Assembly (NCBI GenBank): GCA_037951105.1
Contig: JBAMJV010000850.1
Location: forward strand, 43,485-107,484
Length of the DNA: 64,000 nt
Reading direction: 5' to 3'
From: Echinarachnius parma
Lineage: Eukaryota > Echinodermata > Echinoidea > Clypeasteroida > Echinarachniidae
Within the stretch, counting starts at the first letter, position 1. Each line of letters opens with the position of its first letter. The translations under genes were made by a program, and so were the position numbers. This document shows, piece by piece, positions 1-64,000 of the stretch. The notes under the pieces were generated by a model. The model searched no databases, was not told the origin of the DNA, and saw only the letters and a list, made by a program, of their open reading frames with translations.

Positions 1-140
1 ATGAGCACTCATACGATCAAACAGTGACAGAGTTCAAATATAATTACTCATCAATATATTAATGAATGACTTTGTTCATTCCTTGTTAATCACTGACAAG
101 CGTTCAAAGAGCAAACATTAATTTTACCTCATCGGTCAAC

Positions 141-800
141 ATGCATACCTGTCCACTGTGTCACAAAATGTTCAGCAGACAGTATAATTTGAAAAGACAC
201 ACTGAAACTATCCATGCAGAAGAGGGGTCTGAGATGGATCATAATGAACATGACATGTACAATGTAGGTTGTCATAACAAACGGTTTACCGAGGATACAA
301 TGATCAATGCGAGAGCCATGGAAAGATCCGATAGCGAGTCTATCGAAAGTGAGCACAACGATTCTGATGGAGACGATAACTCGTCACAAAGTGAAGGAGA
401 AACTGAATGCAGTTCTGATCTAGAAGACAATACAGCTTTTCGAGACTGGTTGGACGACGCCAAAGAAACAACAAATGACTCATGGACTGCGAAATATGAA
501 AAATATATACAAGAGGGCTTGAGTGAAGAGAACGCAAGGGAGAAAGCCAATATAAAAACATTGTGGGCGGTCAAAAGATACTTTTTTGAGACCTATAAAG
601 ATTTTCTTTTCAGTTATTTTCATCTTAAAGATGACGTAACTCATGAAGAAGTAGTTGATGAAGTCCAAGGGAAGATAGAAAAAGGCATGGGTCTTGATAA
701 AGCCTTGCGCAGAGTATTACCTAAACATCATTTTAAATTTAATGCATTGTTCCATCAAACTAATGATCTAGAGGATGATGGTGAAGATGATAGTGATTGA
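141..800 (+). CDS. Hypothetical protein with one N-terminal C2H2 zinc finger
   Basis: Intronless frame of 219 aa. Residues 4-25 form one classical C2H2 finger (C4, C7, then 12 residues, H20, 4 residues, H25), so nucleic-acid binding is likely. Residues about 60-110 are strongly acidic and Ser/Asp/Glu-rich. Residues about 110-205 look helical and contain W, Y and charged residues (WTAKYEKYIQEGLSEENARE). The C-terminus is again acidic. The start is the first Met, immediately before the finger. Possible polyadenylation signals AATAAA lie at 988-993 and 1012-1017, which supports a short 3' UTR. I recall similar short one-finger acidic proteins as multicopy families in cnidarians and lancelets, but cannot verify that here; they may be mobile-element associated. 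Function unknown. The upstream 140 bases show no recognisable promoter element. Confidence 0.6.
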   Translation: MHTCPLCHKMFSRQYNLKRHTETIHAEEGSEMDHNEHDMYNVGCHNKRFTEDTMINARAMERSDSESIESEHNDSDGDDNSSQSEGETECSSDLEDNTAFRDWLDDAKETTNDSWTAKYEKYIQEGLSEENAREKANIKTLWAVKRYFFETYKDFLFSYFHLKDDVTHEEVVDEVQGKIEKGMGLDKALRRVLPKHHFKFNALFHQTNDLEDDGEDDSD

Positions 801-1890
801 TAATTCGCTGACCTACTATTAATGTCTTATTAGAAATTTTAAAAACGGTTCATAGTGAGACAGTTATCATTATTTATGCATTTTAAATATGATAGAATAC
901 ATTCCTGTATTTTGTTTTCAATGATAGCAAACAATTAATGTATTGTAGTTTGCCCAACCCCTTGATAGTTTTGCAATTGTATTTTGTAATAAAAATCACA
1001 TTATTGACAATAATAAAAGTATCCTATAAAAAGGCAATTTGTAGTTGTTATGTTAGTATAAAAATATAGTTATATTGGCTTACAATAAACAGCAAATACA
1101 TCAACTAATGCACAATAATAATAATATACATTTATATAGCACATATTGCAAAAAGCCACTAAGCGGTTAAATAATTACCTAATCATTATTACTCATGGTC
1201 ATCATACTGGTACATTTCCAACCCATACAATGATATTGCGTACTTTTCAACTCCACAGGGGGCATACTAGCCGAGCTGACACTGATGATGGCACTAAGAC
1301 TAAATACACCCCCCCCCCCCCCCCCCCCCCCTCTGACCATAGTACCCATCTATACATTTGGGTAGAGAGCAAACAGTTGTGAAATTATTGTCTTGCTGAA
1401 TGACAACCGTTGTGGACCTACATTGTAATATTTTCAATTTCATATGTACATTTTGTTACGTATTGTATAATAAACTGATTTAAACGAATAAATGACTGTG
1501 TGACTGGTTGTTATTTTGTGTTTGTAGTATAAAATGTTGTATGTCTGTCTGTTAATTGTTAGTTTGAAGGAAAATCAAATTGTATGCATTCCGCAATGTA
1601 GTTTGTAACATTTCAAGTAATGCAAATGTTTAAGTATCGATCATTATATCGCCCCTTGATAAGAAGTTCTCCATAAAATCACTATTCGGTGCTGCCCTCT
1701 GATGTTCACCATGTTAATAAACCCCAAAATGACAATGCTATTCACACGCATTAACTACAAAATATATATCCCTGTTATTATTCATCACATAAGTTTAATC
1801 AATTATAACTATACCGCCCTCTACGATATGATATAACTCCCCCCCCCCCCCCCCCCCCCCCCCAAACACTCATACAATTAGAGCTGGCGT
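801..1890. other. Intergenic, AT-rich, with two long poly-C runs
   Basis: No gene seen. It holds the likely 3' UTR of the zinc-finger ORF and two uninterrupted C tracts, 1309-1331 (23 C) and 1839-1863 (25 C). Confidence 0.6.
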
Positions 1891-2441
1891 ATGTAATGTT
1901 CGGCGTTTCGCGTAGACGAGATTTTTGTCGAGTTTATAACTCTTATCCTGAGGTGCGCGCGATCACGAGCGACCCTGTAGTGTGAAAACCTGACGTTGGG
2001 GCGCCCTGTCGATAATCGACCGTACCACGCAAAAAAAATAAATTATAATTATCAACTGTACAAGAAACACGCGCGTGTAATAATGTCTGCATGTATTGTG
2101 TGTGCGTCCGACGTACACTCGCTCGTAGTCGCGTGTGCCGCATCGGTGCTTTACGTGTAAAGAAGTCAGCCAAGGAAGTTGGCTACTTTTCGCGTCACTA
2201 ACCCATTCAACCATGGGCCCCGCCCATGACATTTCGCTTCAGTGCGTACCCCCTTTTGCCTGTCTACTCTATCCAATGACTGGCAATGATCATACATCGC
2301 TACCCCAGCCAATCAGTGCCCCCCGCTCCGGAGACAACCGACTCAGTATACGGCTTTTTGTTCCATCGCGCATCCGGTGGCGTCCCTTTTGGCTTTTTAG
2401 CTTTTTGGAGCAGGCATTTCAAAGTACGTTTTCGTCGTAAC
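1890..2441 (+). promoter_or_regulatory. CpG-rich promoter-like region
   Basis: Composition switches abruptly from AT-rich to CpG-rich, with many CG dinucleotides from 1895 onward. A GC-box-like word (CCCCGCCC) lies near 2219 and a CCAAT box (CCAATCAG) near 2309. An ATG in good context follows at 2442. These are promoter-like traits on the plus strand, but no transcript can be shown from sequence alone. Confidence 0.35.
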
Positions 2442-2512
2442 ATGACGTACCAGTACCGCGCTCGCTCCCCATCGGCATCGCCTCGGTCAAAGTCTCAAAG
2501 ATATTGTCAAAG
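2442..2512 (+). CDS. Possible first coding exon, RS-rich N-terminus
   Basis: After the CpG-rich region an ATG with A at -3 (AACATGA) opens a short RS-rich peptide (MTYQYRARSPSASPRSKSQR at its start). A possible but weak donor (CAAAG|GTTTGG) follows at 2512/2513. The sequence then changes sharply to a T-rich tract, as often seen at an exon/intron boundary. No matching downstream exon was found, so this may be noise. Confidence 0.2.
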
Positions 2513-3830
2513 GTTTGGTATAATTTGCATTTTGTTGCTGTTTTATCATCTTTTCATTCAATTTCGCTTCATTTCGTATCATATTTGTCAAACCATTTCA
2601 CTGTTTATGTATTTTCGTTGTAGCTTTCCCACCTTTTTGCTTCATTTCGTATCATATTTGTTGCTCCATTTCATTATATCATGTATTTTTTTTTGTTCGT
2701 ATTTCAAAACCGTTTCTTTTAAAACTTGTTTTTGTTTTTCTCATGCGCTCGTGTTTTCTTCCACGCACTTTCCGACTTTCTATCATTTTTTCTCTCATCT
2801 ATTTTTATATGGTTCGCTTTCAATTTATCAATTCTTTACTAACAAACATCATGTATTCATTAGTCTATTTTTTTTCTTTCTTTTCGTTGGTTGTACCAAC
2901 GTTAACCGATCATTTCAATCTCTTTATTTTCCTCACGTACAATCCGTTTTCTTTGTATTTGTCTTACACTGTTTAAGTTTCATATTAGCTTTCTCTACTC
3001 CCCCTTCATTCAGTGCTACCATCAATCGTTCAATCTTTCCTTTATTCGTTCGCTTTTCATGTACACCATTTTGAATATCTCGTTTGTCGCTCTTTCATTT
3101 ATTTATTTGTCACATTTCTCTATTTTTTATTTTAGTTCAGTCTTTATACCTACCATTTAATGTTGCCGCGTCATTTTGTATTAATTTCCTTCTTTTCTTC
3201 CCGGCTATATCACTATCTCCTTCCGGTCAAAGTACGGAGGGGTACCCTCTTTCTCTCTCTCTTCCTGCGGGTATATCTACCCCTGCCTACCATGGACTTT
3301 AAATCTCCTGGTATTCGTCACATCCGTCCATACCTACCCATATCTTTAATTTTACTGGTGCACCTACCCCATCCACATGTTGTAATACCCAATATATTTC
3401 ACTCGATTCTCTCCACCAAACGTATATCTTTCATTTTGTATGCGTTCACACTGTTTCACACTTATTCGTTTTCATTCACACACATCGTTCCTTGCCTGTT
3501 TTACGTTTAGTTTATCTCACCCTACCACTCGTATATTGTCTTTCAATTTGTACGCGTTCACACTTATTCGTTTTCATTCACACATATAGTCGTTCCTATA
3601 TTTGCGTTTATTCATTCCTTCGATCGTCACCCCATCAACTCATTCTTCCATCATATATTTCATTCTTCACGTTCATACTATTTCCATCTCAAACCCTTAT
3701 TCATTTTATTCATACCTATTCTCTTCATTTATCTACATTCTTTCTCAGCATATCATTCGTTCATATTCGTTTCCTCAATTTTCCTATCAACAACCTTTGA
3801 CAATTCAGACCACGCCATCCTAAACTGCCG
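2513..3830. other. Strand-asymmetric T/C-rich tract
   Basis: About 1.3 kb in which the plus strand is overwhelmingly T and C, with recurring words such as TTCATTC, TTCGTTTTCATTCACAC and CATTTCGTATCATATTTG (the last repeated near 2570 and 2643). Long frames here read as Phe/Ser/Leu/His-rich low complexity and are composition artefacts. No gene supported. Confidence 0.6.
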
Positions 3831-4004
3831 CGCTCGATGAAAAATCCCCCGATGCAAATTTCCCTTAGCAACTCATTGCTACCGGAAAACAATACCCTCA
3901 TAATTACAGATATCCCGTTACGTAACGCTTTATCTCTAAAGTGATGCGTCACCGGAAAACAATACCCTCATTAATCAGCATTTTCTCACAGTTATTACGT
4001 AACG

Positions 4005-4077
4005 AGGTCAAAGGTCACTTCCGGCACAGCGAGACGGGTCATACTACTTTGCTGTTCTACATAAATGAGTATAAAAG
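4005..4077 (+). promoter_or_regulatory. Promoter-like cluster: DR1 element, ETS site, TATA box
   Basis: AGGTCAAAGGTCA at 4005-4017 is a perfect DR1 nuclear-receptor half-site pair (RXR/HNF4 type). It runs directly into ACTTCCGG, an inverted ETS core, at 4016-4023. TATAAAAG lies at 4070-4077. Just upstream a GGAAAACAATACCCTCAT word is repeated near 3884 and 3955. No coding region follows directly; the next gene starts at 5064. Confidence 0.35.
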
Positions 4078-4109
4078 GTGAACGGCCTCATGACTAATTT
4101 ATACAGTAT

Positions 4110-4905
4110 ACCTTTTCTCCAATAATACCAATATGCTAAAAACATAAAATGTATATTATGTTGTTCTATCATTTTAAACACCATTATGTTCTTGCATTGG
4201 CAAGAACTGCCTTTAAAGGAAACCAAATCCTTTCATACAAGTCCTGCTGTGATAAAAGAAGGATATCCACCCTACCAATTCACCCACAAATTATCTAACA
4301 TAGTTATTTCATAAGAGGACAATTTGCGACTTGCTGGGTGCATCTACAGCTCTTGAATCGCGCTTCGCACCGCGCCATGATTTTGATCTTCGCCGAATCG
4401 ATGACGTGTAAAAGGACCTTCCCTAATATGGTCAGGTCTTCAAGACAAGAAAGACTTCATTTATCGAATTAAAAAAAAAAATTTTCCGAACAAAATAGCA
4501 TGTTTTGATTGATAAATATAATAATTATGCAAAATAACTTATTTGTAAATTTTATTGACATATTTCTCGAAAAGAATACGTATACAAAGCATCAGGTTTA
4601 CCTTCTTTTTCGAACGAGACTGAATGGTCTTGAGATTTTTTGTAAACAACTTTGACGTACGCGTACGCGTCCGTAATTTGGTGTAGTATAAAACATTTCT
4701 CATTATATTATATAATTTTGTCAATAAAAAATGATTGAATAAAGTTATGATATTTGCATTAATTCTTGACTCGTATCTATTTTTTCCGTTGTGTATTTAT
4801 GATTTTAAAAAAAGCTTGGTAAATTATAATACAATATTTTGAATAAAAGTAACGATCATGCATGCAAACGTTGCTGATTTGGCTTCTGCTGTACGACCGT
4901 GTATA
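4110..4905. other. AT-rich intergenic, nothing recognised
   Basis: No gene or clear repeat. It contains a short palindrome (GTACGCGTACGC) near 4660. Confidence 0.5.
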
Positions 4906-4911
4906 TGTGCA

Positions 4912-4917
4912 TATAAA
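4912..4917 (+). promoter_or_regulatory. Possible TATA box for the P2X7-domain gene
   Basis: TATAAA (in GCATATAAACTAC) lies about 150 bp upstream of the start codon at 5064, leaving room for a short 5' UTR. Position is the only support. Confidence 0.3.
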
Positions 4918-5063
4918 CTACAACGTTCGTTCGGCAGCCTATACTAGCTTTATCAATAGTGAAATCGAATCATATATCCGATAAAATTCTCGCGTTTTCG
5001 TATATTTTTCAATAAAAGAATTCATATTGGATTGTTGATTAGATATTGTAAATTATAACTACA

Positions 5064-6424
5064 ATGGAGTCGGCTAATGGGCAAGCCCAAGGTGGAGTTG
5101 AGCCGTATAACTTTGAACCGATGTTCACCCCCGCGGAGATAGCAGCGAGAACGGAGGAGCGAGAGAGCGATTCGGATGGGGATGAGGACCCACCACCGCC
5201 GCCTGAAGATCGCATGCAGAATGACGGCTGGTGCGAGTGTGGAAGTTGTCGGCCCGTTGATAGAGCCATTCAGTGCCGTTGCTGCAGGGAGGTGCCGAAC
5301 TGTTCTCGGATGATGGACAGGGACAATGTCGGTTGTATTACCCTACATAAAGACTTTAACAAGATATGCCTGGAGCCAGCAGTTCTCAGGACTGCTCTTG
5401 TAGCTAGATTAGATTGCCGTGGTGGACATCGCGGAAGATTGCCGGAGGAACTTGATTCCGAGTAAGTAAGATTAAGACTATGATTCTATGAATTATGATC
5501 CGACTCATATTTACTTTCAAATTCAATCACTGTGTTTTACTTTTAGAACTTGTAGCTGTTTAAAATTAGGGATAATAGTAATAAGCCAAATGCACAATTA
5601 CGTTACTTTCTTTGACGTCGTAGTCTTGCTTAGAGTTAGTCTTAATTATCTCGAGCAGTCAAAGTAACAGAGTCTAGCTTGAAAGTTGGTTACAAATTTT
5701 GGCGCTAAATCAGAAAATGCATTTTCACACGCCCTAACCATAACCCTAACCTAACCAGGCATATAGTATACATACAAAATTTCGCAGGAACATGTTTGTA
5801 GATGTGCGATAAGGAGTTATATCCCCTTCAAAATCAAACAGATTGTTTTATTTTGTTTACTTGTAGTTGTACTACACACTAAAACCCCCATGTACGTCGG
5901 CGCTACACAAATTACTACTATGAGAAGAATGATAACTTACCTCAATCGAGTTTTATCGCTGCAATAATGACGGCCACCATGCTCATCGCAAACTCATCGG
6001 CATCGCACATGTGCTATGAGATGCGGATGAGTTGACGTTGAGTGGTACGTGGTGGCCGCCTTGTAAAATTTTGATTTTTAATGAACTGGTATATCAATGC
6101 ATCGATGAGGTTCATGATATGATAAGTTTTATCGGACCAATTTGCTTGTCTAGATCAGTAATCTATGAGCTAATTGAAATTATTATTTTTCTTTTGTTAT
6201 TTTCATATATTTCATAATGCAGGTCGTACCGTTATTGTGCCTACCGGTTGTTTACGTACTGGGTACATGATCTTCTGGGGAGACGAAACCGGAGGGTGAT
6301 CCCTGCATGCGCCGTTCTCCGCATCCGCGCCACTTTCCCAGCTGCTGAAGGACGCAACTACGTGGGATTTCGATATCTACCTGATGGCGAAGTGTTGGAA
6401 GTGCCGGAGGAATTTGCCATCTAG
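5064..6424 (+). CDS. P2X7 C-terminal (ballast) domain-like protein, two exons
   Basis: Exon 1 is 5064-5461 and exon 2 is 6223-6424. The intron of 761 bp has donor GA|GTAAGT and acceptor ATGCAG|GT and splits one Glu codon. The product is 199 aa. After an acidic, Pro-rich N-terminus (about residues 1-55) comes a cysteine-rich core (WCECGSC near 57, then QCRCC, then single Cys). It is followed by the helical stretch YRLFTYWVHDLLGRRNRRV and VLRIRATFP.AEG.NYVGF. This order matches the intracellular zinc/GDP-binding ballast domain of the P2X7 receptor (P2RX7_C family), here without the ion channel. Stand-alone versions are known in many invertebrates; their function is unclear. The intron carries a dispersed repeat (5732-6035). 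Confidence 0.8.
5732..6035 (+). repeat. Dispersed repeat, copy 1 (intronic)
   Basis: Shares ordered blocks with 19740-20155: AGGAACATGTTTGTAGATGT, ACCCCCATGT, GAATGATAACTTAC and CGCTGCAATAATGACGGCCA. Its left edge has a short degenerate telomere-like run (CCCTAACCATAACCCTAACC) at 5732-5751. Confidence 0.6.
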
Positions 6425-7184
6425 ATGAGACGATGTTTTATATTTTTACAGACAGTTTGCAGTAAATTATTTTGTATTGTTCTCCATAATTATGTGGAAA
6501 CCTGGTGATGGGTCAAAGTGACCATTCCTTGTATCAAAATATGCATTTTTTTCTTCAAAGCAATTTGGTGACTGAATTACATGTACAACTGCATGTTGAC
6601 TTTTGTTGATCTATGTTCTAATGAATACATCTTAAATCTATTGTCTATTGAATTTGTTTCACATTTTTATCTGCTAAGTCTAAGATATCTCCCCCCCCCC
6701 CCCCCAACAAAACTATCCAGCATTGTCTTTTAACATCATAATAACATTTAAGAAAATATATTTTCTCCCCAACTGAGTACCGTAGTGTATTGACATTGGA
6801 CGTTTATCACTGAAACCCCTTCCATGGTGAGTGGGCATTGTTTAAAACTTGTTTATGTTTTATATTTGTCAACCTTTAATAGCACATACCTAAGTACAAT
6901 TTCTCTGTCAGTGGTGTTATCTTATTATGGGATTGTTGTTTGTATGGTTGAGCAGTATGAAGCTGCGTGTCAATTTCGGAACAGAACTCTATTTGAATAG
7001 GAAGGCATTTTCAAGTTTGGTATGTGTCTATTTTCAAAACTAATGTACAGTAGATACATTTAATTTAGCAAGAATCTATTTCAGGTATTTTCATTTGTGT
7101 AGAGAGACTAGATAATTACAGTAACTAAACCTGTGTGTATTTTTTGCTGTAACAGGCTTCATGAGGAGTAGGTGATGAGCATGT
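6425..7184. other. 3' flank of the P2X7-domain gene
   Basis: AT-rich, with a C tract near 6692-6706. No gene or signal recognised. Confidence 0.5.
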
Positions 7185-7330
7185 TCAGTGGTACCTTGTT
7201 ACAACAAGGTCCTTTAGCCATGAGAATGACCGTGTTATGAGGTTTATTATACAGGGAAACCTTGTTATAACAAGGGTTTATTATCATACAGGGAAACCTT
7301 GTTATAACAAGGTAATCACGACTATGGATT
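7185..7330 (+). repeat. Tandem Tigger/pogo-type terminal repeats
   Basis: Several copies of CAGGGAAACCTTGTTATAAC and its palindromic core ACCTTGTTATAACAAGGT. Two are in direct tandem around 7250 and 7292, each preceded by TTATNATA. The form resembles pogo/Tigger (Tc1/mariner superfamily) termini; the assignment is by recall of that terminus type. Confidence 0.5.
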
Positions 7331-7402
7331 TTACCTTGTTATGACCAAGCTTGTTTTCCTAATTCATACATGGAGCACGGTTTTGGAAACTTGTTATCCC
7401 AC

Positions 7403-8340
7403 CTCGGTTCCACTGTACTTGTATGAAGTCTAATACAGTAACTCTGCACTGTCCATTTCTGAAGAGGTAAACAGATGTGCATGCCCAGTATATAATTTTT
7501 GTTTTGCAAGTTCTAAATTTTAATGGTACTGTACAATACATTTCTGTATTCCCATGAAATTGATATTTGTGTACTTGAGGATTCAGGATATAAAAAGCTA
7601 AAAATATCATTGCATGCAATTTTGGCATTTGGCATGTCATACCGTCAACCAGTCTGATTTTGTCATATTTAGTCAAATTTTAAACTCATAAACGGTACTA
7701 CAGGGAAACTCCGTTATAACTTGATAGTGGAGACTATCAAATTTACCTTTGTTTTAAGCGGTACCTTGTTGTAAACATTTTAATTAACGTACATGTATGA
7801 ATCTGGACCAAGGATTCTCCTCCTTTAAAGCAAGCTTGTTACAACGGGGTTTCACTGTATATATACTTTGTGTAAATTTGTAATAATCGGCACTGAGCAA
7901 GGATTATTGATTATTTTAGGATTTTATTGTTGATGATGGTTTATGGTCTCACGTTGTATAAGGTTCCACTGTACTTGTATGAAGTCTAACACAATTCAAT
8001 AACTCTGCACAATCCATTTCTCACGAGGCAAACAAATGTGCATGCTCGGTATATTTTTGTTTTCGCAAATTACTTCTAAATTTTATTGATAATATACAAT
8101 ACATTTCTGTATTCACATGAAATTGATATTTGTGTACTTGAGGATTTCTGATATAAAAACGCTGAAAATATTGCATACAATTTGGGTGTTTGGTATGTCA
8201 TACCTGTCAGATTTTGTCATATTAAGTCAGAATTGTTTACTCATAAACGGTATTATACATATTTTGTGTAAACTTGTAAGAAACGGCAGTAAGCAATAAC
8301 TATTAATGGATTTTGTTGTTGACGCTTTATGGTCTCCTTT
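7403..8340 (+). repeat. Diverged tandem duplication, about 0.4-kb unit
   Basis: Unit 1 (about 7403-7956) and unit 2 (about 7962-8340) align over their length. Shared blocks include GGTTCCACTGTACTTGTATG, CAATACATTTCTGTATTC, TTGATATTTGTGTACTTGAG and ACTCATAAACGGTA. Unit 1 is longer because it carries the 157-bp MITE at 7701-7857; unit 2 is the empty site. Confidence 0.75.
7701..7857 (+). mobile_element. Tigger/pogo-like MITE with TA duplication
   Basis: Begins CAGGGAAACTCCGTTATAAC and ends ACAACGGGGTTTCACTG, an inverted terminal repeat flanked by TA (7699-7700 and 7858-7859). The duplicated unit at about 8254 lacks it, which confirms the boundaries. Confidence 0.7.
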
Positions 8341-8729
8341 GTGGATAGAGATCAAATACCTTGTAATCCTACATGTAAATCTCAAATATTTTTGGACTGA
8401 TAATCATTGTGCACCAGTGCCAAGATTAAATCAAGTTGAATGTGTACAGAATTTCATCAAAATATTTATCCAACAGCTAAATTTTAGAAAGAAAATTGTA
8501 ACCTAAAATACATCTTTTTGTTTGTACAAAAAAATAAAATGAGAATGCATTCAAATTAAACTTTTGGTTCCATTTATTTATGGTCATCAACCTCTCACCC
8601 TTTTTATGGTTTAAGAAGTAACATGTATTTACGAGATACTCTTTTACCATAAATATGGTGATTAACATACATGCAACTCTGCCAAAGTCAAATCTCTTGG
8701 GACTGAAGATTATCTTGTTATTACAGGGT

Positions 8730-9823
8730 TGGCAGAGTTGACTGTATATAAAGAAACCTCAAACACCTTGGTTTCATAGAACTCCTGTTACTTTATATAA
8801 TACAAAATACACAATACTCTCGATCGAGAAATTTTTTGCAATATTGGGTACCTTGTTAAAAATGAGGTTCTATTGCAATGATAGCTACTACATTGTACAT
8901 TATTAGCCCTCTGCAAACAGAGCCAAGAAAAAGCCTTGGCTTCAAAATTTGTCTTTTGAGGGGTAAAACAATACAGGGGGAACCTTGTTATAAACCAAGG
9001 CTCGACACTCGCGCTGGCCCGGGGCCAGTGAAATTGCACTTGGGGCCAGCAAAGTGAATCAAAATAATATTTTGGTGGCCCAATCGGGCAAGCAGAATTT
9101 ATAACCCGACATCGACGAAATGAAAAAAATTCTCGATTTCTTTTATGTCAAGCTTCATCAGTAATCACAGTTTTGATGAGGCAAGAGTGATATTTTGAAT
9201 AGTAAAAAGCTCACTCATGAAATACAATTTTGGGGACAGTAAATGGTCTTTCAGGCCACCAGAATCTGGGAAAAATTGATTTCACTGGCCCGACCGGGCC
9301 ACCAATTAAATATGTGAGTGTGGAGCCCTGTATAAACAATACAACAAATTTACAATCGAGACCAAAGGATTGTCCTCGTTATAACAGGGTTTCTCTATAT
9401 ATAAGTGGAGAGGACTTCAATAGACCTTTGATAGATATTCAAATGCAGCTTCGACTGAGGCAGAGTTGACTGTATATAATGAAACCTCATACAACTTGGT
9501 TTCACAGAACTATGTTACTTTATACATCATTACATTTGTTACATTATAACAAGGTGGTTGGGTCCATCGATTAAGCAGTACCTTGTTACAAACAGCAGAA
9601 TCAATAACACAAATTTACAATCGGGGACCAAAGAATTATCCTCGTTATTACCGGTACCTCTTTGTAAGCGACCTCGTTATAAGGGGGTTTCCCTGTATGA
9701 TACAAAATACATACTCTCAATCAGTAAAAATTTTTACAATATTGGGTACTTTGTTAGAAATGAGGTTCCATCAGAATGATAGCTACTACATCGTACCTTA
9801 AAAGCCCTGTGCACACAGAGCAA
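8730..9823 (+). repeat. Second duplicated unit pair with MITE insertions
   Basis: 8730-8925 and 9460-9823 share GGCAGAGTTGACTGTATATA, TTGGTTTCA.AGAACT, ACAATATTGGGTAC.TTGTTA and GATAGCTACTACAT. The right copy is interrupted at about 9521-9697 by a Tigger-like end (CTCGTTATAAGGGGGTTTCC). Between them, 8970-9390 holds another pair of such termini around a GGCCCGACCGGGCCACCA repeat, also seen at about 9060 and, diverged, near 52370. No gene. Confidence 0.6.
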
Positions 9824-10414
9824 ACTCTCCCCAACTGAATTACATTCAATTTGCTTGTTAATGAAATGATTCTAGACTAGTTTTGGGGGCATGTTTACTG
9901 AGCTGACCAAACTGAAATCTAGTCAGATTTGGCCAAGTCGGCTCTGTGTTCAGAATGTGCAGGCTACTATTTGTAGTCGTTCTACAGATGGACGCCGTTT
10001 GGGAAAATACTGTGGGGCTTTAGCTCTTTGACTTTTGTATTAACCTAGGATCCACTTGCCATTTTTGTCAGTGAGACAGTCAGACCAGTGAAATAATTTC
10101 ATAACTTGCGATAGTTACAGTATTCACTTTTCAGATTAAAAAGTATACAGGGTGAAATTCAGGCTGTGGTACAGGTTTATAGCTTTTTGGTGACGGCATC
10201 CCATATGTTGGATGCAGACCGACGTCTTGAATGTCCAAATACCAAAATTCAACAACTTATTCAAAGTTATAAACCCCTATCACAGAAGGCTTTTTGATCT
10301 AAAGAGCAAGGTTTGAACAAATAAATATGACATTCATTTACCATCTTACTTTCCGATCACAGAAATAGAAATTAATCAATCCTTCATCAGATTTTGGCTC
10401 CAAAGCTACAAATA

Positions 10415-10546
10415 CAGGGAAACTGTTATAACTCGGTAGACAGTACCATAGATTTTAACCTCGTTTTAAGCAGTACCTCGTTAGAATCAATGGGACCAAA
10501 GGAATCTCAGTGCTATAAGGGACCTCGTTCTTACTGGGTTTCCCTG
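10415..10546 (+). mobile_element. Tigger/pogo-like MITE, 132 bp
   Basis: Starts CAGGGAAACTGTTATAAC, ends CTGGGTTTCCCTG, flanked by TA on both sides (10413-10414, 10547-10548). Same family as 7701-7857. Confidence 0.65.
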
Positions 10547-12102
10547 TACTTCATTACAAAATTACAAAATGACAAGCTAAAGGAACCTTTACAATAACTT
10601 GTTAATCTGGAGCTGGTTTAAACGGGAGCTTTTCAGGTAGTCAACTCTGCTTAAGTCCAATTCTTATCGGAACTTATATTGAAAACGAAATGTCCCCATA
10701 CATACATTTTTGTGTACTGTTTTCTTAAAAGCGTTAAAAAAAAGTGATTTTTCACATGTAACAATACAAGGATTGGATATTCCGCACAGAACTCTGTACT
10801 TTAAACCAGGATAGAAAATAAGCGGGGGCTGAGGGCGACTTTGCCCCCTAATTTTCAAAATAGCCCCCTATTAATTACATTACCATAAGGTATTATGCAA
10901 AATATTTTGTGATTTTCATCCGATTGAAAAAGTCGCCCCCTAAAATAAAAGCATATTTTTTTCCTTGCTTTAAATGCGTGTCTTCACAGGTTGTGCGGTA
11001 CAGTGTACCTGTAAAGCCTCAACTTTTGAGTACAATTTTCTTACATGGGCTAACTACGAACTCCCTTATTCATTAGCCACTGCTCTAAACCAAATGTTTA
11101 ATCTATAAATGAAGAATCATCTCAGGGTCCGTAGAACAGGTGGAGGGTTGGGGGTCAGCCTTGACCCCCAACTTTCAAACCCTTCCACGGCCCCTGCATC
11201 TCACATGCTTATTACAAATAATGGAACCGTTTGTGCAAAAATAACAGAAACCAAAAATTTGCAATGCCCAATGAGGAAAAGGGCAACTCCACGGTAACTC
11301 GTGTTACACTTTATCGTTCATTGATTGCATCAGTGTGCTGTAACTGCATTATTTTAGACCTGTAGGATGATCTTTTTACAGAGTACTGACTTGAAAGCAC
11401 AGAAAATACTGACAGAGCTACCTTTAGTAACTTTTGCGGAAGAATCCCATTCGATAACTCGCATTACAAAAAACAAAAAAGACATGGCCAAATTTGAGTA
11501 ACCCATAAAATGTGAAAAGCGCCCTTTGAATTTTATGTGCCTATTCAACATTTGTATGTGATCTATAAGTATTGAAAAAATAAAAAAATCTGGTAATTAT
11601 TGGTTGGATGCAGAAACTTTTGTAACTCGTGTTACATTTTGGCCAGGGGTTTTGATTCATTAAATTCCTTAATGCACTTGAACCCTAATCCCACTGGGTT
11701 ATTTACGTCACTTGAGTCCACTGGGGGGGGGGGGGGGCCCTGACAGCCCCCCCCCCCCCCTGAAATTTTTAATATGCTAATTTTTGATGATTTGGGGAAA
11801 AAAATTGGGATTTTTATCCAAAATCAAAAGAAATTACAGGTTTTCTGTAAAAATACTTTCAAATAATGTTATTCATCATATGCATGTTTTTTTATGGTAA
11901 AAATATATCACTAATTTGCATAAATATGCAAATTAGTATTCTGGATTTATGCACATTGTTTTTATTCTTATGTATTTCATTGTTTTTAGTTGTATTTTGT
12001 AGAAGAAATTATCTCTGAAGAGTTTGACTTCAACTAATAACAAAGAAATTATCAAAATTATAATTAAAACAAACAATTACAGATCTGGAGTTTACAACAT
12101 CA
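10547..12102. other. Intergenic, no gene; G-run/C-run pair
   Basis: Contains a repeat with GCCCCCTA words near 10830-10945 and a potential hairpin of 15 G (11723-11737) and 14 C (11747-11760). Nothing coding is supported. Confidence 0.5.
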
Positions 12103-12268
12103 GGGCCACGTTGCAAAAAGAGATACGATCGATTGTAGGTTACGATTGATCAGAAGTCAGAAAATTTACGTGTTTCAACCAATCGGATTTGCGCATCTAG
12201 AACACGTGATATGACTTACGCTTAATTGTGACTTACGATCAATCTTATCTCTTTCTGCAACGGGGCCC
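12103..12268 (+). mobile_element. 166-bp MITE, family A copy 1
   Basis: Inverted termini GGGCCACGTTGCAAAAAGAG and CTCTTTCTGCAACGGGGCCC. Body ACGATCGATTGTAGGTTACG, then CAACCAATCGGATTTGCGCA. A second copy is at 53534-53699 with the same order and length. No coding capacity; superfamily not assigned. Confidence 0.8.
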
Positions 12269-12984
12269 AGATATAGGAATTACATAGAAACCAGTACAAA
12301 AATTACATTTTTTTTTGTGACGGACGAGCAATTATCGACCTCTAAAATCAGTTCTACAGGTCTGATCGGGGTGAATTATACATGTATATCAAAACATGCG
12401 GGAGACTTGAGAGAAAACAGTCGGAGGTTGAACGCGAAATTCCAAGCGGTCTAGATGCACGACGCAAAAAATGTGGGGCCCCGCATGTATAAGATAATTT
12501 TGAACCAGTCCTTACAAATATTTGGATTCTAAGATAGGCAGGTCAAATAGCATGCTGGGAAACTGTTCATTCAACTTTGAAAATTAAGTGCTTTTATGAC
12601 ACTAATATAATCTTCTAAATAAATTCTTATGTTTATTGAGGGAACTTCCCCCTTTTTCACGAAATGCGAGCATAAATTGTTGTGCCTGAGACTAAACATT
12701 TTTTGGGGGGACCCAAGTACCCGGGAAGCGGCAACAACACTAGTTATCTCTCAAAAAATGTTGCTTCCTTTAACAAACAACAACCCTAGAGGTAAAAAGA
12801 TCTCACAGATATTTTTGTCATTTTCTAACCACTACTATCCAATGGAGGGGAAAAAAAGGTTATTTTGGAGGCTTCGATTAAATCAACAAAACTAAATGTG
12901 ATCAAATCATACTGGTTAGCATTATCGTAAGTACTCTTGGAAAGCAGCGTTCGGGCAGAATGTTAATGGCATGATGAGTAGGTC
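12269..12984. other. Intergenic, nothing recognised
   Basis: AT-rich, no convincing gene or repeat before the satellite begins. Confidence 0.45.
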
Positions 12985-15720
12985 GGGCGCACCAAGGCAC
13001 ATCCAAGTCCTCTTGGATAACTGCGTTCAGGTAAACGTTCAGTGGTCATCAACACAAGTTCATGGCGTGACAGGCAGGTGGGTCGCACCAAGGCAAGATG
13101 GGATTATCCAAGTTTTCTCGGATAACTGCGTTCAGGTAAACGTTCAGTGGTCATCAACACAAGTTCATGGCGTGACAGGCAGGTGGGTCGCACCAAGGCA
13201 AGATGGTATTATCAAAGTTTTCTCGGATAACTGCATTCAGGTAAACGTTCAGTGGTCATCAACACAAGTTCATGGCGTGACAGGCAGGTGGGTCGCACCA
13301 AGGCATGATGGGATTATCCAAGTTTTCTCGGATAACTGCATTCAGGTAAACGTTCAGTGGTCATCAACACAAGTTCATGGCGTGACAGGCAGGTGGGTCG
13401 CACCAAGGCATGATGGTATTATCCAAGTTTTCTCGGATAACTGCGTTCAGGTTAACGTTCGGTGGTCAGTGACACGACAGTTCATGACGTGACAGGCAGG
13501 TGGGTCGCACCAAGGCAAGATGGGATTATCCAAGTACTCTCTGATAACTGCGTTCAGGTACGAGACACAAAAGTAACATCAAGGCAAGATGGTATTATCC
13601 AAGACATCGGATAACTGCGTTCCAACAGACTTTTTTGTGGCAAGAGATACGAACGTTCATGGCATGATGAGTAGGTGGGTCGCACCAAGGAAGGATGGCA
13701 TTATCCAAGTCCACTCGGATAACTGCGTTCAGGTAAACGTTCGATGGTCATTGACAAAAGTTCATGGCGTGACAGGTAGGTGGATATTACCAAGGCAAGA
13801 AGCGATTATCCAAGTCCTCTCGGATAACTGCGTTCAGGTAAACGTTCAGTGGTCATCAACACAAGTTCATGGCGTGACAAGCAGGTGGGTCGCACCAAGG
13901 CAAGATGGGATTATCCAAGTCCTCTTGAATAGCTGCGTTCAGGTAAACGTTCTGTGGTTATAGACACCAAGGCAAAATTCGTAGATGTGTCGCACAAAGG
14001 CAAGATTGCATTATCCGGATAGCAGTATTTTGGTGGTTTTACAGTGGTACGAGACACAACAGTTACACCAAGGCAAGATGGCATTATCCAAGTCCTCGGA
14101 TAATTGCGTTCGGGCAGACTTTTTTTGTGGCAAGAGATACGAATGTTCATGGCATGATGAGTAGGTGGGTCGCACCAAGGAAGGATGGCATTATCCAAGT
14201 CCACTCGGATAACTGCGTTCAGGTAAACGTTCGATGGTCATTGACAAAAGTTCATGGCGTGACAGGTAGGTGGATATTACCAAGGCAAGAAGCGATTATC
14301 CAAGTCCTCTCGGATAACTGCGTTCAGGTAAACGTTCAGTGGTCATCAACACAAGTTCATGGCGTGACAAGCAGGTGGGTCGCACCAAGGCAAGATGGGA
14401 TTATCCAAGTCCTCTTGAATAGCTGCGTTCAGGTAAACGTTCTGTGGTTATAGACACCAAGGCAAAATTCGTAGATGTGTCGCACAAAGGCAAGATTGCA
14501 TTATCCGGATAGCAGTATTTTGGTGGTTTTACAGTGGTACGAGACACAACAGTTACACCAAGGCAAGATGGCATTATCCAAGTCCTCGGATAATTGCGTT
14601 CGGGCAGACTTTTTTTGTGGCAAGAGATACGAATGTTCATGGCATGATGAGTAGGTGGGTCGCACCAAGGCAGGGTGGCATTATCTCTCGGATAATTGCG
14701 TTCGGGCAGACTTTTTTGTGGCAAGAGATACGAATGTTCATGGCATGATTGCGTTCAGGTAAACGTTCGATAGTCAATGACACAAGTTCATTGCATGATG
14801 GGTTGGTGGGTCACACCAAGGCAAGATGGCATTATCCATGTCTTCTCAGATAACTGCGTTCAGGTAAACGTTCGATGGTCATTGACAAAAGTTCATGGCG
14901 TGACAGGTAGGTGGATCTTACCAAGGCAAGAAGCGATTATCCAAGTCCTCTCGGATAACTGCGTTCAGGTAAACGTTCAGTGGTCATCAACACAAGTTCA
15001 TGGCGTGACAGGCAGGTGGGTCGCACCAAGGCAAGATGGGATCATCCAAGTTCTCTCTGATAACTGCGTTCAGGTACGAGAACCAAGTTACATCAAGGCA
15101 AGATGGTATTATCCAAGACATCGAATAACTGCGTTCCAACAGACTTTTTTGTGGCAAGAGATATAAATGTTCATGGCATGATGAGTAGGTGGGTCGCACC
15201 AAGGAAGGATGGCATTATCCAAGTCCACTCGGATAACTGCGTTCAGGTAAACGTTTGGTGATCATTGACAAAAGTTCATAGCGTGTCAGGTAGGTGGATC
15301 GCACCAAGGCAAGAAGAGATTATCCAAGTCCTCTCGGATAACTGCGTTCAGGTAAACGTTCGGTGGTCATCAACACAAGTTCATGGCGTTACAGGCAGGT
15401 GGGTCGCACCAAGGCAAGATGGGATTATCCAAGTTTTCTCGGATAACTGCGTTCAGGTAAACGTTCAGTGGTCATCAACACAAGTTCATGGCGTGACAAG
15501 CAGGTGGGTCGCACCAAGGCAAGATGGGATTATCCAAGTTTTCTTGGATAACTGCGTTCAGGTAAACGTTCGATAGTCAATGACACAAGTTCATTGCATG
15601 ATGAGTAGGTGGGTCACACCAAGGCAAGATGGCATTATCCATGTCTTCTCAGATAACTGCGTTCAGGTAAACGTTCCGGGATACACCAAGGCAAGATCGG
15701 TAGACGGGTCGCACCAAGGC
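12985..15720 (+). repeat. 105-bp satellite array with higher-order structure
   Basis: The monomer includes GGATAACTGCGTTCAGGTAA, TCAACACAAGTTCATGGCGT and GTGGGTCGCACCAAGGCAAG. In the clean left part the CTGCGTTCAG word recurs at 13021, 13126, 13231 and onward, a 105-bp period. About 13620-14110 is repeated at about 14110-14600 with a 490-bp offset, including truncated monomers carrying GACTTTTTTGTGGCAAGAGA, so a higher-order unit exists. Because 105 is a multiple of 3, several frames stay open on both strands and encode 35-aa repeats. The right edge decays by about 15800, directly beside the stop codon of the THAP transposase gene. Confidence 0.85.
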
Positions 15721-15973
15721 AAGATTGCATTATCCTGATCTAAGCATTGTGGTGGACTGTCAATGGTAAGAGATACAACAGTTTATGGCATGATGGGTAG
15801 ATGGATCACGGCAATATGTTTGAGCAAAATTAGACATGTAAGGCGGCTGCATAGTGGGTAGAAATGCAATTCTGGCTGAGAGTTGATATCTTGCAAGATG
15901 GGCAAGATGAAGAGTGAATCTGGCAGAGACATTTTGTAGAGCAGTTTACGTATTCTCCATTGATGCTCGCAGA

Positions 15974-18900
15974 TTACTGGGCAAATCTGGAAGTTGCTTG
16001 AGCATCTAGTTCTTCTTTCGATGGTCTTGGGATTCTTGCGATGTTGGAAGGAAGATCAGGCAACTGGGGTCGTTCTGGCTGGAATTCACCTGTCTTGACC
16101 AGAAGGAGAGAGAAGAGGATGTCCCAGAGGTAGCCATACTCCTTCCCTTCGGGCACTTTCCTCCTGACCCATTCTTTCGTAGCCTTGGAGAAGACGTATT
16201 TGTATCGCAAGTCTCCCATCTTGCCTGTGCCTCTCCTTGGGTGGTTGATGATGGCCTGTTTCCGCCCAACATTCATGTTGTGATCCAGTACCGCCAGTTG
16301 TGCTCTCATTTGCATGCCGGGGTAGAAGAAGTGCTGGCGTTTCGGGCAGTACTTCAGATACATGCCGTGGTAATTCTCTAGAGCTCCCGTATGACATGCC
16401 TTGGTGAGCTGTTTAAGATCGCCGACGAGTCTCTTGTCGAAGAGGACTTGCTGTATCGCCTCGTGGGCCTTTGACCCTGGCCTCAACCACTTTCTTGCCG
16501 ATGTCTGCTCTTCTGTGAGGGGTGGGTGAGCACATTGGTGGAACTTGTCTGCAGAATTCCATGAATGAATATTGCAGACATGCTGGCAGATTGACTGTAT
16601 CATTTCCACCAGCATCGTTGGGTCCTCCTGGCAGTTCTGCGCCGACCACCAGATGTGGTTTGATATGGCCTTTATCCACGGGGCGAGATCTTGTGCATCC
16701 TTGGTCTTGGCCTTGGCAGTGAGGCGTTTGACGATGGACTTCGCCAAATGCCAGACGTCGAACTGGTGATCGATGACGCCATATTCCTCCCGCATCATCT
16801 TCTTGATGCTGCCATGGCGATCTGTGGCAAACACCTTCACATCCACCCCTGCCTCAATCATGGAGTCCAACGCCTTCTTGCAGCCCACCTTCTCCATCCC
16901 AACCGAGCTTGTGGCTTGCGTCACCTGAACCAATTCCATTGCAAGGATCTTTTGGCTGGCCATGTCCATGCAGGTGTAAGTGCAATATTTGGCACTATAG
17001 CCCGGCGAATCACAGCGCCCGTCTCCACATGTCTGTACTGGGCGTCCCTCCACAGCACCACGGCAGTTATTCACCTCGTCGACAAAGTAGGCGTTCACTG
17101 TCGGTAGAATCATCGCCTCCTGAATGCTATTAAATGTCGTCAGTGAGATGAACTCCAGGTTCAAGAGTGAGGAAAAGAATGCCATCTTCTCGTGGGTCAA
17201 TCCTGACAAAACAACAGCGCCAGCAGCCAGTATGTTGCCCACAGGCTGTCTCCCAATCACTGGCTGTGAAGTCCATTTGGTTACTTCCCGGCCGCACACA
17301 CAGGTAACGACAACAGTCAACATAGACCCCGTTGTAAAGTCCCTTAACTCGGCAATATGGCCATCAGTGCATGCCGGACACTTTAGCCGATAGAATAACT
17401 CCCTGAGGCAGCTCTCAAATACCAGAAGTTTTCTTTCTTTACAAAGATCAACTTCTTCTGGGTCTTCAACATCCGATTCATCAGTGGATTCAGATTCCTC
17501 GGATTCTTGGTAGGAAGGGTCACTGGAATTTGACATGGTTGAAGGGCTCGATGGTGATGTATCAGTCTCCATCTCCTCAGACCTGGGTGACGGAGGCGAC
17601 AAGGGAGGCTCAGGTGATGGGGGAGGTGCAATGAACTGGTGAGGCTCAGGTGACTTGGGAGGGGAGGACTCCATAGGAGAAGGCTGGAAAGGCAGCAGTT
17701 GACCAGGCACTGCATCCCATGCGGGTAGAGCTGTTGCAGGCGATGCCGAAACTGGAGGTGCATGCAGTGATGCCGGAACGGGATGTGCTTGGACGGTGAA
17801 TGGCCTCGAGATGGGAAGCATAGTCTGGGCATACTGGTGTTCGACATTTACGTATGTGAAGTCCTCCGGTATTTGTGTCCCACTTTCTGCAGTACTCCTT
17901 CCACCAGAGATGAAGGTTTGGGTAGAGAAATCGGCAAAGCGGACACCAGTTTCCTCTTCCTCCAAGTCCTCTTTCTGAAATAATGAAAAGGAAAAAAAAC
18001 ACGAACATTTTTCATTACTCTCATTGCTCTTCCATGAACTATAACGACTAGATGGATCTTCGACTGCGAACAGGCAAAAGTGATGCCTATGCAATTGTGC
18101 AGTTAATAATATATCATCAGTCTAAATTAACCTAAACCGAGACAATTATGTAACTTTTACTTTGATTACATTCAATCACATTTGGCGCTATATAAATCAC
18201 AATTATTATTTTCATTAAAGAAGTTTAATATATACACTACAAGTTAGAGAGCATGTCATTCATTTTTTTATAAACTTCAAGTGTATAAATACATCTGGCC
18301 ATTGCTTTGTAACCAAATTTAAAATAACAATGGATGGGTTCATCTTTCAGTAGTGATGTGGCAAAGTCAGGGTATTTTTCATATTTCTAATGTCCGTGAT
18401 TCTAGAGGCCCCCTTATCATTATATTATCTTTTTGTTTCTAGTACTTCAAGAAGTTCACTCTTTGGGCATTTTAAAGAAATCCCCCCGCCCCATATATTT
18501 TCTTCACAGGAAGACCACCATGCCACGAGTCATGAATACATCAAATGTTATCAAGATTGTATTTTAAGGGTTTTTTGCTTAATTGATATTCAACTGAACT
18601 GACTTTTAAAAATTACAAGAACGTCATTTGTTTTTTAATCAAAATCGATTCTTGTAAAAAGATGTTAAAAATAACATACCTTTGCCTTAGACGATTTCTT
18701 ATGCTTTCGTCTCTTCCTCTTGTTCACCTGCTTCCTAGAAGACATCAGACATGATGACTGAAGACGGGATGACTGTAGGTAAAGACAAAGGGCACCTTTT
18801 TACATTGGCACTCACTTTCAGAGTAATATTTCTTGTAAAAATACTTCATGAAAATATCCTGTAGCTATGTGAATTGTAACCCATTTAATGGCATGATGAT

Positions 18901-21900
18901 AAGAAAGTACATAAAAAACAAACTAGATTACAGTAAATCAAGTTCACCATACATCTTATTTACCATAATGAAATAAAACAAGTCAATACATGTATTTACA
19001 AATCACGATGTTCAGTACTACATGTATGTTTAATTCAATATTAATTCGTCCCTTACAGATGTCAACGCATGCAAATCACAATTGTGCCAATATTCAAATT
19101 AATTTGTTTTCTTCAGATTATTACAGTATGCCAATGAAATGAAAATGAAATAAATTACCAATTTAAGTTCTGATTTGTATCCATCTTCAATTCAATATAG
19201 ATCACAAGCTCAATTTATTTCACACAGCTCACACATCTGGGTAGACACATATAATATTTGTTACATCATCTTGATCAACTTACTGGTATGTCCGCATCTT
19301 TCTTTGGCACCTCTTCAGAAAGCTGGTCCTCCATGTCTCTGTCTTCTGGTACTTCTGTTGAGTCCACAGTGACCTGCATTTTGAAATTTGGAAAAATTGC
19401 AATGTTACACACGTGCCCATCAATTAATGAGAAATAAAATATATACCAAGACTGCTTATTTTTCATCTATTTTTTCTATTTTTAATTTTAGGGGAGGGGG
19501 CTGACAATCAAAGTAGCAAAAATTACCTTTTGGTGAAATCAGGCAGGTAAAAAAAATAAAAAATAAAAATAAGAGACTAATTAACATTAAGAAAAGCTGA
19601 ACAAAAATATAACATACAGTCTCTCGATATCAGTACAAATGTTTGCAATCATGATCAATGAAAGTTTCTTTCTTTCTTCCAGTGCAAATATATTGCTCAT
19701 GCATCAAGTATTCAGAGTCTAACCTAACCAGACTCTGTGCGTAGCACAGAGCTTGGCATATACACCGCTCAAAATCTCGTAGGAACATGTTTGTAGATGT
19801 GGGATGAGGTGTTTTAAACCCTGTAAGCAGATTATTTTTTTTATTTTTTTTGAGTTTTAATACACCTTGAAACCCCCATGTTTGTGTGCGCTACATAAAA
19901 TTACTATAAAAGAATGATAACTTACTTCAAATTGATAATTCATTTTGATCGGTCTTTGTAAGAATCCGGCTTTTTTTTTATCGCTGCAATAATGACGGCC
20001 ACCAAACTCATCGCAAACATCGGCATCACACAGCCCTTGCGATGCCGATGAGTTTGCGACGAGTACGGTGGTCGTCATTATTGCAGCGATAAAAAAAAAG
20101 CCGGATTCTTACAAGGACCGATCAAAATGAATTATCAATTTGAAGTAAGTTATCATGCTTTTCACAGTAATTTAATCAGGTATTACTTACTGGTTCACCC
20201 ATGTGTTCTTCAATTAGCAGCTCGACAGCAGGTGGGTCCATCTCCAAGCCCTCCACGACCTCCATATCTGCTGGTCCCTCAAGTGACTCAACTGTGGACT
20301 TCTTGAAATAAAAGCAGAAAATATGTACTCAAACTTGTAACAAGTAAAAGGTACATTTGAGACTTGGTACAGTACAGGTCATCTTCCTTCCAAGACACTT
20401 AATTTGTTCTTTTTATCTTTAAATTCTATTTGACAGTTCAGTGAATATGCATACAAAATCAATCCCTTTCTTATGCTCTTATATTAGTAAAAATTAATTA
20501 TAATACACTTCTTCCAAAATATTTCACATGAAGTTTAAATCATTATTTCAACAAAATGCCATACTTTGTATTGCAGACATCGTAGCATCAATATTATCGC
20601 TAATTATGATGAATTAAATTCAGTAAAATGCCATGTCGTGGAATATGCAGATTTGATCAAATGATACTTAATAAATGACAATTAAAAAATTTAATTAAAC
20701 ACCTAATAAATATATCAACAATCATTGCAAGTTTACCTCATCCTCAATGGCAAGTGATGTGCTTGTTGATGGCCCACTTTCTTCAAGAACAGACCGGATG
20801 TACTAAAAAATAAAATGAGAAAAATAAAACATGAACAATTATCTTACTTATTTCCTGGCCAATGACAAATTTCCTGGTCAATCTGATGTGAAATACAATT
20901 CTCTCCAATTGATTAAAATTTTGAAATCATATCGGACACCATCCAGGAAATATCATGGAAAGTGGGATATACAGTGAAGCCAAAAATTATTAGGACACCC
21001 TAACAAACAAGGAAATCATGATATTCATTTAAAAAAAGACTTTATTCACAGACTGAATCATAAAAGGTGACAAACTTCCAATTTAGGAAATATGAAAATT
21101 TAATATAACTATGGCCTATCGTTCCTTTTGTTTTCATTTGTTTATATACTGAGGTTATTAAGTCATGTTCAGTAATTTGGTGGAGAGCATGCTCAGGAGG
21201 CTTCGAGCTGCCATGGGAGGACCAACAAGGTATTAAGCAGGACTTAAAACTGGCTGAGTTACCATAAACTAACATACTTCCAAATAACCTCAAAACATGA
21301 AAACTGAGAACAATAGGAACAATAGGCCATTGAAATATGATTTTTTATATTTCCTCAATTGGAAATTTGTCACTTTTAAGATTCGGTCTTTGGCTACACT
21401 GTATGTCAACCCTGGCCCTGGTGTATAATCATCAAAGCAACGTATGGAGAGCAGCAGCTGGAGCACAGTGCAACGCTCCCCCCCCCCCCCCCCCCCCCAA
21501 ATAAATGGTAAAGGTATACAATTGGAAAAAATAATAATCAGATAACATGATTTTAAGCAATCTGTAACATGTTATCACTATTTGATTTGTGATACTGATA
21601 GATCACAATTTGTTGAATGATCGTAGCCAACAAAAATACTTATTGTCAAATTGGATGTCATCGCTGATATCGTTTCTGCCTTTGGATTTCTTTGAAATTT
21701 TGGTAAAGGTATACTATCGCACACCCTCCTGGCATGTCAGGAGTATGCATCTGATTCATTTGAAATTCACAACAATTGAGGATCCAGTTATGATTGACAA
21801 TATCAAAGCAATCCAGACGGAAACTCATGATATCGGCTTTGACATCCGATGCAAATTGGTATATTATATCTAATTGTGATCGAACACAAACTATTATAAC

Positions 21901-23424
21901 ATGTTACAAATAAGTCTTCTTATTATTCATGTTTACCATTATTATTTTCTTTTTGTAAATGTATTCATAAATTATGCATTGATAAAATTATTCCAATTTC
22001 ACAAAAAAATGGGTAAAGACTAAAGGTATAAACTATAATGCATGTTATGATAGTTGTGATCGATCACAATGAATAAGCTATAGTACGATCGTTTACCAAT
22101 TAGCATCGGATATCATCGACTACAATAGCTACATCAATTTTATATCATGAGTTTCCATTTCTGGATTGCTTTGAAATTGTAGTCACTTGTCAATCATTAT
22201 CGGATCCTCAAATTGGTCTGAATTTCAACTGAAGCGGACGCATACTTTTGACATGCCAGGCCAGGGGGTTGTGCAATGCCAATAGTATACCAAAATGGTA
22301 AAGGTATACTTAACCGAAATTTTGCTCACTTGTCTACCATTATTATATTTCTTTTTTTGAAATTCCATCTGAATCTACTTTTGAAATGGCAGCAAGGCCC
22401 AGCCAGGCCAGAGCCCAGACCTGTGCACTTTTTGAACTTTATTGCAGCCTTTTCTTAGTGAGTGCGCAGTAGAAAAATACATTTAAAATTGAATGTAAAC
22501 AAACAATATATTTTGCGATGTGGTTGCAAATGTTTTGACAACCATTGACAGTCGACGAAACTGCAAACCAACCATCAATGGCATGCACATCGCCCGCCTG
22601 TGAGCCCCCTGCCGAGAGCGGCAGCGCAGCCCGGTCGCGATCGCCGCGGCCGAGAGATAGCTCAAGCATATCATTGCCACGATTACCAAAAAAAGGTCGA
22701 TTATAGCAGCGAGAAATGAACGGCTAATTCTTCAGTACGAAAACGACATCGTAATGAACAGGATGAAAATATATTTTCCTACGGAAATTTTGTCTTGATG
22801 AGTTGCAAATCAACGCTAAACTGTTCAAATCACAGAAAATAAGAATTGTTTTGTAGTCCCTAACTGACTCCGACTAGCGATTGAGTTTGCCATTACTCAC
22901 GTTGCGCGCGCGCGCTGCATGCTAGCATATTATAGTACGTTGTAACCAGTAGCACGCACGGTATAGATGTACACAAACATATGACTGTCTTTACGAATTA
23001 TCAACAAAAAACACAACGAAATATTTGATCAATATAAGCAATTCATCCACAAACAAAATGAACTAACCTGTCTTGCAGATGCCTTAGCAAGTCTTTCCTC
23101 TGTCGATCTCCTCGCTTTGGGGGGTGGTCGATGAGAGAAAACGGATGGAACAACCCCTTCTTTCAGGATCCGTCTCACCTTTGTCCCCGGCATGAGTCTC
23201 GCACGCATGTCCTCCACGTAATCGGAGGGAAGAAAATGATCACTACAAATTACATTATTTGGGTTAAATTTGTAGGAATTCACCCTAAATTTCTCCACCT
23301 TAATGGCAGCCAACCATTTCCTACACAATTCCGGGCTCTTGTCTGGATTTGGAATGGGGTGGAACGCTTTTCCTGACCCTTTTCCGCTTCGGTTCGAACA
23401 CGAGAACGCCTGGCAAAGCACCAT
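15974..23424 (-). CDS. THAP-domain Kolobok-type DDE transposase, six exons
   Basis: Exons on the minus strand: 23424-23068, 20802-20737, 20301-20191, 19373-19284, 18772-18680, 17974-15974. All introns are GT-AG and phase 0; the product is about 905 aa with no stop. Exon 1 is a THAP zinc finger starting at its Met (MVLCQAFSC, CSDHF, VVPSVF), a DNA-binding C2CH module. Exons 2-4 are acidic linkers. Exon 5 is a basic, nuclear-localisation-like stretch (KRKRRKHKK). Exon 6 has a Pro/Ser-rich acidic region, a CPAC...CVCG zinc ribbon near residue 438, then catalytic-type blocks GDGRCDSPGYSAKY (near 556), ATDRHGSI with HQFDVWH (near 624-647) and LENYHGMYLKY.PKRQHF (near 772). The blocks match fish and invertebrate Kolobok-type transposases as I recall them; a P-element (THAP9) transposase is less likely. 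No AATAAA seen 3'; the satellite follows. Confidence 0.85.
19914..20155. repeat. Long hairpin (about 110-bp arms) in intron 4
   Basis: The left arm carries AAATTGATAATTCATTTTGA, GTAAGAATCCGGC and CGCTGCAATAATGACGGCCA. The right arm is the near-perfect reverse complement, with only a few unpaired bases at the centre near 20030. It is the end of the dispersed repeat that starts near 19740, whose first copy is at 5732-6035. Confidence 0.8.
20972..21401 (+). mobile_element. Non-autonomous Tc1/mariner-like element
   Basis: Starts CAGTGAAGCCAAAAATTATT, ends TCTTTGGCTACACTG, flanked by TA at 20970 and 21402. Inner inverted blocks (AAAAGGTGACAAACTTCC and its counterpart near 21350-21380) support a long inverted repeat. 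No transposase frame remains. It lies in intron 1 of the THAP gene. Confidence 0.6.
21478..22320. mobile_element. Poly-C run and foldback element in intron 1
   Basis: 21478-21498 is a pure C run. The segment around 21727-21865 (CCTGGCATGTCAGGAGTATG, GAGGATCC, GCAATCCAGA, AACTCATGATAT) returns inverted at about 22093-22262 (ATATCATGAGTTTCCATT, TCTGGATTGCTTTG, GGATCCTCAA, TGACATGCCAGG). The copies are diverged. GGTAAAGGTATA recurs near 21507, 21701 and 22295. No coding content. Confidence 0.6.
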
Positions 23425-23673
23425 GTTGAGGCATGGCGCGAGACACTGCAATTTTGCGCGCGCCACACACAGGTCCGAGAATGGGTCATTCTTCGATAAG
23501 TGTATATTTTCGACCATCGTGAGGTCGTGAAAATCAAAACTATTTCTCCACTTTCTTTCTGTGTGTTTAATATATGTTAACATCTGTAGATTAGGGAAAT
23601 ATTGTTTGGCGCGATCTTTAATGGGGCTATGTAATATTTTGGGGGGTTTTATTAACATGTACACTGTTAATGC

Positions 23674-24823
23674 GTCATCTCCGTCACGACATTTTTGCAC
23701 AACTAGATCGTCGCATTTTAACTGAAGAACATAATTCACTTCTTATTCAATCTTTGTTTGGAAAGAAAGGGTGACTGTGAAAAGAAAAAAAAAAACATTG
23801 GTCAACCATAATCACATTTTTTTCTCTAGAGCCACCATTTATACTTGCCTTGCTGAATAAATAGTGAATTTTGCCAAATAGTTTTGCTTTCAATCAGTGT
23901 GATGAAATTTTCTCAGGAAATTAGGATGAAGAGAGGTACATGATTACGAGTAAATAGATCGCTAAAAATACCAATACAAATATTTTTTACCAGAGTATAA
24001 TCTTTGTTGAAATGTATGCATTTGAACTCAGCGTGACGGAGATGACTGAAGCGTGACGGAAATGACTGAAGCGTGTATAAGAATACATTATAATCACATG
24101 TTATATAATAATCTAAAATTCATGCAAACTAAGCTTTGTCATAGAATATTTGTCAATTTTAAACAACACTGTGTGTCAATTAACCGAGTTGACAATCCAA
24201 CTCAAATTCATCATCTCAGTCACAAAAGAGCCGTGACGGAGATGACGCGTGACGGAGATGACTATCAGACACATTTAAAGCGCCGATAGCTAATGGCAAT
24301 GTATTCAATACAAATGAGCGATAGTGTTGTATGGTTGTTCCGTGGGCACATTCATACAAATGATTAGAAATTCAATCTAACATCTTTATCTAGCTAATAT
24401 CAATCGTTCGGAGATGATCATCGTCATCTCCGTCACAAAAAAAACGTGACGGAGATGATGCGTGACGGAGATGACTTTCAGACACATTTAAATCGCTGAT
24501 AGCTTATAGCAATGTATGCAATACAAATAAGCGATAGTTTTGTATAGTTGTTCCGCGGGCACATTCATACAAATGATTAGAAATTCAATCTAATATCTTT
24601 ATCTAGCTAATATAAAGCGTTCGGAGATGACGCTTAATAAAGGTACGGACCTGGTTTTTGACAAAGATCTCAAAAAAATAATGTTACTTACCTATAGACC
24701 GGGGGAAAAACGTGTCTCTTCTTTCTACTACCTAGTCACCCGACATGTTACCACCACGATCACTCAAATTTAGCATATTTTTGTACCGTAGATGACGGAC
24801 TCAAAATGCGTGACGGAGATGAC
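23674..24823. promoter_or_regulatory. Array of 14-bp motif GTGACGGAGATGAC
   Basis: Plus-strand copies: 24033-24046, 24053-24066 (one mismatch), 24233-24246, 24249-24262, 24446-24459 (last base T), 24462-24475, 24810-24823. Minus-strand copies: 23674-23687, 24423-24436. Partial copies: near 24211 and 24619. Part of the array lies in a 213-bp-offset duplication (about 24249-24418 and 24462-24630, sharing AGACACATTTAAA and ACAAATGATTAGAAATTCAA). The nearest copy is 250 bp upstream of the THAP gene start. Candidate promoter or transposase-binding array. Confidence 0.6.
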
Positions 24824-27080
24824 GCAAAATATCGGGACACACAAAACAGATTCCTTTTTTTTTTTTTTTTTTTTAATCGTTGCATGTGTGCGTATTTAAT
24901 CTTGGTATTCGTAGTCAACTCACAAAATTGAATTTATTAAGGTATATTAGGACAAAAAATATGAATCTTTTTTGAAATGCTATATTATGATATTTTTACA
25001 TGATGCCATCGTGACATGCGAGTTTGTGGGGGGTGGAACATTTAAAAAAATAATTAAAAAAAAAGTATAAGAGTTATCACTTTACTTTTTTTTTTTTTTT
25101 TGATTTTTGACTTACTTGTAAGTCAGCACAAAGAGGTAACACAAAAAAAGCTTTAATTTTTTTTCTATGCGACACCAAAGTAGCGGGACACAAAACTATA
25201 CACTTATCGAAGAATGACCCGAATACGTCACGGATGGAGGGGATACCCTCGAATCAGAGCGAACATGGCGGGCCCCTAGCTGTGCTAGCATCTCACTTAT
25301 ATGATTTTTTTCGAAAATCGTTGTGAGCTCGTCACTTGGCCAAATTTGTCGATCGATATATCAAATTAAAGGGGGAAATGTGAATAGTAAGATGGTGCTA
25401 ATGAAATGCCTACATTTTGGTTTGCTTTAACAGGTTTTTTAAAATCATTTTTGTTAGCAAAGAAACAAACAATGAAAACTGTGTTTTTGTATGTTTTCAT
25501 GTGAATGATACACGGATTTTAATGCATAATTTGTACAATGTATTATATACAGTTATGAATATAATCAAACATAAACACATCATCCATGCGTATCGAAATA
25601 CCAATCAATTTAACTCCATAATCGTAAGTCAAATGGTAAGCCAATCGTTTCCCGCGTACAAATCGATATCATTAATTCTGTAAGTATATACGGTGTTCCT
25701 TTTTCTTGTGTTAAACTGAACATTTCAGCCCCCAAAATTGAGTCCTCCTCCCCATCCAACATTGTATGTATAGGGGTGACCAGTGACCACCCCATGCCCC
25801 ACCCCAGCATCACTCCAAAACACGCATACTTTAGACATATACTATGCTGAAATGTAGAAACAAATAAGATATATTACGGCATAAACGTATATACATATAA
25901 TTTCTTTTGCAATATGATATAATTATGTATTTTGTTTATCATTACCTCATTTTGTATTATTACATCATACACACTACCAGCGTGTATACCCGAGTACTGT
26001 CGATAAATAATGATAATCAATGGCATTTCTAATATCTCACATTATAAATATGATATGTTACATATATTACAGATAATAAAACTTTGTTAGTATATTATTA
26101 CAATTTCCATTACAAAGAGATTCATTCGTAGACGTATAATAAACTATTGTCAAAATTAATGTGCCTGATATCGGCGTTCTTAATTTAAATTTTCCGCATT
26201 TTGTCATCAGCATCACATCAATTTGATATCATCTAATAATTTGTAATTGTTATATTTTAAATATATTTGTAATTAATTAATGAATATGCATACTTATCCA
26301 GATAATTGCATTTTCTAAGCTGTTATTTAATTGTCATCAATTCAAAATGATTAAATTCATCATTATCTTCTACATCATCACCATCATCACCAACACATGA
26401 TTTTCTTTATGAAATTAAAGGTAGAAAATACATACCAGCATGACCAATATAAATATAATCCTTTCTTTTATATCAATTAAACTAAACAAACTGCATAGGA
26501 ATATTGTAACCTGAAATCGCATGGCTTGCAACTCATATATACATTATAAATATCACGTCAATATAAATTACTGAAAATAAATATATATCTCACAAAGCAT
26601 AATAGGTACATCAACCTGAACGTTAAAACACACAATTGCATAACAAAAAGTTTGCATTGTTATTGTCTCTATTCGCTACCATGTTGAATGCACTTTCATG
26701 TAGTGCAACTTAGGGCAATTTTGAATACTAACAGTCGCACGTATTCCAAAGTTGTGACGTAGTCATGTTTGTTTTCTAACCCGCAAGTAAGCTATGTCTT
26801 TAACTGAAATAAGGATATAAACGTGATACGATCGTGAATGTGTCGTGTTGAACTCAAGTTGTGAATAAGTCGTGCCTAACTTGTCTCTAAAAGTGGTGTC
26901 TAAAAAGTGTTCTAAAATCGCGATTAAGTCACGACGATTTGTCTTATCCCGAGAGGGGTTTCAAGCAATTTTAAAGGTGTAACATTGTTATTCAAGGATA
27001 AAAGAATACAGGATGCAATATAATGATAAATACACATAGATATAAAGCATTCATTATGTTGTCAATTATATACATACATT
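24824..27080. other. AT-rich intergenic, no gene recognised
   Basis: Poly-T runs near 24857-24874 and 25085-25100. A small CpG-richer patch with an AACATGGCGG word (YY1-like) lies near 25263. Remaining sequence is AT-rich with ATATAT-type simple stretches. Nothing coding is supported. Confidence 0.5.
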
Positions 27081-27770
27081 GGGCCGTATGCATAAAAACA
27101 AGCAATTGCTTATAAGCAAATGCTTTAAGCACAAGCAAGAGCTTGTCAAGCAAAAGATCAAGTTCAAGCAATTGCTTAAATTCGTATGCACAAGCCTTTG
27201 CTTGTGTGAAACCTTTTGCTTTAACTGCCTAAGCAATTGCTTACGTGTTGGACAAAGGATCGTTACGGTTGTGCGAACATCGCACTGCAGGGCAACAACG
27301 CTTCGTGCCCGAGCTGGCAGCAGTATTTTTTATTACGCAAATAGGGGGAAACAGCGCGGAGCATCAGGGGGGTTTCTGTGCAGATCGATGGACAAAAATT
27401 GCCGTAAAAAGTCTAAAATAACAGGAATTTGATCACAACATAACCTCTGGAATATGGAGCTTGAAATCATCCTGAAACGGTACGAAATTTGATCCTTAAA
27501 CGCGAATGCCCTGAGTAAGCAAGAGCTCAAGCTGGTCTGGATGTGCTTGAAAAAACGCAAGCAATTGCTTATCAAGACAAGTAAAAGGTTCGTTTTATGC
27601 ATACGGTTTTAAGCAATTGCTTGTTTGGTAAGCAATTGCTTACGATCAGTAAGCAATTGCTTGTGCTTGTAAGCAAATGCTTTTGCTTGCAAGCAATTGC
27701 TTGTTTTTATGCATACCGATTCAAGCAAAAGGCTAGCACAAGCAATTGCTTGTTTTTATGCATACGGCCC
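27081..27770. mobile_element. 690-bp element built of AAGCAATTGCTT palindromes
   Basis: Termini GGGCCGTATGCATAAAAACA and TGTTTTTATGCATACGGCCC are perfect inverted repeats, each continuing into CAAGCAATTGCTT. ATT flanks both ends, a possible 3-bp duplication. Nine copies of the 12-bp palindrome lie near 27102, 27158, 27230, 27559, 27612, 27631, 27652, 27690 and 27742, clustered in the two outer thirds. The middle (27250-27540) is GC-richer and unrelated. No transposase. Confidence 0.75.
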
Positions 27771-28355
27771 ATTATCACTGACACCGTCAGTTCAAGGTTA
27801 TAGGAATGGAAGGCTTTAGATGTACAAATGTACATACACAAAATAATTTTTTTAAATGTCTATATAAAATAATACATACATGTACTGTCATTGATAATTA
27901 ACCATTTAACTGGCTTTAGCACAGGCTAACAGCATTTTCTACATGTTATAACTATAAAATGGGAAGTATAATTCACATCAGAGAGAAAGGCACTAATTTG
28001 TTTATCATATTATCAAATTATCAAATTAGACCAGATATTGTTATGTTGAGTATTTTATTACAGTTTGTTATGTACGATATTATACAGGCGAGTTGGAAAT
28101 TAGAAGTCACATCATTCACATATTTACTGTTTGACTGCGTCGATAAAGGACAAAGGAATTATTTATTATACAAAACTCCGTCGAACTACATTTTTGAAAG
28201 GTACATTGTAATGATTAAAAGGCCATTTTGCCCACTGGGGGCATATAAATAATTGAGTAGTAAGGCAATAGGAATGGGGAAAAGGAAGCAACATTCCCCG
28301 TATTTATAAGAAGGCAGCCTGCGCCAAATATGAATAATAATTGTTTATATAATAC

Positions 28356-28717
28356 TTGCCAACATTTGAATTTTGGAAAGAGGGACAAAATTGGCCGGGG
28401 GTCCAAAGTCGCAGCATAATTGCACAAGTGTGCGGGAAGTGCACATTGCAAGCACAAAGTCCATTGCGACAGGGGTCCAGGCCTTGACGTTTTTGAGTAT
28501 TAAATGCATTCTCGACCCATTTTTCATAATTCTTCCAAAATTACTAGGTAAGATTTGGTAAGATTTACGTTTAAATGTTGTCTCTATACATTTAATAAAG
28601 TAAAGTAAAGTTTAAAAAAAAAAAAAAAAAAAACTTAAAAATCGGGACGTCCCGATTTTACACTTCTAAAACATTCAAAAAACGGGACAATTCCGATAAA
28701 AACGGGACAGTTGGCAA
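28356..28717. mobile_element. MITE with TTGCCAAC ends
   Basis: Left TTGCCAACATTTGAATTTTG and right AAACGGGACAGTTGGCAA. The inner body has a poly-A run (28613-28632) and the palindrome ATCGGGACGTCCCGAT. The 580 bases before it (27774-28355) hold no recognised gene. Confidence 0.5.
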
Positions 28718-28814
28718 ATATGTATTACTACGGAAAATCATTAATGCATGTGCACCTTTTCATGTATAGTAGAGTAAACGGCAAAAAACACATTTATTAC
28801 CCCCTTCCATTTAA

Positions 28815-29081
28815 AGGGATAGTCGAGTATTTCTCAAACTTAGCTTAAGTAACCAAAACCATGAAAACCTGCACCATAATAGTTATAACTTCACCATGCT
28901 CGAAAAATATACACATAACACAGTTACATACGACTAGGTAAAACCCCTGTTATCATTCAAAAAGTGCTGTTACAACTCAAGAGGGCGCTCTCTAAAAAAA
29001 AAATAGTTTTAACCAGTTTTTCATTATCTCACAATTTTTTTTTTTGTGAAGTGCCCCCTATACTAACACTCAACTATCCCT
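28815..29081 (+). mobile_element. TTAA-flanked T2/Kolobok-like MITE, copy 1
   Basis: TTAA at 28811-28814 and 29082-29085 flanks AGGGATAGTCGAGTATT...ACTCAACTATCCCT. The body has AGTAACCAAAACC, TATAACTTCACCATGCTCGA, ATCATTCAAAAAG and CAACTCAAGAGGGCGCTCTC. TTAA duplication plus AGGG ends is the T2/Kolobok signature described in Xenopus. Other copies: 40941, 45250, 54013, 54484 and 63115. Confidence 0.75.
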
Positions 29082-29189
29082 TTAACTTTGCTCCCTAGCC
29101 ATCCCTAGTCATCACTTCAAAATATTGGTTCATTTAACAACTGTAGCCTACATGGTGAACAACATTTCATACACAGCGTGGGCGTTGTT

Positions 29190-29680
29190 GTAGACTTATT
29201 GCTAGTAGACCGAATGGTTTGTAGACGTATTGGGTAGTAGCCCAAATGACTAGTAGACCAAGAGCATCGTAGACCACATGTCGGGTAGACCAAATAAGTT
29301 GTAGACGAAATGGATTGTAGACTAAATGATTTGTAGACGAAATTGATAGTAGACTAAATAGAATGTAGACCAAATACATAGTAGACCAAATAACTAGTAG
29401 ACTAAATGGGTAGTAGACGTATAGGGTGTAGTCCAAATTACAGTAGACCAACTGGATAGTGGACCAAAATACTAATAGACCAAATGGGGTAGACCAATTA
29501 GAGTGTGGACCAAGTTAAATGTAGACTAAATGAATAGTAGACCAAATGGTTAGTAGACGTATAGGGTGTAGACCAAATTAAGTAGACCAACTGGATAGTG
29601 GACCAAATTGGTGTGGACCAAATAGCAGTAGACCAACTGGCTAGTGGACCAAATGGTGGTAGACCAAATGGTCATAAACC
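29190..29680. repeat. Minisatellite of AGTAGACCAAAT units
   Basis: About 28 degenerate copies of a 16-18-bp unit (AGTAGACCAAATGG, variant TAGTAGACGTATAGGGTG). An approximately 80-bp block recurs (near 29410 and 29550). Open frames across it are repeat artefacts. 29681-30193 holds no recognised gene. Confidence 0.8.
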
Positions 29681-30193
29681 GTGCTAGCATGAGACTGGAT
29701 GAGGTCGATGATGATGACTGGGGTATTGCAGAATATCCTGTGATATTAAGACAAATATGGAGAACCATTCGTACAATTAAAAATAATTTACGTAACCAAA
29801 GGGAGTTGCATGTACTTATTATATCAACAGTTTTGTTTTATTACATTACAAAAATTAAGGTCCGCCGGTCGGGACCAAGAATTAGCATATCATGGATTTA
29901 CCACCCACTCTCTCTTATTCAAATGATGTTGATAATCATCAGCTGATTGTCTATCTCATAAAATATAAATGTGAACGCAACAATGAAAATGGGGTATCGT
30001 ACTTGCAATTCCTATATAAAATAATACCACTAATGCATTCTTAACCCATTCCCTACGAGTTTCTGAAATCTCCATAGACTTTGTACACAACCCGCTCGGT
30101 TCCAGTAGTAAAGGGGTTAATATCGTAAATTATTTGATTGAAAATAATTAGTGGTATATTTTATTCGTTATTGGTATAGACTATATATAGTAC

Positions 30194-33100
30194 CTTCGGT
30201 CTGGGTTGCATCGGTAGATGGGCTGTGGTCGTTCCCATCAGAGTTCAGCATGCCACCATTGACACCAGGTTCTTCTGGTAAATTAACGAGAAAGTAAAAC
30301 AAAATAACAAATAGTCAATATAAACAAAACATTAAAAGTCAATAATTGCTCACATGAGTAAAATTGGCCGAAAATTGGACAATGAATTCATTGATTCAAA
30401 TATAAACAAAGGCAGTTTATAGCTGATTGTATCATAACAATTTAAATGATGAATCATTCAACAAAAATGTGTCATTTGTATCTAATGTGTACTGTCTAAT
30501 GTGTACTACACGCACATACAAAGGTACAAAACACAACACAACTCCAGTGACATAGCTACGTATGAGTGGGGTACAAGGGGAGGGTGGAGGGGGGGGGGGG
30601 CATTCGCCCCTTCCACAAATGACAATAAACAATGAAAACAAGGGTAAACATTCTGAAAGAATAAAAAAATACATGCACAGAGTGTGCCCCCGATCAGTCA
30701 GACCCGCTACTCCACTGACAACTCGCATACAAACGCAAGTTACCAGTGGCATAGCGGGTGGGGGGGGGGGGCACGCGAATTATTGGACATCTTATTTTTG
30801 TTCAATTTTTCACAGATGTTTCCCTTATATTAAATGTTGTTTTTGTTTTTGAAAAATTATTTTGGGTCACATTCCCTCTTGTGACCCCCCCCCCCCCCCC
30901 CCCTTTCCCCCTCCCCGTAGCTACGCCACTGCAAATTATGAATGTCCATATAATATACGTACCAATTTCAACTTCATCAGTGTGACGTGGTCCACATGCT
31001 TTGATGCGGTGGTCGAACACATGCCTGGGGTCGATGCACTTTAGATCCGGGTCACATGACGTGTCGTGACCTTGCCCGCAGTAGCCCGTCATGCGAACGC
31101 CGTCCGGGCAAGTCGAACAGCTGAAACATGTGTAATAGCTGCAAGAAAAAATATAAATAAACAAAACATCACTCAAATTGAAGATAAAAATTATCCAGAG
31201 GAGGAACGAAGTTATCTTTACACAAAATTTTGTTTAGTGGCGAGCATGATCAGACTGATTTTGGGGCGGTGGGGGAAAGGGGGGGGGCTATGAATGATTG
31301 AACGCCATGCAGTCAATATAGTGCCCCTAAAGACATGAAGCATATAATATATATAAAGTATGTCTTTGTATGACCTTTTTTTCTTGAAAATAATGTTTAT
31401 CCTTACATTTTGTCAAGTTTAGGTTAAAATTTGAGGTGGGACATTTGACACCCCCCCCCCCCCCCCCCCTTTCGTTCACCCTCTCAGCTACGCCAGTGAT
31501 TGTGCTTGAATGATAAAACATATTGATGGTAGGCCTATTATACATGTATGTTCAAATCCGCCATGGAATTTATATCAACCAATAATCGTAGCATGAATCC
31601 AAAATAATCCCTAGGTTTGGATGTGCAATGCATACCCATCACTTCCTAATGATAATGTATGTTGCATTCATCGTATTGATGTTTAGTTGTTTACAATACT
31701 TGACTTGTACCATATGACAGCGAGGGAGTGAAACTAAAAGGAGAGTGCAGAGGGATTTTTTTTTTTTTTTTTAATCCCAAACCAAAACAAACTTACTTGC
31801 TGCAGTCATATAACACACTATTTTATTTAGAAGAACAAAAACTGGTATGGGGTTTCCTTTATTATGATGTCATACTCCCGTACTTGAAAAACAAGCATAA
31901 TTTAGAGCCTGTTTTGGGAGTCATGCACAACAACACACAAACATTTCTTAAAATGCCAATTCACTCAGCTAGCCCACCTTGCTCCATTTGTATCAAATAG
32001 AGACCCTGTCCCTATCAGCGGCGTAGCTAGGATTTTTTCAGCGGGGGGGGGGGGGGGGGGGCACTGGGGGGGCCTTACATTTTGGGTGGGGGGCACAATA
32101 TATAATTTTACTTTTCAACTGTTGGAGGTAGCTGAACTGTTTTAACCATTATGGGAAACCAACTTTGAGCCAGCGGTGAGAGTGAGACATGCGAGGGCGG
32201 TGAAGCGACAAAGCCAGAGAGAGCGAAGCGACTGAGCTGGGGGAGGGTGTGGGAGGGGGTGTCCCCCCTCCTCCTCCCACGGTAGAGAGCTTTTGCATTT
32301 TTGGACTTGAAATTGTGCAATCTGGTGCATACCTAGATAGGAAATTCGGGCTTAAGATTAACTGTATCTGGGAAAGCGTGTTCTGATTTGATCGACCAGA
32401 AATTTGTAATATATTTTTCTCGAAGAACAAACTGATAAATATGCATCCCAACACACACACACACACACAAATGTTATTGTTCCAACGTAAACTAGGTAGT
32501 ATATGCCACATTGAACCAATAACATAGCCTACAGCCAAGAATGAGTCCAGAGGGAGCGAAGCGACCGAGGGCTGGGGCAGAGCCAGTGGGGGAGGGTTTG
32601 GGAGGGGGTATCCCCCTCACACGGGGAAGATTTTGCATTTATATACTTGAAATGGTGCAATTTGGTGCAGTGAAGTAAAGTGTGTAAACTATTGCGGGAT
32701 TGGTATCTAATCTAGATCATGATGGCGCATCTTCGAACCAGAGATGTGGTTCGAACCCTCTTTCTTTGTATTATACTGTTCTAACGGCATTGTTTTTAAT
32801 TCATTTTTTTTTTTATCAAGCATGAATTTTCAGTGGGGGGCACGTGCCCCCCCCCCCCCCCCCCCGTAGCTACGCCCCTGGTCCCTATATGTAAATAAAT
32901 GCGTATACGCAGATCTCAATAGTGTATGTTGTTTGCTTGGTCCCATATTCCAACAGATACAGAATAAATGAAACTTGATATATTGGTGTGGTTTAAATTG
33001 AAATACGTTCTCATACCACATCTATATGATTCCTGTAATGTTAGAATCTATGTTAATGTCCATAATTATTATATTCCATTTTAGGCCAGAAATCAGCAAT

Positions 33101-34561
33101 ATTTGCGAAAGGAAATGTAATTTATATACCAACTGAACTACAACAAAGAAATTGGTGGAAGCAGATTTAAAAACACAAATAAATGCTCCAATATGATTAG
33201 ACTGAAAAATTAGTCTCCGTTTCGGAATTTGTTCCACTGACCGCTCCATTTTTTGCATTTTTGTGGCAGCATAAGGTCAGATTTATTAGAGAAAATCCCG
33301 TTTAGACTTCCGACTAAAAGGTGTAGTATGTGGACAGCATTGCGTCAGACAACATAAACAGACGACACACACAGTACATAATGTAGTGTTCATTCATACG
33401 GATTGCTACGCTCTGATTGGATGGTGTTAGATGACACACCCTCACGGTAACGCCCACGTGCTGCCCGGCCGCCGCCAGCTGCGCGGCCGACTTCTGTGGT
33501 CGATCTGCGCAGGATTTTAATCGCTCGAGTGAATCCAGTTGTAAACAACCGAAACATATCGGAAATAATATCGCTAATGATATTCGTTTGTCTCTCAATG
33601 TCAAACTAGGAATCTAAACGATCATGATCGTTTAGATTCCTAGTTTGACATAGAGAGACAAACGAATATCATTAGCGATATTATTTCCGATACTATATCC
33701 GCAATTGATTATATATTTACTATAACCGAAACATATTTCGTAAATACGCATTATGGTTACGTATTGCTCTGGTTGCATCGCAATTTCTCACTCCCCAAGC
33801 CTTGCAACGTGTGAACAGTGTGCATACTTGTAAGTGTGTAGCGGTAGAATATTCGTGGTCAAAGAAACCGCATCCTTCTTTCTCACGCGATTTTCTTTTT
33901 TTCATATTTCTGAACAGCTCTGGTTTACAGTGATATTGTCTCAGCCTCTTCTCATGATAGAAAAAGTCATATTTTAAAAAACTTAACAAAGAATACACCC
34001 TATGGCACAACATATAATTTTCACACACTTCTTGGATCATATTGAATCGAAGTGACACTGAAACGGGACAAGTATTTGATAAGTTATAGAAAACAGGGGA
34101 ATGACGGCATCTGAAACATTCGGCCAACATATTGAGCAAATAAAAACCCAATCTCAGGACCATAATCTACAATATTAAACAAACATACAAACAAAGACGA
34201 AGGTTATGTCAAAATGTTATTTTACACTGTCATGCAACTCACTTTTTCCAAACACCTTTCAGTAAGCCATATAATAGTGAATTTACAACATTGCATAGTA
34301 AAGAAGATACATGAAAACAAAAAAAAAATCAACTTACACTTTACGATTTCTCTTCCACTTCCAGTGATAATCCTCCAGAGGATTGGGTTGAAGTTGAACA
34401 TCGTCCCAGGTGGGGTCCCAAGGAATGCTACTTTGGTCCAAGACTTGGTCCTCATCCTGGTTACCAGTTTCATCCGCAGGAGGCTTGAAAACAAGCGCCG
34501 ATGTCACCATGAACATCATCATGAATTCAAGCGCGCAGAAATCACGGAATAGATCGGTCAT
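30194..34561 (-). CDS. TNF-receptor-like protein, three exons, 3' end not found
   Basis: Exons on the minus strand: 34561-34338, 31138-30963, 30274-30194. Splice sites: AAAGT|GTAAGT, TTGCAG|C, AATTG|GTACGT, ACCAG|AA, CGAAG|GTACTA; the codon phases agree. Exon 1 gives a hydrophobic signal-type N-terminus (FMMMFMVTSALVF) then an acidic segment. Exon 2 gives one cysteine-rich domain, CFSCSTCPDGVRMTGYCGQG followed by HDTSC, LKC and KACGP. This spacing resembles the TROY/EDA2R/NGFR type of TNFR repeat. Exon 3 is a Ser/Thr/Asp-rich stalk. The transmembrane and intracellular exons are missing; they may lie below 30.1 kb, or the product may be secreted. Cell-surface cytokine receptor role is inferred. 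Its introns carry three hAT-like elements and a large palindrome. Confidence 0.55.
30545..30717. mobile_element. hAT-like MITE with ACAACTC duplication
   Basis: Ends CAGTGACATAGC and GCTACTCCACTG. Flanked by ACAACTC on both sides (30538-30544, 30718-30724). Contains a long G run near 30590-30600. Confidence 0.55.
30744..30931. mobile_element. hAT-like MITE with G-run and C-run
   Basis: Ends CAGTGGCATAGCGGG and CCCCGTAGCTACGCCACTG. Flanks CAAGTTAC and CAAATTAT (6 of 8 match). A G run follows the left end and a C run of about 17 precedes the right end. Confidence 0.55.
31235..31498. mobile_element. Degenerate hAT-like MITE
   Basis: Right end CTCAGCTACGCCAGTG. The left end is less clear (AGTGGCGAGCATG). 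Carries G runs near 31260-31287 and a C run of 19 at 31451-31469. Same terminus family as 30744 and 32016. Confidence 0.4.
32016..32880. mobile_element. hAT-like non-autonomous element, 8-bp duplication
   Basis: Ends CAGCGGCGTAGCTAGG and CGTAGCTACGCCCCTG, flanked by a perfect 8-bp duplication GTCCCTAT (32008-32015, 32881-32888). Contains G and C runs just inside the termini and GGGAGGGGGTGTCCCCC blocks. No transposase. Confidence 0.8.
33558..33692. repeat. Near-perfect 135-bp palindrome without spacer
   Basis: The sequence from ATCGGAAATAATATCGCTAA to its reverse complement folds around GATCATGATC near 33625. I see only one mismatch, at about 33600/33650. It lies in intron 1 of the TNFR-like gene. 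Confidence 0.85.
33720..34163 (-). CDS. Unrecognised cysteine-rich ORF, 147 aa
   Basis: Open frame inside intron 1 of the TNFR-like gene, on the same strand. It starts with a hydrophobic segment (MVLRLGFYLLNMLAECF) and carries ten cysteines, with a basic stretch (NMKKRKSREKE) near residue 85. I recognise no domain. It could be a small secreted protein, an unspliced piece, or a chance frame. Confidence 0.15.
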   Translation of the reverse strand: MVLRLGFYLLNMLAECFRCRHSPVFYNLSNTCPVSVSLRFNMIQEVCENYMLCHRVYSLLSFLKYDFFYHEKRLRQYHCKPELFRNMKKRKSREKEGCGFFDHEYSTATHLQVCTLFTRCKAWGVRNCDATRAIRNHNAYLRNMFRL

Positions 34562-34610
34562 CTTGGCGTCAGATGTTAATTTATAGAAGAACACTTGGTT
34601 AGACTTTTGT

Positions 34611-35200
34611 AGAAGGAAATGGTAATCGATGAAAAGTTTCAAGCGGGATTTGAACCCGTGTTCTCTTGATCGATGAACGTCGGTTCCGGAACTCTGACCA
34701 ACGTTACGGGCAATTGACGTGTCTTGACCCGACAAACCAATGTCCAGTTAAAGTTGGAACTTATGAGACTGTTTACTCTGTCACGCGTTCCCGGCTTATC
34801 TTAGGTGAACCGAATATTACTTATCAACACTTGAAGGCATTTAAACGTAGTTCGGTACCTAGTTTTGGCGCGAATAACGTGGAAGGTTATCTACTCCACA
34901 CCAGTAGAAGGAAATGGTAATCGATGAAAAGTTTCAAGCGGGATTTGAACCCGTGTTCTCTTGATCGATGAACGTCGGTTCCGGAACTCTGACCAACGTT
35001 ACGGGCAATTGACGTGTCTTGACCCGACAAACCAATGTCCAGTTAAAGTTGGAACTTATGAGACTGTTTACTCTGTCACGCGTTCCCGGCTTATCTTAGG
35101 TGAACCGAATATTACTTATCAACACTTGAAGGCATTTAAACGTAGTTCGGTACCTAGTTTTGGCGCGAATAACGTGGAAGGTTATCTACTCCACACCAGT
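34611..35200. repeat. 295-bp perfect tandem duplication with tRNA-like stretch
   Basis: 34611-34905 and 34906-35200 appear identical. On the minus strand each unit carries a B-box-like word, GGTTCAAATCC, in a T-arm-like stem-loop (ACGGG TTCAAAT CCCGC), and a D-arm-like TTGGTCAGAG upstream. No acceptor stem can be paired, so this is a tRNA-derived repeat at best. The body (GTTGGAACTTATGAG, GGTACCTAGTTTTGGCGC) recurs diverged at 39005-39520. It sits upstream of the TNFR-like start at 34561. Confidence 0.8.
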
Positions 35201-36960
35201 TTAGTAAATTCGTGCTTTGTCCTTGTTGCTTGTTCTAAGATATTTGGGATAATATACGCTACTCGAAATCATTTACACAATCATATAGATAGGTAGTGGA
35301 TTCATCTTCCAGTGGACCCATCCATCCACTCACAACAAAATCTTGTCATACAATTGGATATCGCATTTTTATACCTCGTGTTTAAATGGCAATTAGTATG
35401 CACACGTACCTACTCGCCGGGCCAGTTCATTGTTTATTTACATCCTGTCACTGTGATGTGCATGTGTGTACCATAGTTTTGCATGTGCCTGTCTGGTCTT
35501 TCTGGCAGAAGGCCAAAGAGGTCTTGTGATGAATTGTACATGTAATGTCTGGTCTGAATGAATGGGAATTCCCGTCGGCATTTTGTGTTCTTTTTTTCTT
35601 CCTTTTTCTTTTATAAATATGGGGAGCTCGGAGTGGGCGTGTACAGGGCTTCGCCTTCATGTGTTCATCATGTGATTCCCACGTGTATATAATATGCTTC
35701 GAGCCAAGTTTTAATAGCAAGGAGTTGGTTTTATTAATTCGGTAATAGGTTACCTACTTTGGCTCATGTCCAAAATTATATTTCTTGAGTACATGTAGTA
35801 ATGTAAGACAGTCGTAGGATTAGGGGTATATCTACCCTTTTTTCCTATGGGAAATTACCTTGCATAGCTAGCCTACCCGCCTTATCGGAGACTACTGTAG
35901 TAGTGGTAGTGGTAGTGGTGGTGGTGGTGGTGGTGGTGGTAGTAGAAGTAGTAGTACTCATTATAAGCATAAACTTGTAGTATAGTAATAAAACATCCAT
36001 ATATTATGTAATACATACATGTACACATAATTATGTTTGTACAAATACGACAGATAGTGAGATATACACACACAATAATATTGTCATATGTGCTTGTAAA
36101 AATAATAGGTAGGCACCCAATACGTAAACATGTACACACACAGACCCACACACATACATACGCACACTATTGTACAACTGGATTAAATATGTGCATGAAC
36201 ATGTTACAACCATAATGAACACTAAAAATAATAGTCCTATATTGCAGCATTTATAATACTTGTTAAATGTCAACTTGAACTTTGAAGTTAAATATACATA
36301 TATCTGTAAAGGTTAAGCAACCTAACACTTGGCAAAAAAATAAACACATGAGGTTTGACACAATTTAATTTTTAATATTTTATTTCATTAATTTTGTACA
36401 AAAATATACAATACAGAGTGCCCCCCCCCCCCCCCAGACCAGACCACACTGCATCACATACACATATTATCAGATCTGCAATGGGAAAAAGGGATACTTA
36501 CGTTTTATGAAAGCAAAGTCTGCCCTCATTTTACACACAAGAGGGCAATAGTTATGCATTGAATTGTGAACTGGCATCACCTTATTAAAATTGACACATG
36601 GTATGGCATGACATGTCATATCTTACCAAATTAGAAATCATCTTAGTAGTGTTTTTAGATGTTAAGCATTATGATAGAACATAATTATGATGAGCAAATA
36701 CTGTACATGGCTGTTACAAAATACATAGTTAAAAGGAGGCTAATAAAAAGAGAATTGTTATGACATTTGCAAATTGTAATTACTGGATATTTGGATCATA
36801 ATACTCTGTGAGAAGGTTAACAAACTTTTGTTACAGTGTCTGGTTAGGACAAGGGTTGACAAACTTTTATTGGGATGCATCAGCAGGGCTAAAAAATACA
36901 AAAAACCGCAACAAAGAATGATAAAGCAATAGCTCTAGTAATTGTGAAATCTTTTTAGAC
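35201..36960. other. Segment A of an old segmental duplication
   Basis: From about 34700 to 36900 the order of blocks matches 39000-42870: GGTACCTAGTTTTGGCGC, CACAACAAAAT, TGGGAATTCCC, TAGTAGTGGTAGTGGTGGTG, a C run (36421-36435), AGGGATACTT.. TTTTATG, TTACCAAATTAGAAATCATC and TGTTACAGTGTCTGGTTAGG. It contains TAG/GTG microsatellite sequence near 35895-35955. No gene recognised. Confidence 0.7.
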
Positions 36961-37060
36961 CAGAACGTCAATGACGTAGCGCTCATCCGGCATCTCGCAA
37001 CATCAAATATCGCAAATTTCATGTGGTACACTTTTCAACTGGTCAAAAAATAAAAATGTG

Positions 37061-37660
37061 ATGCCCTGGAAGGGACATAAAAATTAATTTAAAAAAAATT
37101 AGAGTGACAAAAATATTAATTTGACGCCCCAGAAGGGACATGGGAAAAAAATAAAAAATAAATAAAAATAAATAAATAAATAAATTAAAAAAATAAAAAT
37201 TAACAAAATAAATAAATTTAAAAAAATTTAAAAAAAATAAATAAATAAATATATTTAATAAATAAATAAATAAATAAATAAACAAATAAATAATTAAAAA
37301 ATTACCATAATTAATTAATGGAGAAAATTTTCAAAATTCTGTGTAGAAGTTTAGTGTACCAAAGTTAGCTCTACCAGATAAAGCAAACCAAATCAAAATC
37401 GGTCGAGAAATGAAGGAGAAGAAGCATTTTTTTGTGATTTTTGGAATAAATTTGCATAAATTACCATAATTAATTAATGGAGAAAAATTTCAAAATTCTG
37501 TGTAGAAGTTTAGTGTACCAAAGTTAGCTCTACCAGATAAAGCAAACCAAATCAAAATCGGTCAAGAAATCAAGGAGAAGAAGCATTTTTTGTGATTTCG
37601 AATAAATTTGCATAAATTAGCATATATAATGAATTTCACGATTCTGTGTAGAAGTTTTAA
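37061..37660. repeat. AT low-complexity tract then about 157-bp tandem repeat
   Basis: 37150-37300 is (AAAT)-type low complexity. 37301-37460 and 37460-37615 are close tandem copies (TACCATAATTAATTAATGGA, AAAGTTAGCTCTACCAGATA, AAATCAAAATCGGTC), with a degenerate third start. An AATCAAAATCGGTTGA word recurs at 38777. Confidence 0.75.
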
Positions 37661-38058
37661 ATCCCCCTCCTAGCCCTATCTTATCAGTCAGAATGCAACC
37701 CAGCCCGATTCCACTGTATTTATTCATATCGTATTCATAGATTTCCGAACCGCACGCACCAATGAGCAAAGCAGAGGGGTATTATTTTGAGCTTTATGGA
37801 ACCTTAACATAGTCTTTAATGAATGAATGTGGTATCAAATGTTAGAGGAAGAATCATATTTTATGTCTATCATAATAAATCAAGTATTAAATCAAATTTT
37901 ACTAGTGCAATTTGTTGTCAAATATCACCAAAAAATAATAAGTTCAGAGGTGAAAAATAACAGTTTATGCTTCTTGCGTCTCATTGATTTTATAATCATT
38001 GTAAAGCATGTTTTATACTCTTTCAGGATACGTAGGTTTTATTTTGTTGCGTTGGATA

Positions 38059-38387
38059 ATCGGGTCAGGAGCCAAGAAAATACCACTCAGGTACAAATTA
38101 AGAACAACTAAAATGCGAACGAGCATTCCCATTGGATGTTACGAAGGGGTGTGTTTGAAGCGGGCCAGTGATTGGCCTCATTCAAATAACGCAATACCAG
38201 GCTCCCCTCGGAACAACGCGCTGTGCGGGGAAAGAGAAATTCTCTCTCCCCCTCTCTCTTCTTCGCGGGACGTGGAGAATCTGTGTGATGCTGATTCAAC
38301 CAATCAACGGGCTGGATTGCCGCTGAAAGCCAACAATATGATATTTTATTTTGTCCTTTGCTGGTCTTTGTTGGCTCCTGACCCGAT
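38059..38387. mobile_element. MITE with ATCGGGTCAGGAGCCAA ends
   Basis: ATCGGGTCAGGAGCCAA (38059-38075) and TTGGCTCCTGACCCGAT (38371-38387) are perfect 17-bp inverted repeats. No coding content. Confidence 0.7.
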
Positions 38388-38817
38388 TAAGAAATAAACG
38401 GCTTCAAAATTGACATATTTGTAAAGTGTATTAAATTACCTTTCATATGGTATAAATATGAATGAGACGCAAGTACATTTTGTAAGTTTTCAAGCCGAAT
38501 GAAAAAGAACTTTCAAAAACGAATTTTGTCAAGTTATTACACTTGATATTCATCTTTTTGTCGTTGTTGAAAATATAATTATATGGAAGCAAAGAATGAC
38601 ATATTTTCTACAATGGCATATATCACATTGTACAATTGGTTATTGCAAACTGAAGTTATCGCATTTTAAAAATGATGTATCTCCAGCCGAGTACTATTCG
38701 GGTGAGAAAGTTCGATGGTTGGAATCTGAATAAAACGAGCGTTTTAGCCTCATTAAAGCATGCTTTGCAATCAGAATCAAAATCGGTTGAAAAAAACGAA
38801 GAAGAAGCATTTTGAAA

Positions 38818-38898
38818 ACTGTGGACGGACGGACGGACGGACGACGGACGCCACGCCATGGCATAAGCTCATCGGGCCCTTCGGGCCGGATGAGCTAA
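38818..38898. repeat. GGAC tandem run with GC-rich hairpin
   Basis: A (GGAC)n run at 38823-38846 precedes CCACGCCATGGCATAAGCTC and a hairpin (AGCTCATCGGGCCC ... GGGCCGGATGAGCT). I recall this composite from other marine invertebrate genomes as a common repeat end; class unknown. Confidence 0.55.
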
Positions 38899-39086
38899 AA
38901 ATAAGAACTGCGGTCACAGATGAGTGCACATGTATGTGGTGATGAGTATGCATGCCTACTGCAATATTATCTGTTATATAATGAAACGTGCATTTTCCAT
39001 GGCAACCAGAAATGAGTCTCTGTCTTGACCCTACAAACCAATGTCTAGTTTTTTTGTTGGAACTTATGAGACCGTTTACTCTGCAT

Positions 39087-39375
39087 AAGGGACAAATTCC
39101 AAACATCCACATAAGATTTGGATAGAGCTCACCCCACCCACCCACCCCCGTATCCAAACTTTTTTTTTGAAAATCCATCTCGACATGGACAGAAAATTCA
39201 AATCATATGACTTTTTAAAAGTCATTATATGATTTGAGACGAGTAAAGTGCATTTTTTTACAATAAATCTTTATTTTGGGTGGGTTTTCCATTTTTTTTA
39301 AAATCCAAAATGGCTCTGGACCCACCCACCCACTTCCAAATCTTATTTGGATGGTTGGAATTTTTTTAACTTTGC
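39087..39375. mobile_element. MITE with AAATTCCAAACATCC ends
   Basis: AAATTCCAAACATCCACATA...AGATTTGG on the left and CCAAATCTTATTTGGATGG...TTGGAATTT on the right are inverted. CCACCCACCC blocks lie inside both ends, with a central AAATCATATGAC...GTCATTATATGATTT palindrome. Absent from segment A at the matching position. Confidence 0.65.
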
Positions 39376-39582
39376 AAGGCCCCTAAGTTGGTTTAAAAGC
39401 CATGCCACGCTTATCTGAGGTGATCCAAATAATCTGCCTTATCAGCACTTCATGACACTCCATATTCGGTACCTAGTTTTGGCGCCAATATTGTGGTAGG
39501 TTATCTACTCCACCGTGAACAGTTCAAGAAATTTGTGTTATAAATGTCATCGTTGCTAGTTCCACGGGCGTAGACATGTCAT

Positions 39583-39970
39583 TGACCCCGTTTATAGTGA
39601 AAAAAGGCCTTTTTTTCACTGTAAACGCTCAAAAGGCCAAATGCGGGGCCAACAGTGGCCGCGCATTTGGCCCCGCTCTTGAGGTGGTCTCGGCCGCGGC
39701 CGAGCCCCGCTTTTTCTCACTGTAAACGCACGCAGGGCCAAATGCGGTACCAAATTGGGAAAACAATTCATGCAAATAACGCGCCTATGTTCTGTGACCC
39801 CGGCACGCCCACAAAATAATGGTTTGTTTACATGCAGAGTGCCACTACGACAAGATATTGAAAGGGCGGCCGGGCCGCGCGAGACCACCACTGTAAACGC
39901 AAAAAATTGGGGGGCCCGAGTACCGCAATTAAGTCCGGGCCGGCCCGGCCCTGCACTGTAAACGGGGTCA
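39583..39970. mobile_element. GC-rich MITE with TGACCCCGTTTA ends
   Basis: TGACCCCGTTTATAGTG and CACTGTAAACGGGGTCA are inverted termini. CACTGTAAACG recurs three times inside (near 39620, 39720 and 39890). It is nested in a second element whose ends CCACGGGCGTAG and CTACGCCCGTGG lie at about 39562 and 40072. GC content stands out from the AT-rich surroundings. Confidence 0.65.
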
Positions 39971-40841
39971 GAGATACCCATTCAACTGGGGGGATTGCGT
40001 GATCTATTCATTCAGCCCCCCCCCCCCCCCCTGATGAATAGGTATTACATAAGTCGCTACGCCCGTGGCTAGTTCTAAAAAAATAGATGGTCTATGCGCA
40101 ACTTTAAATACATGACAAAATCAAACATATAGCTATGGTCTCATCCGTGCTCCAGTCACAACAAAATATTGCCCTTCATCTGGAGGTCTAATTTTCTATC
40201 TCGTTTTTAAATAGCAATTAATATGCACGCGCCGTGCAGATTTATTGTTTATATATTATTTCTGGCTTTGAATACTACAATGTTGTGAGAGTGTCGCGTG
40301 TGCAGTATTTATACTGCATGCATGTGGGCATCGAGTGTCTGTCTGGCAGAGTGCCAGACTCGACTCCAGGCCAGACTGGTCTCGTGATGACTTGCGTTAT
40401 TGAGACTAAATGGGAATTCCCATAGTTGTGGCTCTACTACAAAGTTATTGTTATGACGTGCATCATATATTTTCACATGATATTGTTCAGCCAAGTTTTA
40501 GCGTTAGTATATCGAATTCAGTTGTCAATAAATAATTGCATACTTTGGCACATGACCAACAGTCGTGTTGTTTTGTAAATTGTAGCAGTAGTAGTGGTAG
40601 TGGTGGTGCAGTGGTGGCCGGTGGTGATGCCGGTGGCAGTGCCTCATAGTTGTACACTTATAGTATAGTGTAGTTAATAAAAACAACCATATTATCATGT
40701 GATGCATATGCATCCTATACAAACATACACATTATTATGTTGTACAGATAGTGAGATACAGAAATAATAATATTGCCAATATACTAGTACATGTAATATG
40801 AGCTTGTACAAAAAATAGGTTGGCATCCAATACATAAACAT

Positions 40842-40842
<1 letters not shown>

Positions 40843-40886
<44 letters not shown>
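40843..40886 (+). repeat. (AC)n microsatellite
   Basis: 22 uninterrupted AC/CA units. The matching place in segment A has only short ACACAC runs near 36134. Confidence 0.9.
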
Positions 40887-40894
<8 letters not shown>

Positions 40895-40940
40895 AATACA
40901 CATACAGGACCTGCACACAATTGTACAACTTCGGATTTAA

Positions 40941-41362
40941 AGAGATAGTTGAGTTTTGGTCAAACTGAATTTTAGAAACCAAAACCTGCATCATTACATT
41001 ACAAACTGATAGTTATAACTCCTTACAAATGACTAAGTAAAAAGCTTGTTATCATTCAAAAAGAGCATTTACAACTCAAGAGGGCACTTTTTAAAAGTTA
41101 ATTGGTTTAAAACATTTTTCATACAAAGTTGTTACATAAATCATCAACAAAGTCTACTTAAAAACTTTTTTTTTTTTTTTTAAAGAAGTGTATTTTCTTA
41201 ATAGTCCGGATTAAAATATTTCAAAATCAAATTTTACAAAAAGCATTCGAAAGGGAATGATTCTCATTTCACATGTTTTATTCAATGAACTTTCAATGGA
41301 ATTAAAACCTACCAAAACCCTTACAACTTTTCTTTGGGAAGTACCAATACTCTAGTGTTCCT
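40941..41362 (+). mobile_element. T2/Kolobok-like MITE, copy 2
   Basis: TTAA at 40937-40940 and 41363-41366. Starts AGAGATAGTTGAGTTTTGGT and ends GTACCAATACTCTAGTGTTCCT. Body words shared with 28815 and 54013 (GTTATAACTCCTTAC, TTATCATTCAAAAAG, CAACTCAAGAGGGCAC). Confidence 0.7.
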
Positions 41363-42057
41363 TTAATATGTGCATGAACATATTACAACCATACAAACAA
41401 ACACTAAAAACAAAAGGCATGATCATTTTGTACTGCAGCATTTATTGTACTTTTTAAATGTGAACTTGAACTTTGAAGTGAAATAAATACACAAATTTGA
41501 AAAGGTAAAGGAACCTTTGACAAAACAAATTACATTAGGTTGCACGTATGTATTATTGTTTTGAATGTATTTTTTTTTTAATAAAAGAGTGCACCCCCCC
41601 CCCCCCCCCCCCAACCACCCAGACCACATTTCACCACATGGCAAAAAAGGGATACTTCTCTTTTATGGAAGCAAATTATACCCTCCTTTTAACACACTAG
41701 CATGCATTCAATTATGAACTGGCATCATCCAATTAAAATTGATACAAATTGTTATCATTACTTGAATAATGAAGGTTATGAAGTGAAATTTACATGGCAT
41801 AACATCATGGCATACCTTACCAAATTAGAAATCATCTTAGTGTTTTCAGGTGTTTAGCATATCATAGGAATCACTGATAGAACATAATTATGATTCATGA
41901 ACAAAATACTGACTGTTCACAGCTGTTACAAATACATGTATCATGAAAATCCCCTTTTATAAGGTCTGTAATGTCCAAACGTGTGTTAATACAAATCACA
42001 ATGACAAGTCAAGATACGTAATGCCAAGTTTTAGTTGTGAGAAAATTAGTAACTATA

Positions 42058-42589
42058 CAGGGTGACCCAAAAAAAACGGAACGGGGCACTTCCCAAAATA
42101 TAATACCACAATGTTTATGTTCATCGGATAGGGTGTCCTTTCCAATGAAAAACGATACCAAGAACAGTAATTTTGGTCAGGTCGTTTTTGTTTAAGGACG
42201 CAGTGAGTGAGACCATGTCAGGTGCCGATTTATGTCGATTTCGACCTAGTCAATGCCAGTTTAACCGCACTCCTTGCCCGTAATACCATTCAGCGACCAG
42301 GCCCATTCTCTCGGCACACGGCTGAGTGCACACTAACAATAGTGTGCGATGCTCAACGATATGAACGGCGGTTCGTGCGATTCATCAAGCGCTGGCTCAA
42401 TACAAATTGACAAAAAAGAGAACCTGACATGGTGTCACTCACTGGGCCCTAAAACAAAAACTACACGACCAAATTGACTGTTCTTGGTATCGTTCTTCAT
42501 TTGAAAAGACAATCTATCCGATGGACATAATACATGTGTTACTCTATTTTAGGAAGTGCCCCGTTCCGTTTTTTTGGGGGGCCACCCTG
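42058..42589. mobile_element. Mariner-like MITE with CAGGGTG ends
   Basis: Starts CAGGGTGACCCAAAAAAAAC, ends TTTTTTTGGGGGGCCACCCTG, flanked by TA. Inner inverted blocks: GGAACGGGGCACTTCC, ATCGGATAGGGTGTCCTTTC, ACGATACCAAGAACAGT. The central 200 bp is not repeated and has no recognisable domain. A truncated relative is at 44907. Confidence 0.7.
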
Positions 42590-43243
42590 TATGTGACTGA
42601 AATAGAAATCTTATACAACTTATATTCCCATAAATGGAGTAGATTTGCACCATACAATACACAAATTGTCTTGGCTAGTAAAAGGGGGCTATATAGTATT
42701 ATGTTGTTATGACATTGTTGTTATGACACTTGCAATTTGTAAAATAGGATATTTGGATCCACTATCCTCCCTGAGAAGGTTAACAAACTTTTGTTACAGT
42801 GTCTGGTTAGGACAAGGGGTTGACAAACTTTTTAATGGAGTGCATCTGCAGGGCAAAAATACCAAAAGCTGCCAAAGAATGGGAAAAGAGCATACCTATA
42901 TATAACCTTTACAGCTCTGGTTATTGTGAAATCTCTTTAGAAAAAAATGCTTTCACAGATGATTGCACAGTGGTGTTGGGTATACAATACCTACTGCAAT
43001 ACTCATAGACAGGAATATTATGTTTTATAATGATACATGCATTTCCCATGGCAACCAGAAATGAGTAGATTCTATGCATTCAAAGAGTTGGCAACATGCC
43101 AAACATTCCTTGTGATGTATGTAATGTTTACAGCCTGGTCAGCCATATAAATATGCCACACTAACCATCAACCAAAACAAAACATGAAAAAGTAGTCAAA
43201 TAGTTGAAAAAACAAAAAAATACATGAGGTGTGCCCCACCAAT

Positions 43244-43821
43244 AATTGTGTGAGCCCCCCAATCAGTCTGACCACACTACGCCACTGTGTACATGGCTGC
43301 CCATGTTTACATTGCATTGAATTTGCAAACTTCAAATTTGAACATTCCGAGAATGAAACTCTTTCTCTGAATATTTGACCTTCACTGAAAAATGACATGA
43401 CTTAAAATAACAACAATTTAACAAACTTTTGCAGAAAATATTTCAGAATGAGAAATAAATGGTAAAATTTCAAAATGATTGGCTAGTATAGGCTTATACA
43501 AAATTCATGTATGCATACTTATAAATAATAAAAATTGTGTGAGCCCCCCAATCAGTCTGACCACACTACGCCACTGTGTACATGGCTGCCCATGTTTACA
43601 TTGCATTGAATTTGCAAACTTCAAATTTGAACATTCCGAGAATGAAACTCTTTCTCTGAATATTTGACCTTCACTGAAAAATGACATGACTTAAAATAAC
43701 AAAAATTTAACAAACTTTTGCAGAAAATATTTCAGAATGAGAAATAAATGGTAAAATTTCAAAATGATTGGCTAGTATAGGCTGATACAAAATTCATGTA
43801 TGCATACTTATAAATAATAAT
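43244..43821 (+). repeat. 289-bp recent tandem duplication
   Basis: 43244-43532 and 43533-43821 differ at only a few bases (for example AACAACAAT against AACAAAAAT and GGCTTAT against GGCTGAT). Starts AATTGTGTGAGCCCCCCAAT. No gene. Confidence 0.85.
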
Positions 43822-44517
43822 AATATATTTGATTTATATAGCGCCTAATATGATTGATAATCATCTCTAAGTGTTTTACAATGATATTATTACCCCGGTC
43901 ATCGGAGTACTTGATTACAATGTAAAATTCTTGTGCAGCATTAAGAGATTGAAAGTGAAACTATTTAGCTGATAATTAATCCAATTTGTGATTCACTGAA
44001 AAAAATGACATTAAAATGTCACAAAGTTCAACAAACTTTTGCTGGAAGATTTATTATCGTCACTTCGGTAAAAAAAAAAATTGGTGAAAAACAAAGCAGA
44101 ATTTTCATGTAACATGGACAAAAGTGCAAATACTGGGCTAATAAAGACTTGTGCAACATTCAGGAGACTGAAAGTTTTTCTTTGATAAAACAATATATGC
44201 TCTGCACTGAAAATCACAATAGATTATTATGATGTTATTTGCAGAGAAAACTCCACCAAGACAATTCTCAGGATTTTAACTGGGGAAAACAAGCAAAAGC
44301 TTAGCTGGTTGGGCTGACATAGACTAAGCATTATTCAGAGAACGAAAATATTTTTTTGATGAAGCAATATTTGGTAAAGATGGCATTGAACATGGTTTGT
44401 ATTCTATTATAAAGGTAAACAAACTCTTGCTGCCTAATCTTGGTGGTATTCAGAGAACCACCAAACAAAGTAGGACTCATCAGGGGGTAAGAGCAAATGA
44501 ACAGAGTAGCGAAATGT

Positions 44518-44888
44518 GACGTCATCAAAAATCTAGTTTTAGAATTTCTCAATTTGAACATCATTTTCCGAAAGAGCATACAAAATAATGTCCAAATGTC
44601 GAAAATCATGTTAAATATTTGCTGAGATATGCCCATCCGAATGAATTTTTTGTCAATATTTACTAGGGAATCAGTGTTATTTTGCTCTGGTTCATGACTT
44701 TACAAACCAGAGTAACATAAGTTATAACACTGATTCCCTATTAACAAAAAATTCATTCAGATGGGCATATCTCGGCCAACACTTAACATATTTGATTGAT
44801 TTTCGACATTTGGACATTATTTTGTATGCTCTTTCGGAAAATGAAGTTCAAATTGAGAAATTCTAAAAAAAAGATTTGTATGATGTCA
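44518..44888. mobile_element. Foldback element, about 170-bp arms
   Basis: The left arm (CTAGTTTTAGAATTTCTCAA, GAACATCATTTTCCGAAAGA, GATATGCCCATC, GGGAATCAGTGTTA) is repeated inverted in the right arm up to about 44888, around a short centre (TTCATGACTTTACAAACC). No coding content. Confidence 0.75.
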
Positions 44889-44906
44889 CAGCATCGGTAC
44901 TCTATA

Positions 44907-45090
44907 CAGGGTGGCCCAGAACTAACGGAACGGGAAACTTCCTAAAGTAAAGTAACAAAACGAACATGTCCATCGGATAGGGTGTATATACTTTCCAATG
45001 AACAACGATTCCAAGAAAAGTAATTTTGGACGTGTAGTTTTTGTTTTAGGGCGCTTTGAGTGAGACCATGTCATGTTCCTATTTTTGTAA
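44907..45090 (+). mobile_element. Truncated mariner-like MITE
   Basis: Starts CAGGGTGGCCCAGAACTAAC after TA and matches the left part of 42058-42589 (CATCGGATAGGGTGTATA, TTTCCAATGAACAACGATTC, GTGAGACCATGTCA). The right end is missing. Confidence 0.6.
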
Positions 45091-45249
45091 ATTAGTTGGA
45101 TCACATATTGGAGAATGAATCGGTGGTAAGTACCGTATCATATGTATAATTGTAAGCACAATTAGCGTGCAAAAACAATATTCAGTTTCAGTCCCGTATT
45201 AGGAGGACCTAGAACGCTGGCGCTTCGCGCTAGCGTACTCTACAGTTAA

Positions 45250-45420
45250 TTTGACTCTTGAGTTGTAACGGCTCTTTTTGAATGATAACAGGAGTTTTAC
45301 TTTGTCGTTTGTAATTGTGTATACTTTTCGAGCATGGTGGAGTTATAACTATTAGTTTGTACCGTAATGGTGCAGGTTTTGGTTACTAAAGTTAAGTTTG
45401 ACCAATACTCAACTATCCCT
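45250..45420 (-). mobile_element. T2/Kolobok-like MITE fragment, copy 3
   Basis: Reverse orientation. Ends ACCAATACTCAACTATCCCT followed by TTAA (45421-45424). Body AGTTGTAACGGCTC, CGAGCATGGTGGAGTTATAA. Its other terminus is lost. Confidence 0.65.
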
Positions 45421-45544
45421 TTAATTATGAATTGTGGACATTGAACTTTACTCACTATTTAAATGCCTAGACATAATAATAATAATTATAATTAATTGCA
45501 CAATCAATTAATATGGCATATCATTAATCTTACTATCATATTTA

Positions 45545-45790
45545 CAATTGATCATAATTATACAATAGACCGCTTCTGTAATGTTTGCAAATAATATGCG
45601 TATGACGTAAGACTCCCCGTTGCCAAGCTTAACAATAGTAACTAGGTCCGGCAAGCTCCGGCAAACTTAGCTTGCTGGACCTAGTTACTATTGTTAAGCT
45701 TGCCTTAGCTTGTCTTACGTCATACGCATATTATTTGCAAACATTACAGAAGCGGTCTATTGTATAATTATGATCAATTGTAAATATTTA
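45545..45790. repeat. Long palindrome, about 110-bp arms
   Basis: The left arm (TTTACAATTGATCATAATTA, AATAGACCGCTTCTGTAATG, TATGCGTATGACGTAAG, TAACTAGGTCC) returns inverted to 45790 around a short centre (GGCAAGCTCCGGC). Hairpin-type MITE or recent foldback duplication. Confidence 0.8.
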
Positions 45791-46124
45791 TAGTAAAGGG
45801 CCCAGACCATTGTGCAGAAAACACAAAGCATAACACAACCAACATTTTTAATACACTTTTGACTCTCTGTAAATAAGCTTAATATGCTTCAGTGAGCACT
45901 CCTTTAGCAGAAAAACAATTCAGTTCTAGGCTTCTAGCTGAAATTCTCAAGAATTAAAAACCCCTTTATAGGTTGTTCGGATTGTAAATCAGACGAGCTG
46001 TGTGAAATACACATTGCCTCAGTGTCATCTAGTGTGGATAAACTAGCCTAGTTCTAAATTGTGGACCACAGTTTAGCATTATGAATAGTGAAATCCATCC
46101 GTTTCCTCAGGTTTATTCCTGGTA

Positions 46125-47795
46125 CAGGGGTGTCGATCCTGGGGGGGCAGGGGGGGCGGTCGCCCCCCCAATGAAAATATTGGGGGGGCGAACATATCAT
46201 TTCGCCCCCCCAATAATTCCGAAAATGAGGAAGAAAAAAATCGAGTGATATAATGCCAAAGAGGGGAAAGACACATTTATCAATAATTAATCTTCAAAAT
46301 AGCCGTTTTTTAGTTTGAAAAGGACTGTAAATCTCTTTTTTGCCGCGCGCTTCGCGCGCATACAGTTTCTCATATTGCAAGTTTCATTTGGGTTGCGGGA
46401 ACTCACCTTTTGAAATGTGTTGGGCAGCGTAATTTCTCAAACGCACACCTCAAACGAAGTTTATTAAACCCTCATCTATAGATAGCACACCGTCACAGAA
46501 AATAAAATAATCTCGGTACGTATGCGCTGAACGCAAATCAAATTGGAATATCATGTCCCCCCACATTTGAAAAATGAGCAGATTGTCCCCCTCCCTTTGT
46601 CATTATGTATGTTTGGTTCCATACCTATATACTTCATATTACGTGAAATTTCTGTCTCAGGTGTGCACCAAATCGCACAATTTCACGCCCAAAAATACAA
46701 AAGCTCCCTACTGTGGGAGGGGGACACCCCCTCCCACACCCTCCCCCGCTCGGTCGCTTCGCTTCCTCGCAATGTCTCCCCTACACTTTTGAGAAATTGT
46801 TGACGCCCTTGCTTAGATTCATGGGAGCCCAATGCCCTAGACTATATCGATGGCTCTATAGTATACATGATTACGTGGATCCATCTCATGCAAGGCTCAG
46901 TCTTTTCCTCGCTATGCCCTTTAAAAATACGTTATGAGTAGGTTCACTATTTTATACAATTTTAACACCAATGGAAGAAGCAAATGTCTGAAATCTAAAA
47001 GCTTCCGGGGGCTCCGCCCTCTGGACCCCCATTATTGTCCCCAAATGTGGGTGCCCCCCAAAGTCAGGTCTTCGAGCCATCAATACACTTTCAATGAGCG
47101 CATAATAAAACTTCCGGGCATGCCAATGTGGGGCTTTTAGCTCTCTTAGTGGTCACTCTGGAAAATTTTTCAAATTTCGCCCCCCCAATCTCAAAAACGG
47201 ATCGACACCCCTGCTTCATATTACGTGAAATTTCTGTCTCAGGTGTGCACCAAATCGCACAATTTCACGCCCAAAAATACAAAAGCTCCCTACTGTGGGA
47301 GGGGGACACCCCCTCCCACACCCTCCCCCGCTCGGTCGCTTCGCTTCCTCGCAATGTCTCCCCTACACTTTTGAGAAATTGTTGACGCCCTTGCTTAGAT
47401 TCATGGGAGCCCAATGCCCTAGACTATATCGATGGCTCTATAGTATACATGATTACGTGGATCCATCTCATGCAAGGCTCAGTCTTTTCCTCGCTATGCC
47501 CTTTAAAAATACGTTATGAGTAGGTTCACTATTTTATACAATTTTAACACCAATGGAAGAAGCAAATGTCTGAAATCTAAAAGCTTCCGGGGGCTCCGCC
47601 CTCTGGACCCCCATTATTGTCCCCAAATGTGGGTGCCCCCCAAAGTCAGGTCTTCGAGCCATCAATACACTTTCAATGAGCGCATAATAAAACTTCCGGG
47701 CATGCCAATGTGGGGCTTTTAGCTCTCTTAGTGGTCACTCTGGAAAATTTTTCAAATTTCGCCCCCCCAATCTCAAAAACGGATCGACACCCCTG
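46125..47795. mobile_element. hAT-like element with doubled right half
   Basis: Ends CAGGGGTGTCGATCC and GGATCGACACCCCTG with the 8-bp duplication TCCTGGTA (46117-46124, 47796-47803). The segment 46632-47213, which already ends in a right terminus, is repeated as 47214-47795, 582 bp each and nearly identical. Open frames inside are duplicated accordingly and are not genes. A single-right-half relative is at 50877-51945. 47804-48160 downstream holds no gene. Confidence 0.85.
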
Positions 47796-48160
47796 TCCTG
47801 GTATAGCAAGATAATGTGTAACTTTTTTGTTACAATGCTAGATATTGGAAGTTGTATTTTGTTTAATGCCATTCAGCAAAAATTCTTCTCGTGGAAGGCT
47901 GGCTTTAGGCATCTTCTAATCTCATAGTCTGGTATACTCCTACCATTTTTAGTCAGGATTAGCTCAAGCTGGTGCAAGTTCATCCTTTGCCGAGTTGACA
48001 ATTTCTTCAAATATTAATCAACCACTTGATTGATAAGCATGCTCCTTCTATTCACACGTTGTTTTGCAAGACCTCTGGCAAATATGGTCAAGTCTGAAAT
48101 AAGGCATCATCAAATCTCATAGTCTGGTATATAGGCCTTCCATGTTTATCCATGATTAGC

Positions 48161-51100
48161 TCAAGATGGTGCTAAGTCAGCCTTTGCTGCAGTTAACAAC
48201 AGAGTGGTCACATGTTCATCTGATGCCGTAGTCTCCTTCACCAGACCCATCACAGATGACAGCAGAATTGCCAGCATGTGCTTGCACTGCAATAATAATG
48301 TGAAAATATAATGAATTTTAAGAAAAACCTTTCTGACCTTTCTAAACATCTGAGCAATACAGAAACATATGGTCCTCATTATCAACCCAAGTGTTTTTTT
48401 AAGACAAAGATGTTGTGGCTAGATATTAAAAATCTCTTTTAGTTGCTCACTTGGGTAAACTGGGTGGGTACCTTAAGTCAAGACTAAACCAGCTAACCCT
48501 TATTGGGGACAAGGAAACTGTTTGTTGCTCACTAAACCATATCATTTGAAATAGAATTATGTAGCAGTTACACCGCCAAACCGAATCCAAACCAACACGA
48601 GACCGAATAATTCAGGGACATTTCGGGGACGTTCGGGGTGCTAGCGGTTTGGTGTCGGAGTGGTATCGGAATTGTCGGTCTCTTTTGTTGTGACTGCTAA
48701 CCCCAGTTCGGGCTCTTGTCGGTGCCCGATAAAGTGGAAGTTCGGTCTGGTTTCGGTTTGGATTCGGTTTGGCGGTGTGACTGCTACATTAGCATGGAAC
48801 TATTAACCCGTTCAGGACAGACAGATTTTGCTACAACGTGTATTCTCCATAGACCAAAGCCCGAATATTTTCGGGACCAGTCCTGAACGAGTTAAAGCTA
48901 GCGGATGGGGCTCGGTCTATATGTATAGGTGGTTGGGTTTGACCATACATATTGACCCTAACAAACTCCTAATACACACACTAAAAAATAATTATCTAGT
49001 CCACAAGAACTCTTCAAATAAACAATTTAATATTGTATTACAGGGTCCCATAGCTCCAGCACAAAACAGTTTGTAACCAAGTCAAAACTTTATCGTGTCT
49101 TTGAATTTTAAGCAGTTTTCCCGGCCAATTTCCAACATTACGCGCCCAAATTCGTTTATGTGCATTCAATTTCGTGCAATTGCCGTGGAGGAGTCGCTTT
49201 GGTCATTCAAATTCATATTACGAGCATGCATATTCGTATATGGGCACTCAAATGTCAAATCGCGAACTTCAAATTCGCAAATGGGCATTCGATTTCATCA
49301 TTTGGCGCTATTTTCAACAAATGGTCATTCAATTTAATACGGCAAGCTCGACAATCGCCCGTTTGTGCATTCAATTTCGTTAATGGGTGACCAATTTCCT
49401 GAAATGTTCATTCGATTTAAGTTACTCAAACAACGTCCATACGTACTCACACATACACATATTTACATGCATGTAAACAACCATGTACATACGCACACAC
49501 ATACAAACACATTATACATGACATACGATGACTTTGGTTTATCTTTTATATCATCATCACCGATCTTTTCCTTACATAGTCTCGACCATTTCATCGTGTT
49601 ATATCTTTCCCTTTTCAGATATACTTTCACATTTTAATCTTCACTTTTCGATATTCATCAGTCACATTTTGTTTAGATTTGTTTGTCAATGTTCAATAAT
49701 TTTATATTCATTTCACATTGTGCTTGCGTTTTGTTTTACCTCTATTCGTTCATCATGTCTTTACTTTATCATCATGCGATATTTAGTTCATCATTTTGAT
49801 CTTTATTTTCATCACATTTTCTTTTTTGTCATCATTTGATCTTAATTTATCATGATCTTTTTTCATAATCTGTATCTTTATTTTCATCATGTTTTGTTTA
49901 TTGATTGCCCATGCACGAAATAACTGTACCATATACCATGATGTTACATATCCATTACATTTCCACTGTACATGTTTAATTTGAATGAAATTATAATGAA
50001 CTTGTTTGCCCATGCGCGAATTTGAATGACCGAACTGAGACTGGAGACTGCTAGAGATGAATTTGAATGACCATTAACGAAAATGAGCGCCCATCGCTTA
50101 CATTGGAATGACGCAAGTGTGAAATTGGTTGCTCCGTTAGTTAATATGAATGACTAAAAACGAATCTGGATGACGATGTGTCGATCCAAACGCGGATTTG
50201 GTGAAATTGAATGCTGCTGATATGAAATTGCATGAGAAAATAGCGAAATTGACCGGGAAACCCTATATTATAAATAGACTAATGCCATTTGAAAGTTAAA
50301 CATTCCTGGCGAAGCCTATTTTTCTTTGCTCATTTTCAATCATGCATATTTTTTGGTGGAAACTTAACATTCTAGATTGCAAATGACCATGAATTAGTTA
50401 ATTTGAATTTGAGAACAATTTCTTACCATAGGTACTTCTTTCCTTTTTAGCACTGAAAAAACACAGAATAAATGAATATGTATGAATATTTGTACTCAAA
50501 TTGTCAAACTCAGATTACATAAAATAATAAAAATCAACACTCTTAAAAATAAATAAGCCGAATTCTGAAAATGAACCATGATTTTCTAAAGACATGATTC
50601 ATTATAATCATTCCCAGACAAGGAATTTTTTTTTTTTTTTTTTGCAATTTCATATAATTTAAGTGTACTGTTCAGTTTGAAATACCGTAAAACTTCGCCT
50701 ATAGGCGGTACTGGTTCAATAGGGTTGTCTCAACTTTACATGATTATGCTATCATGAATATTCATTAAGACCTGCTCGAAGATCGTTGACAAAGGGCTAG
50801 ATACATATTCATTATACTAGATCCTTGTGGACGCGGCTGGGGCTGTTGATTAATACCTGCTAATACCAGGGGTGTCGATCCTGGGGGGGGCAGGGGGGGG
50901 CGGTCGCCCCCCCCCCCCCCCCCCAATGAAAATATTGGGGGGCGAACATATCATTTCGCCCCCCCAATAATTCCGAAAATGAGGAAGAAAAAAAATCGAG
51001 TGATATAATGCCAAAGAGGGGAAAGACACATTTATCAATAATTAATCTTCAAAATAGCCGTTTTTTAGTTTGAAAAGGACTGTAAATCTCTTTTTTGCCG

Positions 51101-53468
51101 CGCGCTTCGCGCGCATACAGTTTCTCATATTGCAAGTTTCATTTGGGTTGCGGGAACTCACCTTTTGAAATGTGTTAGGCAGCGTAATTTCTCAAACGCA
51201 TACATCACACGCAGTTAATTAAACCCTCATCTATAGATAGCACACCGTCACAGAAAATAAAATAATCTCGGTACATATGCGCTGAACGCAAATCAAATTG
51301 GAATATCATGTCCCCCCACATTTGAAAAAGGAGCAGATTGTCCCCCTCCCTTTGTCATTATGTATGTTTGGTTCCATACCTATATACTTCATATTACGTG
51401 AAATTTCTGTTTCAGGTGTGCACCAAATCGCACAATTTCACGCCCAAAAATACAAAAGCTCCCTTCTGTGGGAGGGGGACACCCCCTCCCACACCCTCCC
51501 CCGCTCGGTCGCTTCGCTTCCTCGCAATGTCTCCCCTACACTTTTGAGAAATTGTTGACGCCCTTGCTTAGTTTCATGGGAGCCCAGTGCCCTAGACTAT
51601 ATCGATGGCTCCATAGTATACATGATCACGTGGATCCATCTCATGCAAGGCTCAGTCTTTTCCTCGCTATGCCCTTTAAAATACGTTATGAGTAGGTTCA
51701 CTATTTTATAAAATTTTAACACCCATGCTAGGAGCAAATGTCTGAAATCTAAAAGCTTCCGGGGGCTCCGCCCCCTGGACCCCCATTATTGTCCCCAAAT
51801 GTGGGTGCCCCCCAAAGTCAGGTCTTCGAGCCATCAAGACACTTTCAATGAGCGCATAATAAAAATTCCGGGCATGCCAATGTGGGGCTTTTAGCTCTCT
51901 CAGTGGGCACTCCCCCCCAATCTCAAAAACGGATCGACACCCCTGGCTAATACTGTGAGATAGTAGCGCCTATAGTCGAAGTTTTACGGTATACCATGTG
52001 CTAGTAGAACTTTGCAAGTTGTGGCAGCAAGCTTTTCCCTACAGTTAATGATCGAATGCCCTTATATTAGGAACCTTTTATAATATCCAAATATCCAATT
52101 ATAATTTTATATTGGTAACATACATGGTCCATAGACCCAAGCCAGAATATTTTTAAGAACAAGTCCTGTATTGGTTAAAGCTAAATAACAATTTTGGGTA
52201 ACACCTGACTCCTTTATTATGAGATATTAACAATATCAATCAAATAGTTGATCCAATAAACATGCTTTCTGTAATTTGTTCATAGCTGCTATTTAGCTTT
52301 AAGGTAAACTGATGTCAAAATCATCATTGTAGGCAGTGCTTGAAATTAGAACTGGTCCGCTGATGCTTACTTCCACTGGCCTGAATGGGCAACCAATAAA
52401 AGAATTTGTTATGTTTTTCTCTGTGAGGGGCCACCAGATTCAGTTCTAGGCCACTAGAATTGGAAAAATCTTGATTTTACTTCCTGACTATGCCACGAGG
52501 CAAAAAGTAAATTTATAACATTGTTGAATGTATGGCTTACCTGCAAAAGAAAAGAAGAGGCAAGGGCAGTATCCAGCACTCGGAAGGCACAGATAAGGGC
52601 TCCTGACCTGTATATAAAGATTATATAAATATTTTAAAGAATATAAATAGGAAACAAAAATTAAACATAAATTGTCTTTAGAAATGAATGCAAACTTCAA
52701 TTTATACTTGAATCAACCTGCTTCAGCAACAATAGAGAGCAATATTTTACAAAAATACAAGGACATAATAATCTCTTTGAAGAACGAGGACCTCTTTTGT
52801 GGTCTGGTAGATATTTTTTTTAATGGAACTACCTGGCAAATGTGAATGTTATTATCAAAACTGGTTTGAACACTGACCCTACCTCTTCCTTCCCAGACAC
52901 CACCCCCCCCCCCCCCCCCCCCCCTTCTCAGATCTCCAACCAAAATTTAGATTTTTTAAAACAGTAAACGGGGACTCAGGTGATTTAGCCCCCCAAAATG
53001 CCAAACAGAGCCAAGAAAATCATATATTTGCCCTAGAGTTCAATGCAAAAGAAAAAGATGTGTAATATGCTATTTGCATGAAGGCAAGCTAGACAAGTAG
53101 CCCCCCAAATAAATCATGATCTTTTCCCCAAAATAATTATGTACCCTACAAAAGGCTACAATACAATGAAGCTTTCAGCCAGGGAAAATATTTATTTTTC
53201 GGGGGCTACTTTTCAAGCTTGCCTGCATGAAAATAACCCTCCAAAATTTGATTCGCATTGAACTCTATGCACATTTTTTTAGGGCTCTTTTGGGATTTTA
53301 GGGGCAAATCCGCCCCAAGCCCCCCATGTATTGTTTTCACTGCTTTCAGCATGTAAACCAACCTGATACACAGTTCTCCCTGCTGGTTGGCTGGTGATCC
53401 TAGTCACACTCTCATGATCAACTAGGTCTAGGGCTTGCAGAAGAGGGGCACCAAACATGAAATGTAAG
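48161..53468 (-). CDS. ZSWIM7: ZSWIM7 (SWS1), last four exons; 5' exon not found
   Basis: Exons on the minus strand: 53468-53363, 52607-52541, 50452-50427 (a 26-bp microexon), 48286-48161 with stop TGA. All junctions are GT-AG and the phases join. The 107 visible residues read as a ZSWIM7 C-terminus: LHFMFGAPLLQALDLVDHES, then YCPCLFFSFA and the microexon VLKRKEVPM, then CKHMLAILLSSVMGL. This gives the SWIM zinc motif CxCx15CxH. The family acts with SWSAP1 in the Shu-type complex that promotes RAD51 filaments in homologous recombination and meiosis. The human protein is about 140 aa, so roughly 33 N-terminal residues are missing; their exon must lie above 53.47 kb, possibly beyond the LINE. 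Introns contain several MITEs and one hAT element. Confidence 0.85.
48561..48787. mobile_element. MITE with GTAGCAGTTACACCGCC ends
   Basis: GTAGCAGTTACACCGCCAAA and its continuation CCGAATCCAAACC are mirrored by GGTTTGGATTCGG, then TTTGGCGGTGTGACTGCTAC. The inverted repeat is over 30 bp with one mismatch. Immediately after it, 48803-48896 is a small hairpin (TTAACCCGTTCAGGAC and GTCCTGAACGAGTTAA). Both lie in the last intron of ZSWIM7. Confidence 0.75.
49115..50262. mobile_element. Inverted element of periodic CATTCAATTTCG motifs
   Basis: Termini GTTTTCCCGGCCAATTTC and GAAATTGACCGGGAAAC. The left arm (to about 49430) holds about nine degenerate copies of CATTCAAATTCG at roughly 40-bp spacing. 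The right arm (50010-50262) holds about nine copies in reverse complement (CGAATTTGAATGAC). The arms do not align base by base; only the motif and its polarity are mirrored. The centre (49480-50000) is T-rich with TCATCAT words. No transposase. It lies in the last intron of ZSWIM7. Confidence 0.65.
50877..51945. mobile_element. hAT-like element in a ZSWIM7 intron
   Basis: Ends CAGGGGTGTCGATCC and GGATCGACACCCCTG with the 8-bp duplication GCTAATAC (50869-50876, 51946-51953). Sequence closely matches 46125-47795 but has one right half. Non-autonomous. Confidence 0.85.
52608..53362. other. ZSWIM7 intron with poly-C run
   Basis: C run at 52903-52924 and a repeat with AGCCCCCCAAA words (52980-53330). 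No exon seen apart from those listed. Confidence 0.5.
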
Positions 53469-53533
53469 CTGCGTGGAAAATGGAAAAATAAAACACAGGA
53501 TGACTAATCTTGTACAGAAGGAAATAATTGACT

Positions 53534-53699
53534 GGTGCCCGTTGCAGAAAGAGATACAATCGATTGTAAGTTACAATTAATTGTAAGTCAGATAATTTGC
53601 GTATTTCAACCAATCAGATTTGCGCATTTAGTCACATGATCTGACTTACAATCAATTGTAACTTTACAATTGATTGCATCTCTTTCTGCAACGGGGCCC
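53534..53699 (+). mobile_element. 166-bp MITE, family A copy 2
   Basis: GGTGCCCGTTGCAGAAAGAG to CTCTTTCTGCAACGGGGCCC, same layout as 12103-12268 (CGATTGTAAGTTACAATT, CAACCAATCAGATTTGCGCA). Confidence 0.8.
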
Positions 53700-54012
53700 C
53701 GATCAGACAGATTTTTTTTTTTGAAACCAATTGAAACCAATTATTGGTACCCATTGAAACCCTAATTTTGAGTCGGGAAGAGGCTTCTTTTTTGGAAGGG
53801 TTTACAAGAAAGTTGATTTGGAGAAAAATTGGTAAATTCTTGAAGATATTTTACATCAAATGTGTTAGTTTATGATATGAGTTTATGCAGCTGCTTGTAT
53901 AATTTCCACTTTGATTTTATGCATCTAATGTTTGTTTTGTGCCGTCAAACGGGTATCCGGGAATACTATAAGGACACATAATTATTATACTTACAAACGT
54001 CCGTGTGTAAAA

Positions 54013-54935
54013 AGCACCATTACGGTATACAAACTAATATAACTCCACCATGCTCGAAATATATACACAATTACAAACGACTAAGTAAAAACCCTGTTAT
54101 CATTCAAAAATATCCATTACAACTCAAGAGGGCACTCTCAAAAAACGCATTGGTTTTTGCCATTGTTTCATTCATAATTGTGCATTTTTGATGAGTTTTG
54201 TTAAAATAACGATTAAAAGGAGATATCATTATACGGTCTATATAAAAACCTATTTTGATGTTTTTTCTTCAAAGTAGTCTATAAGCATCTTTTGTATTTT
54301 TCTAAAAAGTCAAAATGTCCCCCGGCCGGTATATATGACTTATGTCTTATATATGAATTATATTGAAATCAAATTTTACAACTATGAGAGTATTTGAAAG
54401 GGATAATTCTCATTGTACATAAACCAACCAATTTAATGTCAAGAGGTATTTCGGGAACTACCAATACTCAAGTATACCTTCAAAGGGATAGTTGAGTATT
54501 GGTCAAACTTAATTTTAGTAACCAAAAAAAAAATCATTACTATACGGTACAAACTTTAGTTATAACTCCACTATGTTTGAAAGGTATACACAATTACAAA
54601 CGACCAGGTAAAAACCCTATTACCACCGTTACAACTCAAGAGGGTGCTCTCTAAAAACTCATTGGTTTTAGCCATTTTGGCATACAAAATTGTGCATGCA
54701 ATCATCAACAACTATAATAAAAAATCTAAAATAATTTTAGATTTTTTATTTTCAAAGTAGTCTATGAGCATTTTTTTATTTTTATAAAAAAGTAAAAATG
54801 TTCCCCGGCCGGTAGACGTATATATGAATACAATATATCTTGAAATCAATTTTTTCAACTACGAGTTTGAAATGGAAATATAGGCTAATTAAAACCAATT
54901 TAGTGTCATGGGGCATTTCGGCCCCTGAGTACCAC
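54013..54935 (+). mobile_element. Two abutting T2/Kolobok-like MITEs
   Basis: Copy 4 (about 54013-54479, left end lost) ends ACCAATACTCAAGTATACCT. TCAA follows, then copy 5 starts AGGGATAGTTGAGTATTGGT at 54484 and fades by about 54935. Shared words: AACTCCACCATGCTCGAAA, TTACAACTCAAGAGGGCACT, TCCCCGGCCGGTA. A mutated TTAA appears to be the common junction. Confidence 0.7.
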
Positions 54936-55129
54936 TGTGTTGGTAGCCATTATTATGCCCCACATATCGCCGAGTTGGACTATAAGGAGGGGGGGGGGGG
55001 GCTTTTGTGTTATATAGGGTAGTATATTTTTGCAAATTGAAACATATATTATTTTTGTTATTATTATTCATTATCTATTCAAAGTGGTAAAGTCATAATT
55101 CAGATGGATGTTTTTCGATCTAGGTAGTG

Positions 55130-55680
55130 TTTGTGGGGTACTCGTCTGGAGGAGGGGGCGGTAATCTTGTAATTTTCGTAGGGGTTATTGTCTGGGGGGG
55201 GGGGGGGGTTATTGTCCGGGGAGTAATTGTCCGGGGATAGTTTCCGGGGAGTAATATTGTCTTGGGGGTAATTGCCTTGCGGGGTAATTATCCGGGTAGT
55301 AGTCCGGATTACGGCTTAAAACGTCACCCTGTCACAACACCCCAGGTAGCAAACAAACGTTGGTCCATCGTTGGACCAATGCTGGCCATTTTTTTTCGCA
55401 ACGTTGCTCCAACGTTGACTAGCAACGTTGGACCATCGATGTTTGTGTACGCCCAAATGACGCTGCTACAACGTGTTGGACCAACGATGGACCATTATCG
55501 ATCCATCGTTGGTCCAACAAGTTTGTCCAACGTATTATGGGTTTCGAGTTTCTAACGTTGGACCAACGTTGGTATCCAACCAGATTTCAACTTCCAAGGA
55601 GTTGCGATAATCCAACGTTGGGCCAACGTTGATATCCAACCAGATTTTAACATCCAACGAGTTTCGAGATTCCCACTTCA
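55130..55680. repeat. G-rich minisatellite, then CAACGTTGG palindromic repeat
   Basis: 55130-55310: repeated GGGGTAATTGTCCGGGG-like units with G runs up to 15. 55345-55680: CAACGTTGG and GTTGGACCAACG palindromes in many copies, with two related sub-blocks (ATCCAACCAGATTTCAAC near 55572 and ATCCAACCAGATTTTAAC near 55632). No gene. Confidence 0.65.
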
Positions 55681-55759
55681 CTTACATAAATTCATCTCAT
55701 TCATTCATCTCATTATGCTCTGGGGCCGGGAGGCCGTGGGTCGAATGAGATGATATGAT

Positions 55760-57000
55760 TGGTCCATCGCGCGCAGGTGACGTCATGTCATGCTCGGATG
55801 ATTCGCACCCAAACAAACCGCTGGCATTTACTACTACGACATTACCACGTGCTCGCTTATGTTATGTTGAAAAACAACACAAACGCGGTTTCGGTTCTTC
55901 TCTCGAAAACTACACAAAACTACACGAAGGGGTGTCAAAGTCAAAGACAAGCCAACAAACTTTTATATACAAAATGGTCATGACAGAAGCAGCTATAATT
56001 ATATTCATATTACCCGTGTTTGTCAACATAGCAAAAACCCAAAACAAACTCGGATAAGTTTTCCCACGAGATCACCACTCTTTTTGCACTGGTCAACGTA
56101 CTAATTGGAAGTGATAAATTTAGGGGGCATAGCCGCCCCCCCCCCCCCCCTCCCCCCCAATATAATCAAAATGTCATGCACCTCAGATTGACGCGCTTTT
56201 CCATGATATCAGTTTTCAGGGGGCCATCAGTAGCAGCAGCATCATCATACAACAACAACACCACCACTACCACCAACAACAACCCCTCCAGCACCTCCAC
56301 CACTGCCACTATAATGCTTTGACACGTATATTTAGCCCCATGCAAACCTAACACAAAGTAATAGAATTATTGTAGTTACCAGTAATCTCTGTACTGGCCA
56401 ATATACACAATTTTAGTAAACAACATTTGGTAAATTAATTCAAATGAATGCCAGTAGTAAGGTAGTATGGGGGTAGTATGGTAGTAAGTGACTTTCTCGA
56501 GTCCACAATGTCACAGATCAGATCGAATATCATTATATTAGTCAACAAATGAAATTAGATCAAGTGAAGCCACCGTCAGTCGGATGGATCGACCCGCCGC
56601 GCCCAACTACTGTTTATATTTTGCACACAACACTAACTAATCAATGAACTGTATTATACCAGAGTACAACGTGCGGTACAAGTACAACTATATACACCAG
56701 ACATAATTTGTCAGAAATTTCTTTTTCGAAGAATATTTTTGGAACTAACCTCATGTCATGCTCGGGTGATTCGCACCAAAACAAACCGCTGGCTACTACG
56801 ACATTACCACGTGCTCGCTTTAATTTCCTGTTGAAAAACAACATAGTAACAAATTGTCATAAACACATACCACGGTTTAATTCAGTTCTTCGTTCGATTA
56901 TTTCTCACAAAGCTGCATGTAGGGGTGTCAAAGTCAAAGACACGCCACGGTCCTAACCCGTCAACACACTTTCCGGGCACACTTTCCTAATACGAAACAG
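55760..57000. repeat. Two diverged copies of a dispersed repeat
   Basis: 55770-56125 and 56740-57000 share CATGTCATGCTCGGATGATT, ACTACGACATTACCACGTGC and GGGGTGTCAAAGTCAAAGAC; a third piece is at 63855-64000 (AACAAACTCGGAGAAGTTTT). Between them are a C run (56133-56158), a CAA/CAC-type simple repeat near 56240-56300 and otherwise nothing recognised. Confidence 0.6.
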
Positions 57001-57258
57001 TGGCGGATCCAGGGGGGGGGGGGCGGGGGGTTAGGGGTTTAAAGTACCCCCCCCCCCCCCCCCTTGGGCTGCCAAGTGAAAATGTATCAGTGAAAAAAGT
57101 GAAAAAAAAGTGAAAAAAATCACTTACGGTGGTTCAAAATACCAAAAAAAATCTCCGAGAGGGGGGACACCCCCCTCTCGGACTCTCCCCCAACTCGCCG
57201 CTACGCGGCTCGGGTCAACCCCCCCCCCCCCCTTAGCAAAAAGCTAGATCCGCCCCTG
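56998..57258. mobile_element. 261-bp MITE, CAGTGGCGGATCC ends, 5-bp duplication
   Basis: Ends CAGTGGCGGATCCAGG and TAGATCCGCCCCTG, flanked by CGAAA on both sides (56993-56997, 57259-57263). The related repeat near 55970 reads ACAAAATGGTCATGACAGAA without the insertion. Contains G and C runs. Confidence 0.65.
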
Positions 57259-57507
57259 CGAAATGGTCATGACAGAATTGCGAAGTTGACGTTGCATGGT
57301 CTAGCTCTGACTTGGTTTTGATATATTATATGTATATGTAGTGCATTTAAACTATTTTGGATACACACTTGAGGAATAATCACGTGGCGTTAAGGTAAGC
57401 ACTCATTTGTGGGCTCTTATTTGAATATAAATTGTAAATTTGTACTAACATTCCTATATAAGTTTTGATTCGTTGTATACTCGTATTGAATTTCCCGCCA
57501 AAACAAC

Positions 57508-58881
57508 ATGGCGGCCTCCATGGGGCAGGGCGTGCACCCAATGGATATAGGTGTGGAAGAACAGGGAGACTTTATTGAAGTAAAACGAAAGTCAAAAAGA
57601 CCCCGACCCGGCAGTGTAGACATTGAAACACTGAATTGTGAAGATACTGATACGGAATATGTTGAGGCTTTACCTGAGACGGTCCTCCAAGATTTGAAGG
57701 TACTGATAGTGCCAATAGATAGACAGAAGAGTTTGATTTCGATTAATCCTATGGTGATTGCAAAAACTCTAGAAAAATGCGTGGGAAACACCCACTTGAA
57801 ACATGTGAAGCACGTTCGAAACGGTATTCTTGTAATTTGTCAAAACATCAAGCAGTATAACGACCTAAAGAGGATTGACGAGATCGGAAGTACTCCCGTT
57901 AAAATTAAGGAAAGGGTAAATTACACTAAAGGAATAATACATGGAGTATCCATTGAGTTGCAAGAAGAGGATATCCTCAATAGTTTGGGAAAAGATAGAG
58001 TGGTGAAGGTAGAAAGGTTGAAAAAGAAAAATGGAAAAGGTGGAGAAAATGTACATGGAAAGGAGAAGAAAGAAGAACCATTAAGATCGGTGGTGTTGTA
58101 CTTTGACTCGTCAACACTTCCCGACTCAGTATCGATATACTATGAGCGATTCAGGGTAAAGCAATTTATACCTAATGTATCTAGGTGCTTTAAGTGCCAA
58201 CGCTACGGCCATGTTGCGGCGGCATGTAGGGGAAAAGAAAGATGTGTAAGATGCGGGGGGGAGCACCCCTTTGATCAGTGCCCCAAAACACAATTGTATT
58301 GTGTTAATTGTAAAGGCGCACATTCAGCCGCCTACGGAGGGTGTACAGCGCTAAAACAGGCTAAAGAAATTTAAAAATGTAAAGTCCATGAAAAGATTTC
58401 GTACGCTCAAGCGGTCAAAGTCGTGAAAGAAAAGTCACAATCTGGATCTGGAGCAGAAAGTATTCCTATAAAAAGTCAAGATAAAGCACCAGTTAATGTG
58501 AATAGAGAAAGAGACATGCACAATACTGAGTCTAATGCACCTCAACAAAGTGTACAAAAGAATAAAGAAGAGGTCGTTGGTAAAAGAAATGAAGCACACA
58601 TGAATGGTGGACTTGTAAATAATAAAACTGTGGAAACAGAAATAACAAAGTTGCTTGATGAACCTGGTACAAAGTTTAAATCACAAGATGTATCAAGGAA
58701 TTTTATGGCCAATGCTACAAATGAAGCTATAATCGCTTTTTTGATTCATATTCTTGTTTTATTGAAGGAAACAAAAGAGATTCCTATAATGGTGAAAAAA
58801 ATCTGTGAAACGGCACAAATGATTTTTGGTATACATTTCCCAGATGTGAGTATGCAAATTGTCAATGGACTGCTATTATAA
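57508..58881 (+). pseudogene. LINE ORF1, gag-like protein, one internal stop
   Basis: One frame of 457 codons, broken only by TAA at 58372-58374. The N-terminal part includes a likely RRM-type fold (about residues 60-150). Three zinc knuckles follow: CFKCQRYGHVAAAC, CVRCGGEHPFDQC and CVNCKGAHSAAYGGC (about 227-280). After the stop the frame resumes with the typical YAQAVK segment and a Lys/Ser/Glu-rich tail. The product would bind element RNA. The single nonsense change suggests a young copy. Confidence 0.8.
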
Positions 58882-61800
58882 GATACTTTTATTGATGCTC
58901 TCAATCCTACAATGGAATGCTCAGGGGATGAGAAGCCATGGGGATGAACTAGTACAATATTTATTTGTATGTAATAAACAAATTGATATTATTTGTATAC
59001 AAGAAACATGGTTCAATGATGAAAATGTGTTTTATATTCCGAATTATACATGTAATTATCGGAATAGGATAACGGGCCAATCACGAGGTGGTTGTGCTAT
59101 ATATGTGCATTCTTCTATTGTAAGTAGTAGTGCAACGATACATAAAGAATTGGAAATCCAAAGTCTAGTGATACACTTAGAAAATAAGTTTATGACTTTG
59201 GTAAATTTTTATAACCCTTGCAAAAGGCTAACAAAGGAAACTTTGAAAGCATTGTTTTATGAAAAAAGGAATGAACGTGTTTTGATTTTAGGTGATTTTA
59301 ATGCTCACAATAAATTATGGAGAAGCAAAGTAACTGATAGAAACGGTCGTATTGTTGAAGATTTTATTAATGAAAATAATTTGGTAATTTTGAATGATGG
59401 TCAAAGTACAAGATTAGATAGTCATACAGGAAAAACATCATGCTTAGATTTAACTTTAGCTTCAGCACACTTTGCAAGCAAAGCTACTTGGCAAGTATTG
59501 AATGATACTATGGGTAGTGACCACTTCCCTATTTTAACTTATTTTTGTGAAAATGAGAATGAAAAAAGAAATAATGACTCCTATTTCTGGTCATTTAATA
59601 AGATTGATTGGGACATTTTTAAAGAAAAATGTAATGAAAAATTTGAAAACTTTAGTAGTGATAAAGATATTGATTTTGTATATGATTCATATATTTGTTC
59701 ACTTGTTGATATATTAAATCAACTTGCAAGATGTAATAATAAAAGTAAACGGAACCCAGTAATATGGTGGAATAAATTATGCTCAGATGTTATTAAAGAA
59801 AGGAATCGATTGAAAAATAAAGTTGTGAAATATATGCTACCACAATATTTACAGGATTATAAAGAGAAAAAAGCTGAGGCACAAAGAATTATTAGGCAAG
59901 CGAAAATAGACTTTTGGGAGAAATATTGTGCCACCATTAATAGATTCACTCCTCTTTCGGACATATGGAAGAAGATTAAGATCATTAATGGTGACTCAAA
60001 ACAAAATGATAAACAAAAACACATAGTGTTGGAAAAGGATAAGAGAAAAATTGTGAAAGATGAAGAAGTAGCAGAGGAATTCTCTCAATATTTTGAAAAA
60101 ATTAGTGAAGAATCCTTTGTAGACCCTGACTCTCTTCAACAAATGGAAAAGAAAATGTATAAGTTGTATTGTGAAGAGGGTCAATTAGATAGTACATTTG
60201 TACTTGATGAGGATTTTGTCATGTTTGAGCTCGAACGAGCACTACATGCATGTAATCGCTCATGCCCGGGACCAGACGGTTTACCATATATAATATATCA
60301 AAATCTCCCATTAACAGTTAAACAAATTATGTTAGATATTATAAATAAAATGTGGAATCTAAGCGTAATACCACTAGAGTGTAAAACAACAATATTGATA
60401 CCAATATTGAAAAAAGATAAAGACAAAGAATCTGTTTTATCATACCGTCCAATCGCACTCTCTTCGTGCTTTTTGAAGATTTTTGAACGAATGTTGAATA
60501 AAAGATTGGAATGGTTTATTGAAAAACATAATATTCTTCCTTCATTTTTAAGTGGTTTTCGTAAAGGAAGAAGCACTCAGGATTGTATTGTTTATTTAGA
60601 AAATGATATTCAAACGGCATTTGGAAATAAAGAAAATACACTAGGGATATTTTTGGATATTGAAAAGGCATATGATAGGCTCTGGAATGATGGACTCCTT
60701 TTTAAATTGTATGAAATAGGACTGAAAGGAAAAACGTTTAAATTTATTTATAATTTTGTGAAAAATCGCCCATTCCAGGTTCGTGTAGGAAAGGCTATGT
60801 CAAAGAGGAGATATTTAAGGAATGGACTTCCACAGGGAAGTATACTTAGTCCCACTCTTTTTAATTTAATGTTATATGATATTGTTCAAGAAAAAATGGT
60901 AAAATTGTCACTCTATGCAGACGACTGTATTTGTTGGAAATCAGGAAAAGACATTGAAGAGATTCGTGTTACAATGCAACATTATTTGCATCATTTGAAT
61001 GCATGGTTTTTGAAATGGGGATTCAAAATTTCAACGACTAAAACCGTAAAGATATTGTTCTCTTATAGTAAGAAAAATATCGATATAAGTTTAAATGGAG
61101 AAAACATAAAAGATAAAGAAGAGGTTAAATTTTTGGGTTTGATTTTTGATAAGAAACTTACGTGGAGATCCCACATTAATGATATTATGGAAAGATGTAA
61201 ACACAAAATAAATATTTTGAAAAAATTAACAGGAACAAAATGGGGCACAAACACGAAATCTCTTTTGATAATATATCGAGCTCTCATAAGATCTTTGATT
61301 GATTATGGCTGCCAAGCTTACGATTCGGCATCTCAAAGTTTAAAAAATGCTTTGAACTCGATACAATATCAATGTCTTAAGATTTGTACAGGTGCCCTTT
61401 CAGGCACTTCGCTATAAACATTGTAAACAGAGACATGTGAAATGCCTCTGGATTTACGGAGAAAATTATTTTGTTCTCGCTATAAAGTAAAGATAGAACA
61501 AACTATAGACCATCCTTTGAATGAGGTTATACAGAATTGTCATAATGACAATTTTGAAAATAAATTACGCAAACCTTTTTGTTATCGACTATTGGAGTTG
61601 GTTACAGTAGATAAAGATGTTATACAAAAACGTGCATCACTGACAAATCCTCCTTGGCACATAATGATACCAAATGTTTGTATGGATTTAAAAGAAAGTG
61701 TTGATAAAAAAGATAATATTCATAGTATAAAATTTGAAACATTAGAATATATTAATATGAAATGGTCTAGAGAGTTGCATATATTTACGGATGGTTCGAA

Positions 61801-62486
61801 AAATCCCCTTAATGGAAATGCATCTGCAAGCTTTTATGTTCCGAGCATGGATATTATTGAAAAAAAGAGGCTAACAAATTTCAGTTCATCATATAAAGCT
61901 GAATTAGTTGCTATAATTCTTGCATTGAATTGGCTAGAACAATTTGATAATTTATATGTTGGAATTGTTATATTTATTGATTGTTTGAGTGCCCTAATGG
62001 CGATAAGAAATTGGAATGAAGATGTATGCGTCAGTGAAATATTAATGAAATTAATGATTCTTAAACATCAAGGAATCCACGTATTCCTTGAATGGATTCC
62101 CGGACATTGTGGTGTTGTAGGTAATGAGATAAAATATAAAAAATAAAAAGAATATAAATATAAAATACATTGATACATGGTGCTCTAAAAATAGAAAAAA
62201 TGAAGTATTGTTACACAGGATTCGAATGGGGTGTCTTGGACTCAATGCACATTTATATAAAATTGGTCTTAAATTATCCGGCGATTGTCAGTTTTGTAAT
62301 GAAATTGAAACTTTTGAACACTTTCTTGTTGATTGTACGAAATATATTATTGAAAGGACAATGTTATTTGTAGAATTAGGAATTAATGAAAAACAAGATA
62401 TATATAAGATGTTGGAAATATTCGATACAAAATTGCAAGTGGCATTGATTAATTTCATTTATAGAACTAGAAGGTTCGATGAATAG
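58859..62486 (+). pseudogene. LINE ORF2: APE endonuclease, reverse transcriptase, RNase H (disabled)
   Basis: Starts 23 bp before the end of ORF1, in another frame. Endonuclease blocks: LSILQWNAQG, CIQETW, RGGCAIYV, LGDFNAH, GSDHFP (residues about 14-225). RT blocks: PGPDGLPY, SYRPIALSS, FLDIEKAYDRLW, GLPQGSILSP, YADD (about residue 686). Two in-frame stops at 61415 and 61424 break the frame. It continues with RNase H (FTDGSK, YKAELVAI, FIDCLSALMAI, WIPGHCG; 61775-62130). A frameshift near 62145 precedes the C-terminal CX2CX8HX4C-type motif (CQFCNEIETFEHFLVDC). The copy cannot make a full protein. Confidence 0.85.
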
Positions 62487-63114
62487 CAAAAAAGGATTTG
62501 TATTCAGATTATTGTAAATATTTGCTTAGCATCTCTATTATGTTGTTTTAGTGTAAGTTTATTTTTGTATACAATTACTAACAAATTGATGTATTCTATG
62601 TAAAAGAGCCCACTGAATGAGTGCTTTATTTGATGTTTGTTTGAATGTTTGAAATTGATGAATATATATATTGTTTTTGAATTTGGCATGCATAATTGCA
62701 TTATTTGGAGCCCAACAGATTGCACCTGACACCTCATCTTCGAGCATCTGAGGGGTCTAGGCTCGGCTTGCACACATACCCTGGTATGTCACCGAGCTGA
62801 GAAGTCTGCACGATGTACTGTGCCGGACTGACCAGATGATGCACTGTTAGGTCGGATTTGAGCGATGGACAGGCAGCATGAAGTAGGAACTCCATAAAAA
62901 TGATTTTAAAAAAAATATAAACAAAAAAAATAATAATAATTAAGTATTATGGCGTAAATATTCATTTTGAATGAACGCCAAAATAATAAAATAACAACAA
63001 CAACATTGCGAAGTGCTCAGCTATTTTCCTAGACCGATAAATCAGTCATTCTCCTCGTTTGTTGTTTCACTCGTGATACGGATGGAGAGGATAGCATGGC
63101 GTCATAATATTTAA

Positions 63115-63648
63115 GGGGTAGTACAGTTTTGGAAAGGCTGAACTTAAGTAACCAAAACCTGCACAGTAATATTACAAACTAATATGTATAACCCCACCAT
63201 GCTCGAAAGGTATTCAAAAATACAAACGACTAAGTAAAAAGCCTGCTATCATTCAAAAAGCGCCATTAAACACAAGAGGGCCCTCTCGAATAAGGTATTG
63301 GTTTCAACCATTTTTCATAAAAAATTATGCATGTGATGTTTTGTTGAAATAATGATTAAATAGAGAGATCATCAACAACTATTTAAAAACCACTTTTGAA
63401 TTTTTTTGGAAAAGTGTAAGCATTTTTTTTTTTTTCAAAAAATCAGCGTATTTATTTGGGGCCCAAATAAATACAAGATCGGATATATTTATTGATATTT
63501 CAGCCATTTCTGAACCGATTTTGACAAAATAAAGTTTATTCTGCCATTAAAATTGCATGTTCTTTCAAATTCAACACTCAGTTTTTCATTACCTCACGAA
63601 AATATTGTGTTGTGCAGCGCCCTCTCTACAAAAACTGAACTACCCCTT
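63115..63648 (+). mobile_element. T2/Kolobok-like MITE, copy 6
   Basis: TTAA at 63111-63114 then GGGGTAGTACAGTTTTGG. The right end AAAACTGAACTACCCC is followed by TTTTAA. The body has AAGTAACCAAAACCTGCA, CCACCATGCTCGAAAGG, ATCATTCAAAAAGC and AGAGGGCCCTCTCG. Confidence 0.7.
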
Positions 63649-63652
63649 TTAA

Positions 63653-63804
63653 AGGGGCCCTGCAAACCAAATGCATGTTGACTTCTGTTCATCTCTATTA
63701 GTGTACACATTCAATATTTGTAAACGGTTTGACCTAAATATGTTTTGTATATTTTTAAACATTTTATCATTTATTCAACATGCATTTCGTCTGCAGGGCC
63801 CCTT
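63653..63804 (+). mobile_element. Second TTAA MITE type, AGGGGCCC ends
   Basis: TTAA (63649-63652), then AGGGGCCCTGCAAACC. The right end GTCTGCAGGGCCCCTT is followed by TTAA (63805-63808). It shares its left TTAA with the MITE at 63115-63648. Same target and AGGG start, different body. Confidence 0.65.
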
Positions 63805-63854
63805 TTAAGAACCCGATCCAGAACGAGATGGAATTGTATGTCTTCTATTTTGCA

Positions 63855-64000
63855 TAACGCGTGTTTGTCAACATTGCACAAACCCCAAACAAACTCGGAG
63901 AAGTTTTCCCACGATTTATCACCACACTTTTATTGCACTGTTCAACCATGGAGTAGGGTCCATGGTTCAACGTACTGATTGGAAGTGCTAAAGTGTATGG
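63855..64000. repeat. Third copy of the 55.8-kb dispersed repeat, cut by window end
   Basis: GTGTTTGTCAACATTGCAC, AACAAACTCGGAGAAGTTTT, CCCACGATTTATCACCAC and CGTACTGATTGGAAGTG match 56018-56120. A short insertion near 63945-63968 (CCATGGAGTAGGGTCCATGG) is palindromic. Confidence 0.6.

Follow-up and report, generated by a model that had tools for sequence, protein, structure and literature searches.

A six-exon Kolobok transposase gene and a KolX-like neighbor in the echinoid Echinarachnius parma are probably parts of one large transposon

The question raised by this locus of Echinarachnius parma is whether an undamaged, intron-containing transposase gene has been tamed by its host or still belongs to a transposon. 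The window, which is the whole stretch of DNA that was analyzed, covers 64 kb of contig JBAMJV010000850.1. A sequence-only reading had described a six-exon THAP-Kolobok transposase gene there, had seen no TTAA-flanked inverted ends around it, and had recognized in it the pattern of a domesticated transposase. An open KolX-like gene nearby changes what has to be explained: a complete Kolobok with two genes instead of a transposase tamed on its own. We consider it highly probable that the locus consists of a Kolobok transposase gene and a KolX-like neighbor, and, with moderate confidence, we favor reading it as a Kol0-type transposon, mobile now or until recently, in which both genes are open.

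The transposase gene runs on the reverse strand from 23424 to 15974. Splice joining and translation of its six exons gave a stop-free frame of 905 amino acids followed by the terminal stop, which confirms the six-exon gene of about 905 amino acids that had been proposed; every exon length is divisible by three, and all five introns are GT-AG and in phase 0, again as proposed. Exon 1 (23068-23424) carries the ATG and the THAP DNA-binding domain. It is followed by four small exons: exon 2 (20737-20802), 22 amino acids of linker; exon 3 (20191-20301), 37 amino acids of acidic linker; exon 4 (19284-19373), 30 amino acids of acidic linker behind the weakest acceptor of the gene (score -0.1); and exon 5 (18680-18772), 31 amino acids with a basic stretch. 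The acidic linkers and basic stretch of the earlier description are thus present, with exons 2 to 4 acidic and exon 5 basic. Exon 6 (15974-17974) is open over 666 amino acids and contains a serine/proline-rich linker, the DDE core and the stop. When the 5,092-nt gap was scanned for internal exons in phase 0, the four called small exons and one nested variant were returned, compared with none on the antisense strand and 0.29 per 5,093 nt in the sampled remainder of the window. The scan thresholds were taken from the called exons themselves, which makes the comparison a control rather than an independent test, and the splice weights were not fitted to E. parma. The four small exons exceed chance expectation. 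The GC content of the transposase exons is 44-53%, compared with 27-37% in the introns.

The THAP finger claimed for exon 1 is borne out by a match to PF05485 of Pfam (E=1.8e-14) and by a PDB sequence search in which exon 1 matched the THAP1 structure 2ko0 (E=9.2e-10). Its residues were located at C4, C9, C60 and H63, at P23/25, W37 and F64, and in the VVPSVF sequence at 91-96. The motif order in exon 6 is D557 (GDGRCDSPG), D624 (ATDRHG), D645xxH648, H704/H709/C720/H722 and E772 (ALENYHG). The H2CH zinc finger, identified by its residues H704, H709, C720 and H722, sits between the DxxH motif and E772. D557 and E772, which we take to be catalytic residues, were picked by motif order and context. 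The IS256 transposase model NF033543 of NCBIfam aligned weakly with amino acids 600-677 (E=6.9e-5, 22 bits compared with a curated cutoff of 150), and this alignment spans the stretch from D624 to DxxH.

Other searches with the C-terminal part of the protein gave little. Pfam contains no model for exon 6, the sole match being to DUF630 at chance level (E=0.22), and the DDE part alone matched nothing in Pfam up to E=10. PDB sequences gave two chance-level matches to exon 6 (E=0.17 and 0.32), and an AlphaFold prediction of the DDE region, run without relatives, had a pLDDT of 36.7 and so did not confirm the RNase H-like fold of the superfamily. No relatives of the DDE region or of its degenerate motif pattern were found in the scanned viral contigs or prokaryote genomes, as is expected for an animal gene. 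There are Pfam transposase models for the P element and Harbinger/ISL2EU types; the protein matched no Pfam transposase model, and a transposase of either type was dropped from consideration. The THAP-Kolobok identity is supported by the THAP domain, by the ordered DDE, DxxH and H2CH motifs, by the weak IS256 match and, above all, by the KolX-like neighbor.

This neighbor is a gene on the forward strand at 5064-6424, which encodes 199 amino acids in an open frame interrupted by one intron. Exon 1 (5064-5461) encodes the P2X7 ballast domain with its WCECGSC and CC cysteines, and exon 2 with the stop (6223-6424) is supported by splice scores and by the P2RX7_C and P2X7 matches of the joined protein. 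The joined protein matched P2RX7_C with E=1.5e-15 and P2X7 structures with E=2.8e-9, and its WCxCxxC cluster and IPxC...IRxxFP pattern lie near the ballast consensus given in PMC7016195. The predicted product is clearly a P2X7-ballast protein. Relatives of it were absent from the scanned viral contigs, and a second copy of either the transposase gene or the KolX-like gene was absent from the 64-kb window, a point against the transposon reading. The two genes are convergent, with the transposase on the reverse strand and the KolX-like gene on the forward strand, and 9.5 kb separates their stop codons; this intergenic stretch contains a 105-bp minisatellite (about 13.0-15.7 kb) and diverged repeats. 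The Kol0 lineage of Kolobok is described as encoding both a transposase and KolX, a protein that resembles the P2X7 ballast and that has been proposed as the origin of the P2X7 ballast domain (PMC9587614). Given that gene content, the KolX-like partner makes a Kol0-type Kolobok with two genes the best reading of the locus. The accounts of KolX that we draw on from the cited papers on Kolobok and ballast proteins assign it no role in transposition.

The transposase gene and the KolX-like gene are probably parts of a single element of about 21 kb, which would have been swollen by introns, the minisatellite and nested insertions. By analogy with the family, the THAP domain would bind the ends of the element, the RNase H-like DDE core would excise the element and join it to TTAA sites, and KolX may be a zinc-binding cofactor or regulator encoded by the same element. 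The complete motifs and the retained KolX-like gene make us lean toward a transposon, and the keeping of a second element gene suggests a whole element. In appearance the locus is closer to a large transposon that can still be read than to a single gene tamed by the host, and we infer that the copy is likelier to be mobile, recently mobile or a possible helper than to be a host gene. The pattern of a domesticated transposase, as it had been read, is not established: the intact motifs and the retained KolX-like gene tell against it, and the open frames despite old-looking insertions tell for it.

A complete element should have ends. Kolobok elements are described as inserting at TTAA targets and as having 5'-RR ends (PMC9587614), and AG ends are reported for 10 of 10 full-length Xenopus Kolobok elements (PMC6004289). 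In Xenopus, a coding sequence of 2.3 kb can sit in a full-length element of as much as 13.9 kb (PMC6004289), so the ends need not lie near the gene. We found one candidate pair that brackets both genes. The candidate left end (4213-4228, forward strand) is TTAA followed by AGGAAACCAAAT, the candidate right end (25415-25430, reverse strand) is TTAA followed inwards by AGCAAACCAAAA, and both are uncertain and not separable from chance. The two agree at 10 of 12 bases, have the TTAA/AG form and imply an element of 21,210 bp, with the left end 11.8 kb past the transposase stop codon. This pair tops the AG-ended TTAA pairs that flank the transposase (n=51) and those that flank both genes (n=34), with runners-up at 8 and 7.

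Several controls bear on how the pair is to be read: the AG-pair counts favor it, and the unrestricted scan, the random 30-mers and the lack of inward similarity tell against it. An unrestricted scan paired TTAA sites lying up to 16 kb from the transposase in each direction and compared 10,496 pairs over 12, 16, 20 and 25 bases; its best 12-mer score was 10/12, reached once, and the control, in which the partner was reversed and left uncomplemented, reached 10 three times. Across the whole window, AG follows TTAA at 22 sites on one strand and 27 on the other. Among the resulting 594 opposite-strand pairs, six reach at least 10: four lie inside one repeat family (sites 28811, 29085, 40937 and 45424), one is 52175/52302, whose sites are 128 bp apart, and the last is 4213/25430. 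Same-strand AG pairs, which cannot be ends, also reach at least 10 in 6 of 582 cases, with two in the repeat family, one in the tandem duplication 34748/35043 and three among the identical sites 46924, 47506 and 51679. In 5,000 trials with random 30-mers, 0.98% equaled the candidate pair, a figure uncorrected for its selection from 34-51 pairs. Inward similarity between the two ends is absent (score 20 compared with a random median of 19), and inward of the ends they share 5 10-mers, compared with 1-16 in 22 control blocks. Other TTAA-flanked, AG-ended elements are found in the window, at 28811-29085, in a relative starting at 40937 and in one ending at 45424, and the ends of this family differ from those at 4213/25430. 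We regard 4213 and 25430 as candidate element ends. The earlier statement that there are no TTAA-flanked inverted ends stands as far as proven ends are concerned; it has to be amended for the weak TTAA/AG pair, at 10/12, that brackets the gene.

Two further features of the flanks may bear on function. Directly 5' of the transposase gene, GTGACGGAGATGAC recurs 10 times within 23674-24823, with copies in either orientation and at most two mismatches in each. The window contains 11 matches compared with 0.13 expected, a count that stems partly from a 213-bp tandem duplication; the eleventh match is in exon 6 at 17587, with two mismatches, and there is no match on the KolX side. The cluster may represent binding sites, an operator or subterminal repeats. 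Neither AATAAA nor ATTAAA occurs within 3 kb past the transposase stop, and the first such signal after the KolX-like stop is 2.0 kb away; judged from sequence, these distances may be a small mark against expression. An Rfam scan of the 64-kb window at gathering thresholds returned nothing.

The age of the locus can be approached through its introns, which have been invaded by unrelated elements, as had been noted. Intron 1 of the transposase gene contains two hairpin insertions with inverted arms (21047-22291), one at 21047-21392 with arms 15.6% mismatched and one at 21708-22291, where the mismatch between the arms is 9.7% and their alignment has 57 gap columns besides. Intron 3 contains a hairpin element (19700-20176, or about 19895-20176 in a narrower delimitation) with arms 6.6% mismatched, which is related to 5741-6090 in the intron of the KolX-like gene. 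On the assumption that the two arms of each hairpin started out identical, the change per arm comes to roughly 3-8% per site. Hairpin arms may also have been imperfect from the outset. In simulations of neutral transposase frames (n=600) that counted stops only, without frameshifts, 30% of the frames were still open at 1% change per site, 3% at 3% and 1 of 600 at 5%. Open frames despite old-looking intron insertions fit long selection at the locus; they are also compatible with a transposon lineage in which these introns travel along in the working copies.

The alternative that survives best is that the transposase and KolX were captured together by the host and that both were maintained after loss of the ends. 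Neither frame is broken and every one of the six splice-site pairs is intact despite the aged intron insertions, there are no proven ends, and neutral frames would rarely be open at 3% or 5% change; however, the catalytic motifs are complete, whereas 19 of the 24 domesticated genes in Xenopus lack a complete set (PMC6004289), and the age argument presumes that the hairpin arms were identical when inserted. We consider such a host-kept pair unlikely. The same judgment applies to its more specific form, a co-domesticated convergent pair with a transposase that is catalytically complete by its motifs and with the GTGACGGAGATGAC sites as its own operator, which we think improbable. If true, such co-domestication would parallel RAG1 and RAG2, which stayed together, with both genes captured jointly from a two-gene transposon of another superfamily.

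Less likely still is the domestication of the transposase alone, with the KolX-like gene as an independent neighbor or a leftover. The 905-amino acid frame is open, and domestication of Kolobok transposases is frequent in Xenopus, where 39 of 62 are apparently domesticated (PMC6004289). Against this, KolX is the partner reported for Kol0 (PMC9587614), and here a KolX-like gene lies open at a distance of 9.5 kb; a leftover KolX should decay, although a simulated 600-nt frame, the length of KolX, is still open by chance in 44% of cases at 3% change. A recently silenced copy, immobile, unselected and too young to have acquired stops, is the least likely alternative: 30% of simulated transposase frames are open at 1% change, the ends are candidates only, and both polyadenylation signals are missing from the 3 kb past the transposase stop, but the nested insertions look older, if their arms began alike, and all splice sites and the two frames are intact.

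The preferred reading, a two-gene Kol0-type transposon, has some wider consequences. A locus in which both genes are open and contain introns offers material for testing the need for KolX in transposition. Rump et al. describe linkage of ballast-domain genes to two markers in animals ranging from sponge to sea urchin (PMC7016195); if one of these markers were a Kolobok transposase, which is an idea only, then the "ancestral synteny" would be transposon gene content. What is new here is most likely another two-gene Kol0-type Kolobok, the kind itself being already known.

Among known systems, the Kol0 lineage, represented by Kolobok-1_XT, shares with the locus the DDE transposase, the C/DxxH motif, a zinc finger ahead of the final E, and KolX (PMC9587614). 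In the E. parma locus there are five introns in the transposase gene and one in the KolX-like gene, the genes are 9.5 kb apart and the ends are candidates only. The Xenopus XKol transposases, active and domesticated alike, as described in PMC6004289, have in common with the protein studied here the THAP C2CH residues, the P/W/F residues, an AVPTIF-like box, the DDE residues and the finger, which that paper names H2CH; an N-terminal THAP domain is usual in the Kolobok superfamily, although not universal. Full-length XKol elements have TTAA targets and AG ends (PMC6004289). Each XKol gene was gathered as one open frame of about 2.1-2.5 kb (PMC6004289), whereas the E. parma transposase has its 905 amino acids spread over six exons, and the locus of about 21 kb, with its 9.5-kb gene spacing, is larger than the ten Xenopus elements of 6.8-13.9 kb (PMC6004289), which counts against the single-element reading. 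Motif sets are complete in 15 of 23 repetitive Xenopus genes, compared with 5 of 24 genes in orthologous domesticated groups (PMC6004289). KolobokP belongs to the same superfamily but has a His-Me nuclease as partner (PMC9587614), in contrast to the KolX-like partner here. Assignment to KolobokP was dropped: among the self-comparison matches of at least 40 nt in the window, none formed a pair of long terminal direct repeats around the gene, which in KolobokP measure about 450 or 660 bp. The P2X7 ballast and the Nanor proteins share the ballast domain and its cysteines with the KolX-like protein (PMC7016195, PMC9587614), which differs from P2X7 in being without the P2X channel part and in adjoining a transposase.

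Two copies of a hairpin element, about 69% identical to each other, are detectable in the window, and each lies within an intron of a Kolobok gene. One copy (5741-6090) is found inside the intron of the two-exon KolX-like gene, and the other (19700-20176) is found inside intron 3 of the six-exon THAP-DDE transposase gene. This shared intronic location may be due to chance.

Repeats of other kinds flank the transposase gene. The 5' leader contains one arm (23483-23510) of a 28-nt inverted repeat, 96% identical to its counterpart at 25.2 kb (25193-25220). Directly past the 3' end of the gene is a minisatellite with a 105-bp unit (about 13001-15676), which has a higher-order period of 490 bp and one open plus-strand frame, with stretches of up to 190 aa.

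Elsewhere, a LINE occupies 57490-62146 on the plus strand. Its ORF at 57490-58371 has a weak match to a CCHC knuckle, the ORF at 58850-61417 encodes an endonuclease and a reverse transcriptase (RVT_1, E=6.7e-39), and an additional ORF follows, ending at 62146. At the edge of the window, a 219-aa open frame (141-797, plus strand) contains a single C2H2 finger and has an acidic middle. Near-perfect tandem duplications are present at 34609-35200 (295-bp unit, 100% match) and 43244-43824 (289-bp unit, 98% match).

A family of elements with three copies in the window is defined by AGGGATAGTTGAGT ends and TTAA flanks. Both ends are present in the copy at 28811-29085, the left end is clear in the copy extending from 40937 onwards, and the right end is clear in the copy at about 45250-45424. 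These are non-autonomous, Kolobok-like elements.
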